From NCBI GenBank assembly GCA_021841935.1, contig JAKCDL010000017.1, forward strand, positions 1 to 45,468: a stretch of DNA of 45,468 bases, in the 5' to 3' direction. Below are positions 1-45,468 of this stretch, in pieces (the stretch's first letter is position 1; every line of letters starts with the position of its first letter). The notes under the pieces are model-generated. The model searched no databases and had not been told where the DNA came from. It saw nothing but the letters and a program-made list of their open reading frames with translations. This DNA is from Actinomycetes bacterium (GTDB lineage: Bacteria; Actinomycetota; Acidimicrobiia; Acidimicrobiales; Acidimicrobiaceae). The position numbers and the translations under genes were made by a program.

Positions 1-270
1 TTGACCTCATCTCTTAGCTAAGAGGTGAGTCTTTTGACTCTAGATACTCAATAAAGATCTCAAAGTGAGCCTTTATCTGTTGGAGGCTTGATCTTTGTTT
101 GATCAAGCTTCGCAGATATCTAAATCTTTTCCTTAGCTCATGAGCCTTGTAAGAACTTACCTAGGTTTGGTATCTGCTTCGGGTAACGCATCTTCCTAGT
201 GTTACTAGGTTTAGATGGCCTGTTATTCCTTATCAGAGCCTTACTAGGTGAGCTTTACTGCTCACAAGCG
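1..270. repeat. Cluster of short perfect hairpins
   Basis: No gene is convincing here, but inverted repeats follow one another closely. CTCTTAG/CTAAGAG forms a perfect palindrome at 11-24, and GAGTC/GACTC pair at 27-40. ATAAAG and CTCA pair with TGAG and CTTTAT in a nested hairpin at 51-76. AGGCTTGATC at 84-93 pairs with GATCAAGCTT at 101-110, with one wobble. GCAGATA at 112-118 pairs with TATCTGC at 171-177 around GCTCATGAGC at 136-145 and GTAAG/CTTAC at 149-160. CATCT and CCTAGT pair with ACTAGG and AGATG at 189-217. GTGAGC/GCTCAC pair at 248-265. This density suggests a structured RNA or the end of a mobile element, but I recognise no known family. The left part may be cut by the window edge. 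Confidence 0.4.
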
Positions 271-946
271 GACTTAATAAGCTATACGGGATTTGGTTAT
301 GTTGATGTCGTTTTGGGAAAGAAAAAAGTGAAAATGTGTGCTAGCTGGGGGTGGGCATGGATAAAACCCGGAGATCAAGACTTTGCAATAGGAGAAACGT
401 ATAATCATGGCTTACTTTTAGGACGCAATAATCATTGGTTCAAAAATGACGAGAATTTTTAATGTTAAACTCCATGAAGAGATTTCCAAGGTGGCACCGT
501 GTCAAAGTTCATAGGACGACTGGCGTCAGCGCCAGATATCCAACTGTATTGGTTGAAGCTCCATCTAGACCTATTGAAGTCAAACCAGCAGAATTCGATG
601 CCCCTTCATAACTATCGAAATTCGTAGATCCACACAACTGCTGCCTCGAATCGCGAGCCCGTCAAACCTAAAAAATCGTTTACTCACACCCTCCAAATTC
701 AATTTGAGGTCAAAAAGAACCAATTTGCGACCTTGGGTGCATAACCGATATTGCATTTACGACAAAAACCGCCATGAAGCATTCCTCGAAGTTCAGAAGA
801 CGTCTTCAAGATTCAACGCAAGAAGATTTGTGTCAGAGTTACCACCATATGTGACAAAAATACTTACATCCAATACAAATTATTCAGTCTCAAATTCCAT
901 GCATCTGGAGTAAAGGCCACCCAACTCTTGTACGATAATTGAAATT
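271..946. other. Stretch without a supportable gene
   Basis: Short open frames exist at 199-462 and 704-913, but neither has a clear ribosome site, a recognisable domain or convincing composition. A compact hairpin with arms CTGGCG (520-525) and CGCCAG (530-535) and a TCAG loop is present, without a T-run after it. I see nothing else that can be named. The last 40 bases must hold the expression signals of the penicillin-binding protein gene: a GATAAT-like -10 element lies only a few bases before its ATG. Confidence 0.4.
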
Positions 947-3454
947 ATGAGCATTTTGGGGTTATTTCGAGTCAGGAGCCGTTCAATCAAACCCCAAAAA
1001 AGTTCGAAACGACTTTTGGTTACGCTTTCGGGGCTCGCGTTGACACTCTCATCGTGCTCAATTCCACCCCTAAAAATCCCCACGATTCACTCAACGAATC
1101 CACAAACCTTTGCGCAGATCTCCTCAATCTATGCAGCAGATGGCTCTCTATTGACTCAAGTTCCAACGGACATGGTACGAGTCCCCGTGGACCTCTCTCA
1201 GATGGGGACCTTGGTTCCCGAGGCCACCGTAGCAATCGAAGATAAACGCTTCTGGCTTAGGGGACCGATCGACGTTAGGTCAATTCTCCGAGCCGCAGTT
1301 GCCAACTTTAGCGCCGGAGGAATCGCTCAAGGTGGCTCAACGATAGAGGAACAACTTGTCAAGCTTGAATTAGGAACTCCTAAGAGAACACTCTCTGAAA
1401 AAGTCCACGAAATTCTTCTCTCACTTGGATCTTTGACAGGAACGACAAAGAGCCAAGTACTGGATAAATATCTAAATGACGTCTATCTCGGCGAAGGAAC
1501 CTATGGCATCTACAGTGCCTCAATTCGCTACTTTGGAGTACCGCCGACGTCCCTGGATCTACCTCAGGCGGCTACCTTAGCGGGACTGATAAATGCACCT
1601 TCCGCATACGACCCCCTACTTCACCCACAACTTGCAACTCAGCGCCGAGATCAAGTTATTCAAGCTATGTACTCACAGGGCCTTATTTCAAAGTCACAAT
1701 TCGATCAAGCAGAGGCTGCATCATTGGAGCTAAATCCCTCCACTTCGCTTCTTTCACCCAAATTGGACTACTTTACCCAAGCAGTAATAGCAGAAGCGGA
1801 GACGCTACCTCAGCTCGGCTCTGATCCAGCTCAACGCCTCGCCGCCCTTGAACACGATGGACTTCACATCTACACCACGGAAAATACCATCCGTCAAGCA
1901 GAGGCTCAAAGTGCAGTCGTCGATGGTCTACCAAAGAATATTCAAGATATAAGCGGAGCTCTCGTATCGATCGATCCATCGACTGGAGCAGTTGAAACTA
2001 TAGTCGGCGGAAGAGGATTCAATAGTAACGCACCCTACTCGCAGTACAACATTGCCGTTCAGGCGCAAAGGCCAGCTGGTTCGACGATGAAGATCATCGC
2101 ATTGGCAGAGGCACTTACGCAAGGGATAGCGCCTACAACGATCTTCAAGGCGCCAGCCACGCTAACGATTCCTGCCGGAAATGGCCAAAACGCATGGACG
2201 GTTTCTAACTACGCTGGAGAGGCCTCCGGCGCCATGACATTGGCGACCGCAACGGCGCTCTCCATTAACACCGTTTACGCACAGGTAATGCAAAGAATTG
2301 GCCCAACCAACTTTGTCGCCATGGCTCACGCAATGGGGGTCAGAACTCATCTATACCCTTACATCTCCCTGGTTTTAGGGGACCAACCGGTATCGCCAAT
2401 CGACATGGCTTCGGTATATGCCACAGTCGCTAACTATGGGGTATATAACCCGCCCTATACAATCAGTGAAATTACTGGCCCGAGTGGAACAGTCATCTAC
2501 CAGCACAAACCGACGCCGTCTGTTGCTATATCTCCAGTGGTAGCAGCGAAGATGATCCCGATACTTCAGTCAGTCATGACCGAAGGAACAGGGGTATACG
2601 CAGCCATTAACAGACCAGCAGCCGGCAAGACGGGAACGGGAGAGAATTGGACTGATGCTTGGTTCGATGGATTCACCCCTCAACTTGCGACCGCTACTTG
2701 GGTAGGATTTCCATCCGGCGAGGTACCTATGATTCCGCCGAAGACCCCGATCTACGTAGTTGGAGGGAGCTGGCCCGCATACATCTTTGCAAAATACATG
2801 ACGAGTGCACTATCTGGGACGCCGATTGAATACTTCAAGTCGGTGGCACAGATCGAGGCTTCCACGACTACTTTGCCACCACAAACTACCACCACAACGA
2901 CCCAACCAATCAACACCGTTACCCTAAATAACGTCATCGGAGAGACCCAAAACGACGCAATAGCCTCCCTTAATGCTCAAGGGCTAAAGATCTCAACCTC
3001 TTTTGCACCCTCTGGCGAATATCCTCCTGGATATGCAATAGCGGAGAGCCCACCACCAGGGAGCCAGCTTTTGAAGGGAGCATCCGTTTCCGTGACAATT
3101 GCGAACGGGTCACTCACCTTCCCAAATACAGTTCTGGTACCCGATCTCCTCGGGCTATCGCCGAACCAAGCAGCATCAGTAATTGCCTCTTTGGGACTAA
3201 AGGGAACATGTACAGCGTCTCCGACTACCACTACTACTTCAACAACCTCAACTACTATGGCTCCTCCTACTACTTCCACCACAGCTGTATCAAGTAGCTC
3301 ATCTTCATCGACCTCAAGTACCGTTTCTAGCACTTCAACTTCAACCACACTCCCAAGTACACCCGCAACGACATTGCCAACAGCTGTGAGCGAGCAGTCT
3401 CCAATCCCGGGGACACAGGTTCCCGTTGGAACATTGGTCACCTGTAACTACTGA
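947..3454 (+). CDS. Class A penicillin-binding protein with PASTA domains
   Basis: A bifunctional peptidoglycan glycosyltransferase/transpeptidase of 835 residues that builds cell-wall glycan strands and cross-links them outside the membrane. The GT51 domain spans about residues 55-270 (catalytic E98-D99, then GGSTIEEQ at 129-136 and a YLN motif near 175). The transpeptidase domain spans about 330-625 with STMK at 379-382 (nucleophile S379), SIN at 439-441 and KTG at 561-563. Two PASTA-like repeats follow a Thr-rich linker: one at about 657-720, the second starting at about 727 but interrupted by a Ser/Thr stretch (roughly 757-812) before its last strand. The N-terminus is a hydrophobic segment ending in LSSC (34-37), which fits a lipobox rather than a plain anchor. 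The ATG has no clear Shine-Dalgarno site. The enzyme class is secure; its physiological role is not known. Confidence 0.93.
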   Translation: MSILGLFRVRSRSIKPQKSSKRLLVTLSGLALTLSSCSIPPLKIPTIHSTNPQTFAQISSIYAADGSLLTQVPTDMVRVPVDLSQMGTLVPEATVAIEDKRFWLRGPIDVRSILRAAVANFSAGGIAQGGSTIEEQLVKLELGTPKRTLSEKVHEILLSLGSLTGTTKSQVLDKYLNDVYLGEGTYGIYSASIRYFGVPPTSLDLPQAATLAGLINAPSAYDPLLHPQLATQRRDQVIQAMYSQGLISKSQFDQAEAASLELNPSTSLLSPKLDYFTQAVIAEAETLPQLGSDPAQRLAALEHDGLHIYTTENTIRQAEAQSAVVDGLPKNIQDISGALVSIDPSTGAVETIVGGRGFNSNAPYSQYNIAVQAQRPAGSTMKIIALAEALTQGIAPTTIFKAPATLTIPAGNGQNAWTVSNYAGEASGAMTLATATALSINTVYAQVMQRIGPTNFVAMAHAMGVRTHLYPYISLVLGDQPVSPIDMASVYATVANYGVYNPPYTISEITGPSGTVIYQHKPTPSVAISPVVAAKMIPILQSVMTEGTGVYAAINRPAAGKTGTGENWTDAWFDGFTPQLATATWVGFPSGEVPMIPPKTPIYVVGGSWPAYIFAKYMTSALSGTPIEYFKSVAQIEASTTTLPPQTTTTTTQPINTVTLNNVIGETQNDAIASLNAQGLKISTSFAPSGEYPPGYAIAESPPPGSQLLKGASVSVTIANGSLTFPNTVLVPDLLGLSPNQAASVIASLGLKGTCTASPTTTTTSTTSTTMAPPTTSTTAVSSSSSSSTSSTVSSTSTSTTLPSTPATTLPTAVSEQSPIPGTQVPVGTLVTCNY

Positions 3455-3520
3455 ATCTGCGCGAGATCTAAAAGCACAAGAAAGCTCTAATTGCGAAGAT
3501 CCATAGAGCTAATCGAATGA

Positions 3521-3904
3521 TTAACTCAATTTTTCAATGAAGTTACGAATATTGGCTGGCGTAGTTATCTTTTGCATCGCCTCGGTGGCAACAGACACAT
3601 AGACGATCGACGCAACTATCGCTGGATCTGACTCTTTGGTAAAGAGATATTCGATTTCAAAAGAAGTCTTGCCTATTCGTTTTGGCGTTGCATACTGAAC
3701 CATCGAAGTCCCAAGTTCAACAGAGGTCAAAAACTCAATTGAGGCCTTTCGCAGAACATAGTCCCACTCTTTGCCTAAAGCGACCGAACAGGTCCTCCTA
3801 AAGTAGGCGTCTAATCGATCGTCACACTTGACAAGTACCGCGGACGATCGCAGCCTTGCGAATGAATCAAAATCACGATATGAAAAATTTATCTGCTCTT
3901 GCAC
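3521..3904 (-). CDS. Hotdog-fold (4HBT) acyl-CoA thioesterase-like protein
   Basis: A 127-residue single-domain protein that resembles the 4-hydroxybenzoyl-CoA thioesterase superfamily. It opens with a beta strand and the segment YRDFDSF (residues 9-15), where family members carry the catalytic Asp, followed by a helix and a strand rich in aromatic residues. The usual G-H-V-N-N stretch after the Asp is replaced by ARLRSS, so activity or substrate may be unusual. It starts with GTG and is convergent with the penicillin-binding protein gene. It is divergent from the MarR-type gene, whose product could control it. The substrate cannot be inferred from sequence. Confidence 0.65.
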   Translation of the reverse strand: MQEQINFSYRDFDSFARLRSSAVLVKCDDRLDAYFRRTCSVALGKEWDYVLRKASIEFLTSVELGTSMVQYATPKRIGKTSFEIEYLFTKESDPAIVASIVYVSVATEAMQKITTPANIRNFIEKLS

Positions 3905-3982
3905 CGCTCCACATCTTACAAATTCGAAACGATATCCAAAGCTCTGTAGTGTTAGCGTTAGACTTGATGTGGCTCTGTTGGC

Positions 3983-4001
3983 TCGATGTCGATAACGTCG
4001 A
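3983..4001. promoter_or_regulatory. Possible MarR operator palindrome
   Basis: Arms TCGATGT (3983-3989) and ACGTCGA (3995-4001) form a 19-base imperfect palindrome with one mismatch, 25 bases upstream of the MarR start and between two divergent genes. MarR proteins commonly bind palindromes of this size in their own intergenic region. The assignment is inference. Confidence 0.3.
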
Positions 4002-4026
4002 AGTAAAACCAGGAAACGGCAGATAA

Positions 4027-4482
4027 TTGAAGCGCTTAGAGGAAGGTATCGGTTTCAAACTTTCACGCGTGGCGCGACGCCTCCGATCCAATTGGGAGGA
4101 GGTCATCTCCGACCTTGGGCTTAGCCCGCCTCACGCAGCGATCCTACGAACTATTCACGAGGCCGACGGGGAGATGGGGCTGCGCGAAGTGGCTCGAAGG
4201 CTTGGAACAGACCCAATGAACGTCAAGCGGGGAATCGACTTCCTTGAAGCTGAGGGCTTTATCATCTCGGATCTGTCAGAGCGAGGAAAACCTCGGTACC
4301 TTTCGCTTACTGATCGCGGCCTTGATGCGGTTTCAGAGGTAATCAATCGTGTGAATATGCAAGAGCTTATCTTCAAGGAGTGTCTAACTCCAGAGGAGAT
4401 CCTCGAGCTATCGGAAATCGTCGATAAACTCCAAGATCACCTAGATACTCTGCCACCTAGGCGCAAAAAGCTAGAGTCATAG
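4027..4482 (+). CDS. MarR-family transcriptional regulator
   Basis: A 151-residue winged-helix DNA-binding protein. After an N-terminal dimerisation helix, residues about 30-105 form the MarR fold: LSPPHAAILRTI, then the helix-turn-helix around LREVARRLGTDPMNVKRGIDFLEAEG and the wing ISDLSERGKPRYLSLTDRG. The C-terminal helix returns to the dimer interface. The TTG start directly follows an in-frame TAA, so no earlier start is possible; AGGAAA lies upstream. It is divergent from a thioesterase-like gene. Its last 46 bases overlap the end of the DNA glycosylase gene on the other strand. The ligand is unknown. Confidence 0.87.
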   Translation: MKRLEEGIGFKLSRVARRLRSNWEEVISDLGLSPPHAAILRTIHEADGEMGLREVARRLGTDPMNVKRGIDFLEAEGFIISDLSERGKPRYLSLTDRGLDAVSEVINRVNMQELIFKECLTPEEILELSEIVDKLQDHLDTLPPRRKKLES

Positions 4483-4988
4483 AAACGCCACTCGATCTCA
4501 GTTGCCTTCGAAATTCCAATTCTCGTTGAACTAGCAACTCTTATTTCGTCACTTCTCTCAAAGACTCGAAGGTGGGCGTCGTCAGAGAACAGGTCAGATC
4601 CTGACCATTCAAGATCTACTCCAAGACGCCTACCGACGCGACCAGGACCAAGGGTCAACTCCTCGTAAACAGTATCATCTCCTGTAGCACTTCTTAGCTC
4701 CACGATTGACCTAATGAGTACGGCTCCCCCTTCTCCCTTAGGTCCAGTCACGAAGTTGAGGCATCGATGTATTCCGTAACTCAGATAGACATATATCGTC
4801 CCACCAGATTCGAACATAGGCCAACACCTAGAGGTAGGACCTCGGCAAGCGTGGGAGGCGGGATCATCAAAGGCTCCATAGGCTTCTACTTCAATGATCC
4901 TAAATTGTTGCCCGCTTCGAACTATTATCGCTCCAACTAAGTCGATAGCTACCTCAGGTGACGGACGTTCAAAAAAATCACGATCCAA
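4437..4988 (-). CDS. 3-methyladenine DNA glycosylase (Mpg/AAG family)
   Basis: A base-excision repair enzyme of 183 residues that removes alkylated purines such as 3-methyladenine from DNA. It shows the family hallmarks: RDFFERPSPEVAIDLVGAII at the start, IIEVEAYGAFDDPASHACRG with the catalytic Glu, the strand IYVYLSYGIHRCLNFVTG, and LGPGRVGRRLGV near residue 115. Length fits the family. The TTG start is supported by AAAGGTGG eight bases upstream. It is convergent with the MarR gene, with 46 bases of overlap between the coding ends, so the two transcripts can form antisense pairs. Function is secure at family level. Confidence 0.92.
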   Translation of the reverse strand: MDRDFFERPSPEVAIDLVGAIIVRSGQQFRIIEVEAYGAFDDPASHACRGPTSRCWPMFESGGTIYVYLSYGIHRCLNFVTGPKGEGGAVLIRSIVELRSATGDDTVYEELTLGPGRVGRRLGVDLEWSGSDLFSDDAHLRVFERSDEIRVASSTRIGISKATEIEWRFYDSSFLRLGGRVSR

Positions 4989-5055
4989 TCAAAAGACCAC
5001 CTTTAGCTAAGTTGAAGCAACAAGACAGGCACTAGCCCCTAGCAGCAATGTCAGA

Positions 5056-5071
5056 GCGAACTAGAGTTCGC
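5056..5071. terminator. Hairpin after the last gene of the arginine run
   Basis: Arms GCGAACT and AGTTCGC are separated by only AG, about 14 bases past the stop of the minus-strand thioesterase gene. There is no T-run on either side, so it may act as a transcript end or RNA-stability structure rather than a classical terminator. Confidence 0.3.
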
Positions 5072-5084
5072 CTCCACCACATCG

Positions 5085-5444
5085 TCAACCTAGGTTCGCA
5101 GCAAAAGTTACCTGGACTGAAGTTACCTTTTCTTCCGCTACTAAAAACGAGAGGCCTAGTTTCAAGTGAGCTAGCCCTTCGCCGCTACAAGTATCGCACG
5201 GCAACGAGGTACTTTCATCTACTCGTACTACTAGTCGATCCCCTAAACGAGATGGCGCGAGGTAGTCGATCACAACATCTTTAACCTTGAAGGTCGAGAC
5301 AGCTTCCTCTCGAGTTTGGTGCGCCTCAAGGTATCGATACAAAAAGTCATCCACAATATCTAAATAACGACCGTTGTAAGTAACCTTTTGCGCGTCAGCA
5401 TCGCCAAATGTCACAAGGTAGTCGTATGTAAAGTTTGGGTTCAA
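5085..5444 (-). CDS. YbgC-like acyl-CoA thioesterase
   Basis: A 119-residue hotdog-fold protein. The segment FGDADAQKVTYNGRYLDIVDDF (starting near residue 13) matches the 4HBT/YbgC active-site strand and helix, with an Asp in the catalytic position followed by Y-N-G-R-Y-L. It probably hydrolyses short or aromatic acyl-CoA thioesters; the substrate is unknown. The TTG start lies nine bases after the argH stop with AGGGA just before it, so it looks like the last gene of the arginine transcript, although no role in arginine synthesis is evident. Confidence 0.72.
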   Translation of the reverse strand: MNPNFTYDYLVTFGDADAQKVTYNGRYLDIVDDFLYRYLEAHQTREEAVSTFKVKDVVIDYLAPSRLGDRLVVRVDESTSLPCDTCSGEGLAHLKLGLSFLVAEEKVTSVQVTFAANLG

Positions 5445-5453
5445 GAGTCGTCC

Positions 5454-6848
5454 CTATCTGAAGTGATCGAAGGAACCGATCCTCTTCAACTGCTCTTGTA
5501 TCGCCTCTCGATAGATCACCCGTTGCTCCTCGACAGCGGCTACTCCAGCACCACCACGACTTATTCGATGTTGTACGGATGCTCCTGGTTCAAGCAACTT
5601 AGCAGCCTCTTCACCTAAGAGCGGATGGGCAGCAACAAGTTCTTCTAGCGGTACGTGGCGCTCTAGGGAATCGCGGACCAAGCCCCCAACTACAGCGTGC
5701 GCCTTTCGAAATGGAACGTGTTGACGGACCAAAAACTCCGCTAGATCGATGGCGCATAGATATGGAGAGTCGGCCGACTTCTTCATGCGAGAAAAGTCGA
5801 ACGTAGCCGTCGCTAGCATGCCCTTTACCGCACTTAGTGCTCGCGAAATCTGATTTATCGAGTCAAAGAGAGGCTCTTTATCCTCTTGAAGGTCTCGGTT
5901 GTAGCTAAGTGGCAGTCCCTTTAAGGTTGTAAGAAAGCCGCCGAGGTGGCCAATTAACCGTCCAGTCTTGCCACGGGCGAGCTCTGCAATATCAGGATTC
6001 TTCTTTTGCGGTAGCATCGACGACCCTGTGGAGTAACCGTCGTCCAATCGAACGTATCCGAACTCTTCAGTAGACCAGAGGACAATCTCTTCGCCGATAC
6101 GAGAGAGATGGACGGCGATCAACGAAAGATTAAAGAGCGCCTCTGCGACGAAGTCTCTATCCGAGACTGCATCGAGAGAGTTCTCGAATGGACCAGCAAA
6201 GTGAAGGAGCTGGCTTGTGAACTGAGGATCTATCGGTAAGGTCGAACCACCGAGTGCTCCCGCTCCTAGCGGAGAGACATCTAGCCGATCCAAGGTATCG
6301 GTTATACGGTCGACGTCCCTTCGCAGTGCCCAACCGTGCGCTAGAAGGTGATGGCCAAAGAGCACGGGTTGCGCCTTTTGCATATGGGTATAGCCCGGCA
6401 TGTATGCATCTTTAGCCTCTTCGGCTAAGTCCGCTAGCACCATCTCAAGTTCGATGATCCTATCGGCCACTAGGAGCAACTCTCGCCTGACAAAGAGGCG
6501 TAGATCGGTCGCCACTTGATCGTTACGACTTCTACCAGTATGAAGCTTCGCACCCGCATCACCGGCGATCTCTGTCACACGCCTCTCGATGGCAGTGTGG
6601 ATATCCTCGTCTGCCTCTAAAAAGGCGAACGAAGCTCCCTTGATCTCACCTTCGATGGTGTTCAAAGCACCAAGAACGGTCTCGTATTCGGCCTCACTTA
6701 TGATCCCTACCCTGTAGAGGCCATTGAGATGCGCCTTGGAACCAACGATATCGTCGAGGGCCAATGTGCGATCAAATGTCAGTGACTGCGTATAGTCCCA
6801 TAGTTCACGCGAGGGCTCTGAAGCAAACCGTCCGTGCCAAAGCGTCAT
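5454..6848 (-). CDS. argH: Argininosuccinate lyase
   Basis: Catalyses the last step of arginine synthesis, splitting argininosuccinate to arginine and fumarate in the cytoplasm. The 464-residue length is normal. It carries HTGRSRND (103-110), the conserved YTHMQKAQP around H155 and the superfamily signature GSSMLPQKKNPD (275-286), whose first Ser is the usual catalytic base. ATG start with GGAGG about ten bases upstream. It is the last of the eight arg genes, 31 bases after argG. Confidence 0.98.
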   Translation of the reverse strand: MTLWHGRFASEPSRELWDYTQSLTFDRTLALDDIVGSKAHLNGLYRVGIISEAEYETVLGALNTIEGEIKGASFAFLEADEDIHTAIERRVTEIAGDAGAKLHTGRSRNDQVATDLRLFVRRELLLVADRIIELEMVLADLAEEAKDAYMPGYTHMQKAQPVLFGHHLLAHGWALRRDVDRITDTLDRLDVSPLGAGALGGSTLPIDPQFTSQLLHFAGPFENSLDAVSDRDFVAEALFNLSLIAVHLSRIGEEIVLWSTEEFGYVRLDDGYSTGSSMLPQKKNPDIAELARGKTGRLIGHLGGFLTTLKGLPLSYNRDLQEDKEPLFDSINQISRALSAVKGMLATATFDFSRMKKSADSPYLCAIDLAEFLVRQHVPFRKAHAVVGGLVRDSLERHVPLEELVAAHPLLGEEAAKLLEPGASVQHRISRGGAGVAAVEEQRVIYREAIQEQLKRIGSFDHFR

Positions 6849-6879
6849 CTTTTATAAACCTCCATGCAGCACCGAGTGC

Positions 6880-8067
6880 TTACTTACTTCCCTGCCGCTT
6901 AGACCAAGTCTCGACGCCTAAGCCCCAAATTCGAACGAAACCTTCAGCATCGCTGTGGCGGAATTGATCTTCCTTTTCGTACGTCGCGAGTTCGTAGTCG
7001 TAAAGCGAATAAGAAGAGCGCCTACCTACGACATAGACCCTATTTGGCTCAAGTGCCAATCGAACGTCACCGCTAACATATCGCTGGCTGTATGACATAA
7101 ATTCGCTTAGTCCTTCACGCAAGGGGGAAAACCAAAGGCCGTCGTATATCAATTCGGCAATACGGTGTGACAACTTAGCCTTTTCGTGAGCAAGATCTCT
7201 CTCTAGGGTCAAATCTTCAAGCTCACTATGGGCAAGTATGAGGCCAAGTGCTGCTGGTGCCTCATAGACCTCTCGACTTTTAATTCCAACTCGACGATTT
7301 TCAACCATGTCGATTCGACCAAAGCCATACGAACCAAAGAGGACATTTAGCTTATCGATAACTTCAACAAGAGTCATGGCCATTCCATCTATGGCGACGG
7401 GCTTTCCTTCGTTGAAGGTGATGGTAACTTCGCTTCGGTCGGATCGAGTTGGAAGTGTCATCTCATAGACGTCGTGTGGCGGCTCTGCCCATGGATCTTC
7501 CATCTCGCCACATTCGACTGCGCGACCCCATAGGTTTTGGTCGATCGAATATGGCTTTTCCTTGGAGGCTGCGATCGGAATCGAGTGCGCCTGCGCATAG
7601 TCGATCGAATCAGCTCGTGAAAATCCCCACGTCCTAACTGGAGCTATTATTTCGAGGTTCGGATTTAGTGCGCGGATTCCAACCTCAAAACGAACTTGGT
7701 CATTACCCTTGCCGGTGCATCCGTGGGCAACTGCTTCAGCTCCGTACTTTTTAGCAGTCTCCACGAGCCCCTTTACAATCACAGGGCGTGAAAGAGAGGA
7801 GACCAAGGGGTACTTTCCTTCATAGAGTGCATTTGCGTGGAGGGTTGGAAGTACAAAGTTCTCGGCAAAGTCAGCACGAGCATCAATCACCTCAACGGCT
7901 ACAGCACCAGCAGCGATAGCTCGATGGCGAATTACCTCAAAGTCACCGCCTTGGCCTACGTCCATAGCCATAGCCACGACTTCATAGCCGTACTTTTCAC
8001 TGATCCACTTGACCGCAACGGATGTATCCAAACCACCTGAATAGGCCAGCACTACCCTCTTTGCCAC
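6880..8067 (-). CDS. argG: Argininosuccinate synthase
   Basis: Joins citrulline and aspartate with ATP to give argininosuccinate. The PP-loop SGGLDTS sits at about residues 10-16. HGCTGKGNDQVRFE and the synthase signature around APVRTWGFSR are present. I place the start at the GTG at 8067 (395 residues). The open frame extends nine codons upstream to a TTG, but those codons contain GGAGAAGAGGAG, an obvious ribosome site six bases before the GTG. The gene lies between argR and argH in the operon. Confidence 0.97.
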   Translation of the reverse strand: MAKRVVLAYSGGLDTSVAVKWISEKYGYEVVAMAMDVGQGGDFEVIRHRAIAAGAVAVEVIDARADFAENFVLPTLHANALYEGKYPLVSSLSRPVIVKGLVETAKKYGAEAVAHGCTGKGNDQVRFEVGIRALNPNLEIIAPVRTWGFSRADSIDYAQAHSIPIAASKEKPYSIDQNLWGRAVECGEMEDPWAEPPHDVYEMTLPTRSDRSEVTITFNEGKPVAIDGMAMTLVEVIDKLNVLFGSYGFGRIDMVENRRVGIKSREVYEAPAALGLILAHSELEDLTLERDLAHEKAKLSHRIAELIYDGLWFSPLREGLSEFMSYSQRYVSGDVRLALEPNRVYVVGRRSSYSLYDYELATYEKEDQFRHSDAEGFVRIWGLGVETWSKRQGSK

Positions 8068-8147
8068 TTTTATCTCCTCTTCTCCAAAAACCAATACTCA
8101 TCAATTAGTGACTTTTCCGCCACCACAGCTTACTTTGCTACCTCTGG

Positions 8148-8609
8148 TCACTCGAGACCAGAGAGCTCGCTCAATCTGGCATATAGGCTCTTTGCCTCTT
8201 CCACCGTGGTCACCACCAGGACGGTGTCGTCGCCGGCCACGGTCCCCAAAACTCCGTCGACCGTAGTGCGATCCATCGCCGAAGCTACTACGTGTGCCGA
8301 ACCAGGGGGCGTCTTTATTAGAACAATGTTGCTCGAAATCACGACGTCGATAACCCACTCAGAGAGGACTCGCCGAAGATGGTCGTTCTCACTAGCGACG
8401 TCTTTTTGATTTGAAGGTATCGCATAGACGAGATCACCACCTGGAACCTTTACCTTGATGGCACCTAAGTCTTCTAAATCTCTTGAGACCGTCGCCTGTG
8501 TCGCCTCGATTCCCGCCTTAGCCAAAAGGTTGACTAACTGAACTTGAGAATTGACAAACTCAGTCTCTAAAATTTTTGCGATTTGAAATTGACGTCGATT
8601 CTTCGTCAT
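8148..8609 (-). CDS. argR: Arginine repressor
   Basis: An arginine-sensing regulator of about 153 residues. The N-terminal half is a winged helix (RRQFQIAKILE, then GIEATQATVSRDLEDLG as recognition helix). The C-terminal half is the hexamerisation and arginine-binding domain, with the conserved GTVAGDDTVLVVTT. The ATG at 8609 has AGGTGG five bases upstream; a GTG three codons earlier is the alternative. Placed inside the operon between argF and argG, it probably controls its own transcript from the promoter before argC. Confidence 0.96.
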   Translation of the reverse strand: MTKNRRQFQIAKILETEFVNSQVQLVNLLAKAGIEATQATVSRDLEDLGAIKVKVPGGDLVYAIPSNQKDVASENDHLRRVLSEWVIDVVISSNIVLIKTPPGSAHVVASAMDRTTVDGVLGTVAGDDTVLVVTTVEEAKSLYARLSELSGLE

Positions 8610-8634
8610 AACCTCCACCTAAATACAAAACCGT

Positions 8635-9540
8635 CTACGCAAAGCAGTAGCGAAGAACTCCCTGAAATGCATCGAGCCGATTTCCAGCTTGTGCAAATAT
8701 CGTCTTAGCGTTCGCCTCAAAGACCTCGCTCGTTACCTCTTCGCCACGGTGAGCAGGTAAACAGTGCATGAATATGGCATTTGAGTTGGCACTTGCCATC
8801 AACTTATCGTCAACTTGATAGATCGGCGAAAAGATACTGCGACGCTCATCGGCCTCCGCCTCTTCTCCCATCGAGATCCAAGTATCGCTATAGACTACTG
8901 AAGCTCCCGAGACTGCAGTCGTTGGCGAAGTGGTGAAAGATACTTCACCGAGTGAGGAGAGTAGATCGCGGCTCGACTTATCGAAGCTGTACTCCTCAGG
9001 GCTCGCAATCGAGACGAGAGCGCCGACCTTGAGCGCTGCTATCGCAAGAGAGAATGCGACGTTGTTCGAATCTCCAACATAGGCAATCTTTACTCCTTTA
9101 AACGAGTTAGCCAGGCCTAAAATATCGCTGATGGTGAGGAGGTCAGCTATAGCTTGACATGGATGACTCTTATCAGAGAGAAGGTTGACTATCGGAAGGC
9201 TGCGACCGATTCCATCTGTTGCGGCTACCATCCTCTCAAGAACACTGTGGCGAAATACACGAGCGGCGATCAATCTATGGTAGGTGGAGAGAGTCCTTGA
9301 GATATCCTCCGCTGACTCTCTGGTATCGATTCCAACCTCACTGTTTTGGATGTAAACAGGGTGGCCACCTAGTCGTTTGACGGCTACTTCGCACGAGTTG
9401 CGGGTCCTGAGCGATGGCTTTTCAAACACGAGTGCCACCGAGTCACCTTCACTAAATACCCTTCCTCCACGCCGAGAGAGGGTAAGGATCTCAAATATCT
9501 CGCCAGGCGCTACGTCTACTAAATCTAAAAAACTTCGCAT
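8635..9540 (-). CDS. argF: Ornithine carbamoyltransferase
   Basis: Forms citrulline from ornithine and carbamoyl phosphate. The carbamoyl-phosphate motif SLRTR is at about 43-47, HPCQ at about 126-129, the ornithine loop DTWISMGEE in the second half, and the catalytic HCLPAHRGEE near residue 260. Start chosen at the ATG at 9540 (301 residues); a TTG two codons upstream is possible. Length is usual for the anabolic enzyme. It lies between argD and argR. Confidence 0.97.
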   Translation of the reverse strand: MRSFLDLVDVAPGEIFEILTLSRRGGRVFSEGDSVALVFEKPSLRTRNSCEVAVKRLGGHPVYIQNSEVGIDTRESAEDISRTLSTYHRLIAARVFRHSVLERMVAATDGIGRSLPIVNLLSDKSHPCQAIADLLTISDILGLANSFKGVKIAYVGDSNNVAFSLAIAALKVGALVSIASPEEYSFDKSSRDLLSSLGEVSFTTSPTTAVSGASVVYSDTWISMGEEAEADERRSIFSPIYQVDDKLMASANSNAIFMHCLPAHRGEEVTSEVFEANAKTIFAQAGNRLDAFQGVLRYCFA

Positions 9541-9599
9541 TATCAACTCTCTACAAAATCATCGAGCAAAGAAAATAAGTCAGGCTCAAATCCCTACGA

Positions 9600-10823
9600 T
9601 CAGCTAGCTAGCTTGATCGCGTCACTTAGAATTCGCGTGGCCTCTTCAATCTCTTCGAGGCTAACCGTCAGTGGAGGAGCGAGGCGAATCGTAGATCCAC
9701 CGATTGGATTTACAATTAGCCCACCCTCTAGGGCGAGGCGTGCAACGATAGGTGCCTCTACGCCACTTACTTCAACCCCGATCAAAAGGCCGCGGCCACG
9801 TACCGTTTCGACTCCATCGATTCTCTCCAACCCCTTTGTCAACTCTGAACCCATCTCACGGGCTTTAGTTGGGGCGTCGATTTCAATCATTGCGATCAAT
9901 GTAGCAAGGGCACTTGCCGTAGCGAGAGGGTTTCCGCCATAGGTCGTGCCGTGGTCGCCAGCTATGAATGCATCGGCGACGCTTCTCCTTGCCCAAGTTG
10001 CACCAATTGGAAATCCAGATCCAAGCGCCTTTGCCATCACCACAATATCTGGGGCAATATCGTGAAAGCTAAAGTCGAACCAACTTCCACACCTTCCGAG
10101 CCCCGTCTGAACCTCGTCGAGAATCAGCAAAGTTTCGCTATCTTTCGTTACCTCTCGCAACGACCTGACAAAACCACTATCAAGAGGGCGAACTCCAGAT
10201 TCTCCCTGAATCGACTCGATAATCACAGCTGCAACTTCTCCGGTAGAAAGCAACCGCGAAACTGCCTCAATATCTCCAGCATCTACGTGATTGAAGCCGG
10301 GTACGACAGGTTCGAAGGCCTCTTTTTTGCCAGGTTGAGCCGTTGCACTCAGTGCACCGAAGGTTCGTCCGTGAAAGGCTCCGTTGATAGTTATAAATTG
10401 GTAGCGACCAAAGCCTTGTCGCCGACGAGCCAACTTGATCGCAGCCTCCATGGCTTCAGCACCTGAGTTGGAGAAGAAGACCTTTCCTCTCTCGTGAGTA
10501 GGTGTCACCGATGAGATAAGTTGATCTAAAAGAAAGGCGACCTTGGGGCCGTTTTCATTGGCAAAGAAGTTGGAGGTATGCATTAACTTTTGGGCTTGAG
10601 TAGCTATCGCGTTGACGACCGACGGATAGCTATGTCCGAGCGAAGTAACTGCAATTCCTGACAGAAAGTCAAGTACCCGACTTCCATCTTCTCTAAAGAG
10701 GTACGATCCTTCCCCCTGCACAAAGGCGTCCCTTGGTAGGCCATAATTTGCCATGAGGTAGTCAATGGTGCCACTCATAGCCTCTACACCTTTGACTTCC
10801 TCTAAAAGTCTCTTGTAGTCCAT
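9600..10823 (-). CDS. argD: Acetylornithine aminotransferase
   Basis: A PLP-dependent class III aminotransferase that converts N-acetylglutamate semialdehyde to N-acetylornithine. The PLP-binding segment LILDEVQTGLGR (Asp at about 236) and the Schiff-base Lys in VMAKALGSGFPIGA (about 265) are intact, as is SNSGAEAMEAAIKLAR. I choose the ATG at 10823 (407 residues), because AGGAGGG lies just before it; the frame stays open for 13 more codons upstream but without a site. It may also serve lysine synthesis as succinyl-diaminopimelate aminotransferase, as in other bacteria. Confidence 0.96.
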   Translation of the reverse strand: MDYKRLLEEVKGVEAMSGTIDYLMANYGLPRDAFVQGEGSYLFREDGSRVLDFLSGIAVTSLGHSYPSVVNAIATQAQKLMHTSNFFANENGPKVAFLLDQLISSVTPTHERGKVFFSNSGAEAMEAAIKLARRRQGFGRYQFITINGAFHGRTFGALSATAQPGKKEAFEPVVPGFNHVDAGDIEAVSRLLSTGEVAAVIIESIQGESGVRPLDSGFVRSLREVTKDSETLLILDEVQTGLGRCGSWFDFSFHDIAPDIVVMAKALGSGFPIGATWARRSVADAFIAGDHGTTYGGNPLATASALATLIAMIEIDAPTKAREMGSELTKGLERIDGVETVRGRGLLIGVEVSGVEAPIVARLALEGGLIVNPIGGSTIRLAPPLTVSLEEIEEATRILSDAIKLAS

Positions 10824-10944
10824 CGTCCCTCCTATGGGATCCGTCGATGAATCATCTTCCAACTTCGATACTTAGACGAAGCGATAATTCAAAGTTTCTC
10901 AAAGATTGCCACTCCACGGGGATTGCCCCAGAAAGAGGTATTTG

Positions 10945-11841
10945 CTACTCAACTATCTCCACTTGGGTGACCATCGTTCCAATGCCGAGCTCGGTAAAGA
11001 TCTCAATCAAGAGGCTATGGGCTATTCTCCCGTCGAGGATGTGCGCGGCAGTTACCCCCTGATCCAATGCGTCACAACAACTCTCAAGCTTTGGGATCAT
11101 TCCTTCGCTTATCGCCGGTGATCCGAGAAGCTCTCGCAACTTGTCCAAGTTCATCCTTCTAATTAACGAGCTTGGGTCGGGATAGTTAGAGTAGATTCCT
11201 TCGATATTGGTAAGGTATATCAACTTCTCCGCCCGTAGGGCACCGGCGATAGCACCTGCTACCACGTCAGCATTTATGTTGTAGGCTTGACCCTCCTCGT
11301 CGTGTGCAACTGTTGCAATAACTGGAATCAGCCCCTGAGCAAGCAGCCTCTCGATAAGGGTGGGGTCAACGTCTTTCACTTTGCCAACAAAGCCAAGGTC
11401 ACCATCGGCACGCTCCACATCGATAAGCCCAGCGTCACCGCCACTAATTCCAACGGCAAGCGGAGCGAGGGAATTGATAGCTCCAACTATCTCGGGGTTC
11501 ATCTTTCCAAGTAGTACCATCTGTGCAACCTCAAGGGTCTCAGAGTCGGTAACACGTAGACCACCAACAAATTGGCTCTCGATTCCCAGTCGATTTAGCA
11601 TCTGGCCAATCTGGGGGCCACCACCGTGAACGATGACGACTCTGATTCCTACAGAGGAGAGTGCCACTACATCCTGGGCAAAGGAAGTAAGTGCGCTCTT
11701 CTCATCGCCTCCGGCTATCGCATTGCCTCCGTACTTGATAACAAAGGTCGCCCCCTGAAAGCGGCGCATGTAGGTGATCGCCTCTATTAGAACCGACGAT
11801 CTAAGTTGCGCATCTTCGAAATCTGCCACTTTCACATCCAA
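10945..11841 (-). CDS. argB: Acetylglutamate kinase
   Basis: Phosphorylates N-acetylglutamate; a member of the amino acid kinase family. The phosphate-binding KYGGNA is near residue 40 and HGGGPQIGQML near 75. The Ala/Gly-rich nucleotide domain follows, with NINADVVAGAIAGALRAEKLIYLTN. An N-terminal helix before the kinase core is present, as in arginine-inhibited hexameric enzymes, so feedback inhibition is plausible but inferred. The start is uncertain: TTG at 11841, with a GTG two codons later. It sits between argJ and argD, with 132 bases before it. Confidence 0.96.
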   Translation of the reverse strand: MDVKVADFEDAQLRSSVLIEAITYMRRFQGATFVIKYGGNAIAGGDEKSALTSFAQDVVALSSVGIRVVIVHGGGPQIGQMLNRLGIESQFVGGLRVTDSETLEVAQMVLLGKMNPEIVGAINSLAPLAVGISGGDAGLIDVERADGDLGFVGKVKDVDPTLIERLLAQGLIPVIATVAHDEEGQAYNINADVVAGAIAGALRAEKLIYLTNIEGIYSNYPDPSSLIRRMNLDKLRELLGSPAISEGMIPKLESCCDALDQGVTAAHILDGRIAHSLLIEIFTELGIGTMVTQVEIVE

Positions 11842-11973
11842 ATCATTCTCTACGGTAAATGCTCTTGTTCACCCGGTTTGATCCATACGGTCGATCTTGA
11901 AACAAAATCTGGCCAACTTGCCAGATTGAAGGAGATCTCGTCTCCTCGTCGACCTAGCTGCGATCGAGCGCGC

Positions 11974-13146
11974 CTATGAGGTCCCCATGTTTTCATCTAC
12001 ATAGGCGTGGGTAAGATCAGCAGTGATTATCGCACCTTCAGCGATACCGTCGTCGACGTCGATGTAGATAGAGAACTCTCTAGCCGCCACTACTTCTTTG
12101 ACTTGGTCGCGATCGTATTCAACTTCGTGCCCCTCTTCAAAGACGACGACTGGTCCGTATGTGATCGACACCTTGTCGATGTCGAGGTCGATACCTGCGG
12201 TTCCAACCTCAGAGAGGATCCTCCCAAAGTAAGGGTCCTCTCCATAAAATGAACACTTGACAAGGGACGACTCTGCCACCTTACGGGCGATCGCTAATGC
12301 GTCATCTTCACTCTTTGCCCCCGTAACAACCACCTCGACTAACTTCGTAGCTCCCTCTGCATCGAAGACTATCTGCCTCGCCAACGAGCTGCAAATAACA
12401 TCAAGAGCCATCTGAAGCAGTGATATCTCTAATACCTTTCCTGACTTTCCTGAAGCTAGAGCAAAGACTGTGTCATTTGTAGAGGTACAGCCATCGATCG
12501 TTATTCGGTTGAAGGTCTTATCCACCGCTCTTCGCAGGGCATCACCGAGGACTTCACTAGAGACCTGGGCATCTGTAGTGATGAGGGCCAGCATCGTAGC
12601 CATATTCGGAGCGATCATCGCAGCGCCCTTTGCGATCGAACCAAACCTGACTCCGTCGATCTCAAATTCAGCCGTCTTGGCATAGGTATCGGTGGTCATA
12701 ATCGCCTTAGCAGCCTCATAGGCGCTATCGCTACCACTACCCAGAGACGAAACACAGGCTGGAATTCCAGAGACGAGACGCTCTATCGGCATCGCAATGC
12801 CAATCAACCCCGTGGATGCGACAAGTAGAAGATCTGGCTTTACGCCTAAATTCTCGCCAAGGGTAACAAGAGAAGCCAGAGCGTCGGCGTCGCCCCTTTT
12901 ACCGTTAGCCGCGTTGGCATTGCCACTCGTCATAAGCACGCCCACTGCACTGCCACCGCTGCTCTCTAGGTTTTTTCTTGAGAGTTTCACCGGCGAAGCG
13001 GCGGCTAAATTGGTTGTAAAGGTTGCAGCCGCTACAACAGGTTCAAGATCCTCAGAGACGATGAGGGCTGCATCTAGACGACCACCATCTTTTATCCCTA
13101 CTGCTGTTCCTGAAGCTTTGAAACCCTTTGGGAAGGTAACACTCAT
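11974..13146 (-). CDS. argJ: Glutamate N-acetyltransferase / ornithine acetyltransferase
   Basis: Transfers acetyl from acetylornithine to glutamate, making the arginine pathway cyclic, and in bifunctional forms also uses acetyl-CoA. The 390-residue precursor contains the self-cleavage site in APNMATML, with the new N-terminal nucleophile T184. TSGNANAANG and TTDTYAKTAE are also conserved. The C-terminus ends in the usual DENMGTS-like sequence. ATG start, four bases inside the end of argC, which implies translational coupling. The genome may not need a separate argA or argE if it is bifunctional; that cannot be seen here. Confidence 0.97.
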   Translation of the reverse strand: MSVTFPKGFKASGTAVGIKDGGRLDAALIVSEDLEPVVAAATFTTNLAAASPVKLSRKNLESSGGSAVGVLMTSGNANAANGKRGDADALASLVTLGENLGVKPDLLLVASTGLIGIAMPIERLVSGIPACVSSLGSGSDSAYEAAKAIMTTDTYAKTAEFEIDGVRFGSIAKGAAMIAPNMATMLALITTDAQVSSEVLGDALRRAVDKTFNRITIDGCTSTNDTVFALASGKSGKVLEISLLQMALDVICSSLARQIVFDAEGATKLVEVVVTGAKSEDDALAIARKVAESSLVKCSFYGEDPYFGRILSEVGTAGIDLDIDKVSITYGPVVVFEEGHEVEYDRDQVKEVVAAREFSIYIDVDDGIAEGAIITADLTHAYVDENMGTS

Positions 13147-14228
13147 GGGATTAAACTCACTTTCGATAGCCCTAACTCTTCATCGAATCCAAGTGCAACG
13201 TTTGCGCTTTGTATCGCTTGCCCTGCGGCACCCTTTACCAGGTTGTCAATTGCCGAGATTGCCAAAACTTTATTGGTCGTCCCATCGTAGAAGTAGCTGA
13301 TCTCAGCCCTATTGGTACCAAGGACGCTCTTTGTCATCGGGCTACTGCCCGACCTTCTGATATCAACAAAGGGCGATGCCGAATAGAACTCTTTCATCGC
13401 TCCCGAGATGATTTCGCCGACCTGCATCGCACTTGGAGTATCGTCGACTCCATTTATCCCCACTGCCTCTAGCCACTGTGGATTGAATTGCGCATATGTT
13501 TTAGCGAGGATACCTCGAACCATAGGAACGACCTGTGGCATAAAGAGAAGATCGGTGCCTATATTTTGAGCAATCTCAGGGCGGTGTCGATGCGTTCCGA
13601 TGCCATAAGCAAATGAAGAGGAGTCGATCTCAGAGAATAAATTGGCTACATTAGCCCCCCTACCCGCTCCACTTATTCCACTTAGCGCATCTGCTACGAT
13701 TCCATCATTTGTAACTACCCCTAGATCAAGGAGGGGAAAGAGCGCCAAGGTTACGGCGGTAACGTAACAGCCAGGACTTGCGATCAATCTAGCTGACGAG
13801 ATCGAACCGCGATTTAGCTCTACGAGGCCATAGACCGCCTCGTCGAGCAAGGATAACTCAGTATGAGAAAAGTTGTAGTAGCGATCATAGAGAGTTGGAT
13901 CCTTCAGACGAAAGTCGGCGGAAAGATCTACAACTAATCGCAATGAGTCGATAATCTTAGGAACGACTTGGATAGCTTGACCATTTGGCATGGCCATAAA
14001 GGCCACCTCTACGCCACCTCTATTGACCATTGTGATCAGGTCTTCGTTAGAGACAAATTCAATTTGCGATACTTCGCTAAATCCGAGGTGGGGATATAAT
14101 TCGCCAATGGTCGAACCCACATTCGAATTAGCAGAGGCGCCCGTTAGTTCAAAGAATGGGTGCACCAGGATTGAGCGAATTAACTCCGCTCCTCCGTAGC
14201 CCGATGCACCGAAGATAACTACTTTCAC
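13143..14228 (-). CDS. argC: N-acetyl-gamma-glutamyl-phosphate reductase
   Basis: Reduces N-acetylglutamyl phosphate to the semialdehyde with NADPH. The Rossmann motif GASGYGGAELIR is at 7-18 and the catalytic Cys is C154 in SPGCYVTA. The later GISGAGRGA and GTHRHRPEI segments match the family. It is the first gene of the arg operon and starts with GTG. A TATAGT element ends seven bases before the GTG and there is no well-spaced Shine-Dalgarno site, so the mRNA may be leaderless. Length is normal at 361 residues. Confidence 0.97.
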   Translation of the reverse strand: MKVVIFGASGYGGAELIRSILVHPFFELTGASANSNVGSTIGELYPHLGFSEVSQIEFVSNEDLITMVNRGGVEVAFMAMPNGQAIQVVPKIIDSLRLVVDLSADFRLKDPTLYDRYYNFSHTELSLLDEAVYGLVELNRGSISSARLIASPGCYVTAVTLALFPLLDLGVVTNDGIVADALSGISGAGRGANVANLFSEIDSSSFAYGIGTHRHRPEIAQNIGTDLLFMPQVVPMVRGILAKTYAQFNPQWLEAVGINGVDDTPSAMQVGEIISGAMKEFYSASPFVDIRRSGSSPMTKSVLGTNRAEISYFYDGTTNKVLAISAIDNLVKGAAGQAIQSANVALGFDEELGLSKVSLIP

Positions 14229-14293
14229 CTTTAAAACTATACACTATAATGAATAAAAAAAGGGGCAAATATTCACTGCAATGTATAAATTTA
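14229..14293 (-). promoter_or_regulatory. Arginine operon promoter with possible ArgR half-sites
   Basis: Read on the minus strand, TATAGT occurs twice (14248-14243 and 14241-14236) as candidate -10 elements. TTTGCC lies 16 bases before the first. TGAAT/ATTCA half-sites of the ARG-box type occur on the plus strand as TGAAT near 14250 and ATTCA near 14271, one on each side of a run of A. ArgR encoded in the operon is the expected regulator. A perfect ATAAATTTAT palindrome lies directly after the pheT stop (14285-14294). The operator assignment is inference. Confidence 0.45.
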
Positions 14294-16708
14294 TTACTCG
14301 CGCAGCTTTCCTAATCCGCTTTGATGAATCGCCTCAATCGCATTCAGGCGAGCACTTCTAATTTCAGCCTCGGTGAGGGTATGGTCCATTGAGACCACCT
14401 GAACTCTGAACGTCAGTGACCTGGCAAGCACCTTAATTGAGTCTCCGGTATAGGAGTCGATCAACGCAACAGTTGGATTGTAACCAGATATTGATCGCAC
14501 GATAAGGTTTTCAAGTTCAATTGCCAATTGATCACTTGCGACCTCAAAAGATAGATCAAAGTCTGCAGCTGGATAGATCGAGGGGGTAATTGGTCGTCGC
14601 AGATCAGCTTGCCGATACGCAGTGGCCTCCAGGTCGAATTCAATGTATCCAACACGACCATTAGGGAGAACTCCAGTTAGATCTTCTATTGCGAAGCGAT
14701 TCAACTCTCCGACGAAGCCAACGACGCTATCGCCACTTCGCATCACTAACGATCGACCTGGGTGGACCCCTATAAATCCAGCCTCGAGAAGTGCTTCGCT
14801 ATCGCTCGCCCGCGACAACGATATGGCATCGAAGAATCCGAAGTACTCTGCCAAGTCTCGATAGATAGCAAATGGTGAGGTCTCCTCTGCAAGGAGAAAA
14901 AGAGCACCGAAGCGTTCGCTCTCACGGGGCAAGAGTTCGCCAGCAACTGGCATGGAGAAGACCTTTCCCACTTCGAAGAGGTGGATCACATCCTCGCGGC
15001 GATTTTGATTTGAAATTAGAGCCTTGGCAAGGCCCACCGATAGGGATCGTCGCAAAGTTGACTCTTCTACAGTCATCGGGTTCTTAACCCTGATCGCCTC
15101 AGTCGAATCGCCCATCTTTGCCATATCATTTGGAGCTAGAAGGGTGGAGGTCCAGGCCTCGTAGAAGCCCCGCGCAACCATGTAACCGATTATTTCTCGA
15201 CGTCGGCGCTGCTTCGGTGAAATTCTACCGACACGATCGTTAGTTAATTTTTGACGCGTTATGTTTTGGTAACCAAAGGTACGTGCGAACTCTTCAACCA
15301 CGTCGGCAGCTATCTTAACATCCGGCCTATTTGTAGGTGGCGTTACCCTCATGGTCGTCTCGTCGTATGAGATTTCAAATCCAAGGCGGCGCAATTTACT
15401 CGAGACCTGATCGAGGTCGATCTCCATTCCGAGCCTTTCAGCAACGTACGACCTCGGTAACGTAACTTCAATTCGAGGTACCTCTCGCTCAACTACTTCG
15501 ATGTAGAGGGGGTCGGTTCCCGCCAAATACGAAAATCTACCTATCGCAAATTCGCAAATAGCCAGATCAACGCCGCGTTCGAAGCGATGCGAGGCTTCGC
15601 TACGAAGACCAAGGCGCTTTGAGGTCTTAGCAATAAGATCTGGCCTAAAAGAGGCCACTTCGAGCAGCATCGACGTACTCGAGTCATCGATCTCACTCGA
15701 CTGTCCTCCCATGACCCCCGCGATGCTAAGTAAAGTGCCATCGGGATCAGCTATCACCAGGTCATAGGAGCCATCGATCGAATCGGAGGCTCCTTTCAAC
15801 TTTCGAACTTGTCCATCTAGGGTCTGGAGCTCCTCACCACTACTAGCAACCCGAACTCGAACTCTCCCACCCTTGACTTTGTCACCGTCAAAGGGGTGGG
15901 TTGGTTGGCCGATTTCAAGCATCAAATAGTTTGATATATCTACCGATGGAGAGATCGATCTCATTCCTACGAGCTCGAGTCGATTTGCGATCTTACGATC
16001 TCGCACCACCTTCGATAGGTCAAACTTCGCAAGGCGAAGGCTATTGGCACCCTCTACTAGATACTCAGAGGGAAGCTCGCGTCGCTCAATTGTTGAAAGA
16101 TCTGAAATCTCAGGGAATTTGAAGTCGATGCCGAAGAACACCGCTAATTCCCTCGCTACTCCCATGTGGCAATTTGCATCAGGGCGGTTCGCCTCGATAG
16201 CAAGGTCAATGATTACGTCGGAGTCGATACCGAGAGTTGAGGCTAGATCGTCGCCCGGCGCTATGCCTTCGCTCTTTAGGATGAGAAGTCCGTCGTAATC
16301 GCTTCCAAGTCCAAGCTCACGTGCCGAACAGAGCATTCCATTCGATTCAACTCCGCGCATCTTCCTTTTAGCTATGGCAAAGTTTCCTGGAAGCGTAACT
16401 CCAGGGCGAGCTAAAGGTACGAAATCTCCCTCTTGGAAGTTGAAGGCGCCACATACGATCTGCTCCAAGGAGCCACTTCCACCATCGACCATTATTCGTC
16501 TAATTCGATCGGCGCCCTCGATTGAGTGAATCTCAACTACCTTTACGGCTACAACGCCATCAAGTCCTTCTCCGACCCGCTCTACCCCTTCAACTACTAG
16601 CCCTAATCCATTGGCGGCTGCAACAACCTTTTCGACCACCGCATCTATTGAATCGGCTAGTCCATAAAAGTCAGCAAATTCATTCAGCCACGAAAGAAGT
16701 ACCTTCAT
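14294..16708 (-). CDS. pheT: Phenylalanyl-tRNA synthetase beta subunit
   Basis: The large subunit of the alpha2-beta2 enzyme that charges tRNA-Phe. It has 804 residues from the ATG at 16708; a TTG two codons earlier is less likely. Domains in order: the OB-fold tRNA-binding domain (about 45-150, with CGAFNFQEGDFVPLARPG), B3/B4 editing domain (about 215-385), B5 domain (about 400-470, with NRPDVKIAADVVEEFAR), the catalytic-like core, and the C-terminal anticodon-binding FDX-ACB domain (about 710-804). It follows pheS by about 50 bases and precedes argC by 65. Confidence 0.97.
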   Translation of the reverse strand: MKVLLSWLNEFADFYGLADSIDAVVEKVVAAANGLGLVVEGVERVGEGLDGVVAVKVVEIHSIEGADRIRRIMVDGGSGSLEQIVCGAFNFQEGDFVPLARPGVTLPGNFAIAKRKMRGVESNGMLCSARELGLGSDYDGLLILKSEGIAPGDDLASTLGIDSDVIIDLAIEANRPDANCHMGVARELAVFFGIDFKFPEISDLSTIERRELPSEYLVEGANSLRLAKFDLSKVVRDRKIANRLELVGMRSISPSVDISNYLMLEIGQPTHPFDGDKVKGGRVRVRVASSGEELQTLDGQVRKLKGASDSIDGSYDLVIADPDGTLLSIAGVMGGQSSEIDDSSTSMLLEVASFRPDLIAKTSKRLGLRSEASHRFERGVDLAICEFAIGRFSYLAGTDPLYIEVVEREVPRIEVTLPRSYVAERLGMEIDLDQVSSKLRRLGFEISYDETTMRVTPPTNRPDVKIAADVVEEFARTFGYQNITRQKLTNDRVGRISPKQRRRREIIGYMVARGFYEAWTSTLLAPNDMAKMGDSTEAIRVKNPMTVEESTLRRSLSVGLAKALISNQNRREDVIHLFEVGKVFSMPVAGELLPRESERFGALFLLAEETSPFAIYRDLAEYFGFFDAISLSRASDSEALLEAGFIGVHPGRSLVMRSGDSVVGFVGELNRFAIEDLTGVLPNGRVGYIEFDLEATAYRQADLRRPITPSIYPAADFDLSFEVASDQLAIELENLIVRSISGYNPTVALIDSYTGDSIKVLARSLTFRVQVVSMDHTLTEAEIRSARLNAIEAIHQSGLGKLRE

Positions 16709-16757
16709 CGTCAATCCAATCTTAAAAAATTTAAAGTCTCTGCTAGTTTTTGAGGAG

Positions 16758-17810
16758 TTAAATGGTCTTCATGTAGCGAAGGTCGTTTTCAGTCAAAATC
16801 CTCATATCCGCTATCTCATCACGCATCTGGGTAAGTCGGTCAATTCCAAATCCAAATGCAAAACCGCTATAGGTCTCTGGGTCTAATCCAGCAGCTCGAA
16901 GAACATTTGGATGGACCATGCCACAGCCTCCTAGCTCAATCCAACCCGTGTTAGAGCAAGTTCGGCAACCCTGGCCCCTGCAGATAGTGCAAGTAACCTC
17001 AAATTCGGCAGACGGCTCTGTGAATGGAAAGTAGGCAGGGCGTAACCTAGCGTTCATATCTGGACCAAAGTAGGCCTTTGTAAATGTCTCGATGGTGGAG
17101 GCTAAGTGTCCAAAGGTTATTCCTCGGTCTACCACTAGCCCTTCGATCTGGTGAAAACCAATAGTATGACGAGCATCGGCAGTATCGCGGCGATATACCC
17201 GACCTGGCATAACCGCATAGATCGGTGGGGTCTGACTTTGCATTACCCTTATTTGAACCGGAGATGTGTGGGTTCTGAGAACAACTTGGTCTTCACCCTC
17301 TAAATCGAGGTAGAAGCTGTCCTGACCATCACGTGCTGGATGAAACTTAGGGATATTGAGTGCTTCGAAGTTATACCACTCGCTCTCTGCTTCGGGCCCC
17401 TCTTCAACGCTAAAGCCCATTCCAACGAAGATATCCTCCAACTCTATGCGAGTTCGAGATACAGGGTGAATTCGCCCGGAGCTTCGATAGAGGCGCCTAG
17501 GAATAGCCGTTGGGTCATTTACATCCGTCGCGATTATCGTTGCTCGCTCCGCTTGGCGCACCTTAGGATACAGGTCATCGACCGTCGCCTCGATGCGATC
17601 TCTAACTGCATTTATAAGTTCGCCTGCGCTAGGGCGAAGAGAGGCCTCGATCTGCCCCAGTTGTCTATACAGAAGGGCGACCTTACCCTTCTTTCCCACA
17701 AAATCACTCTTCAACTGATCGATCGCCACAAGAGAAGTTGCGCCAACTACTCGTTGGTCAAATTCACTACTGATCTCTGCTAGCACCGTCGATAATTGGG
17801 AAAGATCCAT
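16758..17810 (-). CDS. pheS: Phenylalanyl-tRNA synthetase alpha subunit
   Basis: The catalytic class II subunit, 350 residues. The N-terminal coiled-coil region (1-100) is followed by motif 1 (GFSVEEGPEAESEWYNFEAL), motif 2 (VVLRTHTSPVQIRVM) and motif 3 near the end (FAFGFGIDRLTQMR). A four-Cys cluster, C-x2-C-x4-C-x2-C, lies before the last motif, as in many bacterial PheS proteins. The ATG has GAGGTGA five bases upstream. Unlike in many actinobacteria, a divergent membrane-protein gene separates it from the upstream rRNA methyltransferase gene, so it must have its own promoter in 17811-17993. Confidence 0.97.
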   Translation of the reverse strand: MDLSQLSTVLAEISSEFDQRVVGATSLVAIDQLKSDFVGKKGKVALLYRQLGQIEASLRPSAGELINAVRDRIEATVDDLYPKVRQAERATIIATDVNDPTAIPRRLYRSSGRIHPVSRTRIELEDIFVGMGFSVEEGPEAESEWYNFEALNIPKFHPARDGQDSFYLDLEGEDQVVLRTHTSPVQIRVMQSQTPPIYAVMPGRVYRRDTADARHTIGFHQIEGLVVDRGITFGHLASTIETFTKAYFGPDMNARLRPAYFPFTEPSAEFEVTCTICRGQGCRTCSNTGWIELGGCGMVHPNVLRAAGLDPETYSGFAFGFGIDRLTQMRDEIADMRILTENDLRYMKTI

Positions 17811-17993
17811 AAATTCACCTCAATGAAATTTCTCGACTAGATCCTAAACGCCATCTCTATTTAGCAAGATTCGCGATTAATATTTCCCAAACGAAGATGC
17901 TCCGTACACAGTGGTTCACATAACGCGCTTAGTATCTAAGAAATCCCACCAAACTACTAAATCTCAGTACGAGCAACATGCAAGGAAATTCAT

Positions 17994-18896
17994 GTGCGCA
18001 TAGTCGATAGGGCTCTGACCACTGTAAACGTGATAGACCGATGGCAGATTCGCCATCGGTCAGTCTCTGTAGTTGTGGCGACCTACCTTAAGGCTCGGGA
18101 GGACAAAGTAGGCTCCCAGTCTGCCCTCTTTAGCTACTACGCACTCTTTGCCATTCTTCCATTGGCGGCACTTTCAATTGGCATTTTGGCTCTGGTTTTA
18201 CAGAACAACGTCGCCCTTCAGAGGTCACTTCTCAAAAGTGCCTTCGCATCGTTTCCTATAGTTGGAACCGATCTTCTAAAAAATTCCAAGGTGCTCAAAT
18301 TAAATTCAGCAACATCAACGATTTCGTCGTTAGTAATTCTCTATAGCTCGCTAGGGCTTTCACGCACTGCAATCACTTCGATACGTTCGTCGACATTCAA
18401 CTCAATCGTGAAGGAAAACCCAATTGAGTCAAATACCAGAAGATTGCTTTGGACCATAGACGTCATCGTCGGGAGCACGCTCTCAACGTACTTTGCCTCG
18501 ATCTTCAAGAGCTTCGTTATCATTGGTCCCATTGTTGCCGTGGCGATCTCGACTCTGATGTTTACAATCGCGATCCGAATCGCAATTGGCGATAGAGCCA
18601 AACACTTCAACCACATTCGTGCAGCAGTAACCTCATCGATTGCGCTCGCAATCCTACAAGTCGTAGGCGCACAGATTATTGACCATAAGATCACACAAGC
18701 AGATGCAATCTATGGATTTTTCGCCATCGTAATCGGAGTTCTCTCCTGGCTTTACCTAATCAGCTACGTTACGTTACTATCGATAAACCTCGAAGTAGTG
18801 ATTGATCAAAGGCTTTTCCCGAGGGCGATACTCATCGAAAACCGCACTGAAGCCGACGAGCGTTCTCTTGAACTTAGAAGATCGCAACTAACCTAA
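17994..18896 (+). CDS. YihY/BrkB family integral membrane protein
   Basis: A 300-residue protein with about six hydrophobic segments and the family pattern: KAREDKVGSQSALFSYYALFAILPLAALSIGILA near residue 33, then a repeated membrane region and a final segment with YGFFAIVIGVLSWLYLISYVTLLSINLEV. Members are inner-membrane proteins of unsettled function, once misnamed ribonuclease BN. It starts with GTG after AAGGAA. It stands on the plus strand inside a minus-strand translation cluster, convergent with the rRNA methyltransferase gene and divergent from pheS. Confidence 0.85.
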   Translation: MRIVDRALTTVNVIDRWQIRHRSVSVVVATYLKAREDKVGSQSALFSYYALFAILPLAALSIGILALVLQNNVALQRSLLKSAFASFPIVGTDLLKNSKVLKLNSATSTISSLVILYSSLGLSRTAITSIRSSTFNSIVKENPIESNTRRLLWTIDVIVGSTLSTYFASIFKSFVIIGPIVAVAISTLMFTIAIRIAIGDRAKHFNHIRAAVTSSIALAILQVVGAQIIDHKITQADAIYGFFAIVIGVLSWLYLISYVTLLSINLEVVIDQRLFPRAILIENRTEADERSLELRRSQLT

Positions 18897-18966
18897 GACA
18901 AATCAGCAACAGATAAGTGATAGAGACCCTTTGCCTGAGTGAAGATCCCACTCGCAGCGCCATTGC

Positions 18967-19755
18967 CTAGTGCAACTCTTCCCTCTGTCGCATCGCCTCA
19001 AACAATACAAGTGTTGTCGCCATCGAGGCATTCAACGACTCGAGGTCGTCCACGGTCGGAATTCGGAGAGATCCATCGGCGATAGCCCTCAGCTCGCTAC
19101 CAACCCCATGTGCCTCGTTGCCAATTACAATCCCTCGATCACCCACGAGATCCGCTCGATAATAAACCTCGCTACCATCGCCGGCGGTGATATATATTTT
19201 GAATCCCAAGTCTTTGAGTTCAACCGCCAACCTAGGTAGATCATCACATATATGGATATTGACGAAGAAGATGGAGCCAACGGTCGAGCGTACTACCTTT
19301 GGGTTGTACGGATCTACCGACTCCTTTGAAAAGACGATGTGCTCTACCCCACTTGCGTGGGCCGAACGTATAATCGTTCCCGCATTACCTGGATCCCGTA
19401 GATCATCCAAAATAACCACAGTCGATGATCCAACCTTAATTGGATCTGGTTCGTGGATTTGAGCAACACCTACGATTGGTTGAGGAGAGACAGAATCTTG
19501 AATGGACTCCAGAACTCCCAATTCAACCTCAAAAATCGGAATCCTTTGCCTCTCTGCACCCTCGATCAATCGAAGATCGGTGGCAGTAACATTTGGTGCG
19601 GTATAGATCGCCTCTAGTTTACGATCGGATCTAAGAGCAGCCTCAATCGAGTTACGTCCTTCAACGAGGAATAGACCCTCGACATGACGAAAGCCGGCCT
19701 TGTGGGCCAGCTTTCTCAACTTCTTTGCTCTATCGCTCTTACTACCTAACGCCAT
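18967..19755 (-). CDS. TrmH/SpoU-family RNA 2'-O-methyltransferase
   Basis: A 262-residue SPOUT methyltransferase that probably 2'-O-methylates rRNA. Residues 1-100 form the substrate-binding domain with VEGRNSIEAAL. The knotted catalytic domain has motif 1 DDLRDPGNAGTIIRSA (Asn and Arg essential in the family), motif 2 IGNEAHGV and motif 3 IPTVDDLESLNASMAT. It follows rplT by about 65 bases. In actinobacteria a gene of this family (TsnR/RlmB-like) usually follows rplT, so the context agrees. The exact nucleotide target cannot be read from sequence. Confidence 0.92.
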   Translation of the reverse strand: MALGSKSDRAKKLRKLAHKAGFRHVEGLFLVEGRNSIEAALRSDRKLEAIYTAPNVTATDLRLIEGAERQRIPIFEVELGVLESIQDSVSPQPIVGVAQIHEPDPIKVGSSTVVILDDLRDPGNAGTIIRSAHASGVEHIVFSKESVDPYNPKVVRSTVGSIFFVNIHICDDLPRLAVELKDLGFKIYITAGDGSEVYYRADLVGDRGIVIGNEAHGVGSELRAIADGSLRIPTVDDLESLNASMATTLVLFEAMRQREELH

Positions 19756-19819
19756 ATTCGCTCGTAGTCGACAATAGTGGCGTTTTGGTGTCGATGTGTT
19801 TCACATCGACCATTGAAAG

Positions 19820-20188
19820 TTATGCACCCTTAGCTTCGAGGGCAGCCTTAGCCGCTCCTGCGATCTGAGCAAATGCATCAGCATCAGTTACCGCTAGGTC
19901 CGCAAGGACCTTTCGATCAAGCTCAATCTCAGCAAGCTTCAAACCAGCAATTAGCTGCGAGTAGCTGATGCCGTTGATGCGAGCGGCGGCGTTGATTCGC
20001 TGGATCCAAAGCTTTCGGAAGTCGCCCTTTCGTGCACGACGGTCACGATATGCGTATTGCATCGAGTGCATGACAGCCTCGTTAGCAGCCCTAAATGTTC
20101 GGCTACGGTGGCCGTAGAAGCCTTTAGCTTGCTCTAGAACTGCCTTATGGTTCTTTTTAGCGTGAACGCCACGCTTTACTCGTGCCAT
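19820..20188 (-). CDS. rplT: Ribosomal protein bL20
   Basis: A 122-residue protein of the large ribosomal subunit, needed for early 50S assembly. The start [29 protein letters not shown] and the core [26 protein letters not shown] are diagnostic. The C-terminal tail of about ten residues ([13 protein letters not shown]) is a little longer than the common form. It is the third gene of infC-rpmI-rplT, about 50 bases after rpmI. Confidence 0.98.
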
Positions 20189-20237
20189 TTAAATCTCCTA
20201 AACGTCTTCAAAAAAATTAAAAGAAGGAAAGTACCCG

Positions 20238-20432
20238 CTACATGCCAAGCATGCGACGGATCTGTCGGGCCTGACCACCCGTAATCTCAGCATCGCGTCC
20301 AAGACGGCGAGTACGCGTCGATGACTTCTTCTCAAGCAAGTGAGCACGATACGACTTGCGACGGCGAATCTTGCCACTCGCAGTAACTTTGAAGCGCTTC
20401 TTGGCGCCGGTATCGGTCTTCATCTTTGGCAT
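20238..20432 (-). CDS. rpmI: Ribosomal protein bL35
   Basis: A 64-residue basic protein of the large ribosomal subunit. MPKMKTDTGAKKRFKVTASGKIRRRKSYRAH is typical. The frame is open 14 codons further upstream, but the ATG at 20432 is preceded by GGAG at a good distance and gives the usual length. It lies between infC and rplT. Confidence 0.97.
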   Translation of the reverse strand: MPKMKTDTGAKKRFKVTASGKIRRRKSYRAHLLEKKSSTRTRRLGRDAEITGGQARQIRRMLGM

Positions 20433-20519
20433 TTCTACTCCTTCATTTGCTAAAACCCTGCTCGACCGAGACATCTACGATATCAAGCCACTTTGTACTT
20501 AGGGAATAAGTACTTGAAA

Positions 20520-21107
20520 TTATCCCTCGGCTTCGTGGGCGACTGTATCATCACTACCACGAACTGCCTTTGGGGCAGCGCTGCTCTTCTTATCGGGTGC
20601 GAGTACGAGAATCATATTCTTACCGTCAAGCTTCGCCGCAGCTTCCACTTTTGCCATTCCTGCGGTCTTCTCCTCGATCTTGTCGAGAATCTGCTTGCCA
20701 AGTTCCGGATGGAAGACCTCTCTTCCGCGGAACATCACCGTGACCTTCACCTTGTGGCCTTCAGCCAAAAACTTCATAACCTGCTTGGTTTTAGTGTCGA
20801 AGTCTCCCGACCCAATCTTGGGACGGTACTTCATCTCCTTCAACTGAGAGCTAACTGACTTTCGACGTGACTCTCTTGCCTTTTGAGCGCTGTCAAACTT
20901 GAATTTCCCATAGTCCATAATTCGACATACAGGAGGTATCGCATTTGGAGCAACTTCTACAAGATCGAGATCCATGGATCGCGCCAAATCGAGCGCATCA
21001 GCCAAATTCTTAATACCAAGTTGGTTACCATCAGGGTCAACTAGTCGAACTTCGCGAGCCCTAATTCTGTCGTTAATACGAGGTTCACCAGGTTGTGCAG
21101 TGGATAT
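20520..21107 (-). CDS. infC: Translation initiation factor IF-3 (probable AUA start)
   Basis: IF-3 binds the 30S subunit and enforces correct start-codon choice. The annotated-looking TTG at 21005 is too late: the preceding in-frame codons encode EPRINDRIRAREVRLVDPDG (residues 8-27), the conserved IF-3 N-terminal sequence. Upstream, the frame runs to a TAA at 21110-21108. The codon right after it is ATA, followed by TCC ACT GCA, so the protein would begin I/M-S-T-A-Q-P-G-E-P-R-I-N-D. AGGGAG lies about nine bases before this ATA, and no ATG, GTG or TTG is available. This gives 195 residues. Rare start codons in infC are the known basis of IF-3 autocontrol in other bacteria. The C-terminal domain (VTVMFRGREV) is normal. 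Confidence 0.95.
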   Translation of the reverse strand: MSTAQPGEPRINDRIRAREVRLVDPDGNQLGIKNLADALDLARSMDLDLVEVAPNAIPPVCRIMDYGKFKFDSAQKARESRRKSVSSQLKEMKYRPKIGSGDFDTKTKQVMKFLAEGHKVKVTVMFRGREVFHPELGKQILDKIEEKTAGMAKVEAAAKLDGKNMILVLAPDKKSSAAPKAVRGSDDTVAHEAEG

Positions 21108-21311
21108 TTAACATCACTCCCTAAAACAAAATATCCGAGCAGAAAACTGCTAGGAATAACTCAAATATCGACGATCTCAAAGTCGAGACGTCTAATCCGT
21201 TGCAATTGGCCCGGCAACATAGAATCACCAAGGCGGTCAGTAGACACTTTTATAACAGAATACGACTATCCTAGCACCATTGACGGTTCAACAGGTCAGA
21301 GAGATACACGC

Positions 21312-21665
21312 ATGACAGATAATTTTGATAGCGATGGCAATCCCGAGATCAGCAGTGAAGAGATGGACAGAATTCGCGAGGAAATTCGGGGCAGCGATCC
21401 CGAACTCATAATAGCCAATCACTGCTACGGACTATTCGAACTAGCTGCGATCCACCTAACCACAAATCCTCCGAATCTCTTTGCGGCAGCGATGGCGATC
21501 GACTCTCTCGGAGCGATAACGACCGCCCTTGATGATCGACTTACGACGACAAAGGGGGACCTAAATGACGCACTCGCTCAAATTCGTCTCGCATTCGTTC
21601 AACTTTCATCGCTTGGATCTGATCAAGACGACGAAGATGAAAACTTTGATGCCCCAGAAGATTAG
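21312..21665 (+). CDS. Small acidic DUF1844-like protein
   Basis: A 117-residue protein with an acidic head (EISSEEMDRIREEIRG) and tail (DQDDEDENFDAPED). Its central helical region, about residues 30-100, matches the pattern of DUF1844 proteins: a hydrophobic helix, then LFAAAMAIDSLGAI, then LNDALAQIRLAFVQL. The frame is open upstream to 21093, but the ATG at 21312 fits the domain start; GAGAGA precedes it. DUF1844 genes stand beside infC in other actinobacteria as I recall, which agrees with the position here, divergent from infC. Function is unknown. Confidence 0.65.
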   Translation: MTDNFDSDGNPEISSEEMDRIREEIRGSDPELIIANHCYGLFELAAIHLTTNPPNLFAAAMAIDSLGAITTALDDRLTTTKGDLNDALAQIRLAFVQLSSLGSDQDDEDENFDAPED

Positions 21666-22383
21666 CAACGGACAAATCGTCGTCTCATGAAACCCAGTCA
21701 ACGACTCTAGATGGTGCTATCGACGGTCTCACGATAAAGTAGACCAGCACATCACTAGAGATGCTTTCAGAAATTTCACACTTCCGTCTAGAGAGTCAAT
21801 CCGGCGTGCAACTAAAACTTTGGATATAGCCCGTCTCATCGCCACCCGTAAGAGCAACGCCATTCTCGTGGGCACGGGCCGCCCTCCAGGCCCACCTAAG
21901 GGCAAGGGTTATCACGAGGAATAGTCACCGCTCCCTCGAGATACCCAGAGACGTTCATCACATTGGCTTAGGCTCCACAGCGCGGCCTCTGCGGATCTAA
22001 TCCTGTAAAAATTAGCATCAACTGCCAAAAGTTAAGGGTTGGCCCTAATTTACCTTAAAAGAACACGACCCTCTTGACGAACACAACCACCCGGCGATTC
22101 ATCGAATAACCTTGCCATCCATCTTTGAAAGTTCTTTGGAAATACTGTTCGCTAAGCGAAGATCTCCCGAAATCTTATTCGCGACATTTTTCCACAATAA
22201 CAATTTGCTTACTTGACTAATTTACCGTTTTGTAAATAGATAGATCTTCTGATAATCAAAAAAATGCCAAAACTAATTGATGTTTTTTTATTCATATATG
22301 AGCCGCAAAAAGTCTATCTTCCCTTTGCATCGCTATTCCTGTCAGCTAATCTTTGGATGATCCGCACTTAAGTTGAGAAAAAT
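21666..22383. other. Long intergenic region, AT-rich to the right
   Basis: I find no gene here. The left part is ordinary in composition and holds a GC-rich hairpin with arms GTGGGC (21868-21873) and GCCCAC (21890-21895). From about 22190 the sequence becomes strongly A+T-rich, with several A and T runs, which suggests bent or easily melted DNA upstream of the hydrogenase-like operon. No riboswitch or tRNA is recognisable. Confidence 0.45.
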
Positions 22384-22412
22384 TTGAAATGCCATCAAAG
22401 ATTTGATATATT
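22384..22412 (+). promoter_or_regulatory. Promoter candidate of the hydrogenase-like operon
   Basis: TTGAAA at 22384-22389 and TATATT at 22407-22412 are separated by 17 bases, a good vegetative-type promoter, which would start RNA near 22419. A second candidate is TTGACG at 22446-22451 with TATCTT at 22469-22474, also 17 bases apart. The first is followed by a small open frame that could act as a leader. Confidence 0.45.
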
Positions 22413-22445
22413 TTTTACACTTACACGGAAAGTTTATTTTTAGTT

Positions 22446-22628
22446 TTGACGAGTTATTTTTCCCCGATTATCTTTGTAGCTACTGCAATCTTCTTTGACA
22501 TATCGGCTTACGATATTGCAAGAAAAATAGAGCTGATTAGCCCCACGATATCCTCCTTTTTCGCTTCAAGACACCTAACTCATCTCGGAGACGATTCGAA
22601 GTCAGCAAAAAGGGAAGGGGGACTATGA
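22446..22628 (+). CDS. Possible small leader protein before the hydrogenase-like operon
   Basis: A 60-codon frame starting with TTG encodes one hydrophobic segment (FSPIIFVATAIFF, residues 5-17) and a polar tail. Its TGA overlaps the ATG of the next gene (ATGA), the same coupling used between most genes of this operon. It is not recognisable, and there is no good ribosome site for its TTG. Its end also encodes the Shine-Dalgarno sequence of the next gene. It may be a coincidence of an open frame; low confidence. Confidence 0.25.
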   Translation: MTSYFSPIIFVATAIFFDISAYDIARKIELISPTISSFFASRHLTHLGDDSKSAKREGGL

Positions 22629-23137
22629 CTATACGCCCCGTCTCAAAGGTCATCTTAAGTAACCTTGCATCCCAAGGCAAAGGGGCCCGGACTTCAACTA
22701 GCCCCCATAACGCCGAAGATAAATTGCCGAAGAGGTGGTTATCTCGGGCACTCAACGTTAGATACGTTGACGCCGGAGGGGGCCAAGATTGTGCAAATGA
22801 ACTGAACCTAGCATTTGGTCCCGACTATGACCTTGAAAGGTTAGGAGTCCGACTCGTCGCATCCCCTCGCCACGCCGATCTTCTACTTGTTGCGGGATGT
22901 GTAACAACGAAGATGGCCTCACCTCTTGAGATGACCTATAACGCAATTGCCAAACCTAAGCTCGTGGTGGCATTTGGTGACTCAGCTATCACCGGTGGTC
23001 CTTTTCTAGAGGCAAAACACTGTTTCGGAGCAGTTGAATCTGTGATACCGGTTGACTTTAGTATCCCCGGCGATCCTCCATCTGCAGCCGAGGTGGTTGA
23101 CTTTTTTTACCAGCTGACGGGGCGAATTCCAAAATGA
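22625..23137 (+). CDS. NuoB/HycG-like small subunit lacking most Fe-S cysteines
   Basis: A 170-residue protein with the complex I NuoB / hydrogenase small-subunit fold. Recognisable segments are RYVDAGGGQDCANELNLAF, LGVRLVASPRHADLLLVAG, KMASPLEMTYNAIAKPKLVVAFGDSAITGG and VIPVDFSIPGDPPSA. The proximal [4Fe-4S] ligands of the family should be the two Cys of D-x-G-x-C-x-x-C, the Cys of GDC and the Cys of PGC. Here they are G53, C56, S120 and D150, so three of four are lost. The start has a very strong site, AGGGAAGGGGG at 22611-22621. Its stop overlaps the next gene by ATGA. It probably keeps a structural role linking the HycE-like subunit to the membrane arm. Confidence 0.85.
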   Translation: MTIRPVSKVILSNLASQGKGARTSTSPHNAEDKLPKRWLSRALNVRYVDAGGGQDCANELNLAFGPDYDLERLGVRLVASPRHADLLLVAGCVTTKMASPLEMTYNAIAKPKLVVAFGDSAITGGPFLEAKHCFGAVESVIPVDFSIPGDPPSAAEVVDFFYQLTGRIPK

Positions 23138-25146
23138 GTTCACTCGTTATGCTCCTGCTAGCAATCTTTTTGGCCGCCCTAGTTGTGGGGGTACTCCCTA
23201 TTTCAGGCAAGCTAAAGGTCACAGCAACCTCAAGCCTCAACCTTCTCTTTTCTGCAACCGGAGTCGCAGTAGCCCTCGTTGGACTTGTCGATACGAAGCA
23301 AACTCACTTCGTGTTGCGACTTGGATACCAATGGTTGTCCTTAGGTATTTCTCTTACAAAACTTGGCGCACTTTTTTTACTTCTTGTATCTTTCGTTGCG
23401 GCGACGACTTCTATCTATTCAATATCGTTACCCCCAACGCCAGCCGTTACCTCGTCATCTCTTGCACGATCGACATTCATCTTTTCGATGATGGGGGTGG
23501 TTTCGGCATCGAATGCGCTGTCATTCACCTTTGCATGGGAGCTAATGACAATCAGTTCAGCCGTACTCGTCGCAAGTGATGTAAAAAAGTATCCCTCATC
23601 ACGCAGCGCCTTACTGTGGTATTTGACCATGTCACAGATGAGCGCCATCTCCTTGATACTTGGATTTTCGTCGATTTCATCGACCAGATCCTTAGGCAGT
23701 AGCTCCCTTTGGACCTCATTTGCATTGTCATCCAATGCTCCGAAGTCAGCTTTGGGAGTTGGACTGTTGCTATTCGCCTTTGGAATCAAAGTGGGCTTAA
23801 TTCCCGTACACGTTTGGCTTCCAAAGGCTCACCCGGCGGCTCCAGCAGAGATATCGGCCCTCATGAGTGGTTCGATGGTCGCGATGGGCGTTTATGGAAT
23901 GATCATTACAGTAACTAACTTTGGTGGCGACAGATCGATCTACTGGGGAGAAGCCCTCATCATCGTTGGCGCAATGACGGCGATCTATTCGATAATCAAA
24001 GCTGCGATTGAAGACGACCTAAAGGTACTTTTAGCCCAGTCGACCAGTGAAAATATGGGTCTGATAGCCGTTGGAGTCGGAACCTATATCTGTGATATAA
24101 GATTGCAAGATAGCTTTGCTGCTAATTGCGCGCTACTCGCAGTTATCCTCCTCACCTTCGCACACGCCTTCTTCAAACAGATCCTCTTTATGGCCGCAGG
24201 ATCGATCTATAGCGCCACAAAAACTAAGAGAATAAATGAACTCGGCGGCTTAGGTTCAAGGATGAAGTTCTCGACGTCTACATTTTCCCTAGGTGCGATT
24301 GGCGCGGTTGGCCTACCGCCATCATTGACCTTCGTCGCCGAATGGTTGCTACTTCAGACCCTCTCTCATTCAACGGCCTTCAACTCTAAATCATCGGTCG
24401 CCCCAAAGATACTGTTTCCCCTAGCAATAGCTGCAATTGCCCTCACCACTGGCATAGCCGTAGTGACATTTACCAAGATCGTTGGAGTCGGATTCTTGGG
24501 CCTACCGCGAACTTCAAAGGCCAAGAGTGCTGTTGAAGTCTCTAGAAGTACTCTGATTGCACCCTTGGTAGCTGCCACCTTTATCTTTGCCCCTGCGATT
24601 GCCATTGGTTATGTAGCTCGGGAGATCGACAGTGTACTTCATCTCAATCTCTCGCTATCTTCGCAAGGTAACTTCACACTAAGTCTTCCCCTCTTCCACG
24701 CCTCAATAACACCGTTGGCAATTGCGGCAATCTTCATATGTATCGGGGTCGTCGTTGGAGGAATAACGAAGGCTACAGGTCGATCAAAGCAAGCACTACC
24801 GGCGCAATATCCCTGGGGGTGTGGCCAAATCGCTATCGACTCAACCTTCCAGACAAGTGGATCTGGATTCACAGAGCCGATTCTTCGCATCTTCGACGAC
24901 GTTATAAATCCAGGTAGGGACGTTCAAGTAAGCCACGAATCGGAGTCTTTTTACTTTGCACAACGCCACCTTAACGTAGGCAGTGCATCTACCGATCTCT
25001 TTGAAATCAGGTTACTTAGACCTACAATATCTGCGATCGAAAAAGTCGCCAACAGGGCGCGAAGAATTCAAGGTGGAAGTATTCATCTCTATCTGATCTA
25101 CGCCTTTATCGGACTGATTGTCGTTATCTCAATAGCGAGTCTGTGA
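23134..25146 (+). CDS. HyfB/NuoL-type proton-translocating membrane subunit
   Basis: A 670-residue polytopic protein with about 15 membrane segments, from the Mrp antiporter / NuoL family and closest in pattern to HyfB of group 4 hydrogenases. The pumping residues are present: E136 in FAWELMT, K219 in FGIKVGLIPVHVWLPKAHPAAPAEISALMSG with its His residues, and a later K/E pair in DDLKVLLAQSTSENMG. The C-terminal part contains WGCGQ near residue 560 and a final membrane helix after IQGGSIHLYLIY, as in HyfB. It overlaps the previous gene by ATGA and is followed seven bases later by the HycD-like gene. Confidence 0.9.
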   Translation: MSSLVMLLLAIFLAALVVGVLPISGKLKVTATSSLNLLFSATGVAVALVGLVDTKQTHFVLRLGYQWLSLGISLTKLGALFLLLVSFVAATTSIYSISLPPTPAVTSSSLARSTFIFSMMGVVSASNALSFTFAWELMTISSAVLVASDVKKYPSSRSALLWYLTMSQMSAISLILGFSSISSTRSLGSSSLWTSFALSSNAPKSALGVGLLLFAFGIKVGLIPVHVWLPKAHPAAPAEISALMSGSMVAMGVYGMIITVTNFGGDRSIYWGEALIIVGAMTAIYSIIKAAIEDDLKVLLAQSTSENMGLIAVGVGTYICDIRLQDSFAANCALLAVILLTFAHAFFKQILFMAAGSIYSATKTKRINELGGLGSRMKFSTSTFSLGAIGAVGLPPSLTFVAEWLLLQTLSHSTAFNSKSSVAPKILFPLAIAAIALTTGIAVVTFTKIVGVGFLGLPRTSKAKSAVEVSRSTLIAPLVAATFIFAPAIAIGYVAREIDSVLHLNLSLSSQGNFTLSLPLFHASITPLAIAAIFICIGVVVGGITKATGRSKQALPAQYPWGCGQIAIDSTFQTSGSGFTEPILRIFDDVINPGRDVQVSHESESFYFAQRHLNVGSASTDLFEIRLLRPTISAIEKVANRARRIQGGSIHLYLIYAFIGLIVVISIASL

Positions 25147-25153
25147 GGATCAG

Positions 25154-26092
25154 GTGACTCTAAAGATAATTTCTTCAATCCTTCAATGCGTTGTCGTAGT
25201 TGCGCTCTCTCCTCTTCAAATTGGCCTGATTCGAGCTACAAAGGCGAGGCTAGAAGGGCGAAGCGGCGGACGGCTACTGAGACCTTGGCGAGAGATCTCA
25301 AAGCTCATGAGAAAAGAGACGATACGCTATGGCGTCGGTTCTTCGATAATGGCAGCTGCTTCGATCGTTACCCTTAGCTCATCGCTAGCCTTAGCTCTTA
25401 CGGTACCGTCGCTCCTTCAAAATTCAATTATCAGACCAGATCTATTTGTCATCGTTTCGATACTCACAATTGGTGCAATTTCACAAGGTATGGTGGGACT
25501 AGCTAGCGGGACCTCCTTTGGCGGGATGGGATCGAGTCGTCACCTCACTCTTCTAGCACTCACCGAGCCGACACTTCTGATCTCCATCTACGCACTCTCG
25601 ATAGCGAGCCACACAACCGATCTCGCAAAGATAATCCAACTTCGAGCCCTTCATCCCATTGAAGTAGTTTCGCCCGTTGGAATCTTGGTCGTTGCATCTC
25701 TAGTGATAGCTGTCCTCTCTGAGACGGGGCGACTGCCGATCGATAATCCCGCAACGCACCTCGAATTGACCATGATTCACGAAGCGATGACCCTCGAGAG
25801 CTCTGGGCGCGATCTTGCCTTTCAAGAACTTGCCTCATCGATCAAGCTAACGGTACTAACTTCTCTTTTGGCAAACTTACTAGTCCCGTGGCCAATCGAG
25901 CCTTCGATCTCTCTAGGTATAGCCCCCGCAATCTTCGCCCTCTGTCTCAAGATCGCCGTCCTGAGTATCGCCCTATCCGTAGGTGAGACATTCTTAGCTA
26001 AAGTTCGACTATTTCGGGTGCCTGAACTTCTAGCTGGGTCGCTAGCAATCGCGTTCATCGCAGTAATTGTCTCGGGGGTGACGACAATATGA
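25154..26092 (+). CDS. HycD/NuoH-type membrane subunit
   Basis: A 312-residue protein with about eight membrane helices that anchors the peripheral arm in NuoH/HycD-type complexes. The family motif ETGRLPIDNPATHLELTMIHEAM (from about residue 190) carries the acidic and Arg residues that line the quinone-like cavity and channel entrance. LRPWREISKLMRKETI near residue 40 is also conserved. It starts with GTG after GAGGATCAG. Its end overlaps the next gene by ATGA. In true hydrogenases it couples electron transfer at the small subunit to ion movement; here the redox partner seems incomplete. Confidence 0.92.
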   Translation: MTLKIISSILQCVVVVALSPLQIGLIRATKARLEGRSGGRLLRPWREISKLMRKETIRYGVGSSIMAAASIVTLSSSLALALTVPSLLQNSIIRPDLFVIVSILTIGAISQGMVGLASGTSFGGMGSSRHLTLLALTEPTLLISIYALSIASHTTDLAKIIQLRALHPIEVVSPVGILVVASLVIAVLSETGRLPIDNPATHLELTMIHEAMTLESSGRDLAFQELASSIKLTVLTSLLANLLVPWPIEPSISLGIAPAIFALCLKIAVLSIALSVGETFLAKVRLFRVPELLAGSLAIAFIAVIVSGVTTI

Positions 26093-26763
26093 CCTTCTTC
26101 CTTCAACTTTGTGCTGGAACGCTACTTATAAGTACCATCGTTATCGTTTGGCGTAGGTCACTAAAGAGTACGGCGAGACTTCTTTCTATTCAAGGTCTCG
26201 CGTTGGGCTTTGGGCTATTTGCAGTGGAGGTGACGAGGGGCAACTCTCTAGGAGTTGCAATTTCGCTCACAGTCTTGGCCCTCAAGGCCTTTGTACTGCC
26301 GCTTCTTATTCAACGAAGACTAAAGATAATCAACCAAGATTCAAGGCCTAGCGATCCTTCAAATAACGAGCTACGGGACGACACCTACTTAAATCCCACG
26401 GCTGGAGTCTTCATTTCGGCACTTCTGATCGGCGGAGCCTTCGTGGTTACTGGGCCACTCTTCACTAACACCGGATCAACTTCGTCATACTTAGCTCCGA
26501 CGGGTATAGCAATAGTATTGATAGGATTCCTAATAATCTCATCACGACGACGAGCCATATCTCAGCTCATTGGCTTCGTGGTAGTTGACAACGGCATAAC
26601 TGCAACTGCCCTCTTCGTCTCTGGCGGCGTGCCGACCCTTGTTGAGCTGTCATCCTCGGTCGACGTGCTCTTAGTTGTACTCATTCTTCAAGCCTTTACT
26701 TATCGCCTACGCGATCACTTTGGCCACACTGACATAAGCCAGCTACGAAATCTGCGAGACTAA
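26089..26763 (+). CDS. HyfE-type membrane subunit
   Basis: A 224-residue protein with six or seven membrane helices and the HyfE pattern, whose second half is NuoK-like: GFVVVDNGITATALFVSGGVPTLVELSSSVDVLLVVLILQAF. The usual E-N-G-I is D-N-G-I here, while the Glu in PTLVEL is kept. The C-terminal tail ends in LRNLRD, as family members end in a similar short charged motif. It overlaps the HycD-like gene by ATGA, and its TAA overlaps the ATG of the next gene (TAATG). Confidence 0.88.
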   Translation: MTFFLQLCAGTLLISTIVIVWRRSLKSTARLLSIQGLALGFGLFAVEVTRGNSLGVAISLTVLALKAFVLPLLIQRRLKIINQDSRPSDPSNNELRDDTYLNPTAGVFISALLIGGAFVVTGPLFTNTGSTSSYLAPTGIAIVLIGFLIISSRRRAISQLIGFVVVDNGITATALFVSGGVPTLVELSSSVDVLLVVLILQAFTYRLRDHFGHTDISQLRNLRD

Positions 26764-28286
26764 TGAACTACCTACTGATCATTCCATTAATTACAGCGGC
26801 GTTAGCCATTGCCGCGACCTTTAGCGCTCGGTCGAGTGCTTTAAATCAGTACGCTCCGATCTTTACCGGTGCAATAACATTTATCACCGGCCTATACCTA
26901 GTCGCCACTCTTCATCGCACAAACATTTCATTCGGGGGAGTACTTCGAGTTGATCCCCTTAGCGCATGGATGCTCATGACAGTTGGAGCAGTAGGGCTAG
27001 TCGCCCTTGGATCTGGGCTGCGAGGAGGCATCGATCGTGGCTATAGCTCACTACTGAACTGCTTCCTAGCTGCAATGTCACTCGCAGTCGAAGCCGATAA
27101 CATCGGAGTTATGTGGTTCGCTATCGAAGCCACCACAGTTGCCACTGCATATTTAGTGAGTATGTCTGGAACAAAGAAATCTGCTGAGGCGGCATGGAAG
27201 TATGTGGTAATTGCCTCGAGTGGTATCGCGATTGCTCTTTTGGGAGTTGTGATAATCTTTGGCGCGAGCAAGGGTACTACCATCTCCTGGATATCCCTCA
27301 TGAGAGACCACGGACTCAACCAAGGCCTTCTTCGCCTTGGACTTTCACTTAGCGTCCTTGGCTTTGCAACAAAGGTCGGGCTCTTTCCGATGCATAGCTG
27401 GCTCCCAGATGCCCACAGTCAATCTCCTGCGCCTGTCTCTGCATTGATGTCTGGAGTATTGCTTTCTGTCGCTCTCTACTTGATAGTGCGAATGAGGTTG
27501 ATAAGCGAGATAAGCCTAGCAAATACAGAGATCAAGGGACTACTTATTGCAATAGGGGTTGGATCTATAGGAGTCGCATCGCTCTTGATGGTACGTCAGA
27601 GCGATATCAAGCGACTTCTCGCCTATTCCTCGATGGAACATATGGGGGTTATGGCAATTGGAGTAGCGATCGGCAAGGACGCACTACCAGCTGTGATGAC
27701 CTATATCCTCGCCCACGGACTAATCAAAGCATCCTTATTTGTCTTGGCCGGTCGATTGGTTAGCAAAACCGGTACCAGCGACATATCTGAGTTAGCCAAG
27801 TCGCATAACATTACCGGGGCAACAAAGTACCTGATGATACTTGGGTTGATCGGCCTCCTTGGACTTCCACCATTTGCGATATTTCTAGCCGAGGTATCAA
27901 TTTCTATCAACGGATTTACCCACGGTATGGCAATCTTCATCGTCCTGTCGTTTATCTTCGCATTGGTTGCATTTTCATCAGTGGTTCGCTCAACGGTACA
28001 ACTAGCCTTTGGCAATGGGCCAGACGATTACCCATCAATAGCGCTAGGTATCGACCAATCTCTAATCAACGATTCAATAACCAAGAGTGGCTCCGAGGTT
28101 CCTAGTTACGTTAAGACTTCGACAAGCAAAGTCGAATCCAAACAATCAAGACCAAGTCGCATTCGAATCGCTGATCTCACAGTCGCAACGGCCTTGATAG
28201 CCGCTCTTGTTTTTCCGCTACTCGATGCCAGTTCGCAACGGGCAATTGAAGCTACCTTGTCTGCACTTACCGGAGGAGCAAGGTGA
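26763..28286 (+). CDS. HyfF/NuoN-type proton-translocating membrane subunit
   Basis: A 507-residue polytopic protein of the Mrp/NuoLMN family with about 14 membrane segments. The pumping residues are intact: E122 in WFAIEATT, K204 in ATKVGLFPMHSWLPDAHSQSPAPVSALMSG, and the SDIKRLLAYSSMEHMG and HGLIKASLFVLAG motifs later. A charged stretch of about 60 residues before the last helix is longer and more polar than usual. It corresponds to the second antiporter-like subunit of the complex (HyfF/HycQ). Its end overlaps the next gene by GTGA. Confidence 0.92.
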   Translation: MNYLLIIPLITAALAIAATFSARSSALNQYAPIFTGAITFITGLYLVATLHRTNISFGGVLRVDPLSAWMLMTVGAVGLVALGSGLRGGIDRGYSSLLNCFLAAMSLAVEADNIGVMWFAIEATTVATAYLVSMSGTKKSAEAAWKYVVIASSGIAIALLGVVIIFGASKGTTISWISLMRDHGLNQGLLRLGLSLSVLGFATKVGLFPMHSWLPDAHSQSPAPVSALMSGVLLSVALYLIVRMRLISEISLANTEIKGLLIAIGVGSIGVASLLMVRQSDIKRLLAYSSMEHMGVMAIGVAIGKDALPAVMTYILAHGLIKASLFVLAGRLVSKTGTSDISELAKSHNITGATKYLMILGLIGLLGLPPFAIFLAEVSISINGFTHGMAIFIVLSFIFALVAFSSVVRSTVQLAFGNGPDDYPSIALGIDQSLINDSITKSGSEVPSYVKTSTSKVESKQSRPSRIRIADLTVATALIAALVFPLLDASSQRAIEATLSALTGGAR

Positions 28287-29722
28287 CAACTTTAGTAAGT
28301 AGGAAAATAGAGCCAACTGAACTTATCGAAGCAGCGTCAAAGCTTAGAGATAACGGATATGAGCTTATGATGATCGCTGCGTCATCTTGGCCTGAACCAA
28401 TGCAGCTCCACTACATCTTTGCCCTTCTCGATGGGGAAGGTAAAGAGATCGTCGATCTCACCGTCTCGCTCACATCCAACCAAAGGGTCGCGATCACAAG
28501 TCTCGGGGAGATCTTTCACGCATCGATGCGAAGTGAGAGCGACATAGAAAAAAGGTCGATGGGACTAATTAGATTTCGAAGCTCAAATGATCAACCGCCG
28601 ACCCCGGTATCGCTCGGAGGGGCGAGTGGCATCAGTCAAATTCCCGTCGGACCCGTCCACGCGGGTGTAATTGAACCCGGTCACTTTCGCTTCACAGTCG
28701 TTGGTGAATCGATATTGACCTTAGAGGTCGAATTAGGGTTCCTAACTCGCGGAGTGGAAGAGGAGTTCATCGGCAAGACCCTAAACGAGGCTCTTTCCCT
28801 AGCTGAACACATAACCGGAGACTCAATCATCGCCCACGGCTTAGCTCTTTTGAAGGCCCATGAGTCGAGCAAGGCAATTGAGGTAAGCGAAGCTGAAAAA
28901 ATCAGGCGCTCTCTCCTGCTCGAACTCGAACGAGTTATCAACCACATAACTGATATCGGCGCACTTGCAAATGACGCCGCATTTGCCTTGGCTAACTCCC
29001 AAGCTCTAAGGATTAGAGAGAGGGTTTCAAATATCAACCATCGCCTCACGAACCACAGGCTTTTGCGTGGTGCCCTGAGTGCTAAAGGCACGACCATTAG
29101 GGAACTTCCCTCCCATGAGGCTATCGCGGGGCTAAAAGATGACATTGCGGAAGTAGTTAGCCTCGTAGAGGGACATGGAATCGTTCACGATCGAATGCAG
29201 GGTACTGGCTTCCTATCAAAGCCAGATGCCAAATTCTTCTCAACTAGAGGATACGTCGCACGCGCATCAGGCTACTCCTGCGATCTTCGCACCTACCTCC
29301 CCTACAACCACTTCGAGGAAGACTACCAAGAGGTCCTCGAGGTCACTGGGGATGTTATGGGGAGGTTTAGGGTAAGAGCTCGCGAGGCACTTACCTCCCT
29401 TGATCTAATAGAGTGCTACGTCGAATACCTTCAAGAGATGGCGACAACCGAAGATGCTCCTATTTTCATAGAAGACGAAGGGGGTTCAGCTAAATCCCCC
29501 AGCCCTCAAGGATTTGGTTTTGGCTGCGTAGAGGGGTGGCGAGGAGCCACTAGTTACTTCGTTGAAGTCGATGACTCCGATCTCATCTCGCGGATAACGA
29601 TAGTTGACCCATCAGCCAACAATTGGAAGGCTCTACCAGTAGCGCTTCATAATTCCATCGTTCCCGACTTTCCACTAATCAACAAAAGCTTCAATCAGTC
29701 TTACGCAGGTAACGACCTCTAA
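28283..29722 (+). CDS. HycE-like subunit lacking all four nickel-site cysteines
   Basis: A 479-residue fusion of a NuoC-like part (about 1-105) and a NuoD/hydrogenase large-subunit part (about 120-479). GPVHAGVIEPGHFRF at 123-137 is the family hallmark. The first metal motif of true enzymes, E-R-I-C-G-x-C-x-x-A-H, reads EHITGDSIIAH at 175-185, with Cys replaced by T178 and S181. The second motif near the C-terminus, C-x-x-C, reads SYAG at 473-476. No [NiFe] site can form, so it is not a hydrogenase. It starts with GTG inside the end of the HyfF-like gene. It ends the operon. I recall the same six-gene order in Mycobacterium tuberculosis Rv0082-Rv0087. The function is unknown. Confidence 0.9.
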   Translation: MTTLVSRKIEPTELIEAASKLRDNGYELMMIAASSWPEPMQLHYIFALLDGEGKEIVDLTVSLTSNQRVAITSLGEIFHASMRSESDIEKRSMGLIRFRSSNDQPPTPVSLGGASGISQIPVGPVHAGVIEPGHFRFTVVGESILTLEVELGFLTRGVEEEFIGKTLNEALSLAEHITGDSIIAHGLALLKAHESSKAIEVSEAEKIRRSLLLELERVINHITDIGALANDAAFALANSQALRIRERVSNINHRLTNHRLLRGALSAKGTTIRELPSHEAIAGLKDDIAEVVSLVEGHGIVHDRMQGTGFLSKPDAKFFSTRGYVARASGYSCDLRTYLPYNHFEEDYQEVLEVTGDVMGRFRVRAREALTSLDLIECYVEYLQEMATTEDAPIFIEDEGGSAKSPSPQGFGFGCVEGWRGATSYFVEVDDSDLISRITIVDPSANNWKALPVALHNSIVPDFPLINKSFNQSYAGNDL

Positions 29723-30160
29723 AGAGGATCGATCATCCGTCAAATACCGACTTCTCGCCGAACCTCATTCATTTTGACATGAGCGAGGATTGGGAAGTGA
29801 AACCTTACTGGCGAGCGGAAAGGAATTATTCCTAAAACGATACGGTATCTAATTATAAATTCAATAATATAACTAATGTAAACACCTCGTAAACAATTGC
29901 TAAAGGGTGTATTATCACGCAACAAACGGCGAGACTAGATAATATTTAATTAGTTACAGAGAATTTCAACTGGGTCAATTCGACATGAACGTCCTAATAT
30001 CCCCATTGGAGGAGTGCGATTTAAATCGGTAAGAAGATTGGACTATACGAATAGCGCAGTAGACAATGTTATAGCCCCCATACGGATATCTACCTACTCA
30101 AAATCACCCTAAAGTGAGTGCGGTTCTAAGTATCCACCCTATCTACGAACGCCATTTCGT
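29723..30160. other. AT-rich intergenic region, left part
   Basis: No gene is supportable between the HycE-like gene and the transporter-GGDEF-EAL gene. A weak inverted repeat (CTCAT/ATGAG near 29764-29783) and ACACC/GGTGT near 29882-29909 could end the upstream transcript, but neither is followed by a clear T-run. No RNA family is recognised. Confidence 0.4.
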
Positions 30161-30162
30161 AC

Positions 30163-30202
30163 AATAGTTCGTTAGATTGAACTATTAGTTCTTTAGTTTT
30201 TT
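30163..30202 (+). terminator. Terminator-like hairpin upstream of the transporter-GGDEF-EAL gene
   Basis: Arms AATAGTTC (30163-30170) and GAACTATT (30179-30186) are perfectly complementary with an 8-base loop. Ten bases later there is a run of six T (30197-30202). This resembles an intrinsic terminator on the plus strand. It may end the hydrogenase-like operon or a short unannotated RNA. Confidence 0.4.
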
Positions 30203-30217
30203 ATAAAAACTTTACTT

Positions 30218-30234
30218 CGAATGATTATCATTTC
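30218..30234. promoter_or_regulatory. Fur-box-like palindrome
   Basis: The 13-base core AATGATTATCATT (30220-30232) is a palindrome around a central T and equals the core of the classical Fur box (AATGATAATCATT with A/T at the centre). The flanks also pair except for one base. It lies about 95 bases upstream of the transporter-GGDEF-EAL start and 30 bases before a promoter-like -35. Any Fur-family regulator (Fur, Zur, Mur) could be the binder. Confidence 0.4.
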
Positions 30235-30262
30235 AAATAAACGCTAAATCCAACTAATGATT

Positions 30263-30290
30263 TTGACGATTTGAAAGCGTTCGTTATTTA
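30263..30290 (+). promoter_or_regulatory. Promoter candidate of the transporter-GGDEF-EAL gene
   Basis: TTGACG at 30263-30268 and TATTTA at 30285-30290 are 16 bases apart, placing the RNA start near 30297. This leaves a leader of about 32 bases containing TAGGGAAGC before the TTG start codon at 30329. Confidence 0.4.
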
Positions 30291-30328
30291 GTTTGATAAG
30301 TCTCACCTAGGGAAGCTGGTACTAAGTT

Positions 30329-33300
30329 TTGTCTGTTGCTACCCCATCGATCACATCTGCCCTCAACGACTCACCAATAAGACGCTTTCATCTTCGAACC
30401 GCTGCGATTACCAGCGTTGGTTTCTTCACCGACGCCTACGACCTCTTTGTGATTGGAACCGCCTTAGCGCTCCTAAAAGGTCCCTGGCACCTAAGCGCGT
30501 CGAACATTGCCAAGGCCAGTGCAATCTCGCTCCTCGGAACAGCGATTGGCGCACTCGTTCTTGGATACCTCAGTGATCGCTACGGTCGCAAAAAGCTATA
30601 CGGACTTGAATCGTTAATCATGGTCATCGGTGCCTTAGCCTCATTTTTGGCAAATGGAATCGAGCCCTTACTTATCGCAAGGTTCATCCTTGGCATTGGG
30701 ATCGGCGGCGACTATCCAGTTTCGGCGGTTTTGATGGCGGAGTACGCAAATACAAAGAATCGAGGACGGCTCGTCTCGGGAGTCTTCTCTGCTCAAGCTT
30801 TGGGGCTCATTGTTGGCCCTTCCATCGCCCTCCTTCTACTTACGACCCATCTTTCGCACGTTATGGATGCGAAGATCCTCCTTGGTGCTGGTGCTGTGCC
30901 GGCAGCATGCGTCCTTTACTTCCGTAGAAAGATGCCAGAGTCACCTAGGTTTACAGCCAAAGTCCTAGGGAAGAACGAACTTGCAATAGAAGAGATAAAT
31001 TCATTCTCAGATGGATCGATAGTCGCCCTCCCCTCAAGTGGTCAACGCCAGAAGATAGGGATTCTAAAGTTTCTGTCTAACCCTCACTACCTTAAGCTCT
31101 TGCTAGCTACAGCAGGGTCGTGGTTCTTTCTCGACTACGCCTACTACGGAAATACGATTTCAACTCCTTTAGTACTAGGGAAATTGTCACCGAATGGTTC
31201 TATCTTTTCGCACACCCTTACCAACCTCTTAGTCTTCGTAGTAGTTGCAGTGCCTGGTTACATAATGTCGACTCTGTTCCTCGATCGAATTGGCCACCGA
31301 CGCCTACAGCTAGTTGGCTTCTTTGCGATGGCAGTAATCTTTACCTCGCTCGGCGCCGTCTCAGCATCCCTCGCTAACGCTGACGTCTTTCTACTACTCT
31401 TTGCTGCATCATACTTTTTTATCGAATTTGGACCGAATGTAACCACATTCGTCATCCCCTCTGAGGTCTTTCCAGTCGGAGCTAGAGGAAGCGGTCACGG
31501 CATTTCATCGTCGGTTGCAAAGATAGGAGCCTTTATCGGCGTCTATGCCTTTCCTATGATTTCACATGACCTAGGAATCAAAGGAGCCATCCTCTTCTCA
31601 GGCATCGCCGCCATAGCAGGCCTTGGTCTAACGCTCATATTGCCAGAGCCGGCACGTCGAAGCCTCGAAGAGGTATCAAACGAGGACGACGTAGCTTCCC
31701 TTCTAGCAGAGAGCGCCTATGCACTTGCCCTTGAACGAGATGAGAGACGTCGAGCAGAGCTACTCGCGGAGGCTGCAGGGGAATTTAGCAAGCGACTTGA
31801 GGAAGATACTCTCATTTCAATATTCGCAAACCACGCCAAGGCTGCGATCGGAGCCACCTATTCACTGTCACTTCATTTAGAGGCACGAAGCGGCGCAATA
31901 CTAAACGCCAGTGGCAATACTGAAATTCTGAAACGTAGCGTGGTGGAAAAGAGTATCGACCAACTTGGATTGGTTTCATTCAGCCTCATTCGCACTCCTC
32001 AGTACCTACGTCGAGAGGAGTTCACCCAAGCCCTTAGTGAAATTTTGAATAACGATATCCTAGGGGCATTCATCGTAAGTATTCGTACAAACCATCGAAC
32101 TTATGCAATTACAATTTGCGCCGATCGCTTTGTTCGGCGTAACACTCATCGTGAGGTCGACTCCCTTTCAGCCCTTCAAAGCCAAGCAGAATCAGCCCTC
32201 GAAAACGCAGCACTACACCGTAAAGTATCGGAGGCTGAGAGCCGCTACCGTACCCTCGTTGAGCAGATTCCAGCTGTTCTTTACATTGAAACTACCGACG
32301 TCGAGCCAAAGATGACATATGTCTCTCCTCAGATCGAACGGCTAACTCGAATCCCTGCAAGTGATTTTCTAACTCAAAACTCCCTCAGGACTGCCATAAC
32401 TCACGAAGACGACAGGGAGATCCTAAGGAAGGCCCGCGGTGGACTAATTGACGGGGCGATCGACTACTCCATTGAATATAGGATCGTCGACTCCAGCGGA
32501 CACGAAAAGTGGGTACGAGATGACGCGGTGGCGATAAAGAGTTCCGAGGACGAAGTACTCGCAATACAGGGGATACTTTCTGACGTCACCGAAAGAAAGA
32601 TAGCAGAAGCGCAAGTAACGAACTTAGCATTTTCTGATCCACTAACTGGACTTGCAAACCGACGGTCGTTCATCGAGGCGACGGTGAGAGCGATTGAAGA
32701 GGCAGCTAGAAACAAAACCTCGTTCATAGTCCTCTTCCTCGATTTAAACAAGTTCAAGGCTATCAATGATGGTTATGGCCATAAAGCTGGCGACGAACTC
32801 TTAGTGGAGGTTGCAAAGAGGTTACACGGCGGTATTCGCCAAGGCGACATAGTTGCTCGACAGGGTGGAGATGAATTTCTCATACTGCTGCGTGACATAA
32901 AGACAGATGGAAGCGCTGACGACAGAGACAAAGTGGCCCTTGCAGCAATAAACCGAATTAGGGACAACTTCAAAGAGCCATTTGAATTGAGCGAAAGCAC
33001 CGTCACTATGACATCTTCTATAGGAGCATCGATCTACCCTTACGATGGGATGAACCCCTCTGAGCTAATTGAGAGCGCCGACTCTTCGATGTATAGGGAC
33101 AAGCAAACGGGTAACCCAAAGATCAACAAGGGGTTCAAAGCAGTCTCGTCGAATGCTAGAAATACCCTTTTCCTAGCGAGCCGCCTTCGATCGGCTCACA
33201 AGAACGATGAATATGAGCTCCTTTATCAGCCAATTGTCAATCTATTAACCGAAGAGACCGTAGCAGCTGAGGCGCTAATTCGCCTAAAGGAAGCCGATGG

Positions 33301-33958
33301 GAGCCTCCTATCACCTGCTGAATGGCTATCGATAGCAGAGGACATTGGAGTGATGGAGGACTTAGTCTCCTGGACCCTTGAAAGGGTATGCCAAGACCAG
33401 ATGAGTTGGAAGAGTTCGGGGATCAATACCTGCGTGAGCGTCAACCTCTCTCCACGACAGATCCGAAGTGGCGAATCGATGAAGAGGCTCAAATCAGATC
33501 TAGAAGTCCTCAGTCTACTACCGTCAATGCTGAGCTTCGAGATCACTGAAAGTTCTCTACTCGATCATGACCCATGTGTTCTTCAGACGATTGACGAGCT
33601 ACGGGATAAGGGATTTACCTTTGCCATCGACGACTTTGGCACCGGGTACTCTTCACTCTATCGCCTCAAATCTCTGCCATTTGACGCCATCAAGATCGAT
33701 CGATCATTTATAAGCGACATCGACGATGAAAAGGGGCGAAGGCTCATAAGTGCCATAATTTCGATAGCGCATGGCCTTGAGATAGACGCCGTAGCCGAAG
33801 GCATTGAGCGGGTCGAACAGCAAAAGGCTCTCATCGATCTAGGGTGCAACCTTGGGCAAGGGTACCTCTTCGGCCGTCCTTCGAGCGCAATGGAATTTGC
33901 CTCTAACTTCAAAAATATCGCCATGAACAAGCGTCTAGAGATAGGGATCTCGAAGTAG
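30329..33958 (+). CDS. MFS transporter fused to GAF-like, PAS, GGDEF and EAL domains
   Basis: One uninterrupted frame of 1209 residues. Residues 20-440 are a 12-helix MFS transporter with phosphate:H+ symporter (PHS) features: GFFTDAYDLFVI at 31-42, GIGIGGDYPVSAVLMAEYA at 122-140, ESPRFT at 204-209, and FIEFGPNVTTFVIPSEVFP at 364-382. A charged helical linker (441-485) leads to a GAF-like region (about 485-630), then a PAS domain with PAC tail (about 636-758). The GGDEF domain (765-935) has GGDEF at 846-850 and an RxxD inhibitory site at 837-840. The EAL domain (945-1205) keeps EAL at 981-983, N1039, E1071, DDFGTG at 1101-1106, K1122 and E1157. It could both make and degrade c-di-GMP. TTG is the only possible start, after an in-frame stop. 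The transported substrate is inferred. Confidence 0.93.
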   Translation: MSVATPSITSALNDSPIRRFHLRTAAITSVGFFTDAYDLFVIGTALALLKGPWHLSASNIAKASAISLLGTAIGALVLGYLSDRYGRKKLYGLESLIMVIGALASFLANGIEPLLIARFILGIGIGGDYPVSAVLMAEYANTKNRGRLVSGVFSAQALGLIVGPSIALLLLTTHLSHVMDAKILLGAGAVPAACVLYFRRKMPESPRFTAKVLGKNELAIEEINSFSDGSIVALPSSGQRQKIGILKFLSNPHYLKLLLATAGSWFFLDYAYYGNTISTPLVLGKLSPNGSIFSHTLTNLLVFVVVAVPGYIMSTLFLDRIGHRRLQLVGFFAMAVIFTSLGAVSASLANADVFLLLFAASYFFIEFGPNVTTFVIPSEVFPVGARGSGHGISSSVAKIGAFIGVYAFPMISHDLGIKGAILFSGIAAIAGLGLTLILPEPARRSLEEVSNEDDVASLLAESAYALALERDERRRAELLAEAAGEFSKRLEEDTLISIFANHAKAAIGATYSLSLHLEARSGAILNASGNTEILKRSVVEKSIDQLGLVSFSLIRTPQYLRREEFTQALSEILNNDILGAFIVSIRTNHRTYAITICADRFVRRNTHREVDSLSALQSQAESALENAALHRKVSEAESRYRTLVEQIPAVLYIETTDVEPKMTYVSPQIERLTRIPASDFLTQNSLRTAITHEDDREILRKARGGLIDGAIDYSIEYRIVDSSGHEKWVRDDAVAIKSSEDEVLAIQGILSDVTERKIAEAQVTNLAFSDPLTGLANRRSFIEATVRAIEEAARNKTSFIVLFLDLNKFKAINDGYGHKAGDELLVEVAKRLHGGIRQGDIVARQGGDEFLILLRDIKTDGSADDRDKVALAAINRIRDNFKEPFELSESTVTMTSSIGASIYPYDGMNPSELIESADSSMYRDKQTGNPKINKGFKAVSSNARNTLFLASRLRSAHKNDEYELLYQPIVNLLTEETVAAEALIRLKEADGSLLSPAEWLSIAEDIGVMEDLVSWTLERVCQDQMSWKSSGINTCVSVNLSPRQIRSGESMKRLKSDLEVLSLLPSMLSFEITESSLLDHDPCVLQTIDELRDKGFTFAIDDFGTGYSSLYRLKSLPFDAIKIDRSFISDIDDEKGRRLISAIISIAHGLEIDAVAEGIERVEQQKALIDLGCNLGQGYLFGRPSSAMEFASNFKNIAMNKRLEIGISK

Positions 33959-33960
33959 CC

Positions 33961-34116
33961 ATGACGCGCGACTACCGCTTGGTTGAAGTCGACTCCAAAC
34001 TGAGCAACGTAATGCGAAAAAGAAAGAACGACCCTAAATGGCGCAGTTCACCGAAGTACCAAGGCGTCTTCACCTCTAACTATCTCAACCTAGAAGCGCC
34101 CCGCCATTCCATTTGA
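33961..34116 (+). CDS. Possible 51-residue basic protein
   Basis: An ATG two bases after the stop of the transporter-GGDEF-EAL gene opens a frame encoding a short, basic, Arg/Lys-rich protein (MTRDYRLVEVDSKLSNVMRK...). No family is recognised and no strong ribosome site is visible, although translational coupling after the upstream stop is possible. Its last 22 bases lie within a large inverted repeat that probably ends transcription. It may be only a chance frame. Confidence 0.25.
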   Translation: MTRDYRLVEVDSKLSNVMRKRKNDPKWRSSPKYQGVFTSNYLNLEAPRHSI

Positions 34117-34148
34117 AATTCTCGTTCAGATTGAAATGTCGGGGCGCT
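34095..34148. terminator. Large inverted repeat between convergent genes
   Basis: Arms AGCGCCCCG (34095-34103) and CGGGGCGCT (34140-34148) are perfectly complementary. The inner sequences CATTCCA and TGAAATG continue the stem with one mismatch. It lies between the plus-strand transporter-GGDEF-EAL gene and the minus-strand secreted protein gene, a place for a bidirectional terminator. T-runs after it are weak. Confidence 0.5.
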
Positions 34149-34159
34149 ATGCGCTACGT

Positions 34160-34891
34160 CTAGATGTTTTTGATGATTGTTGAAACGTCCTGACGAGCCG
34201 CTTTGATATTGGCATATGCGCTCTTCATCTGTTGCCAATCGTTCGTAATGGTCGAATGGGTTCCAGTTGGATCCGTGTTGTAAATTACAGGAGTAAGAGA
34301 AACCGGGTAACTACCTAATGCATTTGCAGCGGCTTGGGCGTCCCCCGCCTGAGATACCAAATCGGTATAGGCACTTTGGGCCGTTGGATTGTTGCCGTTC
34401 GATGTAATCAAAGAATTCAAAGTAGGTTCGAGCGCAATCAATGAAGTCGCAACAGATTGAACCTGATCTTCGGCGATAGTAAGGTCTACCTGTGGTCCAA
34501 CAACTGCGAATATTCGATAGTTGTCGTAAAGGGTCTCATAAGTTAGATGAAGTTGACTCTGAGTAGTGATTGACGATACCCCGGACAAAAGATTCTGCAT
34601 CGCTTGGATATCACCAGAAGTGCTGCTACCAACCACAGCCGAAAGCGTGGCTGCATCGCTTGAGGTCAGTTCCTTGGCCGATTGGATTCTGCCACTCAAC
34701 TTTTCCAAGAGCGATATACGAGCGTTTATATCATTTTGAAGCTGAGTTATTTGTGCCGGAGTCACAGCAGTGGTCGGCGTAGATGTCGGTGTTGAGGTCG
34801 GTGTTGAAGAGGCAAGCGCAGGTGATGCAATAGCAACTATCCCCGCGAGTGTGGTGAGGGGGACGCTCACATATTTCAATGACTTTTTCAT
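34160..34891 (-). CDS. Secreted protein of unknown function
   Basis: A 243-residue protein with a clear signal peptide: KKSLKYVSVPLTTLAGIVAIASPALASS, with cleavage likely after ALA (about 27). A short Thr/Pro/Ser linker with repeated S-T-P-T follows, then a helical region (about 45-110) rich in Gln, Ser and Leu, and a mixed C-terminal part ending in a helix with MKSAYANIKAARQDV. No enzyme motif is visible. AGGAGAAATAA supports the ATG. It follows the lipoprotein gene by nine bases, so they are co-transcribed. The helical part is similar in style to the lipoprotein C-terminus, so the two may interact at the cell surface; this is inference. Confidence 0.75.
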   Translation of the reverse strand: MKKSLKYVSVPLTTLAGIVAIASPALASSTPTSTPTSTPTTAVTPAQITQLQNDINARISLLEKLSGRIQSAKELTSSDAATLSAVVGSSTSGDIQAMQNLLSGVSSITTQSQLHLTYETLYDNYRIFAVVGPQVDLTIAEDQVQSVATSLIALEPTLNSLITSNGNNPTAQSAYTDLVSQAGDAQAAANALGSYPVSLTPVIYNTDPTGTHSTITNDWQQMKSAYANIKAARQDVSTIIKNI

Positions 34892-34900
34892 TTATTTCTC

Positions 34901-35332
34901 CTAATTTCCGCTAGATGAATTTGCGACATCGCTGTTTCCAGCACTTTGCGTATTGGCCAAATCGTTAATCTGTGAGTCGATTTGATTCAGCGCATTGTTG
35001 ACGGCGGCTAACTGAGCACTCTGGCTAGCTGTAGCCGCTGTTGGCGTGGACGAAGAAACTGTGCTTCCACTACTACTGCTACCACTACTGGAGGACGACA
35101 AAGTTGAGCTCTGAGGCTGAGCCGTAGTCGGAGTAGCTGAAGATTGCGACGTGGGTTGAAGTGACGACGACGTCGTAGACGCACCGTTACTCGGCGAGCT
35201 TTGATAGACAACTTTCGAAGCCGTGGCCTGAGCCGAAGTCGGCGTTGTAGAAGTTAGAGCCTCAGTCGTACCGCACGCACTCACCCCAACGGCCAACGTA
35301 AGGACCGCAACCGACCATCCCTTTGCATTCAT
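34901..35332 (-). CDS. Ser/Thr-rich lipoprotein
   Basis: A 143-residue protein. The N-terminal hydrophobic segment ends in VSAC (Cys at residue 20), a lipobox, so the mature protein should be lipid-anchored. Residues about 28-108 are almost only Ser, Thr, Ala, Gln and Pro, a flexible and possibly O-glycosylated stalk. The C-terminus (SAQLAAVNNALNQIDSQINDLAN) forms a short amphipathic helix. It is the first gene of a two-gene unit with the secreted protein. AAAGGAATGAGATGTT precedes the ATG. Function is unknown. Confidence 0.7.
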   Translation of the reverse strand: MNAKGWSVAVLTLAVGVSACGTTEALTSTTPTSAQATASKVVYQSSPSNGASTTSSSLQPTSQSSATPTTAQPQSSTLSSSSSGSSSSGSTVSSSTPTAATASQSAQLAAVNNALNQIDSQINDLANTQSAGNSDVANSSSGN

Positions 35333-35469
35333 AACATCTCATTCCTTTCGACGATCAAGCGTCAAACGATTCGATTCGACGCGATCTGCGATCCCGTCGA
35401 TACCAAAGATGTTGAATGAATGTTATGAATCGATTATGCGACCTTTTAGATCTAAAAGCTTAATAAATT

Positions 35470-35497
35470 GACCCCTCTAACTTGCGCTAGAGGGGTC
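35470..35497 (-). terminator. Terminator hairpin of hisG
   Basis: Arms GACCCCTCTA (35470-35479) and TAGAGGGGTC (35488-35497) form a perfect ten-base-pair stem with an eight-base loop. On the minus strand it follows the hisG stop by about 75 bases and is followed by a T-rich but broken stretch. Confidence 0.65.
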
Positions 35498-35573
35498 ATT
35501 CAATTGGTGACGCTAAGCAGATTGAACCGTCAATTGCAATGGGGGCGATCCGAAGTTTTGTTCTCGAGTAGCG

Positions 35574-36449
35574 TTACTCGATAATCTTACTCAGAGGTAA
35601 CTCAAGGATTCCAGTAGCGCCAGCATCCTTCAAAGCTGGTATCAAAGTATTTATCCCTTCGCGCGCCACCACAGTCTCAACTGCGTAACCCGCATGGCCA
35701 TGCAGTTCAGAGACTGTAGGGGCCTTCATTGCAGGGATCAATTCGATTACCGCCTCGAGGTCTTCGCCCGAGACGTTCAGCTTTAGCAATACCTTTCCAC
35801 GTGCGGTAAGTGTTCCTGTCAAAAGTGTAAATATCTGCTGCATGGCATGGAATTTATCTGGGTCTTTAGCGGCCTCTGGATTAGCCAAAAGCTCGGTATA
35901 TGAAGTCAATATGGTATCGATAATTCGAAGTCCAGCAGCCCTAATCGCGCGTCCAGTCTCAGTTATCTCAACAACCGCATCGGCAATGTCAGGGATCTTA
36001 GCCTCCGTAGCACCGTAGGAAAGAAAGACGTTCGCTTTGATGCCATGTCTCTCAAAGTACTTCTTGGTCAAGGTTGGGTATTCGGTTGAGACCCTAACAC
36101 CATCCTTTAGGTCACTGACTGAGGTGATTCCTGACTTCTCAGAGACAGCTAGTACCACTCTGATCGGATTAGTGGTCGCCTTGGAGTAGTGCAATTGACC
36201 GATGGAGACTAGGTTCGACTCTGTCTCTTCAACCCAGTCGCGCCCCGTAATACCAAGGTCAAAGAGACCATCCTCTAGATAAGTGGGGATCTCTTGAGGA
36301 CGCAAGATCCTTACATCAGATATCCTTGGATCCTTGATCGTGGCGCGATAGTCCACCTCAGAAGATCGGACTATCGAGAGGTCAGCCGCTGAAAAAAGTT
36401 CAAACGTCGACTTCTCCAACGAACCCTTTGGAAGCACTAAGCGCAACAT
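35574..36449 (-). CDS. hisG: ATP phosphoribosyltransferase (long form)
   Basis: Catalyses the first step of histidine synthesis, joining ATP and PRPP. The 291-residue length marks the long form with a C-terminal ACT-like regulatory domain (from about 210) that binds histidine. Recognisable parts are LRLVLPKGSLEK at the start, DLGITGRDWVEE, and VEITETGRAIRAAGLRIID, the PRPP-binding signature. The ATG at 36449 has AAAGGGA five bases upstream; the GTG one codon earlier is an alternative. No other his gene is in the window. It lies alone between terminator-like hairpins. Confidence 0.96.
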   Translation of the reverse strand: MLRLVLPKGSLEKSTFELFSAADLSIVRSSEVDYRATIKDPRISDVRILRPQEIPTYLEDGLFDLGITGRDWVEETESNLVSIGQLHYSKATTNPIRVVLAVSEKSGITSVSDLKDGVRVSTEYPTLTKKYFERHGIKANVFLSYGATEAKIPDIADAVVEITETGRAIRAAGLRIIDTILTSYTELLANPEAAKDPDKFHAMQQIFTLLTGTLTARGKVLLKLNVSGEDLEAVIELIPAMKAPTVSELHGHAGYAVETVVAREGINTLIPALKDAGATGILELPLSKIIE

Positions 36450-36539
36450 CACATTCCCTTTGCATAGTTATTTCTTCTATACATCAGTGTAAGTTGTATA
36501 GTGCCTAGAGCCACCGGATCAACTTTTGCACCTTCATGA

Positions 36540-36567
36540 GAGGCTCCCAGTAAAAATTGAGAGCCTC
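36540..36567 (-). terminator. Hairpin after the DUF1641 gene
   Basis: Arms GAGGCTCCC (36540-36548) and GAGAGCCTC (36559-36567) pair with one mismatch around a loop containing AAAAA. On the minus strand it stands just after the DUF1641 stop and probably ends the formate dehydrogenase transcript. No T-run follows. Confidence 0.45.
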
Positions 36568-36575
36568 AATAACCG

Positions 36576-37040
36576 TTATCGACTCTTCCCGATTCTAAAT
36601 GCGAGTGAAAGAACGATATCAAGGCTCCTTCGCACCTCGGGGGTTCTCGCCTTTTTGAGAAGTTGCCTCAAAGATGGTGGCTCACCTCTATCGAGTGCCT
36701 CAGATGCCCCTCCCAAGCCATCGCTCAGGGCCTTTAGAATTCGAGGATCGAGGTTGCCAGCTATCGATAGAAATCGAACGAGGTTCTCTACTCCCTGACG
36801 AGTCTTCTCGTTATTCATCTTTTCGAGGATCGCCGATCCGGCGTCACAACCCTCTTCTAGGATTCCATTGAGGAGATCGATTAGATCTGAATCTCGAAGG
36901 TTCTCGATCAACCTAGCAAGTTGATCGATTTCGACCTGGTCATAGTTGATCGGCGGTCGTAACGCAGCGATGTTTTCTAAACCAATTGGCTGTGCCACCT
37001 TAGAGTCCCCCTCGTCTTCTAGGCGCTGCGACGAAGACAT
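36576..37040 (-). CDS. DUF1641 protein, formate dehydrogenase partner
   Basis: A 154-residue helical protein of the DUF1641 family, like YjgD of Bacillus, whose genes stand next to YjgC-type formate dehydrogenases. The core is LRDSDLIDLLNGILEEGCDAG, then TRQGVENLVRFLSIAGNLDPRILKALSDGLG, and a last part with PSLRQLLKKARTPEVRRSLDIVLSLA. The ATG at 37040 is inside the fdhA coding sequence, with AAAGGGA six bases upstream, so the genes overlap by 41 bases in different frames. A role in assembly or in linking the enzyme to a partner is inferred; no metal ligands are seen. Confidence 0.8.
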   Translation of the reverse strand: MSSSQRLEDEGDSKVAQPIGLENIAALRPPINYDQVEIDQLARLIENLRDSDLIDLLNGILEEGCDAGSAILEKMNNEKTRQGVENLVRFLSIAGNLDPRILKALSDGLGGASEALDRGEPPSLRQLLKKARTPEVRRSLDIVLSLAFRIGKSR

Positions 37041-39951
37041 AATCGTCCCTTTGCCACTTTCGTTCTATCTCGACACCACTCTGTGGATGTCGAATTGCAT
37101 TTCTAAAGTTCTTCTTCGGAAGTGGATTCTCTCCGCTAACGGAGAGTACCTCCATCTTCACTGCCAACTCTTTATATGCCGGGGTGTGAGTCGTTCTGTC
37201 GGTATGGGACGACGTGAGTACATTGATAGCAGAGTCGTTGTCTCCACTGTTCATTGGCATGTACAACTCTTTGCCACTCACCCTAGTAGTAACCAAGACT
37301 CTCGCCTTTATCTTGCCACGCCGTGAGACTAGGCGAACTAACGATCCGCTTTGGACTCCTCGCTCGGCGGCGAGTTCAGGCGAAACTTCGACAAATGTAC
37401 CCGGCGTCCTAGATCGAATTCCCTCAGACTTGAAGGTCATATTCCCCTCATGGAAGTGCTCTAGTAGCCTTCCATTGTTAAGGTGAAGGTCGAATTCATC
37501 ATCTACGACCTCGCTTGGCTCGATGTAGGTGACGCTATGCAGCTTGGCTCTGCCATTATCAAAGCCAAACCCATCAAGAAACAGAAGCGGCGTATCCTTC
37601 CCGTCGCGAGCCACTGGCCACTGCAGCGAATCGAAGCCCTGCAAAAGGTCGTATGAGACTCCAGAGAAGATCTTAGCCAGCGATGCCGCCTCGGCCATTA
37701 CATCAGCCGGACTCTCATAACTCCAATTTGCTCCAAGTGCATTGGCTATAGCAATTGTCCAGATGTAGTCGGGGTGTGATTCGCCGAGTGGATCAAGGGC
37801 GGCGTAGAGTCTTTGAATACGTCGTTCAGTGTTGGTAAAGGTGCCATCTTTTTCTAGGGACGGAGAAGCGGGCAATATTACATCTGCAAATTGCGCAGTC
37901 TTTGAGAAGAAGATATCTTGTACTACGAATAGATCAAGGCGCTCAAAGGCTCCCTGTACGTGAAGGGCGTTCGCATCTACGAGGCCCATATCCTCTCCAA
38001 TTAGGTAGAGGCCCCGGAGCGATCCGCCATAGATAGCATCTACCATCTCATGGTTGTCCAAGCCCTTCTCTGAGGGAAGTTCGCTACCCCATCCAGCTGA
38101 CCACTTAGCTCGGATGGCGTCGTCACTTACAAACTCATACCCGGGGAATCGATCTGGCATGGCTCCAAAGTCTGATGCACCTTGGACGTTATTATGGCCC
38201 CTCAACGGATATGATCCAGCCCCCTCGCGGGCATAGTTGCCAGTAACCAAGAGGAGATTAGATATAGCAGTTGAAGTATCCGAACCACCATTGTGCTGAG
38301 TTACGCCCATAGCCCAACAGATAGCAACACCATCAGCTGAAACTATCTCTTCAGCTACTGCCTTTAGCTCTTCGACTGAGATAGAGGTCAACTTAGCTGT
38401 ACTCTCCAAGTCAAATGGCGCTAGGGATGCGTAGTATTCATCGAAGTTATCGACGTGGCCATCGATAAAGTCGACGTCATGGCGGTTGGTATCGATGATG
38501 TACTTTGTAACAGCACTCAACCACGCTATGTCGCTACCTGGATTTGGGTGAATGAAGATATCTGCGCGTTCAGCCATCTCATGGCGGCGAAGGTCTGCGA
38601 CTATCAATCTTTTGCCACCGCTCTTATGAGCCCTTTTGATCCGCGTTGCAATGACTGGGTGGCTCTCTGCAGTATTTGAACCCACGATGATAACAAGGCC
38701 AGCCTTCTCTAAATCCGTTATCGATCCAGAGTCGCCGCCGATTCCAACGGTTCGCCACAGTCCAACTGTTGCAGGTGATTGACAATAACGAGAGCAGTTG
38801 TCGACGTTATTAGTCCCAACGACGGCACGAGCCAACTTTTGCATCAAGTAAGACTCTTCATTGGTGCACTTTGAAGATGAGATAAATCCAAGGGCATTTG
38901 GCCCCGACTCATCTTTGATCATCTTCATTCTCTCTGCTACGTAAGCCACGGCCTCCTCGAAGGTAACCTCTTCAAAGTGGTCACCTCGCCTGATCAAAGG
39001 CTTGGTGATCCGCTCCTTGGAGTTCACGTAGTCCCATCCGAACTTACCCTTGACACATGTCGATATTGCATTAGCAGGACCATCGGAGGGTTCTACTTTT
39101 ACAATCTTTCGACCCTTGGTCCATACCTCAAAGGAGCAACCGACGCCACAGTAGGTACAGACCGTCTTGGTCCTCTTTATCTGCGCCTTTCGCAGACGAG
39201 ACTCAGCCTCAGAGATTGCCATTACGCTTTGGATAGAAGTAGCGGGCTCGGCGGCCTTTGTAAGGGCGATCATTGGATCTTTCATCGTCTCTGGTAGCGA
39301 CGATAGGTAGCCGACCTCCTCCAACATCGACTTTTCCATTAGCGCGTTACATGGGCACACAGTTACACAGTGGCCACAACCAACGCACGAGGACTCACCC
39401 GCCGGGACGTCACTATCCCAAATGACCCTCGGACGTTCTCTCTCCCAATCGATAGAGAGGGTCTCATTTACCTGCAACTCTTGACAGGCTTGGACGCAGC
39501 GCCCACAGAGGATGCACTGATTTGGGTCATACCTGTAAAAGGGGTGGGATGCATCTATCGCATAGGGCTTCTTTTCAAACTCATAGAGTGGGTGGGCGAT
39601 CTCAGAGGCTGCGACTGTGTTGTGGACCACGCAGTTTCCATTGTTATTTTCGCAAAGGGTGCAGTAGAGGTCGTGGTTCTTTAGAATCCGACTTATACCT
39701 TCGAGTTGTGCCCCCTTTGCCTTTGTCGACTTCGTATCGACTACGAGCGATGCCCTTACTACACTTTCGCAACTTCTGACTAACTCGCCGCCAACCTCAA
39801 CGATACAAGTGTCACAGCTTCTGATAGGACCTAGAACTTCGTTGTAGCAGATCTGAGGAAGATCTGTTACGACACGGTTGATGGCACGTACCAGCAGTTC
39901 GCCATCTTGAGCTGCCACCTCTTTGCCATCGATAGTGATTTGGACTTCCAA
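37000..39951 (-). CDS. Formate dehydrogenase alpha subunit (YjgC type)
   Basis: A 983-residue cytoplasmic molybdo- or tungstoenzyme expected to oxidise formate to CO2. Cofactor sites in order: [2Fe-2S] Cys 35, 46, 49, 61; a His/Cys [4Fe-4S] site with H93, C97, C100, C107; two ferredoxin clusters at C146-C156 and C189-C199; the Mo-domain [4Fe-4S] at C265, C268, C272, C299; then the molybdopterin domains to the C-terminus. The Mo ligand is C390 in NCSRYCQSP, a Cys and not selenocysteine, followed by Gln instead of the His of well-studied enzymes. As I recall, this is typical of the YjgC branch. Start TTG with AGG seven bases before. The DUF1641 gene follows with overlap, and mog is divergent. 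Confidence 0.9.
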   Translation of the reverse strand: MEVQITIDGKEVAAQDGELLVRAINRVVTDLPQICYNEVLGPIRSCDTCIVEVGGELVRSCESVVRASLVVDTKSTKAKGAQLEGISRILKNHDLYCTLCENNNGNCVVHNTVAASEIAHPLYEFEKKPYAIDASHPFYRYDPNQCILCGRCVQACQELQVNETLSIDWERERPRVIWDSDVPAGESSCVGCGHCVTVCPCNALMEKSMLEEVGYLSSLPETMKDPMIALTKAAEPATSIQSVMAISEAESRLRKAQIKRTKTVCTYCGVGCSFEVWTKGRKIVKVEPSDGPANAISTCVKGKFGWDYVNSKERITKPLIRRGDHFEEVTFEEAVAYVAERMKMIKDESGPNALGFISSSKCTNEESYLMQKLARAVVGTNNVDNCSRYCQSPATVGLWRTVGIGGDSGSITDLEKAGLVIIVGSNTAESHPVIATRIKRAHKSGGKRLIVADLRRHEMAERADIFIHPNPGSDIAWLSAVTKYIIDTNRHDVDFIDGHVDNFDEYYASLAPFDLESTAKLTSISVEELKAVAEEIVSADGVAICWAMGVTQHNGGSDTSTAISNLLLVTGNYAREGAGSYPLRGHNNVQGASDFGAMPDRFPGYEFVSDDAIRAKWSAGWGSELPSEKGLDNHEMVDAIYGGSLRGLYLIGEDMGLVDANALHVQGAFERLDLFVVQDIFFSKTAQFADVILPASPSLEKDGTFTNTERRIQRLYAALDPLGESHPDYIWTIAIANALGANWSYESPADVMAEAASLAKIFSGVSYDLLQGFDSLQWPVARDGKDTPLLFLDGFGFDNGRAKLHSVTYIEPSEVVDDEFDLHLNNGRLLEHFHEGNMTFKSEGIRSRTPGTFVEVSPELAAERGVQSGSLVRLVSRRGKIKARVLVTTRVSGKELYMPMNSGDNDSAINVLTSSHTDRTTHTPAYKELAVKMEVLSVSGENPLPKKNFRNAIRHPQSGVEIERKWQRDDYVFVAAPRRRGGL

Positions 39952-40120
39952 CTCTTTACCTAACCTGTCAAACTCATCTCAACTGCCTCGAAGATAGTGT
40001 TCCGAGGGCTATTTCGATTCACGTACCCCTAGAAACTATCAAAAACCAGCCAACAATCCAACGTCAACGCCCTCTCACTTAGCGAAAAGGTCATAGTTTC
40101 CTGTAGTATCTCGACTTAGT

Positions 40121-40606
40121 ATGAACAACCACTTTGCTAAAGTCCTAACAGTGTCAGATGCATGCTTCCACGGAACGCGAGAGGACACCTCCGGAGAGGC
40201 ACTCAGACAACTCTTGATCGAAAATAACTATCAGATCGTCGATTCAAGAATCTCCCCGGATGGTATTGAACCTGTCTCTGAGCAACTCATCGAGATGGCA
40301 ACTAACTTTCACGGTTTGATAGTGACTACTGGTGGAACGGGCTTCACCAAAAGGGATTTAACCCCCGAAGCCACACTAAGGGTGATCGAGCGCGAGGCAC
40401 CTGGAATTGCAGAGTATGCGCGTAGTATCAACAAATTAGGTATGATCTCTCGCGGTCGCTGCGGTATCAGAGACGAAGCTCTCATATTCAACGTTCCAGG
40501 GTCGCCAAAGGGCGCCAGAGAGATGCTAGAGGCAGTAATTGAAACCATCGGACACGCCATCGACCTCTTACAAGATGCCAAATCCGAGCACCCCAAGGGA
40601 CCTTAA
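40121..40606 (+). CDS. mog: Molybdopterin adenylyltransferase (Mog/MoaB family)
   Basis: A 161-residue protein that adenylates molybdopterin before metal insertion, or acts as MoaB. Motifs are LTVSDACFHG, the phosphate-binding TTGGTGFTKRDLTPEAT (near 68-84) and NVPGSPKGAREM near the end. It is divergent from the formate dehydrogenase gene, which needs this cofactor. No Shine-Dalgarno site is visible; TAGTAT lies 14 to 9 bases before the ATG, so the mRNA may be nearly leaderless. Mog and MoaB cannot be separated reliably by eye. Confidence 0.88.
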   Translation: MNNHFAKVLTVSDACFHGTREDTSGEALRQLLIENNYQIVDSRISPDGIEPVSEQLIEMATNFHGLIVTTGGTGFTKRDLTPEATLRVIEREAPGIAEYARSINKLGMISRGRCGIRDEALIFNVPGSPKGAREMLEAVIETIGHAIDLLQDAKSEHPKGP

Positions 40607-40646
40607 GTGAACGAGGGCTACCTAACTTCCAAGATGAGATGAAAAT

Positions 40647-41669
40647 ATGAGCCAGACTTCGATAGACCGAGATCGACGAGCGATGAGATTAGCTATCCTC
40701 GCTAGCCGAGAGGCCCGCAAGCATGCACGCCCCAATCCCTGGGTGGGTGCCGTCTTTGTTGGCAGAGATGGAGAGGTCTCTTCCGGGGCAACACGTCCAC
40801 CAGGCGGAAGCCATGCCGAAGTTGTCGCTCGAGATCGATGCAACTTCGACCTCAAAGGATCGACTCTATATGTAACTCTCGAACCCTGCTCCCACCATGG
40901 AAAGACCCCCCCTTGTGCTGAGATGTTAATAAAAGAGGGAGTTTCTAGAGTGGTGATCGGCTCCCTAGACCCCGACGAGAGAGTAAGCGGTATGGGGGTA
41001 AAGCTCTTAGAAGATGCTGGCATCGAAGTCGAACTTGGCCTTTTGGCCTCCGAGATAAGGGCAGATCTAGCACCGTATCTGGTCCATCGACAGCTAAGGC
41101 GACCATTTACACTCCTTAAGGTCGCAGCTACGCTAGATGGATTCATCGCTGCACCCGATGGTAGCTCGAAGTGGATCACGGGAGAAGAGTCGCGCAAAGA
41201 GGTGGCTCGATTGAGGGCGTACTCCGACGTCCTCATAACGGGCGCCGGAACTGTCCGCGTCGATGACCCATCAATGCGAGCACATGGCTACGAAGATCAA
41301 TCTCCTCGACGCATAGTCCTAGGTGAGATCTCGCCTGAGGCAAAGATCAACCCCGCAACATCGTTTAGAGGCGACATTGGCGAGCTAATGGCGAACTTGG
41401 GTGAAGAGGGCGCCATCGTAGCAATGGTTGAAGCTGGCGCTAAGGTCGCAAAGTCATTTCTCGACCAAGGCCTCGTCGACCAGATAAACCTCTTCCTTGC
41501 GCCCAAATTTCTAGGCGGGTCAGATGGGATATCGATCTTTGACGGCACGGGAGCATCAAACATTTCAAAGTCATATAACTTTGACATTGCAACGAGTAAC
41601 CGCAGGGGCAGTGACATCGAATTAGTTCTTAGATCAAAGTGGCTAAGCGCCTTCATCGAAGGCGCTTAG
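40647..41669 (+). CDS. ribD: Riboflavin biosynthesis deaminase/reductase
   Basis: A bifunctional enzyme of 340 residues for the second and third steps of riboflavin synthesis. The deaminase domain (1-145) has the zinc site GSHAEV and EPCSHHGKTPPCAEM. The reductase domain (150-340) begins RPFTLLKVAATLDGFIAAPDGSSKWITG and contains MVEAGAKVAKSFLDQGLVDQINLFLAPKFLGG. It is convergent with ribH. The last codons and the stop lie inside a strong terminator hairpin. The enzyme is a little short in the reductase part but has all recognisable motifs. Confidence 0.96.
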   Translation: MSQTSIDRDRRAMRLAILASREARKHARPNPWVGAVFVGRDGEVSSGATRPPGGSHAEVVARDRCNFDLKGSTLYVTLEPCSHHGKTPPCAEMLIKEGVSRVVIGSLDPDERVSGMGVKLLEDAGIEVELGLLASEIRADLAPYLVHRQLRRPFTLLKVAATLDGFIAAPDGSSKWITGEESRKEVARLRAYSDVLITGAGTVRVDDPSMRAHGYEDQSPRRIVLGEISPEAKINPATSFRGDIGELMANLGEEGAIVAMVEAGAKVAKSFLDQGLVDQINLFLAPKFLGGSDGISIFDGTGASNISKSYNFDIATSNRRGSDIELVLRSKWLSAFIEGA

Positions 41670-41671
41670 CC
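41641..41671 (+). terminator. Terminator containing the ribD stop codon
   Basis: Arms GGCTAAGCGCCTT (41641-41653) and AAGGCGCTTAGCC (41659-41671) form a perfect 13-base-pair stem with a five-base loop, followed by TACCTTTT. The ribD stop TAG is at 41667-41669, so the hairpin encodes the last nine residues of RibD. Confidence 0.8.
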
Positions 41672-41751
41672 TACCTTTTGCATAATGTTTTGCTATGTCC
41701 CTAGCAAGATGGAGTCGCTGAAGACCAGATTCGTGAATCGACAAAGAGTGG

Positions 41752-42216
41752 CTATTTAGCTAGCTTTTTTAGGACCGATACCATCTCTATTGCTCCTAGA
41801 GCAGCCTCAAAACCCTTGTTGCCACCCTTGACGCCCGCGCGATTCATTGCCTGTTCAACAGTATCGGTCGTCAGTATTCCCATCAAAACTGGGATTGAAT
41901 AATCTTGCGAAACCTTCGCTAGGCCGCTCGTTGTGACATTGACGACTACGTCGTAGTGTGAGGTTTCGCCGCGGATGACCGCACCCAATGCTACGATCGC
42001 GTCATACCGAGAGGTCTGAGCCCCCGCCTTTGCCAAAAGTGGAAGCTCAGCGGCCCCAGGGCAATAGGCAACGTCGTAGGTTATTTTAGGGTTCGCGACC
42101 ATATCGAATCCGCCCTTCGCACCTTCAACCAACTTGTCGACTACAAATTCATTGAAGCGAGATGCGACTATCAAAAAGTTGCCCTCGGCTAAATCGAAAC
42201 TACCTCTAAACACCAA
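41752..42216 (-). CDS. ribH: 6,7-dimethyl-8-ribityllumazine synthase
   Basis: Condenses the RibD pathway product with dihydroxybutanone phosphate to lumazine, the step before riboflavin. The 154-residue length is normal. ASRFNEFVVDKLVEGA binds substrate, YCPGAAELPLLA and GAVIRGETSHYDVVVN carry the catalytic His region, and GNKGFEAALGAIEM is the C-terminal signature. Start TTG or the GTG next to it, after GAGGAG. It is convergent with ribD. ribBA and ribE are not in the window. Confidence 0.96.
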   Translation of the reverse strand: MVFRGSFDLAEGNFLIVASRFNEFVVDKLVEGAKGGFDMVANPKITYDVAYCPGAAELPLLAKAGAQTSRYDAIVALGAVIRGETSHYDVVVNVTTSGLAKVSQDYSIPVLMGILTTDTVEQAMNRAGVKGGNKGFEAALGAIEMVSVLKKLAK

Positions 42217-42389
42217 TCTCGCTCCTCAACCACAAATAACCAACGGTAAAAATATCTACTCCGCGATAACGATAATAACCCTCACATATGCGCACGACAC
42301 TTTACAAAGATCAAAGTAAGCAGAAGAGTAATTCGAGCAGTGGTCCAAATTAGAAGACGGCAAATACTCACTCGAACTGGTCCAAGCGA

Positions 42390-43016
42390 TCACGTAAGTG
42401 GAGGCAGGGATGGATCCATTAACCTAAAGACTCGCATCATGTGCTCCTGGACAGGTGGAAGGTTCCTCTGGTCTAACTCGTCGATATCCTCCCTGACATT
42501 CATCGTTGAACGAAAGACACCAAAGATAAATCGTGAGAGAACCAAGGCGTAGGTACTTCGATCTAGTTCACTCAGATATGAGTTAGTGGTGGCAAGACGG
42601 CGTTCGATTTCAGTGGCAAATTGTAACTCGAATTCGAAGATCAGTCGCACCACATCCACAACCACCATGCCGGCGTTGAGCCCTATCGCCATAGCTCTTA
42701 GCTCTCCAATTCGCGGAAGTTGAGAGAGGTTTGTCCCCTTGACAGCTACCTCTATCGCATCCATTACCGATGTTCCTTCGGCCACATTGCGGAGGTTTTC
42801 GAGCAGTTCCGAAATTACAGTCCGCAAGTTAGGAAAGAGAAGCTCGTCTTTGGTCTCAAAGTATCGGTAAAAGGTGCGCTCCGATACTCCTGCTGCCTCT
42901 GCGATCTCACGGATATTTGTGTCGTTGTAACCCTTTTCGGCAAAGAAATCATGCGCAGCCTCGATCAATTTGGCTCTCGTTGCTTCCTTCTTCGCACCCC
43001 TGATAGATGAAGTCAT
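42390..43016 (-). CDS. TetR-family transcriptional regulator
   Basis: A 208-residue repressor-type protein. The helix-turn-helix is at about residues 12-60: ATRAKLIEAAHDFFAEKGYNDTNIREIAEAAGVSERTFYRYFETKDELL. The C-terminal half is a helical ligand-binding and dimerisation domain without specific signature. The gene is divergent from the MMPL transporter gene, with 110 bases between starts and repeated half-sites, so it probably controls the transporter and itself. ATG start. Confidence 0.92.
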   Translation of the reverse strand: MTSSIRGAKKEATRAKLIEAAHDFFAEKGYNDTNIREIAEAAGVSERTFYRYFETKDELLFPNLRTVISELLENLRNVAEGTSVMDAIEVAVKGTNLSQLPRIGELRAMAIGLNAGMVVVDVVRLIFEFELQFATEIERRLATTNSYLSELDRSTYALVLSRFIFGVFRSTMNVREDIDELDQRNLPPVQEHMMRVFRLMDPSLPPLT

Positions 43017-43057
43017 TACTGTCTAATCATACCCTCACGGAAAGTCCGCCATAAAAG

Positions 43058-43100
43058 TGTCATAACTGACATATTCATGTTACACTTTAAAATGTCAGTT
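43058..43100. promoter_or_regulatory. TetR operator candidate with TGTCA half-sites
   Basis: TGTCA (43058-43062) and TGACA (43067-43071) form a palindrome around TAAC. The longer arms AACTGACAT (43064-43072) and ATGTCAGTT (43092-43100) form a second inverted repeat with 19 bases between. They lie between the divergent TetR and MMPL genes, over the probable transporter promoter. Confidence 0.5.
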
Positions 43101-43126
43101 CTGCCAAAATCTAAGGAAGCATTACC

Positions 43127-45310
43127 GTGGGCGTAAAAGAGATCGAAGAATCGAATTTAAAGTCGACAAAAGACGGCCTACTGATGAAGATCGGCCGCTT
43201 CATGGTAGTGCATCGCAAAAGCGCCATTGCGATTTGGATCCTAGCTCTCCTATCCCTAGCTACGCTCTCAACTAAGTTTGGGGCCACCTACATAAACAAT
43301 CTCTCGCTGCCTAATAATGAGGCAGCTACGGGGCAAGCTATTCTTTCGGCCAATAATCCTGGGAAATCTGCTGGGTACTCATCACAAATAGTCATCACAG
43401 GTAAGGTGCCGATCTCATCCCTATCGAACCAAATTAGCCAAGCGGCGACCAACCTAGCTAAGTTACCAAACGTAACGGGCGTGGTAACACCGCTTCAAAA
43501 TCAACGTGCTATCAGTTCAAGCGGCCAAACTGGCTATATCGTTGTTCAGTTCAACTTGAATCCCGTCAGCTTTCCAACGACGTACTTTAACCAAGTTGAA
43601 ACTGCCATGAATCCAGTAAGTCACAGTGGCGAATCCGTCTACTACGCAGATCCGATTGGTCAATTATCAAATCCCAAGGCATCTGACATTCGATCAGAAC
43701 TCATAGGCCTTCTAGTGGCCATCGCTGTGGCTCTATTTGCCTTTCGATCGCTCTATGCAGCTATCATTCCGATCTTCACTGCTGTCATTAGTGTGCTAGT
43801 TGGTTATTTCGCCATCTCTCTAATTGGTCGTGGAATTACCTTTGGAACCTCAGCGCCAACACTAACCGTTATGATCGGCCTAGGTGTAGGAATCGACTAC
43901 GCACTATTTTTGACGACGCGACATCGCCAACACCTAAAAGATGGAGATGGCTCAGCTGCCTCGATAGCAAGGACGGTCTCAACTTCAGGTCGATCAGTAA
44001 TTGTTGCGGCAATCACAGTCGCACTAGCCCTACTTGGACTCTACGTCTCTGGAATCACCTTTATTGGAAACCTAGGCCTAGCAGCTTCTCTAGGTGTAGC
44101 CTCTTCGGCGATAGGTGCCCTGACACTGGTCCCCGCAATACTTGGAATAGTTGCTGAAAAAATTGACAAGGTAAGCCTCGGCGAGGCTATCGCTGAGTCA
44201 CACGGAGGTGACGACTTTTGGCATCGGTTTGCGAAACGAGTCCAAAGAGCCCCCATAACATTTCTTGTCATCGGCGTAGCACTAGGGTCCATATTGGTGG
44301 TGCCACTATTTTCGATTCGAATCAACCACTTGGATGCTTCTACTAACCCTTCGTCTTACTCAGACACTAAAGCATTCAATACCATCTCTTCGACCTTCGG
44401 CGCAGGAGCCAATGCACAACTAACTGTCGTAGTTGAGATGAACTCATCGACACTATCGAGTCAGAACAACGTTCAAAGCCTCGAGACAAGGGTTGCATCG
44501 GCGATCACCCAACTACCTAACGTAGTCTCGGTTTCGCCACCGACCCTGACATCTAGTGGGAAGGTATTCACCCTAAACGTAATTCCAAAATTTGGCCCTT
44601 CAGATCAAACCACTAAGGCGCTTTTCGACACCCTAACTACACACAGCCTTCCATCGTCAATAGGAAATAGTGGAAACGGCTATGTTGTAGGCGGAACTGC
44701 GTCGACGATAATCTTCGTTGAAACGGTGGTATCCAAACTTCCACTAATAATTATCTTCGTAATCGCAACCGCATTCATCGTTCTCCTGGCAGCATTTAGG
44801 AGCATTTGGATACCAATTAAAGCTGCTCTCTTGAACTTGTTCTCAATCGGCGCCGCATATGGAGTGGTGGTCGCAGTATTCCAATGGGGATGGGGATCAA
44901 GCCTTCTTGGGATGAACCAAAAGGTACCGATAGAGAGTTACGTACCCATGATGATGTTTGCGATAACATTTGGACTTTCCATGGACTACGAAGTATTCCT
45001 AATATCAAGGGTCAAAGAGGCCTACCTGTCAGGGATGTCCGCTGACGATGCCGTTGCAAATGGACTTTCCGCCACCGCCAGGGTGATCTCATCAGCAGCA
45101 GCCATAATGATCTCAGTCTTCTTTGCCTTCATCGGATCGACTGCTCCCGTTATCAAAATGCTCGGCCTTGGACTCGGAGTAAGTGTGTTGATAGACGCTA
45201 CGATCATCCGGTTGACATTAGTGCCAGCTGTAATGACCTTGCTTGGCGATAAAGCGTGGTACATACCACGATGGCTAGACAAAGTCGTACCAGCGATCGA
45301 AGTCGAGTAG
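43127..45310 (+). CDS. MMPL-family RND transporter
   Basis: A 727-residue membrane protein with about 12 helices in two repeats, each a helix, an extracytoplasmic domain and five helices. The first repeat contains GLGVGIDYALFLTTRHR (D257-Y258) and the second TFGLSMDYEVFLISRVKEAY (Asp near 620), the proton-relay D-Y pairs of MMPL proteins. MMPL transporters of actinobacteria export lipids, siderophores or drugs; the substrate here is unknown. GTG start with AAGGAAG seven bases upstream. It is divergent from a TetR regulator. A hairpin with arms CCAGAT and ATCTGG lies further downstream at 45429-45449. Confidence 0.92.
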   Translation: MGVKEIEESNLKSTKDGLLMKIGRFMVVHRKSAIAIWILALLSLATLSTKFGATYINNLSLPNNEAATGQAILSANNPGKSAGYSSQIVITGKVPISSLSNQISQAATNLAKLPNVTGVVTPLQNQRAISSSGQTGYIVVQFNLNPVSFPTTYFNQVETAMNPVSHSGESVYYADPIGQLSNPKASDIRSELIGLLVAIAVALFAFRSLYAAIIPIFTAVISVLVGYFAISLIGRGITFGTSAPTLTVMIGLGVGIDYALFLTTRHRQHLKDGDGSAASIARTVSTSGRSVIVAAITVALALLGLYVSGITFIGNLGLAASLGVASSAIGALTLVPAILGIVAEKIDKVSLGEAIAESHGGDDFWHRFAKRVQRAPITFLVIGVALGSILVVPLFSIRINHLDASTNPSSYSDTKAFNTISSTFGAGANAQLTVVVEMNSSTLSSQNNVQSLETRVASAITQLPNVVSVSPPTLTSSGKVFTLNVIPKFGPSDQTTKALFDTLTTHSLPSSIGNSGNGYVVGGTASTIIFVETVVSKLPLIIIFVIATAFIVLLAAFRSIWIPIKAALLNLFSIGAAYGVVVAVFQWGWGSSLLGMNQKVPIESYVPMMMFAITFGLSMDYEVFLISRVKEAYLSGMSADDAVANGLSATARVISSAAAIMISVFFAFIGSTAPVIKMLGLGLGVSVLIDATIIRLTLVPAVMTLLGDKAWYIPRWLDKVVPAIEVE

Positions 45311-45468
45311 AGATCGGGGACCTAACGATAACACAGAGAAGCTTCGGTTGAGCTACCTACGCGAAATGCAACGACGTAGAAACCATAGTGCAAAGTCATG
45401 GAGCTCTCGGTGACCCAACTGCGGCTACCCAGATTTAGTGGAGATCTGGACAGCAAAGCGGAGATAGT

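Follow-up and report, generated by a model that had tools for sequence, protein, structure and literature searches.

A single open frame of 1209 codons plus a stop, with no internal stops, is found on the forward strand of the window (the whole 45,468-nucleotide stretch of DNA that was analysed), and its GC content of 0.495 is close to the 0.490 of the window. A Pfam search of the encoded protein reveals Sugar_tr at residues 25-451 (177 bits), with the best stretch of MFS_1 at residues 29-370, followed by PAS_3, GGDEF and EAL (Table 1). This architecture had been proposed in a preliminary description of the DNA and is confirmed both by Pfam and by the same fusion in a sister species (G001); of the proposed domains, only the GAF-like one yields no Pfam GAF match. 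No stop or frameshift, set beforehand as one refuting observation, is found in the frame, either in the window or in G001. A long frame arising by chance is rejected, since significant matches back each of the named domains separately. A transporter fold and a signalling output lie in one chain, which is the architecture of a transceptor.

Table 1. Coordinates of the fused gene, its parts and its upstream element in the window.
Feature	Position	Strand	Remarks
CTAAATCCAACTAA, conserved element, possible promoter/regulator site	30244..30257	+	72-85 nt upstream of the start codon
Fused gene, MFS (PHS family)-linker-GAF-like-PAS-GGDEF-EAL	30329..33958	+	1209 aa, TTG start
MFS domain, PHS-type	30386..31648	+	residues 20-440; Pfam, TIGR00887 and PDB matches
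A181-K182	30869..30874	+	W-R in all 102 stand-alone rows
Linker	31649..31783	+	residues 441-485, including the SLEE-type end of the family; 93% identity between the two species
GAF-like region	31784..32233	+	residues 486-635; no Pfam GAF match; hhalign probability 78% over the last 55 columns
PAS_3 domain	32315..32575	+	residues 663-749; Pfam
GGDEF domain	32627..33115	+	residues 767-929, 150 bits (Pfam); RxxD 837-840, GGDEF 846-850
EAL domain	33182..33880	+	residues 952-1184, 220 bits (Pfam); catalytic motifs intact

The GGDEF domain contains RQGD (the RxxD site) at residue 837 and GGDEF at 846, and the EAL domain contains EAL at 981, N1039, EITE at 1071, DDFGTG at 1101, K1122, EGIE at 1157 and QGY at 1177; the earlier claim that the catalytic motifs and RxxD are intact is thereby borne out. 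The GGDEF signature, RxxD and EAL catalytic motifs of a bifunctional GGDEF-EAL protein are all present and are also conserved in G001, and the fused protein is of the kind predicted from such motifs to be a c-di-GMP-making and -breaking enzyme pair. The C-terminal half aligns with the solved "motility regulator" GGDEF-EAL chain 4rnh (E 2.7e-80), which we take to be MorA. The likeness to MorA and similar GGDEF-EAL enzymes lies in this half; to our knowledge, MorA has no full transporter in front. A hydropathy scan of the fused protein merges the membrane segments; we infer the 12 helices of the MFS domain from its alignment with PHS-family structures.

The best conserved 45-residue stretches of the protein are located in the linker, where those starting at residues 438-440 rank at the top of 1165, with an identity of 0.956 versus a mean of 0.768. 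In the following region (approximately residues 486-635), a Pfam GAF match is absent from both fused proteins at E values up to 10, and the sole Pfam match there in the window's protein is to the unrelated HDC (E 0.097). The profile comparison (hhalign) in Table 1, in which only the last columns are aligned, was performed with four putative GAF stretches, two of which have a Pfam GAF match; judged from the sequence, this region remains "GAF-like". Among 397 genomes of the order, as listed without G001, the region has no relative besides itself, and G001 alone matched before about residue 583 when the part from the linker to PAS was searched in 60 genomes.

The neighbourhood of the fused gene comprises a hyf-like cluster and a 606-nt gap, with no phosphate genes alongside. 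The element CTAAATCCAACTAA has an exact match in two of 41 genomes, at one site each: here and at C87:15361-15374 of G001, upstream of the same gene. By eye, the other upstream sequence around the element is poorly conserved between the species.

Transporter domain and the Trp-Arg pair

The best NCBIfam transporter model for the MFS domain is the TIGR00887 phosphate:H+ symporter (residues 18-452), although its score of 290.8 bits is below the curated cut-off of 610.3. Phosphate transporters, namely rice PHT1;11 and the 7sp5 group, head the PDB matches and score well above other MFS chains, so the domain belongs by sequence to the PHS family within the MFS fold, with PHS members nearest despite the score below the cut-off. 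The domain is approximately 50% identical to stand-alone carriers. All 13 listed residues of the Pi pocket and proton path of fungal PiPT are identical in the fused protein: D35, D38, E94, R118, D128, Y129, F153, Q156, W265, D269, Y273, N370 and K398, as mapped on the 7sp5 chain read at offset 2, the offset that places all 13 named PiPT letters. These residues strengthen the earlier assignment of the domain as a relative of PHS-type phosphate:H+ symporters, and they constitute its likeness to Pho84, PiPT and PHT1 (PHS family, TC 2.A.1.9). We know of no signalling enzyme fused to any of these three.

One difference from the PHS carriers is the Trp-Arg pair at TM6, which is W-R in the stand-alone rows (102/102) and A-K in both fusions. 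By motif, A181-K182 corresponds to W215-R216 of AtPHT1;1, a pair that an excerpt of PMC6761603 locates at TM6, facing the outside of the cell. The same excerpt reports that neither R216A nor E504A complements in planta and that E504 belongs, in the model of that paper, to a cytoplasmic A-motif network; in the motif alignment, E504 falls on the SLEE end, the point from which the linker of the fusion extends. The conserved D212/R216-type network of AtPHT1;1 is missing from both fusions. At position 178, the equivalent of D212, both fusions have V, and just 51 of the 102 stand-alone rows have D. At residue 182, K for R is a conservative replacement, and the loss of W in favour of A does not by itself prove that transport is lost. 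In a quick tree of the 102 stand-alone rows, near copies included, plus the two fusions, the stem of the fused pair amounts to 2.22 changes per column; a stand-alone paralogue clade (2.15) and two proteobacterial clades (approximately 1.3) also have long stems, so a long stem is not unique to the fusions.

Conservation and distribution of the fusion

At the corresponding locus, the sister species G001 (L077) carries this fusion too, with 76% identity and nearly the same domain limits and order. Between the two genes, pS is 0.74-0.89 and pN is 0.06-0.19 across the gene parts, with synonymous sites saturated; judged by these values, the fused gene is kept under purifying selection in the two species. 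In a third congener the fusion is absent and a decayed EAL-like remnant is found at the same locus, so this species appears to have lost the gene. Its presence in only two species, together with this apparent loss, indicates that the fused gene is dispensable. The window's genome, a draft of 30 contigs, contains a Pst system; it has no match to PF01384 (Pit), which was looked for in this genome alone, and at 1e-20 no further PHS copy is found in either of the fused genomes. Both absences are provisional because the two genomes are incomplete (86.6% and 89%).

The fusion is present in these two genomes only, among 60 relatives, 395 genomes of the class and 396 of the phylum (overlapping sets, with four candidates scored per genome in the class and phylum searches) and among the best 80 of 579 relatives kept from a scan of database contigs. 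The C-terminal tails at 44 stand-alone loci (L011-L028 and L047-L072, some representing the same gene twice) are 3-58 codons long, and matches without a listed locus were judged by frame length only. Other long MFS frames in the phylum sample, G808 (1067 codons), G1017 (891) and G1002 (674), have the MFS part at the C-terminus and were rejected as fusions because the frame ahead of it reads, by eye, like GC-rich read-through. The longest other frame in the class sample, G255 (642 codons), has an N-terminal extension and is not a fusion.

In none of the 5000 plasmid records listed is 80% of the query covered at a single place. Three plasmid matches to both MFS and EAL were rejected as fusions because the frames are separate, by frame analysis for H1 and H2 and by annotation for H4, where EAL precedes MFS. 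A scan of viral contigs with the C-terminal half alone gave no relative; the scan with alignment A4 gave 235 GGDEF-EAL relatives, of which 80 were kept and used for alignment only. Among the best 80 of the 579 database relatives, a GGDEF or EAL match lies in the flanks of 4 of the 79 non-fused loci, which is approximately the expectation from 15 EAL matches per 2.53 Mb and gives no ground for enrichment, as a rough estimate across differing methods. A precursor in the form of separate MFS and EAL genes lying side by side is rejected on this background level. No MFS-GGDEF/EAL fusion appears among the open-access papers listed, as judged by titles, abstract starts and term counts, in line with the earlier statement that no characterised protein of this architecture is known; the other refuting observation set beforehand, many characterised proteins built in this way, is thus likewise not seen among these papers.

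Possible coupling of phosphate to c-di-GMP turnover

An excerpt of PMC5159500 calls Pho84, a PHS protein of yeast, a Pi transceptor. Pho84 signals to PKA, whereas the fused protein instead carries GGDEF-EAL, and the evidence for Pho84, PiPT and AtPHT1;1 is eukaryotic, whereas the fused protein is bacterial. CbrA (SLC5-STAC-PAS-histidine kinase) is similar in that a complete transporter is joined to cytoplasmic signalling modules via a coupling element, but it differs in its SLC5 fold, its STAC coupling domain and its output, which is a kinase and not c-di-GMP. Parts of the CbrA papers report L-histidine transport and kinase activity (PMC7096432, PMC13022988), a proposed relay of transporter motion by STAC (PMC13022988) and no significant effect of L-histidine on the CbrA activities (PMC7096432). 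The ammonium sensor histidine kinase of Kuenenia stuttgartiensis likewise has a transporter domain as its sensor (excerpt of PMC5764959), although this domain is Amt and the output is a kinase; the other bacterial cases in the excerpt of PMC7096432 have a transporter paired with a separate kinase or fused to one. Reported membrane transceptors are exclusively eukaryotic according to an excerpt of a 2024 paper (PMC11109136), under a strict definition that excludes bridging soluble domains such as STAC. That excerpt also describes 5TMR/S-component-fold receptors, often with PAS, GGDEF and EAL, whose fold is related to a transporter subunit; theirs is a related fold only, whereas the fused domain is approximately 50% identical to stand-alone carriers. 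The contrast drawn earlier with usual membrane GGDEF-EAL proteins holds in general, except that PTS_EIIC, as well as PTS_EIIA_1, is a rare transport-system domain of c-di-GMP proteins (excerpt of PMC8846402). In that excerpt the PTS domains count as phosphoreceivers; unlike the fused protein, they are neither MFS nor a Pi:H+ symporter.

We hold with about even confidence that the locus encodes a real, selected single-chain transceptor-type c-di-GMP enzyme, in which the Pi- and proton-driven states of the MFS domain would bias synthesis versus breakdown. Since selection maintains it in two related species, the fused gene probably connects, within one protein, an external nutrient to lifestyle signalling. 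The transceptor idea gains from the highly conserved linker, the purifying selection, the complete set of Pi/H+ residues and the change at an otherwise invariant pair, as well as from the AtPHT1;1 variants, the examples of Pho84 and CbrA and the Pst system with no Pit match. Against it stand the eukaryotic source of the Pho84, PiPT and AtPHT1;1 evidence, the dispensability of the gene, the TIGR00887 score, the long stems elsewhere in the tree, the lack of a significant L-histidine effect on CbrA and the neighbourhood without phosphate genes. The preliminary interpretation as a whole is partly supported. Pi would bind the PiPT-like pocket, perhaps jointly with protons in the case of an acidic habitat, and switching among the outward-open, occluded and inward-open states would move the cytoplasmic SLEE/A-motif lock, where the linker starts. 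From there the motion may pass by way of the GAF-like region and PAS, themselves potential entry points for a second input from the cytoplasm, and reach the GGDEF-EAL pair, where the balance of c-di-GMP synthesis and breakdown would shift; net phosphodiesterase activity at low Pi is our guess for the sign of the output. With Ala-Lys in place of the otherwise invariant Trp-Arg, transport itself may be slowed or changed, as would fit a shift from carrier towards sensor. More tentatively, at somewhat below even confidence, a PHS carrier may have turned into a dedicated one-protein receptor of Pi (and pH) for c-di-GMP, a bacterial counterpart of Pho84 that would connect extracellular Pi to a second messenger in one polypeptide, with the pocket and proton relay kept, W-R lost and the SLEE end extended into a fixed signalling helix.

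The retained proton-path and pocket residues are also expected of a working carrier, and control may run in the reverse direction, with the cytoplasmic GAF-like/PAS/GGDEF-EAL part (responding to local c-di-GMP, GTP or a PAS ligand) governing a Pi:H+ symporter that is no sensor. The lack of another PHS copy in either genome and of Pit in the window's genome agrees with this, as do the PAS and GAF-like modules as a cytoplasmic input of their own. However, a binding-only module needs less than the intact, conserved motifs of both GGDEF and EAL, and the near-invariant pair was lost on the carrier side and not on the enzyme side, which makes this direction rather unlikely. The same transceptor logic with a ligand other than phosphate (another anion, an organic acid or external protons) might account for the TIGR00887 score and the amount of change on the fusion stem. 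Many stand-alone relatives, among the best 80 of 579, come from genomes acidophilic by name, so H+ could be the real cue; nevertheless, the full set of PiPT residues and the phosphate transporters among the best PDB matches render a different ligand unlikely.

Many GGDEF-EAL proteins function with simple membrane anchors, and the MFS part could be a mere anchor of a bifunctional enzyme whose halves exchange no signal. For an anchor, purifying selection on a complete Pi/H+ site would be unnecessary, as would a linker that is the best conserved stretch, and we consider this reading improbable. The number of contigs in the draft and the decayed remnant in the third congener would fit a chimeric assembly, a read-through or a decaying gene, but the same junction occurs in two genomes with saturated synonymous sites and the frame has no stops. 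The chance of such an artefact is negligible, and an assembly chimera is in effect refuted for both genomes by the second genome with the same fusion.

If the transceptor reading is true, c-di-GMP would be set by nutrient (Pi) status with no kinase, response regulator or transcriptional step in between. A single gene that combines an already known carrier pocket with an enzyme output open to assay would make it directly testable in vitro whether transceptor signalling depends on occupancy or on turnover, and the invariant Trp-Arg difference between the 102 stand-alone rows and the two fusions offers a ready mutational handle.

Reading frame, domains and conservation of the fused gene

The frame analysis of the window reveals a reading frame that is uninterrupted across 1209 codons (30329-33958, + strand), which bears out the preliminary description of one continuous frame from a transporter into GGDEF and EAL domains. 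The start codon is TTG, with TAA in the same frame two codons upstream; the sister gene of the congener G001 has TTG at the identical position, and the sequence AGGGA upstream is common to both genes. The domain limits obtained by domain search are nearly equal in the G001 protein. The GGDEF and EAL motifs, including the RxxD site, are all intact, as had been claimed, and their residues are taken to be catalytic. The C-terminal half aligns to the solved GGDEF-EAL chain 4rnh (“motility regulator”, E 2.7e-80), which is presumably MorA. The region preceding the PAS domain, earlier called GAF-like, has a GAF-like outline and gives no Pfam GAF match. When its profile was compared with a reference set of four sequences, two of them matched by Pfam GAF, the support was confined to the last 55 columns. 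A search of 397 genomes of the order returned no relatives of this region besides itself.

The genome of the window (G000) comprises 2.53 Mb in 30 contigs and is 86.6% complete. The same fusion in the same surroundings is present in G001, and the fused gene is a real gene. The two proteins share 76% identity overall, with 82% in the MFS part, 93% in the linker (residues 441-485), 75% in the GAF-like region, 70% in PAS, 77% in GGDEF and 70% in EAL. Because synonymous sites are saturated between the two genes (pS 0.74-0.89) while pN is 0.06-0.19, purifying selection seems to act on every part. The most conserved among 1165 windows of 45 residues are those starting at 438-440 (0.956 versus a mean of 0.768).

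Features of the fused gene, its surroundings and the compared loci
Feature	Location	Sequence	Remarks
Sugar_tr	residues 25-451	fused protein	domain search
PAS_3	residues 663-749	fused protein	domain search
GGDEF	residues 767-929	fused protein	domain search
EAL	residues 952-1184	fused protein	domain search
Upstream element CTAAATCCAACTAA	30244-30257	window	14 bases, 72-85 nt upstream of the fused gene; common only to G000 and G001 (2/41 genomes)
hyf-like cluster	22625-29722	window	NuoB-like, HyfB/C/E/F/G-like; by eye
pstB-pstS-pstC-pstA-like genes	L250 6499-11539	G000:C19	pstS, pstC and pstA after pstB by eye
Decayed remnant resembling the EAL end	L263 about 3040-3225	G008:C5	syntenic position in the congener without the gene

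The transporter part and a possible signalling role

Among solved structures, the MFS part comes closest to rice PHT1;11 and to the 7sp5 group of phosphate transporters, a group identified through its residues as the fungal transporter PiPT. All 13 residues that PMC6761603 lists for the Pi pocket and proton path of PiPT are identical in the MFS part, including E94, a position at which only 61 of 102 stand-alone relatives carry E. A quick tree built from 104 MFS sequences groups the two fusions in a single clade (SH-aLRT 100), whose stem measures 2.22 changes per column; the stem of a stand-alone paralogue clade is 2.15. Both fusions depart from the 102 stand-alone sequences at eleven positions where at least 90% of the latter agree. 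W181 and R182, absolute in 102/102, are A and K in both. By motif, these two would correspond to W215-R216 of plant AtPHT1;1, a mapping of our own based on the alignment with the rice protein and on the D-x-x-W-R spacing. R216A retains 40% of activity in yeast and does not complement in planta (PMC6761603).

The SLEE end conserved in the family is kept in the fusion and leads directly into the linker; our own mapping would place AtPHT1;1 E504 here. E504A is likewise non-complementing, and a model links E504 to the cytoplasmic A-motif network (PMC6761603). Because this end runs into the linker, a physical path is plausible, in which the signalling segment begins at the very end of the carrier that shifts during the cycle.

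The best reading is a transceptor-type enzyme. The fusion, its conservation, the selection on it and its intact sites are established here; in this reading, Pi would be the ligand of the MFS part, the linker would couple this part to the enzymes, and the output would be a shifted c-di-GMP balance. Yeast Pho84 shows that signalling is possible in the PHS family and that transport and signalling are separable by mutation (PMC5159500). CbrA, in which a bacterial transporter is joined to PAS and kinase domains, both transports and has kinase activity, and its structure suggests a relay via a docked element (PMC7096432, PMC13022988). However, its activities are not significantly affected by L-histidine (PMC7096432), which counts against a simple transceptor story, and CbrA is thus no demonstrated precedent for ligand control.

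Fusions of a transporter to a sensor have precedents. The review PMC8846402, whose main text does not contain “MFS”, calls PTS_EIIC a rare domain of c-di-GMP proteins. Among the open-access papers listed, titles, abstract starts and term counts gave no published MFS-GGDEF-EAL protein, and we therefore rate as new the carrier family and output of this fusion, known from two draft genomes.

Distribution and probable loss

Matches to the MFS part are found in 32/60 relatives (1e-20), 32/395 class genomes (1e-30) and 32/396 phylum genomes (1e-30), three overlapping sets. Other long frames were checked, and only in G000 and, where drawn, G001 was the frame found to continue into a signalling part. 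Among the best 80 of 579 relatives, only the G001 locus (L077) has a long tail after the MFS part (765 residues), with at most 60 at the other 79 loci; by record titles, the stand-alone forms in this set come from Acidimicrobiaceae, Alicyclobacillus, Acidithiobacillus, Desulfosporosinus acididurans and others. Neither fused genome contains a second copy of the MFS part at 1e-20. Many stand-alone PHS-type carriers (loci L078-L156 and L160) come from hosts of several phyla that are acidophiles by name, and one such carrier lies on an Acidiphilium cryptum plasmid close to a Tn3 transposase; together these suggest horizontal spread of the stand-alone carriers.

In the congener G008, both flanking neighbours occur in the same order and the fused gene is absent between them. 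The 0.8-kb gap contains a 60-residue stretch resembling the EAL end (residues 1112-1171; 33% identity, internal stop), which scores 39.7 bits, whereas the highest score among 200 shuffled copies is 25.0. In light of this remnant, G008 has probably lost the fused gene, or at the minimum an EAL gene at this position, rather than G000 and G001 having newly gained it. As G008 lives without it, the fused gene is dispensable.

Gene neighbourhood and cell context

The fused gene stands alone, 606 nt beyond the hyf-like cluster, and the next gene is on the opposite strand. The large subunit of this cluster (28283-29722) has a Complex1_49kDa match, only three cysteines and no CxxC, and the cluster is apparently a hydrogenase-related complex without NiFe ligands. 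An FdhF-like gene (37000-39951) lies nearby. In G001, a 1560-codon frame with a GGDEF-like end by eye (L074 4037-8719) lies immediately upstream of the hyf-like cluster; the window has no comparably long frame at the equivalent place.

The 15 EAL matches in the genome indicate that c-di-GMP is very probably in use in this cell. A PF01384 (Pit) match is absent from the genome, at 86.6% completeness. The pstB-like gene scores 339.9 bits, slightly below the 343.2 cut-off. A PilZ-domain gene directly follows the pst genes on the opposite strand (L250), and this adjacency is a possible second link between phosphate and c-di-GMP.
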